A DNA stretch of 64,000 bases from Rhizophagus irregularis (taxonomy: Eukaryota > Glomeromycota > Glomeromycetes > Glomerales > Glomeraceae): contig NC_089429.1 of assembly GCF_026210795.1 (NCBI RefSeq), forward strand, positions 248,001-312,000, read 5' to 3'. Positions 1 through 64,000 of this stretch are shown here, piece after piece (positions within the stretch are counted from its first letter, which is position 1; each line of letters starts with the position of its first letter). The notes below the pieces were generated by a model, which did no database searches, was not told the origin of the DNA, and saw only the letters and a program-made list of their open reading frames with translations. Made by a program: the position numbers and the translations under genes.

Positions 1-194
1 ATTTCTTCTAATTTAGTCTGACCATACATTTTAAGGCCATTAACATTAAAGGAAGAAATATTAAATGAATTGGGGATAGGGGAAGTGTTACTGGAAGAGG
101 AAAATAACGATTCATGCGAAAAAATTTCAGTAACATTGTCAGGGTTGGGAGGGTTTCGTACAAAGGTATCATAATTAAAATTATTGTCCGACAT
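1..194 (-). CDS. LINE ORF2, N-terminal fragment (EEP endonuclease start)
   Basis: ATG at 194-192 opens the second LINE ORF, about 50 nt after the ORF1 stop, and the frame stays open to the window edge. The protein starts MSDNNFNYDTF and reaches the first endonuclease motif, an Asn in a SFNVNGL context that normally binds the catalytic metal in exonuclease-endonuclease-phosphatase domains. Only about 64 residues are in the window. Function (nicking the target DNA to prime reverse transcription) is known for the family and inferred here from identity to copy 4. Confidence 0.8.
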   Translation of the reverse strand, partial: MSDNNFNYDTFVRNPPNPDNVTEIFSHESLFSSSSNTSPIPNSFNISSFNVNGLKMYGQTKLEE

Positions 195-244
195 TAAAAC
201 ACAATGATATAAACAGTCGGGGAGTTAAAATTTGAAGAAAGAGA

Positions 245-2370
245 TTAATTGGAAGAAGCTGAATCAGCTTGTTCCAGGGGAGCACCACCAAGGGAGCCAA
301 TGAATTGCTTGATATGACCAGTAAGTTGGTCCAATTTACTTTCAATAGCGACACGACTATTTTTGAGATCATTAATTTCTTCTTGTGTGGAGGAGATGGG
401 AGTAAAAGGAGGAGCATTTGGAGAAAGGTGAGAAGAAGGAGGTGATGTGTCAGGGAACAATAGTGAATGTAGGCGAAGGTCGCGTTAAAATACTTTTGGG
501 AGGCGGCGAAGATTTAGCGGAAGACAGAATATTAAGAGGAACATGAGTTACAGGGGCATCTTCTTGCATGAGGTCCGGTTCAGGTTCATTGGGTATAGGG
601 AGTGGATCAAGGCCAAGGTGTGATTCAATACGAGTCATCCGTTGGTCAGCAAGTTCAAGAGCGGAGATGCGTTTGTGAAAGTTAGCAACTTCACATTGTA
701 ATTCTCGTAAAAGGTTTAGAATGTTGTTAGCATCATCAGGAGATAATGCAGAGTTAGGAGTTTGTCGGGGTAAGGGACGTGCTGTAGAACGAGAGGAGGA
801 AGAAAAGGAGACAGATCGTTCTTTACTATTATGGCGGGCACGTTGAGAAGTATTGGGAGGGGGTTTGTTGTGATTACTATTATCATTATTAGTGCGGTCT
901 TGGGAAGCGTTATTGGCTCGTCTAGAATTGGAAGCAGATCGATCTTTAAATTTGGAGCGAGATCGAGAGCGAGAACGTGCATTGGCAATATTAGGATTGG
1001 AGCGAGGTTGATTAACATTGAATCGTTCTTTGAGTTTTGCAACAGGGTCGCGAGTGCGGCTTCTACCTCTGGTTTGTTTGAGTGGGCAAAAATTAGGAGC
1101 ACAACCTAGTTTGCCACATCTGTGACAAAGTTTATTAGTATTATCGGGGGAGGACCAGAAAAGCACTTTGCCTTGGAAGCTAACAGTCTGTTCCATAGCA
1201 GCATCCATGGTTTCTTGGGAGTTGAAGGTGACATAGGCCCATCTTTTGGGTTTGTAGGAATTTAAAGAAAGAGGAACATTGACAGCTTTTGCACCAAGTT
1301 CGCGTGTAAGAGGAGCCAAGTTGATATCCTTAACATTGGGAGGAAGTTGAGTGAGGGTGGCAACGTATTGACGGCGCGCAGCCTTTTGATCCACAGTATA
1401 GAAACATGGAGTAATTCGGAGACAGGTGGAGAAACAGTAAACAGCCCATTGGTCGGTAAAATGAGCAATTGAATCAGCGTGATCATACACAATATGGGCT
1501 TGTTGGACTTTAGCATTAGGCCTGGAGAAGAGGCGACAAGAGGTAATATTACCAAATTTTTTGAAATAGGCCATGAGGTTGTCCTTTTTGATAAAGAAAG
1601 GGATATCGGTAACTTGGATAGCCCGGAGATCTTCATTGGATCAGAGTTGGCGAGGGTCATGGGCATGAAAAATCAAGTCGGGGAACTCAGGATGAGAGGA
1701 ACCAACGCACAGATCGCGTGCTTCAGCGGTATGGAAGTGGATAACGAGGCGTTTAGCCTCACCAGAACCTGTCATACGAGCTTTTCCAGTGAATGACTCG
1801 TACGTTTCTAAGAAAAGGTTATTCACAGCCTCAATAAGGGCTTTATTGGTAGGGAATTTCTTGAGAGATTCAGGGGCAGCATTCGGCGCAGCCGCAGCCT
1901 GAAAATCATTTCTGGTTATGGCAAGGGTCACCACTGGATCTGGGGTTTCGATCACCATCAGGAGCACCATTAGTATCCAAATTGGGCGACGCGTTAGGGG
2001 GTTGTTGCAAGTCTTTGTTTGAAGGTGCATGCATGGACGCGTCCACATTTCCAGAAGACGCGACGTGACTGGGCGCAGTTGGCGCAGCAGATTTTTTCGG
2101 GGAGGAGGTCGAAGTATTTTCGCCAGAGATATTTTGTTGAGGAGAAGAGGAAAGTCCATCTACTCCAACGTCAGCCGTCTGGGCATCGGCAACGTAGTCT
2201 TCTTCCATAGAATTTTCGGTAATCGTACGATTACGTTTCTGCTGGACAGTGTTTTCACCATCAGAGCTTGAGTTATCGGAGTTATTATTATTTTTTCGTT
2301 CTTGACGGGAAGCTTTCCTACTATTAGGGTTATGACTTCTACGGCCTCTCTTGGCATAGTTACCAGACAT
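245..2370 (-). pseudogene. LINE ORF1 (RNA-binding, zinc knuckle), frameshifted
   Basis: The first ORF of LINE copy 1 starts MSGNYAKRG at 2370 and ends at TAA 247-245. In order it has a low-complexity polar N-terminus, two stretches that look like RNA-recognition folds (around MAYFKKFGNITSCRLF and RWAYVTFNSQ), a zinc knuckle of the form C-x2-C-x4-C-x4-C (CHRCGKLGCAPNFC), an Arg/Ser-rich RSRSRSRSK stretch, and a C-terminal coiled-coil-like segment. ORF1 proteins coat the LINE RNA. The frame is broken at roughly 1940, 1640 and 455, so it is a pseudogene. Residues 450-1574 remain one open block. The RRM assignment is by eye. Confidence 0.8.
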
Positions 2371-2497
2371 AGTAGAGGGCTTTGAGTTGAGAATATATAA
2401 AATATAAAATTTTATTAGTAGTTTGTATTATTTTTTAAAAATAATAAAAAATATTTTTCGTCGAAAATTTCGTTTTTGAAAAATTCAGGAGAGAGTT

Positions 2498-2526
2498 ACT
2501 AGTCAAAAACTACTGGTCAAAAACCA
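2498..2526. repeat. LINE boundary motif, two tandem copies
   Basis: ACTAGTCAAAAACT (2498-2511) is followed directly by ACTGGTCAAAAACCA (2512-2526). This is the junction between the 5' end of LINE copy 1 and the 3' end of copy 2. The same 15-mer bounds every retroelement in the window: 10717, 10995, 16116, 17389, 39552, 39807, 40085, 40111 and 48332. Confidence 0.85.
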
Positions 2527-2789
2527 GGCAAACGTGGCATAGTAGCCTTTATCTTTATTAAATTTATTCGAACTTTACAATTTACAAAAAAAAAATAAAA
2601 AGAAAATATAAAAATAAGACTAACTAAAAACAAAGCTATATAGTCTCCTAAGAAAAAATAAAGTAAAAAAAAATTAATCTAAAAAAAGAAAAATCGCATT
2701 ACACTAAATTTCCCCAGATCTTCCCCTTGATATATTCCAGACTAAAAGTAGAAGCAACTATGCTAACAAAATAACGAATAGCGCGCCCA

Positions 2790-5700
2790 CTATAGAAATC
2801 GACACTCCATCCTGCAAAAGCTGTTATTAAGTAGCACCGTTAGACGACCCATAAAACCCGAAAAGTGATTAAACCAAGGCAAACCATATTTCATCGAGTT
2901 CTTCAACCAATCGGTTCCGGAGTCACGTGAAACGTGTAGGGTCGGAGGTGGTAAAGATGAGTAAGGTATGTACGTTGACAATGGCAAATTAGAAGGCTTC
3001 GGAGTAGTTTTCAACTTATAAGTAATATTCATCGCGTTTTCCCATCTACTTTTCTCATAAGAACGCGGATTCCAAATTCATTTTCTGAATTTTTGGACAA
3101 AATTATTATGAATAGCAGCGATAACCTTAATCGCAGAGATTCTTGGAATAGACAAATCGACTAAGATGTCAATAAAAAGTGTAGGTAAACAACCACGGAC
3201 AAGGGCGTATGAGGACCAATTTGTAGAAGAAAAGGACCAGCATGAAAGAGAAGTGAGTTTAGCAATAAAGGGAGTAGGATCAATATTAGCCAATTTTCCA
3301 GCTTCTTGAATTTTAGAAATCAAATGATTTTGATAAGATTGGAGAATTTGTTGCATAGGTAGACGACGTTTTTTGCACATAAAAAGGTGCATCAGGTCTT
3401 CCATGCGATCGATACAAGAACGGCAAGTTAATTCGTCCATGTATAAGTCTGGTCGAGTCCGCTTAAGCTTTTCCAATGTGGGTAAGTCGTCCAAGAAAAG
3501 TTTGAATTTAAAGGTTAAGTGTCTTGAAGCATGCTCAAGAGTAAAAGATGCATCATGAGAAGGCTTGAAATTCAAGGTAAACCAAGTAAGTTCCCAGTCG
3601 ACAATATATTCTATATTAGATAATAATAAAGAAATAAAGTGAAATCGCGTTAAATTTAACAAATCACGCATTAACTGCGTTTGATAATACTGTTTAAGAA
3701 GGTGTCGTAGATTAGATTCACAAACGGCGTCATTGTCGTAAGTCAAGACGAAATCATGGGCAGCAAGGTCCATTCCAGAAATCAAAATACTGGATGATGC
3801 GGTATGGGCAGTATTGGCCAGAGAGTCAGCAAAATCGTTCAAATAATTGCCAGAATGAGCTTTAACTTTAACAGGAAGAACTGTCAAATTCTTGGTAAGG
3901 ATAGTTCGTTCAATAATGGCCCAAAGCTCAAAATTTGTTGTTTTGTAGTAAAGACGGCTATTTGAGTAGACATAGGAAGAGCAACTTCGAAGGCCATCAA
4001 TGGCAGTTTGCGAGTCAGTATAAATAGTAACTTCTGAGTCGTGAGGAGAAATAGTTAAAACTGCGTAAATAGCGGCAGCTTCAGCACGAGAAGAAGAAGG
4101 ATTATCTCGAATGATGCCATGTGCATAAGTAGCAATGGAATTAGGAAAACCAGCATCAGGTACGATTTGCATCCAAGACCAGCCCATAGAAACATTAGGA
4201 GTGCCTAGATTAATAAGAGACCCATCAGTGAAAAAGATATAACGTGAGTCTGAAGACACAACCAACGGCGAATTTGCAAAAACAGCAGCAGCTGAAGATT
4301 CAATAGTGATAAGAGGAGCGGAAACTTCAACAATATCGTCAGGAGGAGAGTCAAAGTCAAAATCCAATCGACTGTAATAAAGACGGACACCATCTTCTAT
4401 ATCAGCCCAGGTAAAAGGAGAGGATACTACAGAAGTATTACGTCTAATGCGCTCATTGATGGTGGGCAGAATAAGCGAATGTTGTAGAAAAACCGTAGGC
4501 GTACAAAGGGTTAAATCAGCATTCCGTTTTTTGGAAGGAGGCAAAGGAGTATGAGCAGCACAACCAGGGCAAGGAGAGAGTCTAATGAGATCACCAGGCG
4601 AAGATTCACAATCAGGAAGAGACCCAGTGAACAATAGAACAAGTACCACGACTTGCTTGAACTAAAAGTTGTTTGCCAAAGATGGGAGAACCGTAGTCGT
4701 CTAACGTGACAATCCAATTTTTCGTAGTGGTAGGAGAGGACAGGCAAGGAGTCAATTCATAAAATGAAGAGTCAATCGTAGGCGTAGTAATGAACTGGGT
4801 CAGCAAACGATTGTTGGTGTCAGGAATGGTAGTAGCTTGCTGGATATCTTTATACCAATAAGGGATACAGCCAGGGCCACGTCGTCCAACCAAATTGTCA
4901 TAGTAGGCTTTCCAAGAAATTAAATGAGTCCCTTGGGGAGTAGCAAGCTGAGATAGATAAAACAAATGCCGTTTGCGCAAAATAGGGAAATAGGCTTTAA
5001 ACGCTTTAGGTATCGTGCATTCAAATAGGGAACGCGTCCATCCATCAAAGTCGAGTTCGGAAGCTTCGAAAGTTGAGTATGAAGCAAACGAAAAGGAGTA
5101 GAGGATAAGAGAGCAATAGTGCATGCGATATAATCTTTCTTAAAAGAAAAAGAGAAGACCATATAGACCAATCCTTAATTAAAAGGGGAGAAATAGGAAT
5201 TAAAAAATTATATTGAATCAAACTCAATCTATAAATAAAAAGAGATTGAATAAAAGAAAAGGAAGAATTAGCCATTAAAAATAAATTAGTAATATGACAT
5301 TGTCGTTGATGAGCAAATAAATTTATCAAGCCCAAGGCTTGAGATAAAAATAAAATGGGATTTGGTAAAGAGCGAGAAAAATTTGCTTTGTGCTTTACAA
5401 CAGATCGTATACTTCTCATTATTAGGTGGCAGTCAGATTCAGACAAGTGAGTAACTTGCATCCGGTATTCAAGTTTCGGTATAAGGACAGCATTATGTAA
5501 ATAAACAACTTGTTTGGATGAGAGCTTTGCAGGGCGGATGGTTGCAGCGAAGGAGCAGCATTCACGTTTGAGTTGTTTCTGACAAAATCCCGGGAGCTTT
5601 TAATGTTAAACCAAACACCTAAAAAACGAAAAGAAGTTGTCATAGAAATTGGGGTAATGGTAATGGAAGGAACACTATTTAATGAGGATAAATCTAAATT

Positions 5701-8410
5701 AAAAGTAATAGGAGATAAAGTGGAATTCGAAGTCAAAGGCAACGAATTAGTAATTAACACATATTTGTTATGATTGGCAGAAGTGTTATTAATTTGATAG
5801 AATTCTTCTGTAATGGATAACATAAATTCCATGCCAGTCTTCGACGAGGAAATAAGAGTAGAGTCATCCATAAATACTAAATTATTAATCTTCAAATCGG
5901 AAGAAGGATTGGGAGAATCAATTAAGGATGGTGTAGAAAGAACATAAGGGTCCATCATTTCATGCTTCAAGACAGTAAGTAAGGGATCAATATAAATAAC
6001 CCATAAGAGAGGAGAAATAACTTCGCCTTGGTCAATACCAATGCGAACCCTATAAGCAGGCGTGGATCCATGAGCAGTGAAAACGCTATTAATGCGTTTG
6101 TGAAAAGAAAAGGGAAAGAATAAACTTAATAGCAGAAGCTGGAAGACGTATTCGTTCTAAAGCGAAATGTAACATTGTCAAATCAACCGAGTCAAAAGCT
6201 TTAGAAATGTCTTGAGAGAGAATCCAAAGTGGGTTTTTGTTGACATCAGCATCATGGATAATAGATTCTAGAGTAATAATAGGGTCGCGGCAAGAACCAC
6301 CAGGAAAGACCAGCGAAGTTACCACCTTTAAGAACATCATGTGTAGCCATAATAGTAGAAAGGCGATTATAAAAGAGTTTGACAAGAGATTTTCTAATCA
6401 CTTCAAGTAAAGTAATAGGACGAGTATTTTTCAATTGACATTTCCATTCGTGAGGTTTGGGAATGGGAAAAACTATTGCCTGTCGCCATAAGTCAATATC
6501 AGCTTTGGAAAGGCAAGCTTGAATTAAAATAAGGAGTAGAGCCGAGAACGAGATCCAAGGTGTTTGAGCATTTCATAAGTGATCATGGAAGGACCTGAGG
6601 CTTTACCGTTAGGAGTAGAAGAAACGGTGGTTAACCATTCGTCAAGAGGTAGTGGGGGATTCATTAAAGAATCATAGATGGAGGAAGGCACATCATCCAT
6701 AGGTTGGTAAACAGAAGACCATCTATCAGGTAATGTATCTACAGATACAGGAGGAGTGGATTTTATAGGTACAAAGTTTTGGAAATGGTTAACAACAGCA
6801 TCGTCTATATCCTTGGGAGCAGTTAATAACTGAGGGCGAGTGGGATGATCAACAAAGACACGATCCAAAGTGATACGGCGGCAGGTGCGAGAAAGCGCTG
6901 AATCAATGAAAGAGGAAAGGTCAGTTTCAAAATTATTGTATCTATCGTCCAAATGAGCACGAATGGAGGAATCTTGGAATTCTTTTTCTTGAAGTAAATG
7001 AAATCCCCGTAAGGATTTTGAAATATTGGATAAATCATCAAGAAGTGACTTAAAATCATTTTGTCGACATGATGAGAGAGAAGAGGGCAAAGTAGGAACG
7101 AAAGTAAATACATTCTTATATAATTGCAAAATGTTTTGAAGTCTAATTAAATGAATAGACCACTTATGTTCATGAGCGGCAGAATAAGTTAAAGGATATT
7201 TGCGCAATAAACGTATTGAATGCATAAGGCGATTTAAAAACCGATAATGTTGGGTTAAAATTTCCAGATCTTTAGGAACCTTAGGAGTATAATTATTGCC
7301 AACAGTGGAAGAAGGTAGTGTAGCGTTGGCAGCTTTAAGAATTCGTGATTGGAGATATTCGCACATTTGATTGATATGCCAGGAGGAAAAGGTTGAAGGT
7401 GAGACGTCACATAAAGCATCAGCTTTATCAGCAAATTCCGTCCATTGAATTTCAGTTACAGAATCAAATTTGAAGACGCGACGGGTTCGGCGCTTAAGTT
7501 GTCGAGCGCGAGCCAATTTGGTAGAAGCAAAAAGTAAAGACATATCATAGTATGTTATGACGGGGTTATGATCAGATGTGCAAACATCTTGAGCATTAAA
7601 AATGCAAGCAGTAAGAGCAAATCCTTTGAGAAGAGGGCAGGACCATACATAATCAACTCGAGTAATGTGGTCATTGCGATGAAAGGTACCTAAAGAGTCG
7701 GAAAGATTAATAGGAGTATAGTGCGTATAGCGTGAGAGAGATGAAAAAATAATCGGTGAATATGTTTTGAAGCAACTTGAGGTTGATTGAAATAAATAGG
7801 GTAATATTTGTCTAAATGCATATTAAAATCGCCACAAACAGCATGGTAAAAGCCAGCATGTTTAGTGAGGGTAAGTTGTTGAATGAGCAAATCAATAGTA
7901 TCAGTGCGCAGAACACTTTCAGCAGGGGGAGGGATATAAATAACAAATATACGCAATTTAATATTGCCTTTGAAATATAAATCAACAGAAAGTAACCGTG
8001 AAGAATGGGATTTAAAATCTTGAACATGTGAAGCAAGGGAATTTTCTATAAAAGAGAAACACCACCAGAAGAGAGAATTTGTTTAGAAGTATCCAAATTA
8101 GAAGAGAACACAGTATAATTAGAAATACGTTTGGATAAAAACTTCATTTGTTTAGGGTGAAGATGGGTATCACGATACCACCAAAGGAAATATGTTTTAA
8201 GGAAAAGAAAGTAGAAATTTCTTCTAATTTAGTCTGACCATACATTTTAAGGCCATTAACATTAAAGGAAGAAATATTAAATGAATTGGGGATAGGGGAA
8301 GTGTTACTGGAAGAGGAAAATAACGATTCATGCGAAAAAATTTCAGTAACGTTGTCGGGGTTGGGAGGGTTTCGTACAAAGGTATCATAATTAAAATTAT
8401 TGTCTGACAT
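2790..8410 (-). pseudogene. LINE ORF2 (endonuclease-RT-RNase H), multiply frameshifted
   Basis: Reading starts at ATG 8410 and ends after MECRFL at 2790. Recognisable blocks are the EEP endonuclease (NVNGL near 8250, GDFN near 7820), the reverse transcriptase (QDISKAFDSVD near 6190 and the FMDD active site near 5870), RNase H (FTDGS near 4225, SRAEAAA near 4090, YTDSQ near 4025, AHSGN near 3850) and a C-terminal knuckle CRSC...HLFMC near 3400. The frame changes many times (for example around 8150, 7690, 6520, 6310, 5550 and 5100), so no full protein is possible. The RNase H part, 4649-3078, is one long open block. Confidence 0.88.
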
Positions 8411-8460
8411 TAAAACACAATGATATAAACAGTCGGGGAGTTAAAATTTGAAGAAAGAAA

Positions 8461-10578
8461 TTAATTGGAAGAAGCTGAATCAGCTTGTTCCAGGAGCACC
8501 ACCAAGGGAGCCAATGAATTGCTTGATATGACCAGTAAGTTGGTCCAATTTACTTTCAATAGCGACACGACTATTTTTGAGATCATTAATTTCTTCTTGT
8601 GTGGAGGAGATGGGAGTAAAAGGAGGAGCATTTGGAGAAAGGTGAGAAGAAGGAGGTGATGTGTCGGGAACAATAGTGAATGTAGGCGAAGGTCGCGTTA
8701 AAATACTTTTGGGAGGCGGCGAAGATTTAGCGGAAGACAGAATATTAAGAGGAACATGAGTTACAGGGGCATCTTCTTGCATGAGGTCGGTTCAGGTTCA
8801 TTGGGTATAGGGAGTGGATCGAGGCAAGGTGTGATTCAATACGAGTCATCCGTTGGTCAGCAAGTTCAAGAGCGGAGATGCGTTTGTGAAAGTTAGCAAC
8901 TTCACATTGTAATTCTCGTAAAAGGTTTAGAATGTTGTTAGCATCATCAGGAGATAATGCAGAGTTAGGAGTTTGTCGGGGTAAGGGACGTGCTGTAGAA
9001 CGAGAGGAGGAAGAAAAGGAGACAGATCGTTCTTTACTATTATGGCGGGCACGTTGAGAAGTATTGGGAGGAGGTTTGTTATGATTACTATTATCATTAT
9101 TAGTGCGGTCATGGGAAGCGTTATTGGCTCATCCAGAATTGGAAGCAGATCGATCTCTAGATTTGGAACGAGATCGAGAGCGAGAACGTGCATTGACAGT
9201 ATTAGAATTGAAACGACGAGGTTGATTAACGTTAAATCGTTCTTTGAGTTTTGCAACAGGGTCGCGAGTGCGACTTCTACCTCTGGTTTGTTTGAGTGGG
9301 CAAAAATTGGGAGCACAACCTAATTTGCCACATACGTGACAAAAGTTTATTAGTATTATCGGGGGAGGACCAGAAAAGCACTTTGCCTTGGAAGCTGACA
9401 GTCTGTTCCATAGCAGCATCCAGCGGAGTCTCTTGGGAGTTGAAGGTGACATAGGCCCATCTTTTAGGTTTGTAGGAATTTAAAGAAAGCGGGACATTGA
9501 CAGCCTTTGCGCCAAGGTTACGTGTAAGAGGAGCCAAGTTGATATCCTTAACATTGGGGGGAAGTTGAGTGAGGGTAGCAACGTATTGACGGCGCGCAGC
9601 CTTTTGATCCACAGTATAGAAACATGGAGTAATTCTAAGACAGGTGGAGAAACAGTATATAGCCCATTGATCGGTAAAACGAGCAATTGAATCGGCGTGA
9701 TCATAAACAATACGGGCTTGCTGGACTTTGGCATTAGGCCTGGAGAAGAGGCGGCAAGAGGTAATATTACCAAATTTTTTGAAATAGGCCATGAGGTTAT
9801 CCTTTTTGATAAAAAGAGGGATATCTTTAACTTGGATAGCCCGGAGATCTTCATTGGATCGGAGTTGGCGAGGGTCATGAGCATGAAAGATCAAGTCAGG
9901 GAACTCGGGATGAGTGGAACCAACGCACAAGTCGCGTGCTTCAGGCGGTATGGAAGTGGATAACGAGGCGTTTAGCCTCACCAGAACCAGTCATACGAGC
10001 TTTTCCAGTGAATGACTCGTATGTTTCTAAAAGGTTATTCACAGCCTCAATAAGGGCTTTATTGGTAGGGAATTTCTTGAGAGATTCGGGGACACGGCGC
10101 AGCGGCAGCTGAAAATCATCTCGGCCATGGCGAGGAATTGTACTGGATCCTGGAGTACGATCGCCATCTGGAGCACCATTGGTATCCAAATTAGGCGACG
10201 CGTTAGGGGGTTGTTGTAAGTCTTTGTTCGAAGGTGCATGCATGGACGCGTCCACATTTCCAGAAGACGCGACGTGACTGGGCGCAGTTGGCGCAGCAGA
10301 TTTTTTCGGGGAGGAGGTCAAAGTATTTTCGCCAGAGATATTTTGTTGAGGAGAAGAGGAAGGTCCATCTACTCCAACGTCAGCCGTCCGGGTATCGGCA
10401 ACGTAGTCTTCTTCCATAGAATTTTCAGTAATCGTACGATTACGTTTCTGCTCAGATAGTGTTTTCACCGGCGGAGCAGATTATCGGAGTTATTATTATT
10501 TTTTCGTTCTTGACGGGAAGCTTTCCTACTGTTAGGGTTATGACTTCCACGGCCTCTCTTGGCATAGTTACCAGACAT
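8461..10578 (-). pseudogene. LINE ORF1 (RNA-binding, zinc knuckle), frameshifted
   Basis: This is the same ORF1 as in copies 1 and 4, from ATG 10578 to TAA 8461. The RNA-binding block (MAYFKKFGNITSC onward) is open from 9981 to 9277. The zinc knuckle is CHVCGKLGCAPNFC, again with Cys at the usual His position, followed by the RSRTRDP and RSRSRSRSK basic region. Breaks occur near 10460, 9960, 9350 and 8800. Comparison with copy 4 shows mostly one- or two-base indels, so this is decay of a once-active ORF. Confidence 0.82.
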
Positions 10579-10716
10579 AGTAGAGGGCTTTGAGTTGGGA
10601 ATATATAAAATATAAAATTTTATTAGTAGCTTGTATTATTTTTTAAAAATAATAAAAAATTATTTTCGTCAGAAATTTTCGTTTTTGAAAAATTCAGGAG
10701 AGAGTTACTGGTCACT

Positions 10717-11009
10717 ACTGGTCAAAAACCAATATATCGGGTAGCAGATATGTATCAGATATGTACCCGATATGTGTAGTATTAATGCAGAAAATCGGGT
10801 ACCCGATATGTGTAAGATATATGTAAATATATATATCGTCTACATATTATTTACATATCATATACATATCGGTACCTGATATGTATATGATATATATATT
10901 TACATATATCTTACACATATCGGGTACCCGATTTTCTGCATTAATACTACACATATCGGGTACATATCTGATACATATCTGCTACCCGATATATTGGTTT
11001 TTGACCAGT
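10717..11009. repeat. 293-bp palindromic element, copy 1
   Basis: The segment runs from ACTGGTCAAAAACCA to TGGTTTTTGACCAGT and is a near-perfect inverted repeat with arms of about 125 bp (10717-10841 and 10885-11009) around an AT-rich centre. The arms are built of variations on ACCCGATATGTGTA. A second copy of exactly the same length lies at 39807-40099. No ORF is present. It sits between the 5' end of LINE copy 2 and the truncated start of copy 3. It could be a foldback MITE or a structured satellite used as a landing site. Confidence 0.9.
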
Positions 11010-14000
11010 CCCTCTCCTCAAAGGATATGCCCTTACTGCTTGCATTTTTAATGCTCAAGACATTTGCACATCTGATCATAACCCTGTCATCACATATTAT
11101 GATATGTCTTTACTTTATGCCTCTACTAAATTGGCTCGTGCTCGACAACTTAAACGCCAAACCCGCCGCGTCTTCAAATTTGATTCTGTAACTGATATCC
11201 AATGGACGGAATTCGCTGATAAAACTGATGCTTTATGTGATGTTTCACCTTCAACCTTTTCCTCCTGGCATATCAATCAAATGTGCGAATACCTTCAATC
11301 ACGAATCCTCAAAGCTGCCAACGCTACTTTACCTTCTTCTATTGTTGGCAACAATTATACTCCTAAGGTCCCTAAAGATCTGGAAATTTTAATTCAACAT
11401 TATCAATTTTTAAATCGCCTAATGCATTCGATACGTCTATTGCGCAAATATCCTTCAACTTATTCTGTTGTTCATGAACATAAGTGGTCTATACATTTGC
11501 ATAGAATTCACAACATTTTTCAATTATATAAGAAAGTTTTTACTTTCATCCCTATTTTGCCCTCTTCTCTTTCATTGTGTCGCCAAGACAATTTCAAGTC
11601 ACTTCTTGATGATTTATCTAATATTTCGAAATCCTTACGGGGATTTCACTTACTTCAAGAAAAAGAATTTCAAGACTCCTCTATTCGTGCTCATTTAGAC
11701 GATAGAAATAATAATTTTGAGACTGACCTTTCCTCTTTTATCGATTCAGCGCTTTCTCGCACTCGTCGCTGTATCACTTTGGATCGTGTCTTCCTCGACC
11801 ATCCTACTCGACCTCAGTTATTAACTGATCCTAAGGACGTACATGATGCTGTTGTTAACCATTTCCAAAACTTTGTCCCTATAAAGTCCACTCCTCCCGT
11901 ATCCATCGATACATTACCTGATAGATGGTCTTCTGCCTACCAACCTATGGATGATGTGTCCTCCTCCATCTATGATTCTTTAATGAATCCCCCACCCTTG
12001 ACGAATGGTTATCCACCGTCTCTTTCACTCCTAACGGTAAAGCCTCTGGTCCTTCCATGATTACCTATGAAATGCTTAAACACCTTGAAACCCGTACCTC
12101 GGCTCTGCTCCTCATATTAATTCAAACATGCCTCTCCAATGCTGATATTCCTGACTTATGGCGACTAGCAATGGTTTTTCCTATTCCTAAACCTCACGAA
12201 TGGAAATGTCAATTAAAAAATACTCGCCCTATTACCTTACTTGAAGTGATTAGGAAATCTCTTGTCAAACTTTTCTATAATCGCCTGTCTACTATTATGG
12301 CTTCACATGATGTTCTAAAAGGTGGTAACTTCGCTGGTCTTCCTGGTGGTTCTTGCCGCGACCCTATCATTACTCTAGAATCTATTATCCATGATGCTGA
12401 TATCAACAAAAACCCGCTTTGGATTCTTTCCCAAGATATCTCTAAAGCTTTTGTTTCGGTCGATCTGACAATGTTACGTTTTGCTTTAGAGCGTATACGT
12501 CTTCCTGCTTCCGCTGTTAAGTTTATCTTATCGCTTTTCATGAAACACATTAATCGCGTTTTCACCGCTCATGGATCTACACCTGCTTATAGGGTTCGCA
12601 TTGGTATTGACCAAGGCGAAGTTATCTCTCCTCTTTTATGGGTTATTTATATTGATCCTTTACTTACTGTTTTGAAAAATGAAATGATAGACCCTTATGT
12701 TCTTTCTACATCATCTTTGATCGATTCTCCAAATTCTTCTCCTGATTTGAAGATTAATAATTTAGTATTTATGGATGACTCCACTCTTATTTCCTTGTCA
12801 AAAGCTGGCATGGAATTTATGTTATCCATTACAGAAGAATTTTACCATATTAATAACACTTCTGCCAATCATAATAAATATGTGTTAATTACTAATTCGT
12901 TGCCTTTGACTTCGAATTCCACTTTATCCCCTATTACTTTTAATTTGGATTTATCCTCTCTAAATAGTGTTCCTTCTATTACTATTACCCCAATTCCCAT
13001 GACAACTTCTTTTTGATTTTTAGGTGTCTGGTTCAACATTAAATGCTCCCGGGATTTTGTCAAAAAGCAACTCAAACGTGAATGCTGCTTATTTGCAGCG
13101 ACTATTCACCCCGCAAAGCTCTCTTCCAAACAAGTTGTGTATTTACATAATGCTGTCCTTATACCGAAACTTGAATACCGGATGCAAGTTACTCACTTAT
13201 CTGAATCTGACTGTCACCTAATAACGAGAAGTATACGATCTGTAGTAAAGCATAAAGCAAATTTTTCCCGTTCTTTACCCAATCCCATTCTATTTTTATC
13301 TCAAGCCTTGGGCTTGATTAATTTGTTTGCTCATCAACGACAATGTCATATTACTAATTTATTTTTAATGGCTAATTCTTCTTCTTCATTTATTCAATCT
13401 CTTTTTATTTATAGATTGAGTTTAATTCAATATAATTTTTTGATTCCTAATTCTCCTCTTTTAATTAAAGATTGGTCTATATGGTCTTCTCTATTTTCTT
13501 TTAAGAAAGATTATATCGCATGCACTATTGCTCTTTTGTCTTCTACTCCTTTTCGTTTGCTTCACACTTAACTATCGAAGCTTCCGAATTTGTCCTTAAT
13601 GGATGGACGCGTTCCTTTATTTGAATGCATGACGCCTAAAGCCTTTAAAGCCTATTTTCCCATCTTACGTAAACGACAACTGTTTTATTTATCTCAGCTT
13701 GTTACTCCCTAAGGAACTCATTTAATTTCCTGGAAGGCTTACTATGATAATTTGGTTGGACGACGTGGCCCTGGCCGTATCCCTTATTGGTACCAAGATA
13801 TTCAACATGTTACCACTATTCCAGACTCCAATAATCGTTTGCTGGATCAGTTCAATTTTACGCTTACGATTGACTCTTCCTTTTATGATTTGACTCCTTG
13901 TTTATCTTCTCCTTCTACTACAAAAAATTGGATTGTCACGTTGGACGATTATGGTTCTCCCATTTTTGGCAAACAACTTTTAGTCCAAGTTAGTCGTGGT

Positions 14001-15858
14001 ACTTGTTCTATTGTTCACTGGATTTCCCCTGATTGTGAATCTTCACCTGGTGATCTCATCAGACTTTTTCCTTGTCCTGGTTGCGCTGCTCACATTCCTC
14101 TGCCTCCTTCCAAAAAACAGAATGCTGATTTAACCCTTTGTACACCTAAGGTCTCTCTACAACGTTCGCTTATTCTGCCCACTACCAATGAGCGGATTAA
14201 ACGTACTACTTCTGAAGTGACTTCCCCTTTTACTTGGGCTGATATAGAAGATGGTGTCCGTCTTTATTATAGTAGATTGGATTTTGGTTCTGATTCTCCT
14301 TCTGCTGATACTGTTGTAGCTCCTGCTACTCCTGTCACTATTGAATCCTCAGCTGCTGCTGTTTTTGCAAATTCCCCGTTGGTCGTGTCTTCAGACTCGC
14401 GTTACATCTTTTTCACTGATGGGTCTCTTATTAATTTAAAGACTCCCAATGTTTCTACGGGCTGGTCTTGATGCAAATAGCCCTCCCCGATGCAGGATTT
14501 CCCAACTCCATCGCTACTTACGCTCACGGTCTTATTCGTGATAATCCTTCTTCTTCTCGAGCTGAAGCTGCTGCTATTTACGCTGTTTTAACTATTTCTC
14601 CTCGCGACTCTGAAGTTACTATTTATACTGACTCGCAAACTGCCATTGATGGTCTTCGAAGTTGTTTTTCCTCTATCTACTCAAATAGTCGTTTGTACTA
14701 TAAAACTACAAATTTTGAACTTTGGGCTATTATCGAGCGAACCATCCTCTCTAAAAATTTGACTGTCCTTCCCGTCAAAGTTAAAGCTCATTCTGGCAAT
14801 TATTTAAATGATTTTGCTGACTCCTTGGCCAATACTGCTCATATCGCGTCATCCAGTATTTTGATCTCTGGAATGGACCTGGCCTCTGCCCATGATTTTG
14901 TCTTAATTTATGACAATGACGTTGTCTGTGAATCTAATCCGCGACACCTTCTAAAACAATATTATCAAACGCAGTTAATGCGCGATCTGTTAAACTTAAC
15001 GCGATTTCACTTTATTTCTTTATTATCAACTAATACAGATTATATTGTTGACTGGGAACTTACTTGGTTCACTCTAAATTTCAAGCCCTCCCATGATGCA
15101 TCCTTTACTCCTAAACACGCTTCAAGACACCTAACCTTTAAATTCAAACTTTTCTTAGATGATTTGCCTACATTGGAAAAGCTTAAACGGACCCGACCAG
15201 ACTTATACATGGACGAATTAACTTGCCGTTCTTGTATCGACCGCATGGAAGACCTGATGCACCTTTTTATGTGCAAAAGACGACGTCTGCCTATGCAACA
15301 AATTCTTCAATCTTATCAAAATCATTTAATTTCCAAACTTCTGGAAGCAAGCAATTTGGCTGACACTGATCCTACTCCATTTATAGCTAAACTTACTTCT
15401 CTTTCATGCTGGTCCTTTTCTTCTACAAATTGGTCCTCCTTCGCCCTTATCCGTGGTTGTTTACCCAAACTCTTCATCGACTCATTTGTTGATTTATCCA
15501 TTCCAAGAACTTCTGCGATAAAGTTATCGCTGCTATTCATAACAATTTTATCCAGAAATTCAGAAGACGAATCTGGAATCCGCGTTCTTATGAGAAAAGT
15601 AGATGGGAAAACGCGATGAACATTACCTATAAGTTGAAAACTACTCCGAAGCCATCTAATCTGCCATTGTTGATGTACATACCTTACTCATCTTTACCAC
15701 CTCCGACCCTACACGATTCACGTGACTCCGGAACCGATTGGTTGAAGAACTCGATGAAATATGGTTTGCCTTGGTTTAATCATTTTTCGGGTTTTATGGG
15801 TCGTCTAATGGTGCTACTTAATAACAGCTTTTGCAGGATGGAGTGTCGATTTTTATAG
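11010..15858 (+). pseudogene. LINE ORF2 fragment (RT and RNase H), stops and frameshifts
   Basis: It covers the end of the endonuclease, the linker (11104-12060), the reverse transcriptase (12057-13016; GGNFAGLPGGSCRDP, FMDD near 12773), the connection region, RNase H (FTDGS near 14415, YTDSQ near 14627, AHSGN near 14790) and the C-terminal CRSC...HLFMC knuckle near 15250. Breaks are a frameshift near 12000, TGA near 13016, TAA at 13569-13571 and 13710-13712, and a one-base deletion near 14470. In RT motif A the copy reads AFVSVD where the others read AFDSVD. It cannot encode an active enzyme. Confidence 0.88.
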
Positions 15859-16115
15859 TGGGCGCGCTATTCGTTATTTTGTTAGCATAGTTGCTTCTAC
15901 TTTGGTTGGAATATATCAAGGGGGAAGATCTGGGGAATTTTAGTGTAATGCGATTTTTCTTTTTTAGATTAATTCTTTTTACTTTATTTTTCCTTAGGAG
16001 ACTATATAGCTTTGTTTTTAGTTAGTTTTATTTTTATATCTTTCTTTTTATTTTTGTAAATTGTATAAGTTCGAATAAATTTAATAAAGATAAAGGCTAC
16101 TATGCCACGTTTGCC
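15859..16115 (+). other. LINE 3' UTR
   Basis: This is the non-coding tail after the ORF2 stop. It is conserved with 48076-48331 and, on the other strand, 2527-2789 and 39567-39806. It ends with TTTAATAAAGATAAAGG and CTACTATGCCACG before the 15-mer boundary motif. There is no long poly(A), so the 3' end recognition probably depends on sequence rather than on an A-tail. Confidence 0.7.
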
Positions 16116-16130
16116 TGGTTTTTGACCAGT

Positions 16131-17388
16131 AGTGATGATGATCGTACTTTCTCCCCCGTTGGGCTCTGCCCATTTTTTCCCATGAAGTTATGGATGAAAA
16201 ATATGAGGATTTTTTGCCTTGAGTGATAGTAAAAGGACTTTTCGACGTTATATGAAGTTATTACCGAGGTCTTTAGTTTCGCCCGAACTCCTTACGGCTT
16301 ATATTGAGTTAGGACCGTTATCATGAGTCTTGGAGTTACCAATAATACTGTAAGATGGCAGTTCCATACGAACGTTCCCCTGGGCTTTTTGAAAGGTTGA
16401 AAAGTAGTGCGTCTTGGTTCCTACGCCTTTAAAGTCTAACTGGCCAAGTGGTTCGCAGGCCGGACCGGTATTTCTTGGAAGGAGCTTCTGACCAACGTAT
16501 TTCTTGCTAGTTGATGTTGTTAACTGGGGAGTTAGTTTTCTAAAATAAGGAGACGGAGTTGAGGTGTATGTTTGGTGAATTTTACTCAGGTTTTTCTCAT
16601 TGCACTTCGAGTTTTCCTGGGGTTTATGTCTTTATTTTTTGCTTTTTGTTTTTCTTGGTCACTTTTTTCGGTGTAACCTTATTTTCTTTGGGGGGTGGGG
16701 GGATACTGGAAAATTTGATCGTCATGGTGGCTTAGTGTTACAATTTTAAAATCGATCATCATTGGGGTGATAAGGGGGGTGACAGGTTGGGTACTGCAGT
16801 TTTTGTAGTATGCCGATCAAGGTGGTCACATGATGGACTATCATTGGATTGACTTATCTAGGTAGATCTTAGGTCGATGGATTGTTCGCAATGAGGTGGG
16901 TGTCTTCTGTTTGGGATCGTTTGAAATGAGGTGGGTGTCCCTTCGGGGATTGCACGACACTAAAAAGTTCCCCATCGGCTGGACTGCATGCAATAATAAA
17001 AGTTCCGATGTGCGTGAAATAGGTTTGTTATCATAGTATGTAGTCAAATAGGGGAAATTGAATTTTAGGCATTTTTGATAGTGCTAATGGTAGCTCGGTT
17101 CTTTACCGATTCTAGGAGTGGGTACGGCCTGGATGGGTTACGTATAGCATAGTCGACTTTACTCATTTTGGAGATATATTTGTTTGGGGGGAGTAGCCGT
17201 AGTTATTTATATAGAGAGGGTGGGGTTTTTAATCTTAGCTTTTCTTATTTGTAATTTCGGAAGATTATTTGTTCTTTGTTTTTCTATTAGTTCTGCACTT
17301 GTTGCGGTACTTTTTAGATCACTCTGTGTTTCTTTAAAGTTACTTCGGCATTAATTAATAAAATTCAAGTTTCACTTTATGTTTACCT
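16131..17388 (+). mobile_element. Orphan 1.26-kb non-coding element with LINE-type borders
   Basis: A block clearly richer in G and C than its surroundings lies between two copies of TGGTTTTTGACCAGT (16116-16130 and 17389-17403). Its head AGTGATGATGATCG recalls the LINE head AGTGACTAGTAG, and its tail has AATTAATAAAATTCAAG like the LINE AATAAA-type tail. No long ORF on either strand is convincing, and no LINE protein can be read in it. The best explanation is a non-autonomous retroposon mobilised by the LINE machinery. A degenerate unrelated LINE remnant is the alternative. Confidence 0.6.
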
Positions 17389-17403
17389 TGGTTTTTGACC
17401 AGT

Positions 17404-17820
17404 GTTATAGTGGTGCAGTAGCGTTAATAAGATTTCTCTACAAGTATTAGTTTTATTTCAGTTGACAAAAACCTATTTGGCACACATTATTTGTCACATA
17501 GTTAATTTCTTAATTTCTTAATGCTGGCCGTTTCGTGATATTTTGGGGTAGTCCGTTAATAAGAAATTAGGTCGTTGTCACGTGACATTAACAAAATTCC
17601 AAAAAAGGAAATTTTGTTGTCCAATGAAATTCAAGTTATATTGTACAAAATTCCCAAAAAGGAAATTTTTATGTCGATCTTAATAAAATTTTAATAGTCA
17701 CGTGACCGGAAGTAGTATAATTTCGATTAACGATTAATCGATGATTAATCGATTCTAAAATCGATTCTAATAATTATAATCGATTCCAATCCTTAGTCCA
17801 AAGAGGTTGGCAACTACGAA
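17404..17820. other. Intergenic, AT-rich with short repeats
   Basis: No gene is seen. CACGTGAC motifs at about 17579 and 17699 bracket two copies of an AACAAAATTCC(A/C)AAAA-type sequence followed by GGAAATTTT, and 17724-17790 holds a cluster of TAATCGATT/ATCGATTCTAA words. Nothing here can be named. Confidence 0.6.
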
Positions 17821-18144
17821 AATAATAATAAATAATTAGTTTCTTTAATAAAAACTTTAAAAAAGTTAAAACAAAGTTTCAAAGCTTCGCTTTAGAACAT
17901 ACCCAATAATTAAAGAAGTCCAACCAAATTGAAGCTGATACTTGCGAAAAAAAGAAGAAATGGTTTAGTAAACCGTTTTTTAATAAAAAAAATGAAAGTT
18001 TCTTCTAAACTTACCCAAAGATTCAGCTTAAAGAATACCTGATACATAAAATAAAAAAAGAAATATAAGTTTCTTTCAAAAAAAAATTTAAAAGAAAAAT
18101 TTTAGAAAAAAAATTTTGAAGCTTTTACTTTAAATTTACCCAAA
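17821..18144 (-). repeat. Array of intron-like units, locus A (part 1)
   Basis: Read on the minus strand, the stretch alternates exon-like pieces with intron-like spacers that begin GTAAGT, GTATGT or GTAAAT and end in T-rich tracts plus AG. Exon-like pieces lie at 17903-17940 and 18015-18038. The array continues on the other side of a MITE insertion at 18785-18870. The pieces resemble each other (for example TATCAGCTTCAATTTGG and CTTCCATTTTGGGTTGG) and those at 32.2-33.4 kb and 38.2-38.8 kb. Confidence 0.45.
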
Positions 18145-18152
18145 GATCCAAC

Positions 18153-18784
18153 TAGAGTTCCGAACAGGTTGACCAAATTCAGGTAACCTGACAGGTTGAT
18201 CTGATTTTTTCAGGTCAGGTTTAGCAATTGCAATTCAGAATCAGTTCAGATTGTAACATCAATATAACCTGAATGCCCTGTTGACCAGAAACTATGATTT
18301 TATATAATAAGTGAGTTATGGTATTATAATTCACTTTTTATATTGATTTTATATAATAAAAGTGAATTGCGATATTGGGATTCACTTTTTTATATTGATT
18401 TTATATAATAAAAGTGAATTACGATATCAGAATTCACTTTTTTATATAATAAAAGTGAATTGCGATATCGGAATTCACTTTTTTATATCGATTTTATATA
18501 ATAAAAGTGAATTGCGGTATCGGAATTCATTTTTTTATATTGATTTTATATTTAAAAAGTTAGTTGTGGCATTGCGATTCACTTTTTTATACAATTTTAA
18601 TATAAAAAACTGAATCGCAATATTTCAAAAAAAATGTTTTGCATCATTTTTTTGATATTTTTAATATAAATCCCAGTTCAGGTCAGGTCAAATAGATAAC
18701 CTGATATGACCTGATCTGACCTGACCTGAAAAAAAATTAAGTTTATCAATTTACCTGACCTGACCTGACTTATTCGGAACTTTA
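18153..18784. mobile_element. hAT-type MITE, copy 1, with 8-bp target duplication
   Basis: The terminal inverted repeats are TAGAGTTCCGAA at the left and TTCGGAACTTTA at the right. The perfect 8-bp duplication GATCCAAC flanks them at 18145-18152 and 18785-18792. TARAG-type ends with 8-bp duplications are typical of hAT elements. Next to each end are runs of CAGGTCAGG/CCTGACCTG. The centre (about 18300-18620) is a palindromic minisatellite. It encodes no transposase, so it is non-autonomous. The insertion split an exon-like piece of the array around it. Confidence 0.85.
18300..18620. repeat. Palindromic minisatellite inside hAT-type MITE
   Basis: About six units combine TATATTGATTTTATATAATA, AAAGTGAATTGCGATATCGG and AATTCACTTTTT in tandem. 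AAAGTGAATT and AATTCACTTT within each unit pair as a hairpin. The same unit recurs in the related elements at 33520-33700 and 36940-37150. The ORF that crosses it (18362-18613) is an artefact of the repeat. Confidence 0.8.
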
Positions 18785-18970
18785 GATCCAACCCAAAATG
18801 GAAGTTGGTCTTAGAATAAAAAGAAGAAATGTTAAGTTTCTTCAAAAAAAAATCTTTTTAAAGTTTGAAGTTTTAATTAACTTCAAAACTTTTGAATCAC
18901 AAACAAAGCATCTGAAGTATTTTTTTAAACTTAAATTTAGACTTTTGTATCAAAAGTTTATTTTTAAATA
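18785..18970 (-). repeat. Array of intron-like units, locus A (part 2)
   Basis: This is the continuation of the 17821-18144 array beyond the MITE. On the minus strand an exon-like piece with CTTCCATTTTGGGTTGG follows a T-rich tract ending in AG (TTTTTATTCTAAG). The rest is AT-rich, intron-like sequence with TTGAAGTT words. No protein is recognised. Confidence 0.35.
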
Positions 18971-20043
18971 CAGTCAACTCTCTTTATAGTCACACATTTG
19001 GGACAGTCCATATTTGGTGATTATAAAGAGATGTGACTATATAAAAAATTTATTATATTAGTATATCATAATTCCGGCCAAAAATTAACATAATTTTAGC
19101 CAAAATTATACTCAAAACTTTATTGTATCATAACTCCGCCAATATTAATTGTAGAGAGATGATCTTACCGTCATTCGATTTGTCTTGATGAGATGGTTCT
19201 AATGGTATAAAATACATCGAAATCCAATCACTAAATTAATTTCCAAAATTAAAAAAATATTAATGGTTTTTGTGTAATAACTCTGCCAATATTGATCCTA
19301 AAGAGACGATCTTACCGCCATTCGATTTGTCTTAATGAGATGGTTCTAATGGTATAAAATACATCGAAATCCAATCACTAGATTAATTTCCAAAATTAAA
19401 AAAATATTAATGGTTTTTGTGTAATAACTCTGCCAATATTGATCCTAGAGAGACAATCTTACTACCATTCGATTCGTCTTAATGCGGCGAATCTAATGGT
19501 ATAAAATACATTGAAATCCAATAATTAGATCAATTTTTGAAATTAAAAAATATTAAATGGTTTTTAAGTAGTAACTCTGTTAATATTGATCACAAAGAGA
19601 TGAGCTTACCACCATTCGATTCGTCTTGATGAGGTGATTCCAATGAGCTATTAATCGTCTTTTTACAATACTAGGTACTGCGTAAATCAAGAAATATAAT
19701 AATACCGATGCTTAACATTTTGTTGAATAACTCATCAGCCAGTGATCGCAAAAGGATAAAACTACCACCATTCGATTCATCTCAGTGAAACGATTCTAAC
19801 AAGCTATGATACATCTTTGTACGATTATTAGATGCCAAGTTATTTAATATATTCTTTATATAACTGTGATTATAAACGGTTCTTTTTAATATAAGATTTT
19901 TGAGGATAGGTGTGATAGTAACTATAGATAGATTGTGACTATATAGGATAGTTTTTAATAATAAAGTATTTTAAACATTCAACTGGTGTGACTATATAGT
20001 AGAATGTGACTATAATGGGAGTGACTATAGAGGGAGTTGACTG
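18971..20043. mobile_element. Pogo-like (Tc1/mariner class) non-autonomous element
   Basis: The ends are inverted repeats starting CAGTCAACTCTCTTTATAG at the left and CTATAGAGGGAGTTGACTG at the right, each flanked by TA. CAGT ends with TA duplication are typical of pogo/Tigger-type elements. Inside are repeats of GTGACTATATAG near both ends and a tandem array from about 19131 to 19800. No transposase is encoded. A fragment of the same family lies at 35658-35766. Confidence 0.8.
19131..19850. repeat. Tandem repeat, 147-bp period
   Basis: The word TAACTCYGCC and its diverged versions start at 19131, 19278, 19425 and 19572, a step of exactly 147 bp three times, and then at 19728 (156 bp). Each unit carries CCAATATTGATCC, CATTCGATTYGTCTT and ATGAGATGG. 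It lies inside the pogo-like element. Confidence 0.85.
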
Positions 20044-20589
20044 TAATGATTCTAAATGTAGATTATTACTGTTTATGTAAATCCTTTTGGAAATAAATTT
20101 TAATTTTTCTTCTGCTCATAATAATTATTTTAAATGTATAGAGATGTAGAGAATTACTTATATTATATATTGATAGTTAATCAGTTATAAATTAAATATA
20201 TCTTTGGCAAATTATATCAAAAGTACTATAAGAATGTAAAAACTAAAAAGTTTTTAATAATAAATATTATGGATGTTGATGTATTTTTTTTTACATGTTA
20301 ATTGAAAAAAAAATCCACTTCATAATAATGTAATATGTCAATCAAAATTAAAAAAATAAATAAATCCCAATGAAAAAAAAAAAGATTTTTTTTTATACAT
20401 TAATTTTATTTTAAATTTTCAAGGCTGCAGTTAAATCGCAGCCAACTTGCAACAATAACATGACTTTTAGAAGATTAAAATAATTATCAATTCTAAAAAA
20501 AATTTGCTATTTGATAATCTTAATTAAGCTGCAGTCTAAACATGACTTATAAGTATTGTGATCTAATAAATTAAAAAAATAAGGTAAAG
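20044..20589. other. AT-rich intergenic stretch
   Basis: No gene or clear repeat is visible. The sequence is poly-A/T rich with a weak inverted pair of GCTGCAGT words near 20424 and 20529. Confidence 0.5.
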
Positions 20590-20977
20590 TAGTTGCGTAA
20601 CTGATGTCTATTGGTTACCGATAGGTAAAGCTCTACATGAGCCAGCTTGAGCTGAGCCAAGGGCTAGTTCAGCTTGGCTCAGCTTGGCTTGTTCCAAAAG
20701 CTCACAAGCTGGCTCATTTTCAAAATCATATAAAATTTATTATAACTAAAATTTCAAAACGTGATAACTTCGCCAATATTGCTCTAAATTTAATGATTTT
20801 ACTACCATTAGATTCATCTCATTAAGAGGAATCGAATGGTAGTAAATTCATTAAATTTGGAGCAATATTGGCAAAGTTATCATGTTTTGAAACTTTAGTT
20901 TTAATTTTTAATAAAAAAGCTCACGAGTTGGCTTGGCTCATGTAAAGTACTACCGATAGATGTCTACTATGCAACTA
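20590..20977. mobile_element. Foldback element with GAGCC-rich arms
   Basis: TAGTTGC at the left pairs with GCAACTA at the right, then CATGAGCC with GGCTCATG. The middle (about 20750-20905) is a long hairpin built on AACTTCGCCAATATTG and TTTACTACCATT paired with their complements. The hairpin core shares words with the 147-bp repeat at 19131 (GCCAATATTG, CCATTNGATTCATCTCA). It encodes no protein. The ORF at 20637-20825 is a by-product. Confidence 0.75.
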
Positions 20978-21031
20978 TTCTGTTTCAAATATATGAGTTT
21001 CAGTAAAGTATGTTAATATTAGAATTTTCAA

Positions 21032-21469
21032 GATCCTTATATACTTTTAGCTACTTTGTTAGATCTATATACAAAAAGTCTTAAAGGTATATCTGTTTAA
21101 ATCCAATTACAAACAGAAGAATTATTATTATATGATAAAGCTGAAAAATTGAAACTAAACAAGATACTTCATGATTAATCATCATTTACTTCATTTTCTG
21201 TTTATACTTAATTTAACATTAAAAGCAAGAATAAATATTCAGTTTTTACTAAATTTTATAAATCTCAACTTAAAGTTATAGATGATAAAATAGTAAAATA
21301 TTTAAAATTAAAAGAAATTGATTAGGAGGAAAATCCTTTTACTTGATAAGCATATAATAAAAAACATTTTCATTATTTAAATATATTAGCATGTAGATAT
21401 CTACCTATTTCTGCAACTTTAATATCTTTAGAAAGATTATTTTCTAATGCAGAAATATTATGGGACTAA
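21032..21469 (+). pseudogene. hAT transposase remnant, C-terminal dimerisation region
   Basis: Two pieces of a hAT transposase survive. At about 21032-21100 the frame reads DPYILLATLLDLYTKSLKG, like the conserved ALDPRxK region. At 21350-21469 it reads YLPISATLISLERLFSNAE, the hallmark hATC dimerisation motif (normally SIPATS..SERLFS.AG). Frameshifts and stops separate the pieces and no N-terminus is present. It may be the source of a helper for the hAT MITEs nearby, but that is conjecture. Confidence 0.75.
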
Positions 21470-21978
21470 AAAGAATAAAAATAAACCCAAAATTATTTAA
21501 AAGAAATCATGTTTTTGAAACGTAATATTCAAGTATTACTTTTAATTTATCTGCCTACTTCTGAATAATAGTATTATTTTTGTTTTTACTTTTTCTTTCT
21601 TTCAAATCTATTTCTTTTGTTTCTTCTATTTCTCCATTAGCATTTCCAAATATTTAATAAGTATACTAAATGTTTTATTATCGATATTAGTTTTCACTTT
21701 TACAAGCTAATTGTTTTAATAATTCAATAATAGTACTATAAATCATAGCATTAATAATCACTATATTAACTGAAATGGTTACACCTTATTTAATAATACT
21801 ATCAATTACTAAATAAAATTAGTTTATGTTAGCTAGTATTTAGTGAGCATGTATAAATATTTTTTATTCTTTTATAATATCAAATGTTAAATTAAATGTC
21901 CATAATATATTACTTAAAAGTTTCCATAAAAAAAAGACATCAATAATTTTCATTTTTTTATTAGTAATAATTCAAATA

Positions 21979-22149
21979 CAGTTAACCTTTGTTATAACCA
22001 ACCCTAAAGTCCAGACCTCAACTTCACTATAAGATTATAGTGAAGATTTTAAGAGATTTGATTGGTTAATTTGTTATAGCGAGGGAAATTTATTATAATT
22101 GTCTGAAAAATTCACTATATCAAAGGTTTGCTATATCAAGGTTTGACTG
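21979..22149. mobile_element. Short pogo-like MITE
   Basis: This is a 171-bp element with inverted ends CAGTTAACCTTTGTTATAAC at the left and CTATATCAAGGTTTGACTG at the right, flanked by TA on both sides. It contains further TATAGTGAAG-type words and no ORF. Confidence 0.65.
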
Positions 22150-22229
22150 TATACATATAGGTTTCATATTTATTTATCTAATCTACATCAGGAAATTTTA
22201 TAGTGCGAAAAATTGCGTAAGTTTACGAT

Positions 22230-22857
22230 TTTGTAAGTTTACGAAAGTTTATGGCATAATATTTCGAAAAATTTCAAAATATTACGTAAGTTTACAATTT
22301 CGTAAGATTTATGTGATATTACGGTTAAAATATTACGTAAGTTTTCAATATCGTAAGATTTACGCAATATTACGGTCAAAATATTCTGCAAATTTACGAA
22401 ACTGTAAACCTGCGTAATATTACGGTTGAAATATTTCGAAAATTTACGAAACTGTAAACCTGCGTAATATTACGGTTGAAATATTTCGAAAATTTATGAA
22501 ACTGTAAACCTGCGTAATATTACGGTTGAAATATTTCGAAAATTTACGAAACTGTAAACCTGCGTAATATTACGGTTAAAATATTTCGAAAATTTACGAA
22601 ACTGTAAACCTGCGTAATATTACGGTTGAAATATTTCGAAAATTTACGAAACTGTAAACCTGCGTAATATTACGGTTAAAATATTTCGAAAATTTACGAA
22701 ACTGTAAACCTGCGTAATATTACGGTCAAAATATTCTGCAAATTTACGAAACTGTAAACCTGCGTAATATTACGGTTGAAATATTTCGAAAATTTACGAA
22801 ACTGTAAACCTGCGTAATATTACGGTTGAAATATTTCGAAAATTTACGAGATTGTAA
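22230..22857. repeat. 50-bp tandem satellite
   Basis: The word ACTGTAAACCTGCGTAATAT begins at 22401, 22451, 22501, 22551, 22601, 22651, 22701, 22751 and 22801, an exact 50-bp step without indels. Degenerate units lie on both sides. Each unit holds the palindromes CGTAATATTACG and GAAATATTTC. The array is subterminal in the Plavaka-like element; related but disordered words fill 31430-31857 at the other end. Unlike a CRISPR there are no unique spacers. Confidence 0.92.
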
Positions 22858-23233
22858 ACTGCATATGCAGTAGAACGTATACAAGGGGCATGTGATACTA
22901 TTGAATAATCAAAAATAATATAAACACCTTTTCTTTTATATAAACACCTTTTTTTTTAAGTTTGGGAAAGCAAATTTATTTTTATTTACGAATTTTTTAT
23001 TATTTACAATTTTTATGTTAAAAATTAAAGTAAATTCTAATTTTTATTATAACTTAATAAAAAAAATACACATTTGATACTTGTTCGCTACTATTTTATA
23101 AAATAGTACCCAGGCTGTACGGCGTGGACGTCAGTATCAGTCACAGCCCAAAAAAAACGTGAGTCTCCAGCCGATATTTGGTACGGACTGGGCCTAGCTA
23201 CTCACTTAATAAATAATAAAAAAATAAAAATAA

Positions 23234-23855
23234 TTATCTTCTTCTACGATACGTAGGTAAGTTTCTTCTTGCTCTACGATCGTCACGCGCGACTAAAATT
23301 GATCAAATTTATCAAATTTAAAACATGAACGTAAATATTAATTATAAATTTTATTATAGTATAATTACCCGGCCTCTCCCAAAATCTCATTCTAAATTCG
23401 CGATAATATCTTGCGCCGGTACGCGTCCACAGCCGCCGCCCAGGGTTACCATTACGATAAAGGACATAGTTCTAAATATCAAAATCAGTTTGAATATTCG
23501 GTAAATACATTTAATTTATATGAATGTAATGTTATTTATTTACTTACATGGTAATCCCTGACGAGGTTCCTCCACTTTTGGCTGCACTGTTGCCTGGAAA
23601 CCCTCGTTCGAAATATTCTATTTATTCTGATTCAATTAAATGGATTGGTTAATTTGAATTTAAATTCTTTCTTAAAGAAATTATAGATATTAGTCATATG
23701 AACCTATTGGCAACAGAGTCCCAAAAATCTTGGCAGCTTCTACCATTAATATTATGGTAGGCACGGTTTCTGTCGCGGCGTATGTCAACAAGTTCGTCCA
23801 TCATAGCCCAGTTCCAATGGACGTTATAGGAACGACGACGTGTTTGGCGAGGCAT
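23234..23855 (-). CDS. Myb/SANT-like DNA-binding protein, four exons
   Basis: I read exons at 23855-23704, 23617-23548, 23471-23369 and 23292-23234, giving 127 codons with GT-AG introns (GTTCAT, GTAAGT and GTAATT donors) and a continuous frame. The protein begins MPRQTRRRSYNVHWNW. It has evenly spaced aromatic residues and the motif QQCSQKWRNLVRDYH, typical of trihelix or Myb/SANT-like DNA-binding domains, then RYYREFRMRFW, and a very basic tail ending YRRRR. Proteins of this shape are often encoded by transposons and bind element ends. It lies inside the 9.7-kb element, on the same strand as the transposase. The first donor (GTTCAT) is weak, so the exon 1-2 junction is the least certain. Confidence 0.7.
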
Positions 23856-24422
23856 TATTAGATTTGATTTGATTTTTATAATTTGATTTTGGGATGAGTA
23901 AAAATTTGAAAGAAAGTCGTAAAATGTCACTTTAAATAAAATTTGAACAATACCTCTTTGGTTTGATTTTATTTCTCGTTTCAATTAAAATTTAATTTAT
24001 TAGACTTTTCATCATTAAACATATTAATTAAATCTCATGCGGATATGGATTATCTAAATATAAATATCATGATTCTAAATATAAATATAAATCACTTAAT
24101 TTATTTTAATTTTTTTTTAAAAAAAAAATCTTAGTTTGATTTCAATTAAAAATAATTAAAAATCATGTACATGATTTCAATTAAAAATAATTAAAAATCA
24201 TGTACATGTTTTGGTTATTTAAATATAAATATCAATATATTATATTTAAAAATAAACCAATTTATTATTAGCACATTCTATTGAATTTTAAAAAAATCAA
24301 TTTTTTTTTTAAAAAAAATCATCAATATATCATATTTAAAAATAAAACAATTATATTCTGATTAAATATTTTGCGTACATTTCTTAAAAAAATCATAAAA
24401 AAAAATCTTGTACGTCGTACAT
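23856..24422. other. AT-rich spacer in the transposon
   Basis: There is no gene. It holds the likely promoter side of the Myb/SANT-like gene and a 37-bp tandem duplication (TTTCAATTAAAAATAATT followed by AAAAATCATGTACATG) at about 24139-24208. A tract TGTACGTCGTACATG lies at about 24409, just outside the internal inverted repeat. Confidence 0.55.
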
Positions 24423-24630
24423 GCAATTACTAAATATCATCCCCTTGTGATAAATAAAAAATTACGCAACACAAATTCAACACAAACTCAACACAAATTT
24501 AACAAATTTAACGAAATTTGGCCAAAATTAATAATTTTTTACCAGAATTATCAACACAAATTGAACACAAATTGAACACAAATTTCAGTCACGATTTATT
24601 TATGTCACACCTGTGTTGTTAATAATTAAA
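24423..24630. repeat. Internal inverted repeat, left arm
   Basis: About 200 bp starting near GCAATTACTAAATATCATCC, containing TTTGGCCAAAATTA and a double AACACAAATTG, and ending near GTCACACCTGTGTTGTTAA. Its reverse complement occurs at 30330-30535 with few differences. The arms enclose the transposase and the divergent gene. Confidence 0.85.
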
Positions 24631-24730
24631 TAAATAAATCTGCATTTTATTTATGATATGGGAAACGTGACCATAAATTCTTTAAGGATATAATTTTATT
24701 AAAATAAATCAAAACTCCTATATCAAGTGA

Positions 24731-27710
24731 CTAAAAAATATATTTATTTACGAAATATTCATTTTGTTTATCAAATCGGGGTACTATGTGAACGACACCA
24801 TGTATAGACTCTATAGCTACAAAGTTATATAATTCTATCAATTTTAAGTGAGGACATCCATATAAATATGGGCTCCTTTTAGATTTAAAATCGTACCATT
24901 GAATTAATGCGAGATTTAGCGGTGGGTCTGTTAATACTTCTGCTAACAATAAGGCCTATAAATAATAAATATTTATTAATACTTTATAATAAATTATTAC
25001 ATAAATTGGAAAAATACCTGTCCATAACAAAGTCCTTTGTCTGATATATAATCATTTGATTCTTCAGAATCCATTGAAATAGCTATGTCGCTAAACCATA
25101 CTTTATTATGATACCTGTTTGTGGCACGCATTATGGCACCATTTTCCAGTGTTACCGATCCGTATATGTTTATTCGGGTTTCACCAATAATTGTGAACCC
25201 ATCAAGTAAATCTAGATATGAATCCAGACAACTTATAAATCTAGCAAAACCGGTCTGCATTTTATTGTCTACGGAATCTTTTTTTCATTAAAAAATGTAT
25301 TTGCATCTTGTAAAGAGAAATCAAAGAGTCTTGCAGAAAATTTACAAGTGCGAGGTGTTTTTGCCGGATTCACTGAATGTTGAGACATTCTAATAGATAT
25401 TGCTTGACGTTTTATCTATTAATTTAATTTCCATCTTAAGTTATATAATAAATATATACAATAAATAAATTTCCAAATACTTACAGTTCGTAAAAGCTGA
25501 GGTTCGACATCTTTTTTATTGCTAATTCGGTAGGGTATTTTAACGAAATATTTGTGGAGACTTTCGTAAGTTTCTGTGATATAGCCATTTATTGCGCCAT
25601 AAGATCGTATTGAGTCAATAATGTGATAAACCCATGAATGCAATTTAGGCAACTTCAAATTGGAAGGAGAAACAAATTTAAAAGCCTTGACAAACATCCG
25701 CGCCCATCTATGTATTGCATCCTAAAATTTAAATGTTAATTTAATTTATTTAATTTAAATTTTCGATTTTACTAAAATTTTAATACATACATTAAATTTC
25801 TCCAAGTCACTTTCACTAAATTCTTCATATCTACTTAAAATATACATTTCATTCCAATATTCGTACAATTTCACAAGATCATCATTATTTACAAAATTAT
25901 CTACTTCGTTATTATTTTCATCATATAAATTATCAATAACAAATATCATGACTTTCATCAAACTTCGATATTCATTAGCAGTTAATCTTGCAATTGACTG
26001 CAGTCCATTGGAAAAAATTTTAATGGCGGGAAAACGTGGAATTGCTGCTAGACGGCGATCTACTTCTTCAACTAATTTATTACCATTAACATGTTGCAAT
26101 TTTAAGATATCACACGTGAAGATAATTTGATAACGAAATAAACCCAAATCTAAATGATGCATTCTGTCAGGAACAGTAGCCAAGTAGATATTTATATTCC
26201 TTGATAATATAAATATTTATAATTAATATATATATATGTTATTATAATTATTTCTACTTTTGCATACTTACGGCAAATCCCAAAAAAAATTAGGTACAGA
26301 TTCTATGCAAACAGATTTTTGTGTATCATTTTCAAAATATTTACGCATTTCATCATGAGTTCTTAGTATTACATCATTAACCGATAAGTTTATATTTGCA
26401 AGATTGTCCCTTTTAATTAAACAGGAGTGACATGGAAGGCTTGAATTGGAGGATTTATAAACTAAACAAAAACTTGCGGCTTCTGGCCAATCTGCAATAA
26501 TAGTTGAAACTCTAGGATAAAACCAGGTATTTTCATTATTTATAAAAAGGTCTATACCATCTTTTAATAAAATAATTGGTTCTAGTAAATGACGTAAAGA
26601 TTTATGAAAGGTATCACGAACCAGATCTTTATTTGCAGCTTCTAAAATTGGTAAATATCCCAAAAGTTGCTTTGCATCCTGTTTATTACGACGCCATATT
26701 GGAATATTGCCTAATGAAATATATATTGGATGCAATTGACTTTTTCCTAATGTATCTGTAGTTGTTGCATCTGAATATAAAATAATTGATAATAATTTGG
26801 AACCAGTAGGTAAGGATTCTTGCGTAGTTTTCCACCATTTTCCAGTGTTTTGTTCACTGTAAATACTTTCTCTATTATACTATAAAATAATATAAATAAA
26901 TTAAAATAAATATTATTTAAATTATTGAATTAACTAATATTTACTATTTACCTCATAGTTTTCGTAAGATAGCGCAAAATTTTGTGTTATGTCAGGAACA
27001 GTTAAGATATTTTTGATGCACTGTATTAAGTTTTGATAATAAAGAAAATAATCTTTATCCTTATGTTTTGTTATAAGAACTTTACTAAATTCTAAATTAG
27101 AAAACTTCATATTATTCATAAATGCTCGTCCCTGTTCAATATTTTTTGGTAATGGTGATTCTGTAAGATTTGAATGTTTATTAAAAAAACGTATTATTTC
27201 ATTACCACCTTTATTGTTTATTTTATATTTCGTTACTAATAACATTAGATCTTTATAAGCATCATTAGGAAATTCTGTGCAAGTTTTGGTATTGAGATTT
27301 TTGGGTTCTTCAAAAATTTCAGGCTCTTCAGATGAATCTAATATATTTTCAAAGTTACTATCTTCAAGGCTCATCTCTGATATTGCACTTCCAATACTGT
27401 CAAATGACATATTTTGTACATTATTATCATCATCCACCTAAAATTATAAACCAAAATGAGTTAGTATAATTTGAGCTTTTTCTTTAAAAAGAATAATCTG
27501 GAATAACATAATTACCTCAACTTTATCATTTTCATATTCACTACTTAGATTACTTCTTGTATCCATTTCACTGCTATATTTTTCACTATCATTATTATCA
27601 TCATCATCTTCTACTTCTACTTCTACATTTTTTAAGCATTTTTGGGCGTGTTGAGTATATGCAAAGCGTTGACTGAATATTCGCATACAAAGGGGGCATT
27701 TGAAACTCAT
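24731..27710 (-). CDS. Plavaka-type (CACTA superfamily) transposase, seven exons, one frameshift
   Basis: Exons by hand are 27710-27516, 27437-26952, 26879-26272, 26199-25791, 25721-25485, 25415-25018 and 24955-24731, about 850 codons, close to the usual Plavaka length. The N-terminus is a C2H2 zinc finger (FKCPLCMRIF...QHAQKC), followed by an acidic linker. The core has LYSDATTTDTLGKSQLHPIY, SLGNIP, IIADWPEAASF with a CHSC pair, VPDRMHHLDLGLF, LPKLHSWVYH and YGAINGYITETYESLHKYF, all characteristic of this family; the Asp of YSD and of ADWPE and the Glu of TETYE are the catalytic candidates. It would cut and join the element's ends. In exon 6 the frame shifts by -1 at A-AAA-AAG (25284-25278), just before a TAG at 25271-25269. 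This is either an inactivating indel or a programmed shift. It is divergent from the gene at 28818. Confidence 0.85.
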
Positions 27711-28817
27711 GTTACTAAATTAACGCGTTAAATTTGATGAAAAGTATCAATTCACTATTTAATTTATATGAGATTATGTGTGCTAATAAAATTATATTGC
27801 AAATTCATTGTAAAAATTTAATGAATTAATTGAATGGATTACAATTGATTGAGTTATTTGAATAGACACGACTACGCAAATTTACGCATTAATGAATGGA
27901 ACTGGCTGTAAGAATCTGGTGGCTAATATCGCGGAATCATTCGCAATTTTACGCATTATAGCAAAATTTAAAATATGCGAAACACTCAGCAATTTTGCTG
28001 TCGGGAACTTGCCGAGTTCGTGGGTTGGCAAATCTAAAAATAAATGTAACAAGTCTATGATGTACCATATAAATATTGTTTATTATTTTATTTACTATTT
28101 CAATTTGCCGGCAACCTGCCAAGTGAATCTGACAGCAAAAGTGCTGAGTGTTTCGCATATTTTGAATTTGCTGTAACGGGCTGTAAGAATTCGGATGGCC
28201 GGCTAATCATCTGATAATCAGCCGCAAATTTATTGGCTTAACACGGCAAATCACTTTTACAATAATGGACGGATGATCAGCCACAAATTTATGCGATAAT
28301 CAGGTTATAAGCGCTATCAATCTGATCAGCCAAATGAGTTCACTGGCTGCAACTTTTTTTTTCCATGCATAAAAGCCCCAACATGTGTAACATGTTATTT
28401 TTTTATAAATTGGATTTGATTAATATTTCGATTGTACTATGTATGTGCTTTTACGAGAGTTTTTTTTTAAAGTTCTCTTATGAAAGTGTTACAATATTTT
28501 TTCGTAATATCACGATGCAAAATTTTTGCATTAGTACATTCATTTTTCGTAATATTTCGCATTAGTTCATCCATTTTTCGCAATATTTCGCAAGTTTTTT
28601 TTCTTTTTTAGTATAGAATGGCGGAAATTACCTTATGACAGCTTGCCTCCTTTTTCTGAATTTCTGATTCATGTATTTCCCCCTTTTTCCTCATCCTTTT
28701 CGAATTTTCTAGTTCACCTTTTTCTCATATATTTCCTCTTTTTTCTCATATATTTCCTCTTTTTTCTCATATATTTCCTCCTTTTTCTCATATTTTCGTT
28801 TCAAATTTATTATCATA
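27711..28817. promoter_or_regulatory. Divergent intergenic region between transposase and plus-strand gene
   Basis: About 1.1 kb separates the two divergent start codons. It holds a foldback at 27960-28172, repeats of GGCTGTAAGAAT at 27903 and 28179, and GTAATATTTCGCATTAG-like words at 28500-28590 that echo the element's subterminal repeats. It probably contains both promoters. No specific promoter element can be named. Confidence 0.5.
27960..28172. repeat. Inverted repeat in the divergent promoter region
   Basis: AAAATATGCGAAACACTCAG near 27970 pairs with CTGAGTGTTTCGCATATTTT near 28144, and ATTTTGCTGTC with GACAGCAAAAG. The arms are about 50 bp and the loop about 100 bp. The reading frames on both strands (27892-28176 and 27949-28158) are products of this symmetry. 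Confidence 0.75.
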
Positions 28818-30252
28818 ATGGCTACAAAGCGTGGCGAGAAACGAAGAATTGACGATAATGAAAGATTTTCAAAACGTAGTACTGAGGGTAGCGAAGCTGA
28901 GAAGCGAGTGAGAATATCCGATGATAGTGTTGATGGTATATATGACATAATATGTATCATATTCTTTATAAAAGAAATTATATAATATATAGTTAAATTA
29001 TATTTTATTGTTAAAGTTAATAAAAAAACAATAGAAAAACTATTAAGAACCAATTCGCAGATAATTTCTAAGCTTGAAGTTCTTATCACCGGACAAAAAA
29101 ATCTCGAAACCCGTCTCTCGAAAGATAGAAAAAAAGCTCAACGATAATAACAAAAATAATAATAATACAATAGATCCGGAGTATGTAAAGGTAATAAAGA
29201 TGAATATTATTTAATGTAAACCTGAAATGCTAACCTCGTTTGATTAGGAGCTCGTTAAGAAGGTGTCGAAAATTTTATTTGAAAATTTTGTTTATCCTTC
29301 GCAAAGACGAGTACAAACTCGCTACCGAAAAATATTTAAAAGACGAAAATCCGGAATTTATGCGCCAGTTCAAAAAAAATCAATGGATTATTTTTTTCGA
29401 AAAAAAAATTGCCCCGACTGTAAGTTAAAGCAATTATGAATTTTATTAAATTTCATACTAACATTTTTTTTTAATAGTTAGTACAACAACATAGAAGCAT
29501 ACGAGGGACGTTCACGTCTAGAGTTAAAGACGTTATGTATTCTGTTTTCGAAGCGACTGGGCATAAATTACCGTCTATTAACACTCAGGCTAGTCCGTCA
29601 AAGATTCAGGAATGGAAGAGTAAGGCGGAGGTGAAAAGATGTTACAACAACCTATTTAAAAAGGTTAAAGATGGGCAACCTACGACATATATGTCGCTGA
29701 TAATTGATAAGTTGCGAAAAGAAAATAAAAATCCCTCAAAAACACAAATAGCGTATGCGATTAGCATATGTGAAACGTACTTAAATCCTAATAATCAAAA
29801 CATTCAAATGAGCGAAAGTATAATGAAGTCGAAGATAATCAACAACTTAGTAAGTTTTTAATTTACAATTTGCAAAATGTGAATTATTTGAATTACAGTT
29901 TATTTATTTATTTATTGATTTTTAGCAAAAGTTGGAAAATAGGGATAAATTTACACATTCGGACGATGATTCTCATGATGGTAATGATGTAGACGATGGT
30001 GGTGATAGAGCAGCTGACGATAGAGCAGGTGCGGCTGATAATGGTGTGACTAACGATGGTAGGCCTAACGATGGTGCGGCTAACGATGATGCGGCCAACG
30101 ATGGTGCGGCCAACGATGGTGCGGCCAACGATGGTGCGGCCAATGATGGCATAGCTGACGATGATATACTTTCTATTGACTCTTATAACACGGAGGAGGA
30201 AGGTCGGTATGTAAATAGTTTATTAGAGAATTATGGGTTGCATAAAAAATAA
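28818..30252 (+). pseudogene. Transposon accessory gene: coiled coil plus Asp/Ala-rich tail, two frameshifts
   Basis: The start is ATG 28818 (MATKRGEKRRIDDNERF). GT-AG introns can be placed at about 28936-29014, 29191-29247, 29420-29477 and 29850-29924. Exon 2 encodes a heptad-like coiled coil (KLLRTNSQIISKLEVL). Exons 3-4 encode a basic helical domain: DEYKLATEKYLKDENPEFM, RGTFTSRVKDVMYSVFEATG and AYAISICETYL. The last exon is acidic with repeats of AANDG and ends YGLHKK. Reading through needs a +1 shift in an A-run near 29130 and another near 29295, so this copy looks broken. The family is unknown to me. A DNA- or transposase-binding accessory role is inferred only from its place in the element. 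Confidence 0.6.
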
Positions 30253-30329
30253 ATATTATTTTTTATATATATCACACGTAATAGCATTTTTTTTACCATA
30301 ATTAATATAGTTTTAATAAATAAAATGGT

Positions 30330-30535
30330 TATTAATTCTTAACAACACGGGTGTGACATAAATAAATCGTGGCTGAAATTTGTGTTCAATTTGTGTTCAA
30401 TTTGTGTTGATAATTCTGGTAAAAATTTGTTAATTTTGGCCAAATTTCGTTAAATTTGTTAAATTTGTGTTGAATTTGTGTTGATAATTTTTAATTTATC
30501 ACGAGGGGATAATATTTAGTAATTGTGCATATACA
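30330..30535. repeat. Internal inverted repeat, right arm
   Basis: This is the reverse complement of 24423-24630, from TTAACAACACGGGTGTGACA through GAAATTTGTGTTCAATTTG to GGGGATAATATTTAGTAATT. It begins about 80 bp after the stop of the plus-strand gene, as the left arm begins about 100 bp after the transposase stop, so the two-gene core is symmetrical. Confidence 0.85.
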
Positions 30536-31429
30536 ATTTCTGTGATTTTTTAAAATGCGGATTTCCGTAATTTTACGATATCGTATTTTCTGGCCAATCA
30601 AAATTAGGCTGATCCTTGCATGTGATTTAATCATTTAATCATTTAATCGTACGCGCGTTTTTGTCTTATTTATTTTTGTTTCTTATTTCTTTATTCTTTT
30701 GTTCAATATTTTTAATTTTTTTGTCTCTTCTTTCTATTTATATTTCTTTAATTATATACAATATATTTACATATATTTCATAATTTATTGCTTTGCAGGT
30801 ATAGAAATATTTGTTTATTAATACTAATTATTTTCATTTTTTTTTACCTCTTTGTTATTTTGTATCGTAATACTAACAATAATATCCATGTTTCCTTTAT
30901 TCCTTTTTACTTGTACTTTAATACTAACGATACTAACAATACTAACAACATGTTTATTTTTTCCTTTCTCTTTATTTCTTTATTCTTTTGTTCAATTACT
31001 TTGCAGGTATAGAAATATTTATTTATTAATACTAATTATTTTAATATTAACGCGTTTTTTTTTACCTCTTTGTTACTTTATGTCGTAATACTAACAATAC
31101 TATCTACGTTTCCTTTATTTCTTTTTACTTGTACTTTAATACTAACGATAATATCCATGTTTCTTTTACTCCTTTTACTGTTTCTTTAACTCTTTTTACC
31201 TTAATACTAACAATAATAACAATATTTCTTTTATCTTTATATCTAATACTAACGTTACTATAGCTGTTTCTCTTCTTTTTACGTCTAATAATATTGTTAC
31301 TCTACTCTTTCTTTTTTTTACTTTTATGTATTCTGTATATATTAATAAATACTTGTAATTTTTTATGATTATATCTAATAAAACATACATTATATAAACT
31401 TATAGTACAGAAAATGAAGTATTATTTAT
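30536..31429. repeat. T-rich spacer with about 211-bp tandem duplication
   Basis: TTTGCAGGTATAGAAATATT occurs at about 30793 and 31003, and each is followed by TTTATTAATACTAATTATTT and strings of ATACTAACAATA. This is an imperfect duplication with a step of about 211 bp. The small ORFs here (30788-31012 and 30852-31088) are T-rich and repeat-driven; I do not believe them. Confidence 0.6.
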
Positions 31430-31857
31430 CGAAATATTTTGAAATATTACGAAATATTAAGTTGTGTAAAATCACAGAATATTACGAATCGTCAAATTAT
31501 GGAACATTACGCATCATAGAATTTCGAAATATTTTAAAAAGTTGCGAAGTATTACGCAGTAAAATTACGGAATATTACGAATCGTAAAATTACGAAGCCT
31601 TGCATACAGTAATATTTCGAAATATTTTAAAAAGTTACAAAATATTACGCTTACGCAAACTTGCGGCGGGTCTGAAAACTTACGAAATATTATGTAAAAT
31701 TACGAAATATTGCGAACCGCAAAATTACGGAATATTACAAATCGTAAAATTACGAAGCTTTGCATATCGTAATATTTCGAAATATTTTAAAAAGTTACAA
31801 AATATTACGCTTACGCAAACTTGCGGCGGGTCTGGAAGCTTACGAAATATTATGATG
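31430..31857. repeat. Subterminal AATATTACG repeats, right side of transposon
   Basis: The tract is built from GAAATATTACG, GTAAAATTACG, AAATATTTTAAAAAGTTAC and CTTACGCAAACTTGCGGCGG (the last at about 31649 and 31808). One unit of about 160 bp is duplicated (about 31575-31735 and 31735-31895). It mirrors the 50-bp satellite at the left end in base words but not in order. Confidence 0.75.
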
Positions 31858-31901
31858 TGTAAACTTGCGCAACTTTTCGCACTATATAATTTCCTGATGT
31901 A

Positions 31902-32394
31902 CTAGACTAAATTATTTCCAAGCTATTTCTAAATTATATTTAGTAAATTTGGTATTAATATGAACTATAATTATTTTATTTAACTTAATTTTTTTATTTT
32001 TTATATTTGTTCTTTCATTTGCTTTTCACTACTTTTTTTTCCTTTCAGCAATTTTTTCTATTATTTATATCTTTGCTTTTCTGTAATTTTCAGTTTGACC
32101 TTTTTGTAATCCATATATATTCATTATCATATTTTCCAAACTCATGTTTCAAAATCATTTCAAGATCTAAAGTATAAATACAGAAAACCATTTTTATAAA
32201 AAAAAAATAAAAAGAAATATTAATAATACTTCTCAAATAAAAAAAATAAATTTTCCATTCTTATAACTTTCAGAGTTTTATATCCAAGAGATTAAGCTTA
32301 GATTCAAGAACCCTAAAGAAAAAAAAGGAACATTAGTAACATTTCCAAAATAAAAAAATTGAATACTCTCATTCCTAGCTTACAATCTCTGGAG
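31902..32394 (-). repeat. AT-rich stretch with intron-like array, locus B (part 1)
   Basis: 31902-32150 shows nothing. From about 32260 to 32394, read on the minus strand, there is an exon-like piece GGTTCTTGAATCTAAGC... at about 32314-32274, preceded by an intron-like spacer that starts GTAAGCTAGG at 32382 and ends TTTTTTTTCTTTAG. The piece resembles that at 18015-18038 (AAGCTKAATCTYTTGG). No gene is recognised. Confidence 0.35.
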
Positions 32395-33282
32395 TAATGT
32401 GTATGGATAAAACTGCGGTATCCGGATATCTGGAAAAAAATAGCTATCTGGATACCGCAGTTTTATTCAGATAAAATATCCAAATAAAAAATATCCGGTT
32501 TGACCTGTTAATTGGATAAAAAAAATTATAAAAATTTTTTTTTAATCATTTAAATTACTTATTTATTGAAATTATTATCTATTAAATTACCATTTGTTAA
32601 AATCATACTAAAATTACTAGTAGAATATTCAATGGTCGATAGTAATTCATCCTATCTATAATGCCAGCCCAAATTTAGTGAAATTAATATTCGTCAACAA
32701 GCAGCAGTATCCGGCCCAACTAAACAAAATTTGGGATTTTTGTAATTTTAGCCGCTATTATATGTCTGGCCCAAATTACTGTTGATCCATGATTTAAAAA
32801 AAAAGATTTTTTCTAATAGTTAGGTTGAATTAATTAATTTTATATTACAAAATAGTATATAAATTTAATAAAAATAATTAGTTTATGTATAATCTTCTAT
32901 TATTTTATGATTTTAATGTGTTTTTATATTTATAATAATGTATTTATTGCAAAATTTTACATTTCTCAAATTTTCAAAAAATTGACATAATTCAGGCAAA
33001 ATTTGTAGTTCCGGCCAAAATTAAAATTTTATTTTATTTAAAATTAATAAAATATCACTAATTTCATTAAAAATATCAAGTCAAAATTTAATTAAGTTAA
33101 TGCCAATAATATTATTTGTTAAGATCGATCAATGAAAAAATTTTTTTAAATATAATCTTATCCAGATTTCAGTTTCTATTCAGATATATCTGGATTTATA
33201 TCTGAACCAGATAATCTAGATAAAATCTGGATAATTTTTTTAATTTATCCGGATAACAGTTTCTACCTAAATTGAAGCACTA
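32395..33282. mobile_element. hAT-like non-autonomous element, 888 bp
   Basis: The ends are TAATGTGTATGG and the complement of TAGTGCTTCAAT, flanked by CTCTGGAG (32387-32394) and CTCTGGAA (33283-33290), an 8-bp duplication with one mismatch. Near the left end is a hairpin, AAAACTGCGGTATCC paired with GGATACCGCAGTTTT (32409-32465). TATCCGGAT and TCTGGAT words recur at both ends. There is no ORF. It interrupts an exon-like piece of the intron-like array. Confidence 0.65.
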
Positions 33283-33379
33283 CTCTGGAATCCAGTAAGA
33301 TTAAGAAACATCCCTAAAAAAAAGAAAAAAACTTTCATAATATTATTATGTTTCATGACTCATAAGACTAACAAGTGAT
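33283..33379 (-). repeat. Intron-like array, locus B (part 2)
   Basis: On the minus strand, a T-rich tract ending TTTTTTTTAG is followed by GGATGTTTCTTAATCTTACT and then the element insertion site. With the element removed, the piece would continue to ATT and a GTAAGC donor at 32382. This is one more unit of the family at 17.8 and 38.4 kb. Confidence 0.35.
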
Positions 33380-33706
33380 TAGAGTTCTAAACAGATTGAC
33401 CAAATTCAGGTAACCTGACAGATTGACCTGAATTTATCAGGTCAGGTTTAGCAATTGCAATTCAGCATCATTTCAAGTTGCTACATAAATATAATCTAAA
33501 TGATCTGTTAATCTGAAACTATTGATTCTATCACTTTTTATATTAATTTTATATAATAAAAGTGAGTTGTGATATTGGAATTCACTTTTTATATTAATTT
33601 TATATAATAAAAGTGAGTTGTGATATTGGAATTCACTTTTTATATTGATTTTATAAAATAAAAATAAGTTGCGATATTAGAATTCACTTTTTTATATTGA
33701 TTTTAC
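33380..33706. mobile_element. hAT-type MITE, copy 2, left part only
   Basis: It begins TAGAGTTCTAAACAG after CAAGTGAT, carries CAGGTAACCTGACAG and CAGGTCAGG, and then the same palindromic minisatellite as copy 1 (33520-33700). It stops where the next MITE begins at 33707; no right half follows. Confidence 0.75.
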
Positions 33707-33723
33707 ATATGGGCTGATTTGTC

Positions 33724-34716
33724 TTGTTATAGCATGGTAGTCCATAGGTACAATTAGTTGACTAACGTATACCAACCAACTGGTATGTGCAACCTAACCA
33801 ATTATCACTACAACTGCCATTTTGGTTTGACCTCAGGATAGTCCTATCCATCAATGAAATACTAACTGGCTAGTTATAACCCCCTACTCATCCTTTATCC
33901 ATTCTAGAGGCAAGACAAGCTCGAATTTATATGCCACCCTGGCATGTCTTAGTAATGGAGGACTTTTGGTGCGAATGTAATGGCAATCATCTAGAAACCC
34001 TTCCATATCAACATTCACACTTCAGAACTGAACTAAGGCTCACTCAAGCCACTACAGTTCCACGATTCTTTAGCCCTAAAGTACAGTTGTGAATCCCCCA
34101 ATGGTATAGTAGTGACTACTGAAACAGAGAGAACATGAGATAGTATAGACTCGCTTGTTTGGGATTATTCCCAGTGGTCTTACTACCACCCAAGCTGCCA
34201 TCCGGTACCCGCCTAGTGAAGAGTTGAACCCCATATTTCACCTAGTACACCTGTCTGTTTAGGAATATCCTAGTTGGCCTAAACCTATTAGAAGGTAAAC
34301 TACCGCAAAGTCATTACACCCAGGATTTTACCATCTATAGAACGACCATCTAGTCCACACGGGATCCTAAAGCCGGTATCATTTCGAAAGTGGGGACCAC
34401 CCTGAACAGGAAATTACCCCTAAGGTATACAAGTAGCGACCTTCACGTACAGGACTCCAAACATCCCAATGATCTCATAAAGAACGTTAGAAGGACACCA
34501 TGACCCTTTGTTGAAATGTGCAGCCTAACTGTATACACTAATTCACCATGGTGCAGTCCAACTATCTAATCCCTGTATCTTCACGCTATTAGTGGTAGCG
34601 TCCGCAGTAAAATTCTTTTTATTTCCGTGATCATAGAAATCGAACCTGCGACCTCACCATACACAGGCTTAATGAGGATCTCAGTAACCAACTACTGAGA
34701 TAGGGTGATCAACCCT
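33724..34716 (-). mobile_element. tRNA-derived retroposon (SINE-like), 993 bp
   Basis: On the minus strand the first 90 bases look like a tRNA: GTTGATCACCC, an A-box-like TATCTCAGTAGTTGG (34702-34688) and a B box GGTTCGATTTC (34646-34636) at normal spacing. The rest is about 900 bp of non-coding, more GC-rich sequence ending ATAACAA. The direct repeats ATATGGGCTGATTTGTC (33707-33723) and ATATGGGCTGATTTATC (34717-34733) flank it, a 17-bp target duplication with one mismatch, as target-primed insertion leaves. It is long for a SINE. A LINE of the window or another one may have moved it. Confidence 0.75.
34636..34702 (-). promoter_or_regulatory. Internal RNA polymerase III promoter (A and B boxes)
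   Basis: The A-box-like TATCTCAGTAGTTGG and the B box GGTTCGATTTC (consensus GGTTCGANNCC) lie about 42 bp apart, 15 and 71 bases from the retroposon's 5' end. This arrangement would drive polymerase III transcription. The A box deviates from consensus. Confidence 0.6.
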
Positions 34717-35657
34717 ATATGGGCTGATTTATCTACTCAGCATTAAAAAGAGTTATTGAATTGATTTGCACAATTTTCGTTACTCAAAATTATTTTGTAA
34801 TACCAAAAAATCATCTGATTGATGATCACTTGACTAAATAATAAGTTGAACAAAAATTTACATTTGCGAAACTTAAATTATTAAATGTAAAAGAGCTGTG
34901 AAAAAACCCATTTCACTAATAAAAAACCCATTTCTTATATATATGGAATTTTTAACATATATTATTAAAAAGTAAGTATATTTTAATAAAATATAAAATA
35001 AAATAAAAATTTATATAGTCTTAGTAGCTATAAATGTTTATAAAAATATAATAAAAATATCATATAACAGATGGTATCATAATAGATATTTTCAAACAAT
35101 AAAAATAATTATTTTATGTCGGAATTTGTATTACCATCTTTAGACGCAAATATATCAAGATTCACTGATCCGTTTTCTGTAATTTTAGGCTCGTTGGAAA
35201 GCCCTTGTTCCGGACTTTATAGGCAAAAAAAGAGCTCGCCAATTGAATAATTAGATCCAGAGATATTTACATTTAAAGTTGAGGTATGAACTTTTTAACA
35301 TGCTTAAATGCAAATATCTTGGGATCCACTGATCCGCTTTTTATAAATTTAGGCTCTTCGGAAAGCCCTTGATCTGGTCTATATGAGCGAAAAAAGAGCT
35401 TGCCGATTGGATCATTAGATCTGGAGATATTTACGTTTAAAGTTGAGATACAAATTTTTAATATACTGTATATAGTAAGTGCTAAGAATTATATTAATTT
35501 AAAAGAAATATTTACCAACTTATAGTATAATAATATTAAATAAAGTTTTTTAATACCCACCCCCAATTTACTGTATATTATATAGTATTTTGTATAATAA
35601 AAATGTAATAAAATCAATATTTTAATTAAAGGTAGACAAATCAGCCCATATGAGATA

Positions 35658-35766
35658 GTGACTATATAGAATAGATTTTAATAATAAAGTGTTTTGAACA
35701 TTCAACTGGTATGACTATATAGTAGAATGTGACTATAACGGGAGTGACTATAGAGGGAGTTGACTG
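35658..35766. mobile_element. Pogo-like element fragment (right end)
   Basis: The segment matches the last 110 bp of the element at 18971-20043, including TAATAATAAAGT, ACATTCAACTGGT and the end CTATAGAGGGAGTTGACTG followed by TA. The left part is missing. Confidence 0.75.
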
Positions 35767-35884
35767 TAGCTGTACCGCCTGTACGTATTCTTTCAGGGCT
35801 GGAATTATGATAATTTTGGCAAGTGACCAAAAAAGGAAATATCTTTTCACCGGGAATTATCTAAAAAAGAAAGATTTTCATGTT

Positions 35885-36235
35885 TTTTTGGCTAGTTGTA
35901 GAGATGCGATCTGGATGAAATTTTACAATCCGTGATCCGCACAGATCAATCCGAATTATCATAGGATTAAATCCAGATAATCCAGATTAACTTCAAATTT
36001 TTGGGTATCTCGGCATCCAGCGATCGTATAGAGATGCACTATATCTCATTCGAATCGTCACAATGCAACGATTCGAATGAGCTATAGTGCATCTCTGTAC
36101 GATCATTGGATGCTATTTCGAATTAAAATGGATATCCTTAATCCATCCGGATGCATCTATTATCTGTTCAGATCGGATGGATTGGCGGATGATCCGAATT
36201 TTTGGATTTCAGATCGCATTTCTAGCTAGTTGTAC
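35885..36235. mobile_element. Foldback element with nested hairpin
   Basis: GAGATGCGATCTGGATGAAA near 35901 pairs with the complement of AATGCGATCTGAAATCC near 36217. Inside, 36004-36112 is a tight hairpin: GGCATCCAGCGATCGTATAG, GATGCACTATA and CATTCGAATCGT pair with their complements around CACAATGCA. It is rich in GGAT/ATCC words. There is no ORF. Confidence 0.7.
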
Positions 36236-36321
36236 GCAAAATCGGATCTGATCTTTTTATGTATATTTTGGGGTTCTATTAGATTACTAATTCAAAAAAA
36301 GACATAATCTTAAGCAGTACT

Positions 36322-36420
36322 AGGGCTCTGATCAGTTCAGTTCAGTTCAGTTTTTGCAAAAACTGATACCGAACCGAATTGATCAGTAATTACCAAAAAC
36401 TGAACTGATTTACCAAGCTT
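36322..36420. mobile_element. AGGGCTCTGATC element, left fragment
   Basis: It starts AGGGCTCTGATCAGTTCAG and holds CAGTTTTTGCAAAAACTG and TTACCAAAAACTGAACTGAT. It resembles the left end of the element at 48689-49081, but the rest is missing or unrecognisable. Confidence 0.5.
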
Positions 36421-36523
36421 TTTTTAAAAAAACGTTTTGTTAAAATTAAGTAATTAATATAACTATTTGTTTATTGTCATTCATTCTATTGGAATGAAAA
36501 TATTTATTATTTACAGCAGTACA

Positions 36524-37288
36524 TAGAGTTCCGAATGGGTCAGGTCAGGCTAATTGATAAACCTGACCTGAAATTTTTTTTCAGGTCAGGTCAGGTCAGA
36601 TTATATCAGGTTGTCTGTTTGACCTGATCTGACCTGAAACCTGAAAAATTTCAGGACTATTTTTATTAAAGTATTGAAAAAAAACGGTACAAAACTTTTT
36701 TTTTTTAATATAATATTATGAAAAAAACGTTTTTGCAATGTTTTTTATTAAAATATTGAAAAAAAATATTGCAAAATGTTTTTTTTTAATATAACATTAT
36801 GAAAAAAATGTTTTCGCAATGTTATTATTGAAATATCAAAAAAAAAATGTTACGAAACATTTTTTTAATATAATATTATGAAAAAAACATTTTCGCAACA
36901 TTTTTTCTCGAAATATTGCGATTCAACATTTTTATATTAAAATCATATAAAAAAAGTTAATCCCAATACTGCAATTCACTTTTTTTATATAGAATTAATA
37001 TAAAAAATGAATCGCAATATTGCAACTCACTTTTATTATATAAAATCAATATAAAAAAGTGAATCGCAATACCGCAACTCTCTTTTTTTATATAAAATCA
37101 ATATAAAAAAGTGAATCACAATACTGCAACTCACTTTTATTATCAATAGTTTCAGGTCAACAGGTCAATCAGATCAGGTCAATCTTCATACCTGACCTGA
37201 ATTTTTTTCAAAAATCTCATACCTGACCTGAATTTCAGGTCAGGTCAGGTCAGGTTACCTGAATTTGGCTGACCTGTTCAGAACTCTA
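36524..37288. mobile_element. hAT-type MITE, copy 3, complete
   Basis: The ends are TAGAGTTCCGAATGGG and the complement of TAGAGTTCTGAACAGG. The 8-bp flanks are GCAGTACA (36516-36523) and GCAATACA (37289-37296), one mismatch. The subterminal CAGGTCAGGTCAGG runs and the palindromic AAAGTGAATCGCAATA minisatellite (36940-37150) are as in copy 1 but in the opposite orientation. There is an extra tandem of AATATTATGAAAAAAACGTT units at 36660-36910. Confidence 0.85.
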
Positions 37289-37776
37289 GCAATACATGTA
37301 TAATTTTTTATTTTTAGTTTGTACAAATTTCTGACTAGCGATCATCTATACAGTACATGGCTTAGACATCGTGAATTTCATAAGATTTCACAGTTAAATG
37401 CAGCAATTGTGTATTTATAATATTAATAATGTACTATATAATTATTATGAATAATAATATGCAGCTACATCAAAATAACTGTGAACCTACAAAAGCAATA
37501 TAAAAGAAACGTCAATATGTTTTAAAAGCCAATGGCATCTCCACCTCAAATAAAACAACTTACCATCCAGAATTTCGTCCCAAAGACCCATAGGAATCTT
37601 TATTTCTTATTGGATTATTTCAATTGAATAATTTACAATTTTCTTCATATACTGTGTGGTTATTTCCTTATACCCGTTTCTCATTATTTAAACTTCAGTT
37701 CCAAGTTCATACTCTAAAGACTATCAAGAGGATCGCTAAACAGCAGTCATGTCAGAAATTCTCGATCTTCACAAGT

Positions 37777-38159
37777 TGAAATCAGCTGATTTCTCTCAAT
37801 TAGTAGCCTTAACCCCACCCCTACCTGATTGAAATCTGATTGGCTAAAAAAATTATTACTATTAAATATTAAATATTATACATAATAATTAGTATTTATA
37901 ATTATCTTGGCTTCTAGTGATTCAATTTGAACACACTTTTTTTTATTTTGTAAAGCTAGATTTGTAAAGCTAAATGAGAACTATAAATTAAAAAAAAGTT
38001 TATTAAAATTGGATCACTAGAAGTTAAGATAATTGCATTATAATAATTATATAAAAATAATTAAATTACTTCCATTTATATTTAGATATATAAACCTGAT
38101 CTAAAGCTTGACTCCCCCACCCCCTTTCAAATCAGCTGATTTCTGGCACACCCCTTAAC
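37777..38159 (-). mobile_element. CAGCTGATT MITE, copy 1, one end truncated
   Basis: The right end is AAATCAGCTGATTTCTGGCA followed by CACCCCTTAA, the complement of the left end of the copy at 50829. The left end keeps GAAATCAGCTGATTTC but lacks the outermost GGGTGTGCCA. The inner body shares TTTGAACACACTTTTTTT, TCTAGTGATTCAATT and TTAGATCAGG-type words with the other copy. Confidence 0.75.
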
Positions 38160-38770
38160 AAAATAAAAAAAAGTAGTTAGTTTCTTTAAAATAAATAAAG
38201 AAACTTTTAAAAAAGGTTCAAAATAAACCATTTTAAAGCTTATTAATCGATCCTATCATCCAGGATCCAGAAAGTTCAAAGAAGCCGATACCTAACAAAA
38301 AAAGATAAAAAAAATTAATAAAAAAAATAAAAAAAATTATAAAAAAAAGGTTTGAAGTAAAACGCTTTAAAACCTACTAATTTGATTCGCAGAAACTTAC
38401 TGATTTATTCCAAGATAAAGTCTGCTCCTACAAAGTAAAGAAAAAAAAAGAAATGTTAGAAAATATTTTCAATTGCAAAAAAAACTAAAAGTCGCAAAGT
38501 TCTTTGTGAAACTTACCAAAATCATCCTAAACTCGATACTAGAACCTACAAAAAAAAAAGAAAAAGAAATATTAGTAACATTTTTCAAAAAAAAACTAAA
38601 AAGTTTTGAAACCTTCGCTTCAAAACTTACAATATCCAAATCCGAAAGATCTGTAACAAAAGAATGAAACATTAATATGATATTATTTCTACAAAAATAA
38701 TAAAGGGTTTTGTTTACTCACTTGTAAACCAATGAGATCCAGTCAAAAACCCTCTAAAAAAAAGAATAAA
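38160..38770 (-). repeat. Array of intron-like units with an open mini-exon frame, locus C
   Basis: On the minus strand, four exon-like pieces (38753-38722, 38650-38631, 38545-38517 and 38427-38401; 32, 20, 29 and 27 nt) are separated by spacers that start GTGAGT or GTAAGT and end in T-rich tracts plus ACAG or GTAG. Joined, they stay open for 36 codons: RVFDWISLVYKSFGFGY, then CSSIEFRMILEQTLSWNKS. A fifth piece, GTATCGGCTTCTTTGAAC, lies at about 38290-38260 and soon hits a stop. The step is about 115 bp. No known protein family is recognised. It may be a decayed gene with micro-exons or a repeat that carries splice signals. Confidence 0.45.
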
Positions 38771-39551
38771 ACATCAATTAATGTTGAAAGAAATGATTTC
38801 AACCAGTGGTTAATAGGTCCGTCTCAGATTCTGTCAATTATAACTAAATGTTAAGAAGACAATAGTAGTTATAACATAGTTTATATTAGTAAGATATGTA
38901 AAAAACACAATACATAAAAATATAATACAATCCCATTTTATTTTTAATATAAAAGTTTATTAAATAATTAATATAAGTTAATTTTTAACTTATACTATCT
39001 AAACTTAACACATTTCGATCTTTTTATTTTTACCCACTTTAATCAAAAAAAATCCAAAGATATTTATATAAAATAAAATATAAGAAAAATAAAATAACTA
39101 AAAAAATAAGATATATAAAATAAATAAAATCAATAAGATAAATAAAAGAAATAATAAAAATAATAAAAATAACAATAATAATAATTGTAACATTACTAAT
39201 CAGATTTATAAAATTATTTAATTACATAATAATTGATCTACTAATTAATCATCTGATTTTCAAGTCATGTGATTTTTACTGCGCCATGATTTTCATTATC
39301 ATCAAAAAGCTTAAGGCTAGATTTGCATTATTAGAATAGGGTTCAGTAGTAGATATAATAGTGTTGTTATTTAATCAGATATAAAATTATGAAGAAGTAA
39401 TGTCAGTAGTGACAGTACTAACTGTTGATATATCTGACTTTATAATAAACTAATTCAACAATGAAGTAGGACGAGCACCTAGTAATCTTGATAATAATAA
39501 TGAAGAAATGGTTAATTTCTTGGATGATATGTATAAAAAAAATACAATTAG
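38771..39551. other. AT-rich stretch, possible short coding relic near its end
   Basis: It is mostly poly-A/T. At about 39451-39546 one frame reads GRAPSNLDNNNEEMVNF and LDDMYKKN, which looks protein-like, but a stop lies just upstream and a LINE fragment follows directly. I cannot name it. Confidence 0.3.
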
Positions 39552-39566
39552 CACTGGTCAAAAACC

Positions 39567-39806
39567 AGGCAAACGTGGCATAGTAGCCTTTATCTTTATT
39601 AAATTTATTCGAACTTTACAATTTACAAAAAATAAAAAGAAAAATATAAAAATAAAACTAACTAAAAACAAAGCTATATAGTCTCCTAAGAAAAAATAAA
39701 GTAAAAAAAAAATTAATCTAAAAAAGAAAAATCGCATTACACTAAATTTTCCCAGATCTTCCCCCTTGATATATTCCAACCAAAGTAGAAGCAACAATGC
39801 TAACAA
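39567..39806 (-). mobile_element. LINE 3'-end fragment
   Basis: These are the last 240 bp of the LINE on the minus strand (compare 2527-2770), bounded by ACTGGTCAAAAACCA at 39552-39566 and 39807-39821. It is an extremely 5'-truncated insertion. The ORFs across it are spurious. Confidence 0.88.
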
Positions 39807-40099
39807 ACTGGTCAAAAACCAATATATCGGGTAGCAGATATGTATCAGATATGTACCCAATATGTGTAGTATTAATGCAGAAAATTGGGTACCCGATATG
39901 TGTAAGATATGTGTAAATATATATATCATATACATATCGGGTACTGATATGTATATGATATGTAAATGATATGTAGATGATATATATATTTACACATATC
40001 TTACACATATCGGGTACCCGATTTTCTGCATTAATACTACACATATCGGGTACATATCTGATACATATCTGCTACCCGATATATTGGTTTTTGACTAGT
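39807..40099. repeat. 293-bp palindromic element, copy 2
   Basis: It has the same structure and exact length as 10717-11009, from ACTGGTCAAAAACCA to TGGTTTTTGACTAGT, with arms of about 125 bp. A partial repeat of its end (CTGATATATTGG and TTTTTGACCAGT) follows at 40100-40125. It directly precedes the 5' end of LINE copy 4. Confidence 0.9.
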
Positions 40100-40266
40100 A
40101 CCTGATATATTGGTTTTTGACCAGTAGTGACTAGTAGTAACTCTCTCCTGAATTTTTCAAAAACGAAAATTTCCGACGAAAATAATTTTTTTATTATTTT
40201 TAAAAATAATACAAGCTACTAATAAAATTTTATATTTTATATATTCCCAACTCAAAGCCCTCTACT

Positions 40267-42393
40267 ATGTCTGGTAACTATGCCAAGAGAGGCCGTGGAA
40301 GTCATAACCCTAACAGTAGGAAAGCTTCCCGTCAAGAACGAAAAAATAATAACAACTCCGATAATTCAAGCTCCGATGGTGAAAACACTATCCAGCAGAA
40401 ACGTAATCGTACGATTACCGAAAATTCTATGGAAGAAGACTACGTTGCCGATGACCAGACGGCTGACGTTGGAGTAGATGGACCTTCCTCTTCTCCTCAA
40501 CAAAATATCTCTGGCGAAAATACTTTGGCCTCCTCCCCGAAAAAATCTGCTGCGCCAACTGCGCCCAGTCACGTCGCGTCTTCTGGAAATGTGGACGCGT
40601 CCAGCTTTCGCACCTTCAAACAAAGACTTGCAACAACCCCCTAACGCGTCGCCCAATTTGGATACTTAATGTGCTCCTGATGGCGATCAAACCCCAGATC
40701 CAGTGGTGAGCTGCCATAACCAGAGATGATTTTCAGGCTGCAGCTGCGCCGAATGCTGCCCCTGAATCACTCAAGAAATTCCCTACCAATAAAGCCCGCT
40801 TATTGAGGCTGTGAATAACCTTTTCTTAGAAACGTACGAGTCATTCACTGGAAAAGCTCGTATGACAGGTTCTGGTGAGGCTAAACGCCTCGTTATCCAC
40901 TTCCATACCGCTGAAGCACGCGATCTGTGCATTGGTTCCTCTCATCCTGAGGTTCCCTGACTTGATTTTTCATGCCCATGACCCTCGCCAACTCCGATCC
41001 AATGAAGATCTCTGGGCTATCCAAGTTACCGATATCCCTTTCTTTATCAAAAAGGACAACCTCATGGCCTATTTCAAAAAATTTGGTAATATTACCTCTT
41101 GTCGCCTCTTCTCCAGGCCTAATGCTAAAGTCCAGCAAGCCCGTATTGTGTATGATCACGCCGATTCAATTGCTCGTTTTACCGACCAATGGGCTGTTTA
41201 CTGTTTCTCCACCTGTCTCCGAATTACTCCATGTTTCTATACTGTGGATCAAAAGGCTGCGCGCCGTCAATACGTTGCCACCCTCACTCAACTTCCTCCC
41301 AATGTTAAGGATATCAACTTGGCTCCTCTTACACGCGATCTTGGTGCAAAAGCTGTCAATGTTCCTCTTTCTTTAAATTCCTACAAACCCAAAAGATGGG
41401 GCCTATGTCACCTTCAACTCCCAAGAAACCATGGATGCTGCTATGGAACAGACTGTTAGCTTCCAAGGCAAAGTGCTTTTCTGGTCCTCCCCGATAATAC
41501 TAATAAACTTTGTCACAGATGTGGCAAACTAGGTTGTGCTCCTAATTTTTGCCCACTCAAACAAACCAGAGGTAGAAGCCGCACTCGTGACCCTGTTGCA
41601 AAACTCAAAGAACGATTCAATATTAATCAACCTCGCTCCAATTCTAATATTGCCAATGCACGTTCTCGCTCTCGATCTCGCTCCAAATCTAAAGATCGAT
41701 CTGCTTCCAATTCTGGACGAGCCAATAACGCTTCCCATGACCGCACTAATAATGATAATAGTAATCATAACAAACCCCCTCCCAATACTTCTCAACGTGC
41801 CCGCCATAATAGTAAAGAACGATCTGTCTCCTTTTCTTCCTCCTCTCGTTCTACAGCACGTCCCTTACCCCCCGACAAACTCCTAACTCTGCATTATCTC
41901 CTGATGATGCTAACAACATTCTAAACCTTTTACGAGAATTACAATGTGAAGTTGCTAACTTTCACAAACGCATCTCAGCTCTTGAACTTGCTGACCAACG
42001 GATGACTCGTATTGAATCACACCTTGGCTCGATCCACTCCCTATACCCAATGAACCTGAACCGGACCTCATGCAAGAAGATGCCCCTGTAACTCAAGTTC
42101 CTCTTAATATTCTGTCTTCCGCTAAATCTTCGCTGCCTCCCAAAAGTATTTTAACGCGACCTTCGCCTACATTCACTATTGTTCCTGACACATCACCTCC
42201 TTCTTCTCACCTTTCTCCAAATGCTCCTCCTTTTACTCCCATCTCCTCCACACAAGAAGAAATTAATGATCTCAAAAATAGTCGTGTCGCTATTGAAAGT
42301 AAATTGGACCAACTTACTGGTCATATCAAGCAATTCATTGGCTCCCTTGGTGGTGCTCCCCTGGAACAAGCTGATTCAGCTTCTTCCAATTAA
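40267..42393 (+). pseudogene. LINE ORF1 (RNA-binding, zinc knuckle), broken
   Basis: ATG 40267 (MSGNYAKRGRGSHNP) starts a polar, low-complexity region. In-frame stops and shifts lie near 40640-40670 and 40790. The RNA-binding block is open from 40875 to 41459 (MAYFKKFGNITSC). The zinc knuckle CHRCGKLGCAPNFC sits near 41515, a basic RS-rich stretch near 41660, and the C-terminal coiled-coil-like part is open from 42070 to the TAA at 42391. The likely role is binding LINE RNA into a particle. Confidence 0.85.
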
Positions 42394-42443
42394 TTTCTTT
42401 CTCCAAATTTTAACTCCCCGACTGTTTATATCATTGTGTTTTA

Positions 42444-45400
42444 ATGTCGGACAATAATTTTAATTATGATACCTTTGTACGAAACCCTCCCAACCCCGAC
42501 AATGTTACTGAAATTTTTTCGCATGAATCGTTATTTTCCTCTTCCAGTAACACTTCCCCTATCCCCAATTCATTTAATATTTCTTCCTTTAATGTTAATG
42601 GCCTTAAAATGTATGGTCAGACTAAATTAGAAGAAATTTCTACTTTCTTTTCCTTAAAACATATTTCCTTTGGTGGTATCGTGGATACCCATCTTCACCC
42701 TAAACAAATGAAGTTTTTATCCAAACGCATTTCTAATTATACTGTGTTCTCTTCTAATTTGGATACTTCTAAACAAATTCTCTCTTCTGGTGGTGTTTCT
42801 CTTTTTATAGAAAATTCCCTTGCTTCACATGTCCAAGATTTTAAATCCCATTCTTCACGGTTACTTTCTGTTGATTTATATTTCAAAGGCAATATTAAAT
42901 TGCGTATATTTGTTATTTATATCCCTCCCCCTGCTGAAAGTGTTCTGCGCACTGATACTATTGATTTGCTTATTCAACAACTTACCCTTACTAAACATGC
43001 TGGCTTTTACCATGCTGTTTGTGGCGATTTTAATATGCATTTAGACAAATATTACCCTATTTACTTCAATCAACCTCAAGTTGCTTCAAAACATATTCAC
43101 CGATTATTTTTTCATCTCCTCTCTCACGGATATGAAGACTATACTCCTGTTAATCTTTCCGACTCTTTAGGTACCTTTCATCGCAATGACCACATTACTC
43201 GAGTTGATTATGTATGGTCCTGCCCTCTTCTCAAAGGATTCGCTCTTACTGCTTGCATTTTTAATGCTCAAGATGTTTGCACATCTGATCATAACCCCGT
43301 CATAACATACTATGATATGTCTTTACTTTTTGCCTCTACCAAATTGGCTCGCGCTCGACAACTTAAGCGCCGAACCCGTCGCGTCTTCAAATTTGATTCT
43401 GTAACTGAAATTCAATGGACGGAATTTGCTGATAAAGCTGATGCTTTATGTGACGTCTCACCTTCAACCTTTTCCTCCTGGCATATCAATCAAATGTGCG
43501 AATATCTCCAATCACGAATTCTTAAAGCTGCCAACGCTACACTACCTTCTTCCACTGTTGGCAATAATTATACTCCTAAGGTTCCTAAAGATCTGGAAAT
43601 TTTAACCCAACATTATCGGTTTTTAAATCGCCTTATGCATTCAATACGTTTATTGCGCAAATATCCTTTAACTTATTCTGCCGCTCGGAACATAAGTGGT
43701 CTATTCATTTAATTAGACTTCAAAATATTTTGCAATTATATAAGAAAGTATTTACTTTCGTTCCTACTTTGCCCTCTTCTCTCTCATCATGTCGACAAGA
43801 TGATTTCAAGTCACTTCTTGATGATTTATCCAATATTTCAAAATCCTTGCGGGGATTTCATTTACTTCAAGAAAAAGAATTCCAAGATTCCTCCATTCGT
43901 GCTCATTTGGACGATAGGAACAATAATTTTGAAACCGACCTTTCCTCTTTCATTGATTCAGCGCTTTCTCGCACCCGCCGCCGTATCACTTTGGATCGTG
44001 TCTTTGTTGATCATCCCACTCACCCTCAGTTATTAACTGCTCCCAAGGATATAGACGATGCTGTTGTTAACCATTTCCAAAACTTTGTACCTATAAAATC
44101 CACTCCTCCTGTATCTGTAGATACATTACCTGATAGATGGTCTTCTGTTTACCAACCTATGGATGATGTGCCCTCCTCCATCTATGATTCTTTGATGAAT
44201 CCCCCTACCCTTGACGAATGGTTAACCTAATGCTCTTCTTCCTACTCCTAACGGTAAAGCCTCAGGTCCTTCCATGATCACTTATGAAATGCTCAAACAC
44301 CTTGGATCTTGTTCCTCGGCTCTACTCCTTATTTTAATTCAAGCTTGCCTTTCCAAAGCTGATATTCCTGACTTATGGCGACAGGCAATGGTTTTTCCCA
44401 TTCCCAAACCTCACGAATGGAAATGTCAATTGAAAAATACTCGTCCTATTACTTTACTTGAAGTGATTAGAAAATCTCTTGTCAAACTCTTTTATAATCG
44501 CCTTTCTACTATTATGGCTACACATGATGTTCTTAAAGGTGGTAACTTCGCTGGTCTTCCTGGTGGTTCTTGCCGCGACCCTATTATTACTCTAGAATCT
44601 ATTATCCATGATGCTGATGTCAACAAAAATCCACTTTGGATTCTCTCTCAAGACATTTCTAAAGCTTTTGACTCGGTTGATTTGACAATGTTACGTTTCG
44701 CTTTAGAACGAATACGTCTTCCAGCTTCTGCTATTAAGTTTATTCTTTCCCTTTTCACAAAACGTATTAATAGCGTTTTCACTGCTCATGGATCCACGCC
44801 TGCTTATAGGGTTCGCATTGGTATTGACCAAGGCGAAGTTATTTCTCCTCTCTTATGGGTTATTTATATTGATCCCTTACTTACTGTCTTAAAGCATGAA
44901 ATGATGGACCCTTATATTCTTTCTACACCATCCTTAATTGATTCTCCCAATCCTTCTTCTGATTTGAAGATTAATAATTTAGTATTTATGGATGACTCTA
45001 CTCTTATTTCCTCGTCGAAGACTGGCATGGAATTTATGTTATCCATTACAGAAGAATTCTATCAAATTAATAACACTTCTGCCAATCATAACAAATATGT
45101 GTTAATTACTAATTCATTGCCTTTGACTTCGAATTCCACTTTATCTCCTATTACTTTTAATTTAGCTTTATCTTCATTAAATAGTGTTCCTTCCATTACC
45201 ATTACCCCAATTTCTATGACAACTTCTTTTCGTTTTTTAGGTGTTTGGTTTAACATTAAAAGTTCCCGGGATTTTGTCAAGAAACAACTCAAACGTGAAT
45301 GCTGCTCCTTCGCTGCAACCATCCGCCCTGCAAAGCTCTCATCCAAACAAGTAGTTTATTTACATAATGCTGTCCTTATACCGAAACTTGAATACCGGAT

Positions 45401-48075
45401 GCAAGTTACTCACTTGTCTGAATCTGACTGCCACCTAATAACGAGAAGTATACGATCTGTTGTAAAGCACAAAGCAAATTTTTCTCGCTCTTTACCAAAT
45501 CCTATTTTATTTTTATCTCAAGCCTTGGGCTTGATAAATTTATTTGCTCATCAACGACAATGTCATATTACTAATTTATTTTTAATGGCTAATTCTTCCT
45601 TTTCTTTTATTCAATCTCTTTTTATTTATAGATTGAGTTTGATTCAATATAATTTTTTAATTCCTATTTCTCCCCTTTTAATTAAGGATTGGTCTATATG
45701 GTCTTCTCTTTTTCTTTTAAGAAAGATTATATCGCATGCACTATTGCTCTCTTATCCTCTACTCCTTTTCGTTTGCTTCATACTCAACTTTCGAAGCTTC
45801 CGAACCTGACTTTGATGGATGGACGCGTTCCCTTATTTGAATGCATGACACCTAAAGCGTTTAAAGCCTATTTCCCTATTTTGCGAAAACGGCATTTGTT
45901 TTATCTATCTCAGCTTGTTACTCCCCAAGGGACTCATTTAATTTCTTGGAAAGCCTACTATGACAATTTGGTTGGACGACGTGGCCCTGGCTGTATCCCT
46001 TATTGGTATAAAGATATCCAGCAAGCTACTACCATTCCTGATACCAACAATCGTTTGCTGAGCCAGTTCATTACTACGCCTACGATTGACTCTTCATTTT
46101 ATGAATTGACTCCTTGCCTGTCCTCTCCTACCACTACGAAAAATTGGATTGTCACGTTAGACGACTACGGTTCTCCCATCTTTGGCAAACAACTTTTAGT
46201 TCAAGCAAGTCGTGGTACTTGTTCTATTGTTCACTGGGTCTCTCCTGATTGTGAATCTTCGCCTGGTGATCTCATTAGACTCTCTCCTTGCCCTGGTTGT
46301 GCTGCTCATACTCCTTTGCCTCCTTCCAAAAAACGGAATGCTGATTTAACCCTTTGTACGCCTACGGTTTCTCTACAACATTCGCTTATTCTGCCCACCA
46401 TCAATGAGCGCATTAGACGTAATACTTCTGTAGTATCCTCTCCTTTTACCTGGGCTGATATAGAAGATGGTGTCCGTCTTTATTACAGTCGATTGGATTT
46501 TGATTTTGACTCTCCTCCTGACGATATTGTTGAAGTTTCCGCTCCTCTTATCACTATTGAATCCTCAGCTGCTGCTGTTTTTGCAAATTCGCCGTTGGTT
46601 GTGTCTTCAGACTCACGTTATATCTTTTTCACTGATGGGTCTCTTATTAATCTAGGCACTCCTAATGTTTCTATGGGCTGGTCTTGGATGCAAATCGTAC
46701 CTGATGCTGGTTTTCCTAATTCTATTGCTACTTATGCACATGGCATCATTCGAGATAATCCTTCTTCTTCTCGTGCTGAAGCTGCCGCTATTTACGCAGT
46801 TTTAACCATTTCTCCTCGCGACTCAGAAGTTACTATTTATACTGACTCGCAAACTGCGCCATTGATGGCCTTCAAGTTGCTCTTCCTATGTCTACTCAAA
46901 TAGCCGTCTTTACTACAAAACAACAAATTTTGAGCTTTGGGCCATTATTGAACGAACTATCCTTACCAAGAATTTGACAGTTCTTCCTGTTAAAGTTAAA
47001 GCTCATTCTGGCAATTATTTGAACGATTTTGCTGACTCCCTGGCCAATACTGCCCATACCGCATCATCCAGTATTTTGATTTCTGGAATGGACCTCGCTC
47101 TGCCCATGATTTCGTCTTGACTTACGACAATGACGCCGTTTGTGAATCTAATCCACGACACCTTCTTAAACAGTATTATCAAACGCAGTTAATGCGTAAT
47201 TTGTTAAATTTAACGCGATTTCACTTTATTTCTTTATTATTATCTAATATAGAATATATTGTCGACTGGGAACTTACTTGGTTTACCTTGAATTTCAAGC
47301 CTTCTCACGATGCATCTTTTACTCTCGAGCATGCTTCAAGACACTTAACCTTTAAATTCAAACTTTTCTTGGACGACTTACCCACATTGGAAAAGCTTAA
47401 GCGGACTCGACCAGACTTATACATGGACGAATTAACTTGCCGTTCTTGTATCGATCGTATGGAAGACCTGATGCACCTTTTTATGTGCAAAAAACGTCGT
47501 CTACCTATGCAACAAATTCTCCAATCTTATCAAAATCATTTGATTTCTAAAATGCAAGAAGCTGGAAAATTGGCTGATATTGATCCTACTCACTTTATTG
47601 CTAAACTAACTTCTCTTCATGCTGGTCCTTTTCTTCTACAAATTGGTCCTCTTACGCCGCCCTTGTCCGTGGTTGTTTACCTACACTTTTTATTGACATC
47701 TTAGTCGATTTGTCTATTCCAAGAATCTCTGCGATTAAGGTTATCGCTGCTATTCATAATAATTTTGTCCAAAAATTCAGAAAACGAATTTGGAATCCGC
47801 GTTCTTATGAGAAAAGTAGATGGGAAAACGCGATGAATATTACTTATAAGTTGAAAACTACTCCGAAGCCTTCTAATTTGCCATTGTCAACGTACATACC
47901 TTACTCATCTTTACCACCTCCGACCCTACACGATTCACGTGACTCCAGAACCGATTGGTTGAAGAACTCGATGAAATATGGTTTGCCTTGGTTTAATCAC
48001 TTTTCGGGTTTTATGGGTCGTCTAACGGTGCTACTTAATAACAGCTTTTGCAGGATGGAGTGTCAATTTCTATAG
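42444..48075 (+). pseudogene. LINE ORF2 (endonuclease-RT-RNase H), broken
   Basis: ATG 42444 starts the EEP endonuclease, open to 43712 with FNVNGL, GGVSLFIE, GDFNMH and SDHNPVI motifs. The reverse transcriptase is open from 44274 to 45809: FAGLPGGSCRDP, QDISKAFDSVD, IGIDQGEVISPLLW and the active site VFMDDSTL. RNase H follows from 45689 (FTDGS, SRAEAAA, YTDSQ, then AHSGN near 47005), and a knuckle CRSC...MHLFMC near 47445. Breaks lie at about 43690, 44225, 45700, 46855, 47100 and 47625. The enzyme would nick target DNA, copy the RNA in place and remove the template. Confidence 0.9.
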
Positions 48076-48346
48076 TGGGCGCGCTATTCGTTATTTTGTT
48101 AGCATAGTTGCTTCTACTTTGGTTGGAATATATCAAGGGGGAAGATCTGGGGAAATTTAGTGTAATGCGATTTTTCTTTTTTAGATTAATTTTTTACTTT
48201 ATTTTTTCTTAGGAGACTATATAGCTTTGTTTTTAGTTAGTTTTATTTTTATATTTTCTTTTTATTTTTTTTGTAAATTGTAAAGTTCGAATAAATTTAA
48301 TAAAGATAAAGGCTACTATGCCACGTTTGCCTGGTTTTTGACTAGT

Positions 48347-48487
48347 GTAGAATGCATTTTTAAAAAAAAACTTATTTCATCACAATTAAAAATATTTTCA
48401 GAGCTGTAATTTTTCAATGTTTAATGAAAATTTTTACATACTGTATTGCATCAAAATCTTGAAATAGTACACTTGCTACTTCCCTAT
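48347..48487. other. AT-rich spacer
   Basis: No feature is seen between the LINE border and the next foldback element. Confidence 0.4.
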
Positions 48488-48677
48488 ACATGTTATATAC
48501 ATGCTGCCCAAATTATTTTGGGATGCCATAATTATAATTTGGGATGCCATAATTCATTCAGTTTATATATAATTTACTATGTAAAGTGCCAAAATAATTT
48601 GGGATGCCATAATTGAATTTGGGATTTTACTTATAATTACAGCAGTTCAAAATAATTTGGGTGGCATGTATAACATG
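48488..48677. mobile_element. Short foldback MITE
   Basis: ACATGTTATATACATGCTGCC at the left (shown as ACATGTTATATACATG plus CTGCC) pairs with GGCATGTATAACATGT at the right, next to CAAATTATTTTGGG and its complement CAAAATAATTTGGG. TTTGGGATGCCATAATT occurs three times inside. The length is about 190 bp and there is no ORF. Confidence 0.7.
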
Positions 48678-48688
48678 TTATACTGCTT

Positions 48689-49081
48689 AGGGCTCTGATC
48701 GGTTTTGGTAACTACTGAATCGTACCGATCAGTTTTGGTATCAGAATGTTTTCAGTATTCTAATTTACTGAACTGAACCTTTTGGTAAATTTACCGATCA
48801 GTTTCAGTAATTTTGGTTTCAGTATTAGTTTTGCAATTTATCGAACTGATTTACTGAACTGAAACTTTTGGTAAATTTTGGTAGATTTTACCGATTAGTT
48901 TGGTAGATTTTACCATTCAATTTCAGTAAATTTACTGAATCGATTTACTGAATTTCACAAAACATTTATTAATAAAAAAAAATGTTGCACAACATTTTTT
49001 CTTTTAATGATTTTATAAAAATATTGTGAAACATTTTTTATTTGGCAATTTGATAAACAAAAGTTTTGCAACTAGAGCCCT
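48689..49081. mobile_element. AGGGCTCTGATC MITE
   Basis: It runs from AGGGCTCTGATCGG to AGAGCCCT. Inside are many copies of GATCAGTTTTGGTA, TTTACTGAAC and GGTAAATTTTACC words. A clear target duplication was not found, so the right boundary is tentative. Confidence 0.5.
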
Positions 49082-49140
49082 GGGCTCTAATCATATTGAT
49101 AAGGATAACTGTAGTATTGTGGCAAAAATCTTAAAAAATA

Positions 49141-50050
49141 AAAGCGTCAAACTTGACGTTTTTATAATTTTTTTATTTAATTAATTAAAAACGTCAAACT
49201 TCGCGCTTTTTGATTAAAAAAAAAATTAAATGTTTTGGTTAAAAAATGCCGCACTTGACGTTTTTTAACTAATTTTATTAAAAAAATGTCAAAGTGCGAC
49301 ATTTTTAATAAAAATTTTTTTTTATTTTTTAGTTTAAAAACGTCTTACTTAACGTTTTTAACTAAGTTAATTTATTTTTTATTAAAAAAAACGTTAAAGT
49401 GCGATGTTTTTAATAAAAAATTATTTTTTTTTATTTTTTAGTTTAAAAACGTCGCACTTGATGTTTTTTAACTAAGTTAATTTATTTTTTTATTAAAAAA
49501 CGTTAAAATGCAGCATTTTTAATAAAAAAATAAATTAACTTAGTTAAAAAAATGTTAAGTGCGACGTTTTTTAACTAATTTAATTTATTTTTTATTAAAA
49601 AACGTCAAAGTGCGGTGTTTTTAATAAAAAAAATAAATTAACTTAGTTAAAAAACATCAAGTGCAACGTTTTCTAACTAATTTAATTTATTTTTTAGTTT
49701 AAAAATATCGCACTTGACATTTTATAACTAATGTAATTTATTTTTTATTAAAAAACGTTATACTTGACATTTTTTTAATCTAATTTAATTTATTTTTTAT
49801 TAAAAAACGTCAAAGCATGACATTTTTAATAAAAAAATACAATTTTTTTTTGATTTTTTAGTTTAAAAATGTCGCATTTGGTGTTTTTTAACTAATTTTT
49901 TTTTATTAAAAAAATGTCAAAGTACAACGTTTTTAATAAAAAATACATTTTTTTTTTATTTTTTAGTTTAAAAATGTCACACTTGGTGTTTTTTAACTAA
50001 TTAATTTTTTTTCTTATTAAAAAACGTTAAAGTACGATATTTTTTCTTTT
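49141..50050. repeat. Palindromic ACGTC satellite
   Basis: Some 15 or more hairpin-forming pieces alternate forms such as AAAAACGTCAAAGTGCGACG and TTTAATAAAAAATAAATTAA with their complements (ACTTGACGTTTTTTAACTAA). The step is roughly 60 bp and the orientation flips repeatedly. It is low in GC apart from the CGTC/GACG cores. There is no coding capacity. Confidence 0.8.
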
Positions 50051-50302
50051 CTTTTAACAATATTAATAATAAATTCTTTTTTTTTTAATCAAGAATATTA
50101 GTATTATTCTTCTCGCCACAAATCACATGATTGCAAAATCGCGCAATCTGCAATATTACGGAATTGATTTAATTACCAAATTTTTGCAGATCAATCTTAT
50201 CAATTTTAATCTTTTTTTTACATTTTTTTCATTTTTTTTTATTTTTAATATTAATTATATACTAATTTCTCTATAATAATAATAATAACTTTAATTACAA
50301 TA

Positions 50303-50750
50303 ATGACTTCTGAGTTCGAAGAAAATGACATTGAAGAAACAGCTGAGAAAAAAGCTGAGAAAGAGGCTGAGTATGAGACTGAGGAAGAAGTTGCTGAGGA
50401 AAAGGCTGAGGAAGAGGCTGAGTCTGAAACTGAAGAAAATCAAGTTGATGATACTGAAACTGAGGAGCAGCAGATCGAAAAAAATATTGAGCGTGAAGTA
50501 GAACAAGAAGAAACTAATACGAAGAAACGTAGTTGGGTGTGGGGGAGCGCTTCACATATGATAAAACGCGAAGAAGGCAAAATGCAAAGCATTGCAAAAT
50601 TTTAATTACTTGCAATAAAGGAAGTACGTTGGAAATGGCTGGTCATATTAAAAGTAAACATAAATTAATAAAAGAAAAAGGAAAAAAACAACTTACAATA
50701 CGTGCATCTATTAATAATTCTGAAGTAATTGTAAGTATAATGTTCATTTC
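50303..50750 (+). pseudogene. BED-type zinc-finger fragment of a hAT-like transposase, frameshifted
   Basis: ATG 50303 opens a 100-residue frame that is almost pure Glu/Ala/Thr (EETAEKKAEKEAEYETEEE), then KKRSWVWGSASHMI, the aromatic SWVW start of BED fingers. After a frameshift near 50590 the other frame gives CKILITCNKGSTLEMAGHIK SKH, with a C-x5-C ... H-x4-H-like end. BED fingers bind DNA at the N-terminus of hAT transposases. The rest of a transposase is absent; a MITE starts at 50829. It may also be a domesticated piece, but the frameshift argues for decay. Confidence 0.55.
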
Positions 50751-50828
50751 TTTTTATTCAGTTTATAGGTTATAATTTTGTGCATTAAATATGAATATTT
50801 TAATTTTTAATTTATAAACTCATATATT

Positions 50829-51395
50829 TTAGGGATGTGCCAGAAATCAGCTGATTTGAAAAGGGGTGGGGAGTCAAGCTTTAGATCAGGTTTATATATA
50901 TCACGTGACATTTATATATAAATGGAAGTAATTTAATTATTTTTATATAATTATTATAATGCAAATTATCTTGACTTCTAGTGATCCAATTTTAATAAAC
51001 TTTTTTTTAATTTATAGTTCTCATTTAGCAAATCTAGCTTTACAAAACAAAAAAAAGTGTGTTCAAATTGAATCACTAGAAGCTAAGATATTTGTATTTA
51101 CATTATAATAATTATTATAATGCAATTATCTTGACTTTTAGTGATTCAATTTTAATAAACTTTTTTTTAATTTATAGTACTCATTTAGTTCTATAAATCT
51201 AGTTTTACAAAACAAAAAAAAGTTTGTTCAAATTGAATTACTAGAAGCCAAGATAATTATAAATACTAATTATTATATATAATATTTAATATTTAATAGT
51301 AATAATTTTTTTAGCCAATCAGATTTCAATCAGGTAGGGTGGGAAGTTAAGGCTACTAATTGAGAGAAATCAGCTGATTTCTGGCACACCCTTAA
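50829..51395. mobile_element. CAGCTGATT MITE, copy 2, complete
   Basis: The ends are TTTAGGGATGTGCCAGAAAT at the left and the complement of TTAAGGGTGTGCCAGAAATC at the right. Each includes the palindrome AAATCAGCTGATTT. The body contains two similar segments with TTGACTTYTAGTGATYCAAT and TTTTTTTTAATTTATAGT (about 50970 and 51130). There is no ORF. Confidence 0.8.
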
Positions 51396-51578
51396 GTATC
51401 TTTTTCAAATTTTTATTTTTAGGTCAAACTTGTAGAAAGACAATTTTTAACGTACATTCTTTTCAGAATACAGATTATGTGATTGTGAAATTGTGAATTA
51501 CTATGACTGAACTTTGACATTTTATTTATAATTATTATTACATTAGATAGATACTAATATCAGTAATATGTATATATA

Positions 51579-52233
51579 CAGTTAACTTTTAATATAACGA
51601 AGTTGACATCTGGGCTGATCAGGCCTTTGTTATAGGAATATTCATTAATATGATGGAAAAATCTGGTATAATACAGAAAATTTTTGTATATTATGGTATA
51701 TTGTCGTTAAGGTTGCTTGCCGAAACTTAGGGGTTTAGACAAGATGGTATTTCGCCGAAAAGCGAAATTCTGCTGAAACTATATTAAAGTTATATTAAAA
51801 AACTGGCGAAACTTTGGAGAAAGGTGAAACTGCCAAAACTTATTATAAATGCCGAAACTACTGAAACTCTGCTGAAACTATAATAAATCTATAGTAAAAT
51901 TTTGATGAAACCAATCGTAGGATTTTGAAGAGGTTTAGACAAGCAACTTTAATTGTCGTATAATAATTGTATCTTATAATACAAAAACGCAAGTTACACA
52001 AAATGTCTTTATTATATTAAAAAAAATTTTGTTATAAAAGAAAATTCGTTATTAAAAGGGGCATTTTTCATATACGGTTTATAAAATTTACTTTGTTAAA
52101 TGGTATACAGCATTTAATTAGTAAAATTTGGTATAATGAGATTTTTTTCATATGTTAAAATCTGTACCATACTGAAAATCTGTTATATTGTAAAATTCGT
52201 TATATCAAAATTCGTTATAAGAAGAGTTGATTG
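51579..52233. mobile_element. Pogo-like non-autonomous element, 655 bp
   Basis: It starts CAGTTAACTTTTAATATAAC and ends with the complement of CAATCAACTCTTCTTATAAC, with TA on both sides. The interior has GCGAAATTCTGCTGAAACT-like repeats (51735-51900) and TTCGTTATAT words near both ends. No transposase is encoded. Confidence 0.7.
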
Positions 52234-52836
52234 TATTTAGGTGTTTAATAGATTTAAATTGAAACTAATATTTAATAAATATATATATAATATTGAAACT
52301 AAGTTCAGAAATAAATCGGTCATCTTAGACCATAATTCAGCTTAAAATTTTGTGTCAAATATATTACTAATATTGGTTGAATAAAGTACGAATAATGGCC
52401 AAATAATTAGTGATTTAACGAATAGTTTATTTCCAAATTTTTGCTGATAATAACAAAATTTTGCCAATTGGTGATTGCCAAGTAACAGGTAAACTGTACA
52501 AATTATCTATAATAATTTTAACGATTTTTTGGCAATGATCAGCCAAAATTATACCAACTATTGTCCAACATTCGTCAATTTAAAATTTAGATGAAATGTA
52601 CTATTCTGACCAGTATAATATAAATACTTTTTTATAAGCAAATTACTTTTATAATTGAGAATTTTGCAAAATTTCCTCTGAAAATCACTAATAAATTGAC
52701 TCTTTCCTACATAATTATTCAGAAAAATTCCAAGTCAAATTTTTGGAAATCGATTTCTTTAGGAAGTAATACACGAGGATCACACTAATTTGAAAATAGT
52801 GATAATAACAGATTTAACTATAGCAATAGAATAATT
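52234..52836. other. AT-rich intergenic stretch
   Basis: No gene or defined repeat. GCCAAATAATTAG, TTTGCCAATTGG and GCCAAAATTATACC words suggest very old repeat debris. Confidence 0.4.
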
Positions 52837-53758
52837 CATATGGGCTGATTTGTTTACAAAGAGTTATTGATTGATTTTCACAATTTTTGTTACTCAAAAT
52901 TATTTTGTAAAACCAAAAAATCATCTGATTGATAATCACTTGACTAAATAATAAGTTGAACAAAAATTTACATTTGCGAAACTTAAATTATTAAATGTAA
53001 AAGAACTGTGAAAAAACCCATTTCACTAATAAAAAACCCATTTCTTATATATATGGCATTTTAAACATATATTATTAAAAAGTAAGTATATTTTAATAAA
53101 ATATAAAGTAAAATAAAAATTTATATAGCCTTAGTAGCTATAAATGCTTATAAAAGTATAATAAAAATATCATATAAAAGATGGTATGATAATAGATATT
53201 TTCAAACAATAAAAATAATTATTTTATGTCAGAGTTTGTATTATCATCTTTAAACGCAAATATATCAAGATTCACTGATCCATTTTCTATAATTTTAGGC
53301 TCGTTGGAAAGCCCTTGTTCTGGACTTTATAGGTGAAAAAAGAGCTCGCCAATTGAATCATTAGATCTGAAGATATTTACGTTTAAAGTTAAGGTACAAA
53401 CTTTTTAACATACCTAAATGCAAATATCTTGAGATCTACTGATCTATTTTGTATAAATTTAGGCTCTTTGGAAAGCCCTTGATCTGGTATATATGAACAA
53501 AAAAAGAGCTTGCCGATTGGATCACTGGATCTGAAGATATTTACATTTTAAGTTGAGATATAAATTTTTAACATATATAGTAAGTGCTAAAAATTATATT
53601 AATTTAAAAGAAATATTTACCAAATTATAGTATAATAACATTAAATAAAAATTTTTTAATACTCATTCCCAATTTACTGTATATTATATAGTATTTTGTA
53701 TAATAAAAATGTAATAAAATTAATATTTTAATTAAAGGTAGACAAATCAGCCTATATG
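52837..53758. mobile_element. ATATGGGCTGATTTG MITE, copy 2, uninterrupted
   Basis: It starts CATATGGGCTGATTTGTTTA and ends GTAGACAAATCAGCCTATATG (last 20: TAGACAAATCAGCCTATATG). It is the empty-site partner of 33707-35652: the same body without the retroposon, so it fixes where that retroposon begins and ends. The two GGAAAGCCCTTG modules are at about 53309 and 53470. Confidence 0.85.
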
Positions 53759-54060
53759 TAGATATTTTTCAACTTTCAAATAGATTCCAATTGAATACAA
53801 TTTAAGAAAATTTATTAAAACTCTAATAAATACTAAAGTAATAGCATGTTAAAAACTAATAGATATAAAATACCAATAGCCTGAAATATAACTTGAAATC
53901 TGATTTATAGATATAAAGAGTTAATTATACCTTAATTAAAAAATATTGGCATTTAATATTTATTGTTAAATTATTTGCTAAACTTTTTCACGTAAGTATC
54001 ACTCTAATCTAATGTAAATTAAACATATACAAAGATTTTATTTATCTCAGATGCAATGCT
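53759..54060. other. AT-rich intergenic stretch
   Basis: Nothing recognisable is seen here. Confidence 0.4.
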
Positions 54061-54390
54061 AATAAAAAAGAAAACAGATATCACTTTATTGAATATGATG
54101 CCAATAAGGATCTATGGCCTATAATTAAAAGCAGAATACAAGATGGCTTAGTTCCTATAATTCAAAAATTGAGTAAATACAGTTAAAGTTATAAGAGAGA
54201 AATTAAATCAGTACTAGAATTACAATATAATGATAACAAGTTTATTGATTTTTGCTTATCATTAGCTTTGAAAGCCAAGATTAGTACTAAATTATCCACT
54301 ATATCAAAACAGACTTTTGGATTTCCAGAGTTAAAAATATTTATTCTTGGCCTTACTTCTGAATTCCTTTATTATAAAAAAAAAAAAAAT
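54061..54390 (+). pseudogene. Unidentified ORF remnant
   Basis: One frame stays open for about 110 codons except for a TAA at 54184-54186. It reads RYHFIEYDANKDLWPIIKSR, then IQDGLVPIIQKLSKY, stop, then SYKREIKSVLELQYNDNKF, IDFCLSLALKAKISTKLS and GFPELKIFILGLTSEF. Composition is protein-like (mixed, no strong repeat), unlike random AT-rich sequence. There is no start codon context and no known domain I can name. It may be a relic exon of a transposon or host gene. Confidence 0.35.
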
Positions 54391-54843
54391 TATTTGAAAG
54401 AAGCATTTTGATAAAAAAATTTTATTTAACTACTAATTATAATAATAAAGGCTGGAAGATTTTTTTATTAGCTATTACTTGCAATTATGTAAATAATTGA
54501 AAAAGTCTCTCAAACAATTGAATTTCTTGCTAGTTTATATAATACTATATTTATTGTAAGGAATAAGTAAATGCATTTGGATTTCAACTAAAATTTATAA
54601 AACTATAAGAAATATTCAAATCAGCCAATTTACTTAATAAAAACTTGCTTATATTTATTTATACTTAATACTTATTTAATTTTTAATGGCAAATACAATT
54701 TTTTTTCTATATTATTTTAATAGTTGAAAATACCAAATTTTCAAAATTATATTTTAAAATCTGCAACTTATAAATAGCTTGTCAACTACAAGTTTTGTTA
54801 AACCAAAAATTTTAATAAATAAATCTAAATTGAATTAACTTGA
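54391..54843. other. AT-rich intergenic stretch
   Basis: No gene is seen. It is the likely continuation of decayed sequence around the ORF remnant. Confidence 0.4.
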
Positions 54844-54851
54844 ATCGGTAT

Positions 54852-55573
54852 AGGAGCCCGAGCAATACATATACAGGTAACAAGAAAGGTCAAAAATTTC
54901 ATAATAGCTCTACGGAAGGTTTTTATTAAGATAAATAAGCAAAGTCAACATGTGACTTCACAAAAAATAAGCAATCTAATCATATGACTTTATAATATTT
55001 TATTGGTCAGTCATGCAGATTTTGACGGACTGATATTTTTTGTTGATGGCTAAATAATTGATATTTTTCTTTTATTGGCTAAATATCAAATATATTTGCA
55101 GTTTAATTATACTTTTTATATACTCTTACTATAATAATAGCATGACTGACGCAATAATCTAGTTATTGGTTATGGTGGATAAAATATCGTGTCACCCCTT
55201 CGGGGTGGCCGATATTTTACCCCCCCTAACCAATAACTATTATATATTTTGCACAAAAATCATTTAATCAATTTTCTCGCATTTATGATTTCACAACAAA
55301 TGTTTCATTTTTTAAATAATATCATCTTAGGTAAAATATCCATTACAGTAATTTTATTACTATGTTAGGTGTTATATAGTGTATTATTAGATAATACAAA
55401 TTTACCCAAGAAATAAGCAATTGGAAATATATGACTTTTCAAAAATTCTACGAAAATAAGCAAATGAAAAAAATATCATTAATTTTACGCAAATTCAATC
55501 TCTAACTGTGGTTAAAACAGCATGTGACTAAGCAAATGATATTGTTATCTATACATATATTGCTCGGGGTCCT
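54852..55573. mobile_element. hAT-like MITE with 8-bp duplication and UUCG hairpin
   Basis: The ends are AGGAGCCCGAGCAATACATA and the complement of AGGACCCCGAGCAATATATG. The perfect 8-bp repeat ATCGGTAT flanks them (54844-54851 and 55574-55581). ATAAGCAA...ATATGACTT words occur in both halves. In the middle, 55160-55238 folds into a strong stem-loop. It encodes no protein. Confidence 0.8.
55160..55238. other. Strong stem-loop with CTTCGG loop
   Basis: AGTTATTGGTTA pairs with TAACCAATAACT, AAAATATCG with CGATATTTT, and CACCCC with GGGGTG around TTCG. In RNA a C(UUCG)G loop is exceptionally stable. It is the only GC-rich spot in its surroundings and sits near the centre of the MITE. Confidence 0.75.
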
Positions 55574-55581
55574 ATCGGTAT

Positions 55582-56256
55582 CCAGAATGTGAAATTTAAA
55601 ATTTGGGTAAGTCTAAAATATCGAAATTTCAAGAACACGTGTTATTTTACTGATCAGTTCTAAAAATGGATAATAAAATTTAAAATTCTTTTAAACAGTT
55701 GTTTATTTAGCAATATGAAAAAATATAAGCTTTTTTTTTCCCGTCAATTTAAGATTACAAAGCTTATATAGGAGAACGAACGTTTGCTAGAATATAACGT
55801 GAGTATTATTTATTATCTTTAACTTAATCAAGAAATTATAAAATCGAAAACGTGTTTACAATCCGAGAAAAATTTAAATGGCTAGAGATACCCGCACGTA
55901 TGACTTCCCATTCAAGCAAACTGTTTAAGCGACAAAATGATTTTTTTATTTAGATAATTGTCATGAAAAATTTTTAAAATTTTTTATATTTGAAAGATAA
56001 AAATGTTTGCTGACGCGACATTTAATTACAAATAGTCAAATATGTATGTTTCGTATAGTAAACATTGCTCGTGACGATTTTGTGTCACCAATGTGATAAT
56101 TAACGGAATTTAATTATACTCTACTTTGTACGCCACTATTTCACGTTTTTGTTCAGTGAACTTTGTGAACTAGTGAACCCACTTGTTTTCTCTTTAACTT
56201 CCTAACATTATTTATCAAACGTATAAAAACGTGCCATAACAATTTTAAATTTAGAA
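55582..56256 (+). promoter_or_regulatory. Upstream region of the APSES gene
   Basis: It is an AT-rich region with no ORF. GACGCGAC at 56012-56019 is close to the ACGCGT box bound by MBF, which would suit a cell-cycle gene, but one near-match is weak evidence. No TATA box or start site can be fixed. Confidence 0.35.
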
Positions 56257-58971
56257 ATGGATATCACAGCACCAAACATATCAACTGCTTCAACGTCCAC
56301 CTCGGATACTTCAAATGAAAATTTAAATAACGCGAGTACTCCACCTCCCAAATCACCAACCATAATTCCAACATCTTTACTTGCTACACCTCCTACACCA
56401 ATATCGAATATTTCGGAAGCTAGTTCACAAATTCCAAGGCCAAATTCCGGACCTATTTACTCGGCTGTTTACTCCGGTGTTCCAGTATACGAATTTCTTG
56501 TAAGAGATGTTGCTGTAATGAGGAGACGACCGGATTCATATTTAAATGCCACTCAAATATTAAAAGTTGCTGGTCTCGAAAAAGGAAAACGTACCAAAAT
56601 CATTGAAAAAGAAGTTTTAACCGGTGAACACGAAAAAGTTCAAGGAGGTTATGGAAAATATCAGGGTACTTGGTAAGTTTATTTGCATAGTTAATTCTAT
56701 ATATGTTGTCATGGCGATTTGTTGATTAAACTATAAAAGTAATATAATTAATTATATAATATTAAGTTTCTTGTCTCTTGACACGGTTTAAAATCATTTA
56801 TATAAATTATTATTATTAATTTATAGAGATTTTATAATAAATACTTCTAGTTCACTAATAAATTTTTTCATTTGCAATTTAACTGATTATAGGGTTCCTT
56901 TTGAAAGAGGAAAGGAACTTGCAGAACAATATGGTGTTCTTGAAATTTTACGTCCATTATTGGAATATCAGCCACCAAAACACGATGTACCATATTCATC
57001 TTCTCCATATACACCTACAAAAGAACAAGCGATGGCTGCTCTACGTCGAAGAAACGCGCAAAGTAATCAGAATAGTAATAGTAACATAGTAAACGGCATG
57101 CCAAATGGATCCGTCAATTTCGGTCATGAAGAAGCTACCGCACATTCGGAAGTTTCTGAACCAATACAAACTATAAGTGAAATTGAAGACGAAGAACGTC
57201 TTCGAAGTATATTGTTAGCTATTTATTGTAATGAGGATCCCAATTCGATCCCTGAACTCATAGTACAAGTTTGTTCGCCATCACCAGCAGATTACGATTT
57301 AGTTCTTGATGAAGGTGGACATACCTCTCTTCATTGGGCAGCTGCATTAGGTCGTTTACAAATTGTAGAATTATTATTATCAAAAGGTGCCAATTCACAA
57401 AAAGCTAATTATGATGGCGAATCAGTTTTGGTCCGTTCTGTTTTAACAACTGCAAATTATGAGGCACAAACATTTTCTAGTATAATTGAACTTCTCCGTG
57501 ACAATATACATATGACCGACAAAGACAATCGTTCTGTCTTTCATCATCTGGCATTGAGCGGGGCCGTCAAAGGTCATAGTGCTCCAGCAAAATATTATAT
57601 GGATTGTTTGTATGAGTGGATAACATCACATAACATCGATATCTCAACTGTATTAAATATTCAAGACTCTAATGGCGACACGGCTTTAAATCTTGCTACG
57701 AGGCTAAAACAAACTCACATGTGTCGGCAGTTACAAGAAATGGGTGCAAATCGTCAGATTGAAAACAAAGTAGGATTGCGACCCTCAGATTATAGCCCGA
57801 ATGCCACTGAGCAAATGGAAATCGACGAAATTCAAGAAGTGCGTTTACTACTTTTTTTTTCCTTTGATAAACGTATATTCTCATTTTTTTATATTCAATT
57901 CCTTTTGTTTAGAATGGACAACCTCAGTCTAATGAAACGATAATAGACGTCTTCACACAACCGGATACAATAACATATACTAATCCGCGTAAAAGAAACA
58001 GAGAAATCGTTGAAGGTAAACTCTAATTTTCGTCATTGAATATTACGAATATTATTTTAAGTAATTAACGCGTTATAAACTTTTATATTATCATTTACTA
58101 TTCCAAAGTCATCCACAAATTGGTTGAAGATGCAGAAAATGAATGGATAGAACAGATTAAAACAAAAGATGAGCAAATTAATAACACCCGAAACAAATAT
58201 AATCGAGATTCAAGACTACTTATGGAAGCACAGAGAACCATGCAATGGTATCGTTCACAAGAAAAGGAATATGAAGAAACTGAAACTAGAATCAAATTCC
58301 TTGAAACGGTGTTGCGTAGCGAGCGCGATGATGATCAAGAAGATTTTGGCCTAAGAAAGCGTCAGAAACTCTCACATTCGAATGGGAACGACTCTAATGA
58401 TAAATTATCTGTAGCATCAACTACTATTTCTTCTCCAATAACCCAATTGCCACCGATAGAAACAACAACGTCATCAGAACCAACGGTTACAGTGCAAACA
58501 ACAACGACAGCAAATAGTTCTTGTAATGATTCCGCAACAACTTCAACGATCCCGAACGCAGATTTACTTTCTACGGAGACTGCCTCAATAGAGCAAAATA
58601 AGCTCCCAGAAATTATAATCACACCACCAAATGATGCTGCTCCGCCACCGTTAGTTCAAACTCAACCGACTGCTCATACTACCGACGAAATGATTGATGG
58701 CGAAATAAGGAGCTTACAGGCACAAATCACCGCATATATACGTGATCAAGAGCTTCTCAAACAGGAAATTGAAGCTCTTGCTGCGAGCACTGACAGGTCT
58801 GAGATGCAGTATAAAGGCATCATTGCCTCGTGTTGCAAACTCGATATTGATAAAGTAGATGATTTTGTTGAAAGCATAATTAGTGCTATTGAAAACGATA
58901 GTAATGAACTCAACCGGGACCATATAGGAGCCTTTATGAATAAGGTTCGTGGCTCCGAAAGCCTAATTTAG
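56257..58971 (+). CDS. APSES/ankyrin transcription factor, Mbp1/Swi4/Res-like
   Basis: Exons at 56257-56672, 56893-57838, 57913-58015 and 58109-58971 join in frame to 775 codons, close to Mbp1 length. After a Ser/Thr/Pro-rich N-terminus comes the KilA-N/APSES DNA-binding domain, residues about 65-165 ([50 protein letters not shown]). Ankyrin repeats follow at about 290-440 ([35 protein letters not shown]). Exons 3-4 carry a basic KRKRNRE-type patch (PRKRNRE), a long coiled coil and a Ser/Thr/Pro-rich linker. Such proteins bind ACGCGT or CACGAAA and pair with a Swi6-type partner to drive G1/S genes. Which paralogue it is cannot be told. It is convergent with the chorismate synthase gene. All introns are GT-AG. 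Confidence 0.93.
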
Positions 58972-59313
58972 GTTTTTTCTGTTTGACCCTCTTCGTTTTT
59001 TTGGATATTTAGTAAAGTTATTTACATAAGTAAATTTTTTAAATTTTTTTGTCCCAAATTTTTTTCTAATGCAACTATTACTTAACAAAAAGTAACAAAA
59101 AGTCGTGTGGCTTTATGCCCACATTCGTTTTTATTAAATAAATATGTAATTAAAAATTTTTTATAATCTAGTTATTCAAGTAAAGTTGCTTTTTTAAGCA
59201 AATATTTATCACTTTTTAAAGGATAAAATAATTAATCACAAAGGAAGCAATATGATTTTTATTAGGTTTAATACTATAATAGAATAAAGAATATTAAAGT
59301 AAAACTCGTTTTT
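58972..59313. other. Convergent 3' intergenic region
   Basis: The 342 bp between two converging genes holds both 3' UTRs and poly(A) signals. AT-rich tracts such as TTATTAAATAAATATG at about 59131 could serve as a signal for the plus gene. No other feature is seen. Confidence 0.5.
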
Positions 59314-60869
59314 TTATTGCTTTTGTGTTTCTGATAGTTTTGGGATTACACCTGACATTGCAGCTGGAATATTAGGATTTGGAGGTAGTAATGAAGCGAC
59401 AGTTTTACGAGATTGTTGAATCATAAGGGCACTAAAGAAAAAAAATTAATTAACAAAAGAGGGGGAATTAAAGAATATCATAATAAAATAAAATTTACTC
59501 CATGATAACTAGGGCTGCCATTGACTCGACAATTGGCACAGCACGTGGAACTACACATGGATCATGACGACCTCGAGCCGCAAGCACACCATCAACGCCA
59601 TTGTAAGTAGCAGTTTCTTGTTCTTGAGAAATAGTAGCAGGTGGTTTAAATGCAACTCTAAAATAAATATTTTCACCATTCGTAATACCACCCTGCGTAA
59701 TAAAATATGATAAATAAAGTGTTCCACCATAAATCAATAATATTTACATGATTACCTGAGTACCACCGGAGTTATTAGTTTTAGTACCTAGTCTATCATT
59801 TTTTAATACCCAAGGATCATTATGTTGATGTCCAAATAACGTAGTACCTTTGAATCCACTTCCAATTTCAAAACCTTTTGTAGCTGGAATAGAGAGCATT
59901 GCGTGTGCAAATTTTGCTTCCAACTTATCAAAACATGGTTCACCTAATCCGACGGGTACGTTACGAATGACACATGTAATTGTTCCTCCAACAGAATCTT
60001 TAGCTTCTTTAGCTTCATGAATACGCTATTAAGAGATAAACTAATATTAACTAAGGCTCATAAAGCTTTACATATAAATAATGTTTATAAGACAGACCTC
60101 CCGCATTTTATCTGATACTGTTTTATCGGGACATCGAACGGCATCTTTGTCTACTTCTTCTCTACGAATTGTATTTAAAAGTTCCCAAAAATCTTCAGGA
60201 AATAATCTTTCATCTTGCTCATTAATAAATGGCATTGCTATATTTGAGACTGAAGATACAAATGCAACAATCTCAACTCCATGAACAAGCTTTAAATACT
60301 TTTCAGCAATAGCTCCAGCAGCAACTCTCCCTATTTAAAACAACAAACATGTTAGCATGAATAAACCAGAGATGAAATCAGAAGTTTCACTAAATCATTT
60401 TGTCTTAACCTATTGTTTCTCGAGCAGATGCTCTGCCTCCTCCACTACTTGCTTTGATACTATATTTTTGTAAATATGTCCAATCAGCGTGACTTGGTCT
60501 AGGATATAAATCAGTTTCTGAATAATCATGAGGTCTTTGATCCTGATTTGGAACCAATAATCCAATTGGCGTACCTAACGTTATACCAGATTCTGTACCC
60601 GATTGTATTGCTACTTTATCTTTTTCATCCCTCTATATTCAAAAATACTTCTATTAGCTTAATTAATTAACAGCGAAATAATGCGAATTATTTTTACTCA
60701 CTGGAGTTGTCAAATTACTTTGACCTGGTCTCCTTCTATCAAGTTGTATTTGTATATCAGCTTCAACGAGAGATAACCCAGGTGGACATCCGTCGACAAT
60801 GCAACCTACGGATTTGCCGTGAGATTCTCCAAAGGTAGTAACTCGAAAAAGTGTACCGAATGTACTCAT
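59314..60869 (-). CDS. ARO2: Chorismate synthase, six exons
   Basis: Exons at 60869-60702, 60632-60410, 60330-60098, 60025-59756, 59692-59499 and 59431-59314 give 401 codons, near the usual fungal 376-400. The enzyme turns EPSP into chorismate, the last step of the shikimate pathway, using reduced FMN. Signature motifs are present: [20 protein letters not shown] at the start, [42 protein letters not shown] and [18 protein letters not shown], then [20 protein letters not shown] and DALMIQQ near the end. Fungal enzymes often have their own flavin reductase activity; that cannot be judged here. It is divergent from the HMG-box gene, with 592 bp between starts. Nothing suggests damage. Confidence 0.96.
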
Positions 60870-61461
60870 TATGCAGAATATAGCATCGTATCCGATAACG
60901 ATAACTTAGATCTTATTTTACTATATATATAATAATATTTTTGTAATTGTGGCTTGTTGTCGTGATTAACATTGTTTACATTTGTGATAAATATTTGGTT
61001 TTTTTATTTATACAATGACACTAAATTAAAAAGATGAATCCTCGATTTGTATTGTACGATGTGATAAAGAAAAAAAATCCGATGATAAACTAATTTTATT
61101 AATTAATTAAACTATCAATTGACTAGTGCGCGTAAATTCGACATATATTATTGTAATGCAGATTTAATATTCGCTATCCGGTCCTACTTACTAATTACTA
61201 TACTATACTTATACTTCATACTTCGTATAAAGGTGCAGTGAAATTCTTTTATTTTTTTTATTTTGTTTAAAGTTTTCTCTTGAATCTTATCTTTATACCT
61301 TTTTTGTCATTATCTTGGTAAGAATAACTGTGTAAATTAATTTCAATTTTATCACGTGATTGAACCTGCCAATCAAAAAAAAATTAATAATAATCATATT
61401 TCATTATTTAAACGCGCCTTTCTTGGGAAATTTCATAAGAACAACTCTTTTACAAATTAAG
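60870..61461. promoter_or_regulatory. Divergent promoter region, chorismate synthase and HMG-box gene
   Basis: It is 592 bp, AT-rich and non-coding. TGACTAG at 61119 might be a partial general-control (Gcn4-type TGACTC) site, and ATCACGTGAT at 61350-61359 is a palindromic E-box (CACGTG). Both are guesses from short words. A frame upstream of ATG 61462 is open (from 61360) but lacks HMG-like sequence, so 61462 is preferred as the start. Confidence 0.45.
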
Positions 61462-62069
61462 ATGCCTAAAGCAGCTAAATCTATAACCGCTACTACAAAG
61501 CTAAATCGTAAAGCGACCACTAAACAAAAAGTGGATACCGCTAAGAAAGCTACTAGAAGATCCGCTAAGAAGGATTCCTCGGATCCTAAACGTAATCTTA
61601 CTGCGTATATGTTCTTCTCGATGGAGTATAGAGAAAAAGTGAGGCAAGACCATCCTAATGCTACTTTCGGTAAGTTCATTAAAATTTATTCTTCTTTGAT
61701 ATAGTGATGTATTTTATTCGTAATTTTACAGGTGAAATCGGTAAACTCCTTGGCAAAAAATGGAAGGATATGTCTGAAAAGGAGAAAATTGTAAGTGTAA
61801 TTTCATATAAAATGAATTATTTAAAACGAAATTATTCTCTGACGCGTCAATTAATCTATGCTTTGTAAATTAGCCTTATGTTAATAAAGCCGAAGAAGAT
61901 AAAAAACGGTATGAAAAAGAAAAAGCCGCAATTGGGGTAAGTTGTTGTAATGTTTGTTTGTAACATAGAAACATTATCTTACAATGACTATTAGGAAAGC
62001 AAAGCTGCAGCATCCGACCAGGATGCTGAAATGGACGATGAAAACGTTTCCGACAATGAAAGCGGGTGA
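61462..62069 (+). CDS. NHP6/HMGB-like chromatin protein, four exons
   Basis: Exons at 61462-61669, 61732-61790, 61874-61936 and 61995-62069 give 134 codons with GT-AG introns in frame. A lysine-rich N-terminus (about 48 residues) precedes one HMG box, residues about 49-117: DPKRNLTAYMFFSMEYREKV, GEIGKLLGKKWKDMSEKEK and PYVNKAEEDKKRYEKEKAA. An acidic tail (DQDAEMDDENVSDNESG) ends the protein. The box bends DNA without sequence choice and helps nucleosome remodelling and transcription in the nucleus. It is longer than yeast Nhp6 (about 93 residues) because of both tails. The start is chosen because upstream in-frame codons do not look like protein. Confidence 0.94.
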
Positions 62070-64000
62070 ATACCGGGTACGATAACACATGAACTTGTAA
62101 AAATTTGATTTCATTATAATATCACTAATATCACTATATCACTATATAGCCGTAATTTGTGATGCTTATAGAGACAGAATCTATATTATGACTTGTTGGT
62201 AAATATTGAAATATATAAATTTATACCTATGTACGATATTCTATAAATAATTGAGCTATAGACGCGTCACAATATTGTAAAAATCGAAAGTATAGTTAAA
62301 CTGATTTCTTTTAAATTTCATTGATTTGGATAAATATTTCATTTTTCTTTATGGACAAATATTTTATAAAAAAAAGCCTTGGTTGCAAAGCCACTAATCA
62401 ACTGCTAAGCCATTGTTGTCGCAGAAAATTTGTTGTTTACAAATCGGAAAGGGAAGGTAAATCATGACTTTTTAATTTTTACCGGAATTAAAATGGCTAA
62501 TCTAATAAACCTAAAAAAAGTGTTCTTTGTTTAAAAAAATGTTTTTGATGTTTACATTAAAAAAAAAAAAATTAGCAAATAAAAATTTCCATCTTTATAA
62601 TAATAATTTCCGATTTCCGAGTTCAATTCATATTGCTAATAAAATAAAATAATATTTATTGAGTAGCTTTACAATCAAATAATTTATTAGATAATAATTA
62701 TCTTGTAATAAAATAATTTGATAATATTACTTATTTTTACTTAATAATTTGAAAATAAATGTTTTGAATATGTGGGGTTATATTATTATTTATTATTATT
62801 AAATTCTTAAAAAAAAATGAAATTTTACTTAATTTTTAATGATTTTGCAAGTTTTACCCTAAAATGAAAAATATTTTATATTTTAATATTACTTTTTTTT
62901 GAATAATCTATTGATTTATATTCAAAAGTATATATTGTATAAATTTTAAGACCTTTAATTAATATTTTTATCTGAAGTGATTTGCTAATTATTTGCAAAA
63001 TATTAAGCTTTATAATAATTATTTTTTAAATATTTAAATATAAATTTGATTTGGTCAAAAATTGATGTATTTACCTGCTTTAATTACTATATAAATTACA
63101 ATTGATTTTTTAAAAAATAAAACTAATTAATTATAAAAAAATTTTGGAAATAAAAATAAAAAAAATGATAATTTTATAGGATAATTCAAATTATTTTAGA
63201 ATTTTAGTATAAATATAAATATTTATGTTAAAAAGTATAATTTTATATCAAAAAAATTAATTAACTTTAATATTGTATTAATTAAATAAACTAAAATAAG
63301 TACTTTTTAACTAATATTATAATATAAAAAGATTATCTATTATCTTATTAAATAAAATATCTAAACTTGAAAATTTTTAAAAAAGTTATTTTATATTATT
63401 TATAGAATAATAATCTGACAAAAACTTTATTTTTTAGAAGTTTATTATAATTTTATATTAATATTATTAATTTATATAAATTTAAACTGTAAATTTATTA
63501 TATATTCTAATATTTTATAAATTTTATACAAATTTTTATATAAAACTGCAATATAATTATTAAATTTATAAATAAATAATTATATTATTACTTAGTAATA
63601 AAAAAATTTACATATATTATATAATTATTAAAGTAGTAATTTGAAAAAAAACTTTCTTGTATTTATAAAGAAAAAAAATATTACCAAAAAGAAAATAATA
63701 ATAAAAATTTATAATATATATGATTAAAGGTAGGTTTCAATAAAAATGTCAATCTGGTTATCTAGTTAAATTACATGATTTATATTAGTAAAATTTATTT
63801 ATATTTTTTGTGAAATGGTATTGCTAAAAAGAAAATGATTTGCATACTATATGTAATCAAATAAATAATAGATTAAATGGATAATTAGATCTTATTTCTA
63901 TATATATAATAATTACATATATATATATATATAAAGATCAATCAAAAGAATCAAGCATATAATTGAAAAATTTTTGAATCCTATTAGAAGAAAACGTATT
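62070..64000. other. Gene-free AT-rich tail of the window
   Basis: After the HMG gene's 3' UTR the sequence is extremely AT-rich. No open frame over 60 codons, no inverted repeat with clear borders and no RNA gene is visible. ACGCGT occurs once at 62262. Confidence 0.55.

Follow-up and report, generated by a model that had tools for sequence, protein, structure and literature searches.

There is demand for site-specific LINEs both as tools and for modelling how selfish DNA spares its host. Tx1L of Xenopus laevis is an APE-type LINE that reportedly shows strict insertion into one site of Tx1D, a non-autonomous DNA transposon; by this account a LINE that targets a DNA transposon is already known from the frog. 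TRAS and SART are APE-type elements with sequence-specific insertion into repeats, and related families have different targets. Pairs of SINEs and LINEs with a common 3′ tail are known. RNase H is usually absent in the L1/Tx1 group; elements of the I/R1/Tad1-type group combine an APE endonuclease and a reverse transcriptase (RT) with a C-terminal RNase H. PMC4640811 describes a restriction-like endonuclease for R2, NeSL, CRE and Utopia, with tandem insertions in one Utopia family. PMC11075540, which is based on chromosome-level assemblies from nine strains, names L1-Tx1, L1-R1, I and others among the LINE groups of Rhizophagus irregularis, and the term 'target site' does not occur in its main text.

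A stretch of 64,000 nt from R. irregularis (GCF_026210795.1, NC_089429.1 positions 248,001-312,000), hereafter called the window, was analysed. The 15-mer TGGTTTTTGACCAGT occurs in it with at most two mismatches at 11 sites vs. 0.24 expected from shuffles (2498 with two mismatches, 2512, 10717, 10995, 16116, 17389, 39553, 39807, 40085 with one mismatch, 40111, and 48332 with one mismatch). As a sequence-only reading of the window had claimed, every copy stands at the border of an element. The features are listed by window position, those up to 17407 forming cluster 1 and those from 39549 onwards cluster 2.

1-2497, minus strand: 5′ part of LINE1 copy A, which continues left of the window (next same-strand LINE 3′ end at G000:C1:242314-242334)
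2498-2511, minus strand: additional, incomplete copy of the target, AGTTTTTGACTAGT, at LINE A's 5′ junction
2512-2526, minus strand: 15-mer, duplicated at the 3′ end of LINE B as its target site; LINE A is located at it
2527-10706, minus strand: LINE1 copy B, full length, 3′ end at 2527, RNase H (Pfam) in ORF 3078-4649
10707-10716, minus strand: filler AGTGACCAGT at the 5′ junction
10717-11009, no strand: MITE-1, an almost perfect palindrome that starts and ends with the 15-mer (10717-10731 minus, 10995-11009 plus)
11010-16115, plus strand: LINE1 copy C, 5′-truncated, with RT and RNase H matches; its 5′ side directly abuts the 15-mer of the MITE
16116-16130, plus strand: 15-mer, duplicated target site of LINE C, in turn targeted by the 1.26-kb element
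16131-17388, plus strand: 1.26-kb non-autonomous retroelement ('SIDE'), no ORF above 68 aa, 3′ tail ATGTTTACC similar to the LINE tail
17389-17403, plus strand: 15-mer, outermost right duplication of cluster 1
17404-17407, plus strand: terminal G of MITE-1 (17404) and right TTA target duplication (left TTA at C1:242295-242297, outside the window)
39549-39551, plus strand: left TAG target duplication of the MITE, followed by the terminal C of the MITE (39552)
39553-39567, minus strand: 15-mer, target-site duplication of LINE stub D
39568-39806, minus strand: LINE1 copy D, a 239-bp 3′ stub
39807-40099, no strand: MITE-1 of cluster 2, right-tip 15-mer with one mismatch
40100-40138, plus strand: 5′ junction of LINE E, where a MITE tip with its 15-mer (40111-40125) is repeated and AGT-type filler is present
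40139-48331, plus strand: LINE1 copy E, full length, with ORF for an APE-type endonuclease (42444-43712), RT (44274-45809) and RNase H (within 45689-46903)
48332-48346, plus strand: 15-mer with one mismatch, target-site duplication of LINE E
48347-48350, plus strand: terminal G of the MITE (48347) and right TAG target duplication

The intervals 10717-11009 and 39807-40099 are palindromic MITEs, and their two tips are the inverted 15-mer pairs. The 15-mer flanks, in direct orientation, each of the four LINEs whose two ends both fall in the window, as the sequence-only reading had stated (2527-10706 on the minus strand, the 5′-truncated 11010-16115 on the plus strand, the stub 39568-39806 on the minus strand and 40139-48331 on the plus strand). 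Its view that the 15-mer delimits every retroelement, all of them LINEs, is correct for the borders, but 16131-17388 is no LINE; it is a 1.26-kb element without coding capacity. The stub, given as 240 bp, exists but measures 239 bp, and a 15-mer placed at 39552 starts one base later. A fifth LINE (1-2497, minus strand), running off the left window edge, had escaped notice, as had the identity of the 15-mer with the MITE tip, the nature of the 1.26-kb element and additional targets (T2-T4, below; the 15-mer site is T1). Cluster 1 is one TTA-flanked MITE that bears one smaller element as well as three or more LINEs.

LINE1 is an APE-type non-LTR retrotransposon with an RRM in ORF1 and with endonuclease, RT and RNase H in ORF2, which in LINE E is spread over several frames. 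Absence of LTRs, 5′ truncation and target-site duplication agree with the non-LTR class. The RT of the window LINE1 matched RVT_1 at 44274-45806 (7.8e-22, Pfam), with R2 and L1 ORF2 as best PDB matches, and RNase_H was found in the window copy (1.8e-11) and in a T2 copy (1.6e-10). Exo_endo_phos_2 was detected in T1, T2 and T3 copies with E values of 6.5e-05, 3.9e-06 and 2.2e-06; relative to the Pfam cut-off of 27.4 the scores of the window T1 copy (23.2) and of T2 (27.1) are below, while that of T3 (28.0) passes. The endonuclease lies N-terminal to the RT, and GDFN and SDHN motifs are visible in the endonuclease regions; a PDB search with the endonuclease ORF gave no match. The presence of RNase H departs from the Tx1 clade, and by its order of domains (APE, RT, RNase H) LINE1 is a candidate member of the I/R1/Tad1-type group.

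The 15-mer represents the final 15 bp, except the last G, of the inverted terminal repeat of the approximately 280-bp palindromic MITE-1. It has 117 exact copies in the 146.7-Mb genome, compared to none for the reversed control. Among the 100 copies listed, 82 were assigned by position to a MITE end, a LINE 3′ end or a SIDE 3′ end, and the other 18 comprise 11 MITE tips (ten loci, one tip joined to a different MITE), five MITE ends with altered inner sequence and two 5′-junction repeats; all 100 are explained. MITE-1 makes 3-bp target duplications, which were present in 16 of 17 tested MITEs (shuffled pairs: mean 1.8; 16 reached in 0/20000). The tested set contained nine MITEs with both tips empty scored by script (8/9), two more of this kind, and six LINE-bearing MITEs (6/6); for the nine MITEs alone the result was matched by at least one of 2000 shuffles. 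With its terminal CACTG inverted repeats and the 3-bp duplication MITE-1 fits the definition of CACTA/EnSpm-type MITEs, from which it differs in being palindromic across nearly its whole length. One MITE sits inside a LINE with its own TTT duplication (L093), as if MITEs inserted beside LINE ends and not LINEs into MITEs. Nevertheless, empty MITEs are common, and in 6/6 LINE-bearing MITEs tested the 3-bp duplication lies outside the LINEs, so that the MITE must have been present first. The position of the duplication rules out the reverse order at the tested loci, and we give it practically no chance overall.

LINE1 stands one base inside the MITE tip and points outward, with the 15-mer duplicated. 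The 95 covered tips were classified as empty (51), LINE (34), SIDE (5) or other (5), an outward-pointing LINE or 1.26-kb element being present at 39 of them. These counts are from a script with three corrections by hand: C26:1395085 was changed from LINE to empty (its hit is the non-LINE flank of L190), C29:986763 likewise (the MITE lies within a LINE) and C1:288068 from other to LINE. Every LINE insertion in the sample is directed away from the MITE interior, a single MITE may carry insertions at either or both of its tips, and no convincing antisense insertion was seen at the sampled tips.

A constant target-site duplication, as proposed from the window, was also apparent genome-wide. LINE 3′ ends number 231, of which 100 were listed and some of the other 131 were covered by later searches. 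Within the listed ends 79 are followed by the 15-mer (at most three mismatches over a 25-mer; L158 was scored T1 by eye, offset 4), including 65 of the 71 exact LINE 3′ ends, and five more by a decayed 15-mer (at most four mismatches); two of these five assignments (L004, L012) are weak because 86/4200 shuffled flanks were also within four mismatches. LINE copies with unrelated 3′ flanks, which the sequence-only reading had regarded as contradicting site specificity, do exist as a minority of 16 ends, but 12 of them lie at three other repeated sites, the targets of sister families. Of the remaining four, L001 is an interrupted 15-mer (T1), and L003, L006 and L018 match no target. At the 5′ side, 55 of 62 LINE1 ends are located at the T1 site (at most two mismatches), the other seven being two T4 ends, one decayed T1, one off-target copy and three other flanks. 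Most copies thus stand at one sequence, and empty MITE ends carry a single 15-mer, as expected of a site-specific LINE and its empty sites.

For the off-target LINE (L003 and L029) the duplicated 15 bp, TAGATCACTTTTAAC, are clearly unrelated to the 15-mer, so that specificity is strong but not absolute. Such a copy would also be in agreement with a weakly specific LINE1 that accumulated at MITE tips by selection against other insertions or in protected regions. However, most insertions are identical in position and orientation to the base, which selection on location only would not yield, and the sister families occupy different exact sites; we consider weak specificity highly improbable. The 15-mer at both borders of the window LINEs could furthermore be read as the terminal part of the LINE RNA that travels with the LINE. 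This is extremely unlikely, ruled out as it is by empty MITEs, truncated copies and other targets: LINE-free MITE ends carry one 15-mer, 5′-truncated LINEs and a 32-bp LINE stub directly abut or retain it on their 5′ side, and in sister LINEs whose 3′ tail is almost the same, T2, T3 or T4 takes its place. For these reasons the 15-mer lies outside the LINE RNA, as had been supposed from the window.

Since every insertion remakes the target, copies stack, and further LINEs as well as the 1.26-kb element were indeed found stacked at the same MITE tip, so the proposed self-nesting by site-specific insertion matches the genome-wide pattern. Many copies form head-to-tail tandems in which a unit follows about every 8.2 kb, and unequal recombination between 15-mers or LINE copies may add some tandem copies. 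That it is the main source of the clusters, in place of repeated insertion, is nevertheless very improbable, as the stacked full-length LINE, truncated LINE, stub and SIDE differ in their 5′ junction filler and truncation points differ between units. We therefore hold it very likely that LINE1 is an APE-type LINE targeting the tip of a CACTG-type palindromic MITE, with duplication of the 15-mer and restacking. Judged from the junctions, its endonuclease would nick the strand reading ACTGGTCAAAAACCA^ATATAT, and the RT would start target-primed reverse transcription at the nick, on the 3′ tail of the RNA (GCCAYGTTTGCC). The second strand would be cut 15 bp off, directly behind CCAGT and a single base short of the MITE end. 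Target-like triplet filler at 5′ junctions suggests that transcription may start within the target copy upstream and that the transcripts may then pair with the cut target in any of several registers.

Sister LINEs with near-identical last 40 nt occupy other repeated targets, namely T2 (TTGAYAAGGACTGATGA), T3 (YRAAAGTGTGACTT), which lies in the arm of another palindromic MITE whose empty form was also found, and T4 (TATAGTAAAATATC). In six copies the last 40 nt are 95-100% identical between families vs. 53-94% elsewhere, with the exception of the T1-T4 3′UTR (96-97%). Over the aligned parts the endonucleases of T1 and T2 share 72% of their amino acids, and comparisons of T1 with T3 and T2 range from 61 to 72%. 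T1 and T4 are closer (86-93% amino-acid identity in three pieces), with about 12-13% DNA divergence in the endonuclease region, the T4 copy read being decayed. Three ORFs beside one T2 site had no Pfam match.

The non-coding 1.26-kb SIDE is present at all four targets, and 8 of 20 SIDE 3′ ends by script, or 7 of 20 by eye, fit no target. Neither a tRNA (ARAGORN) nor an Rfam match at gathering score was found in the window, and in this search the element lacks the Pol III-type head (tRNA, 5S, 7SL) of a SINE. A hairpin shared by the RNA tails (GGC/GCC stem, about -5 kcal/mol) was only weakly predicted and is missing in one of two SIDE tails; we do not claim it. As SIDE occurs at all four targets, the protein and not the cargo RNA would choose the site, and as all families have nearly the same 3′ tail, a single passenger could ride any of them; the enzyme would pick the site and the tail the cargo. 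Probably, one LINE lineage in one fungal genome gave rise by radiation to four or more families, each bound to its own short repeat-borne sequence (at least two of them palindromic-MITE arms), and kept nearly the same 3′ RNA tail, so that one non-coding passenger rides any of them to any target. Specificity would then reside in the protein alone and be switched at as little as about 12-13% endonuclease DNA divergence.

The safe haven here is another parasite, MITE-1, which spreads through the genome and therefore brings fresh LINE targets along. The nearly common tail and the common passenger uncouple the choice of cargo from the choice of site, and endonuclease regions that are 61-72% identical in amino acids yet belong to LINEs standing at different targets would make specificity-setting residues mappable; if the above holds true, the four families are a ready series for mapping target change in APE endonucleases. 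Target-switched LINE families with one common hitch-hiker were not found in the literature searched, and titles and abstract starts among the matches listed contained no report of T1-T4. Like the members of SINE/LINE pairs SIDE is non-coding, has a LINE-like 3′ end and is located at the target of its LINE, but it is 1.26 kb long, has no tRNA or Rfam match in the window and occurs at targets of four LINE families. With Tx1L, LINE1 has in common the APE-type enzyme and strict insertion into one site of a DNA transposon. It differs in the position of its site, which lies within the terminal repeat of a palindromic MITE at one base from the end, in the use of both tips, in stacking, in its RNase H domain, and in its sister families, which have different targets with nearly one tail and one non-autonomous partner in common. 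APE-type, sequence-specific insertion into repeats and related families on different targets are likewise described for the R1 clade in PMC4640811. In contrast to the R1 clade and TRAS/SART, the LINE1 group targets neither rDNA nor telomeres but dispersed repeats, DNA-transposon ends among them, and the host is a fungus. According to PMC4640811, R2, NeSL, CRE and Utopia also insert into one repeated site, but with a restriction-like endonuclease, whereas that of the LINE1 group is APE-type and N-terminal to the RT.

The 15-mer TGGTTTTTGACCAGT (T1, the target of the LINE1 family) was searched in the genome of 146.7 Mb on 32 contigs. All of its positions given by the sequence-only reading were recovered, one of them moved by a single base (now 39553), and with up to two mismatches the window holds 11 copies versus 0.24 expected. 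Genome-wide the exact 15-mer occurs 117 times, the reversed sequence not at all. By position, 48 of the 100 listed copies are ends of MITE-1, a palindromic MITE of ~280 bp, 29 are LINE 3′ duplications and 5 are 3′ duplications of a non-coding 1.26-kb element (SIDE); 17 of the 117 lie outside the listing. The remaining 18 were inspected singly. Eleven of them lie within ten read loci (ten MITE ends and C1:3606764, a MITE tip fused to a different MITE), five are MITE ends with altered inner sequence (L027, L036, L074, L108, L110) and two are 5′-junction repeats, at C1:288111 in the window and at C3:2145280 (L054). Every 15-mer among the 100 of 117 listed is explained. At C1:3606324-3606928 (L179) a MITE-1 tip directly abuts the terminus of a different MITE (...TTTTTTTACCAGTGT), forming a nested or rearranged pair.

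In the window, the inverted pairs 10717/10995 and 39807/40085 each mark the left and right tip of this palindrome, which recurs in the genome (181 matches of its inner ends with up to two mismatches). Copies with both tips free have the termini CACTGGTCAAAAACCA...TGGTTTTTGACCAGTG or near variants and a 3-bp duplication alongside, which a script found in eight of nine both-empty MITEs and which was additionally seen at L092 (TTA) and L093 (TTT). Because of these termini and the 3-bp duplication, we take the palindrome to be a CACTG-type MITE. The LINE1 insertion point lies one base inside its tip. In the six LINE-bearing MITEs with outer flanks read, the 3-bp MITE duplication agrees across the entire LINE stack:

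Cluster 1: TTA across the stack
Cluster 2: TAG across the stack
L035/L159, L036/L160, L062/L161 and L075/L164: matching duplications across the stack

Including empty MITEs, 16 of 17 duplications match; shuffled pairs gave a mean of 1.8, and 0 of 20000 shuffles reached 16. Each cluster is one MITE bearing stacked LINEs. Within cluster 1 (C1:242299-265403) stand three LINEs (A, B, C) together with the 1.26-kb element. The 3′ side of LINE A lies outside the window, where only its 3′ end was read (at L167); the 15-mer spacing from 242299 to 250512 is consistent with one LINE. Elsewhere in the window, an ankyrin-repeat ORF (56960-57943) lies outside the clusters, and an array of ~11 copies of a 50-bp unit is found at 22316-22859.

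MITE ends were assessed where they fell within read loci or the window (95 of 100 listed, 181 matches in all). The plus-strand tally of the script was 49 empty, 35 LINE, 5 SIDE and 6 other; three assignments were then corrected by hand (two from LINE to empty, one from other to LINE), giving 51 empty ends, 34 with a LINE, 5 with the 1.26-kb element and 5 otherwise changed. The sole strong match in a minus-strand scan for antisense insertions was a MITE inside a LINE (L093), next to three weak ones (71-82%, 33-66 bp), and therefore all 39 filled tips carry outward-pointing elements. Judged by match start, 5′-truncated LINEs stand directly against the 15-mer at roughly 15 of the 34 tips with a LINE, one of them shortened by merely ~20 bases. 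The shortest insertion is a 32-bp LINE stub between two 15-mers at C1:90205-90266 (L022). At C29:986394-986920 (L093) MITE-1 lies within a LINE1 copy, so that the two parasites invade each other.

That every LINE is bounded by the 15-mer in direct orientation, as had been claimed, is seen at the borders of the window copies: one 15-mer directly follows the 3′ end (...GCTACTATGCCACGTTTGCC), and a second one, oriented alike, precedes the 5′ end. The LINE 3′ end has 231 genome copies with up to three mismatches (71 exact among 100 listed), and 3′ end plus 15-mer occurs at 106 places, 100 of them listed (up to three mismatches over 25 bases). The count proposed in the sequence-only reading, of LINE ends followed by the motif, came to 79 of 100 listed 3′ ends (231 in all) and 65 of the 71 exact ones, and left 21 others outside the rule. 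When read, these comprised 5 decayed T1 sites (up to four mismatches), 9 T2, 2 T3 and 1 T4 sites (targets used by sister families), an interrupted T1 (L001) and three flanks matching no known target (L003, L006, L018). The loosest T1 assignments (L004, L012) are weak, since 86 of 4200 shuffled flanks likewise came within four mismatches of some target. Among 62 copies of the LINE1 5′ end, 55 have T1 (up to two mismatches) in the 60 bp upstream. Two of the other seven are at T4 (L050, L076), L026 has a decayed T1, L029 is off-target at TAGATCACTTTTAAC, and the last three (L034, L042, L049) lie beside flanks of other kinds. L034 and L042 are matches with three mismatches after A runs, with no target, and represent perhaps another family or chance. 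The 3′ side of the off-target insertion at L029 is L003; this LINE1 (C11:3561646-3569868) has full-length spacing and stands at an unrelated site that is duplicated over 15 bp; even off target, the stagger of the cut is of unchanged length.

The target and AACTCTCTCC are often separated by filler, either (AGT)n or an incomplete copy of the target. At the 55 T1 junctions it was AGT in 9, absent in 7 and AGTG in 4; longer forms also occurred, up to an entire extra 15-mer. T2 junctions have filler built from T2 pieces (TGATGATA, AAGGACTGATA), T4 junctions from TCA pieces. The off-target copy L029 has the filler AGTAGT, yet its own target ends in AAC, and the RNA of a T1 donor must therefore have brought this filler along. 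We propose that transcripts likely start in the upstream target copy and would then anneal to the cut target in varying registers.

The T2 family is represented by the following copy:

L119, 47-8259: LINE2; its ORF1 has 714 aa and its ORF2 is divided between two frames; site TTGAYAAGGACTGATGA

In the genome, 106 copies of T2 together with its flank were counted, and the junction of T2 with a LINE or SIDE end was counted 63 times. Eight T2 sites that did not lie beside a listed LINE 3′ end were examined: four (L127, L130, L132, L133) are empty with a single copy, and four (L128, L129, L131, L134) are filled by the variant tail CCATATTTGCC. At L194 (1492-1595) the T2 site lies within a 52-bp tandem repeat, and the ORFs beside this repeat had no Pfam match. 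T3, YRAAAGTGTGACTT, flanks L190 on both sides and is located in an arm of a different palindromic MITE, whose empty form (L193) has 141-bp arms that are 98% complementary; with flank, T3 occurs 405 times. Ten CCATG 3′ ends, chosen for having no T1 and no T2 match among the matches listed, comprised 7 at T3, 1 at T2 and 2 without an assigned target. T4, TATAGTAAAATATCA, flanks L189 on both sides and with its flank occurs 12 times, with L195 and L196 as empty forms. In six copies compared, DNA identity between families was 53-83% outside the last 40 nt, T1/T4 excepted, and 95-100% within them. For T1/T4 it was 93-94% in the 5′UTR, 87-88% in the endonuclease, 75-76% in the RT and 96-97% in the 3′UTR (six copies). 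At the amino-acid level, the T1 endonuclease region shows 72% identity with that of T2, 61% with that of T3 (242 residues) and 86-93% with that of T4 (three pieces). The RT active site reads FMDD in the copies read (window 44977-45000, L119, L190); the usual motif is YADD or FADD.

The 1.26-kb element (window 16131-17388, plus strand) contains no ORF longer than 68 aa and matched neither LINE1 nor LINE2 in blastn at 1e-5. It is 96% identical to a copy at T2 (L119, 8274-9530), and its end CTATGTTTRCC is similar to the LINE tail CCAYGTTTGCC. Its 3′ end has 61 genome copies (up to three mismatches); among 20 of these that were read, 5 are at T1 (6 counting L158, assigned by eye), 3 at T2, 1 at T3 and 3 at T4, and 7-8 are without an assigned target. 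The simplest reading is that SIDE is copied by several LINE enzymes, each delivering it to its own site.

A literature search yielded, among the matches listed, no report of this targeting. Tx1L/Tx1D are a precedent for a LINE targeting a transposon. Transposons are among the targets of non-LTR retrotransposons, and target-specific APE-encoding elements of this type fall in the Tx1 and R1 clades, according to excerpts of PMC4640811. Excerpts of a study of R. irregularis (PMC11075540) catalogue its LINE classes without target sites and describe Plavaka elements, of the CACTA group, as prevalent. The kind of system is already known; what we rate as new is the combination of a MITE tip hit one base short of the end, no fewer than four targets in a single lineage, a near-common tail and a common passenger.
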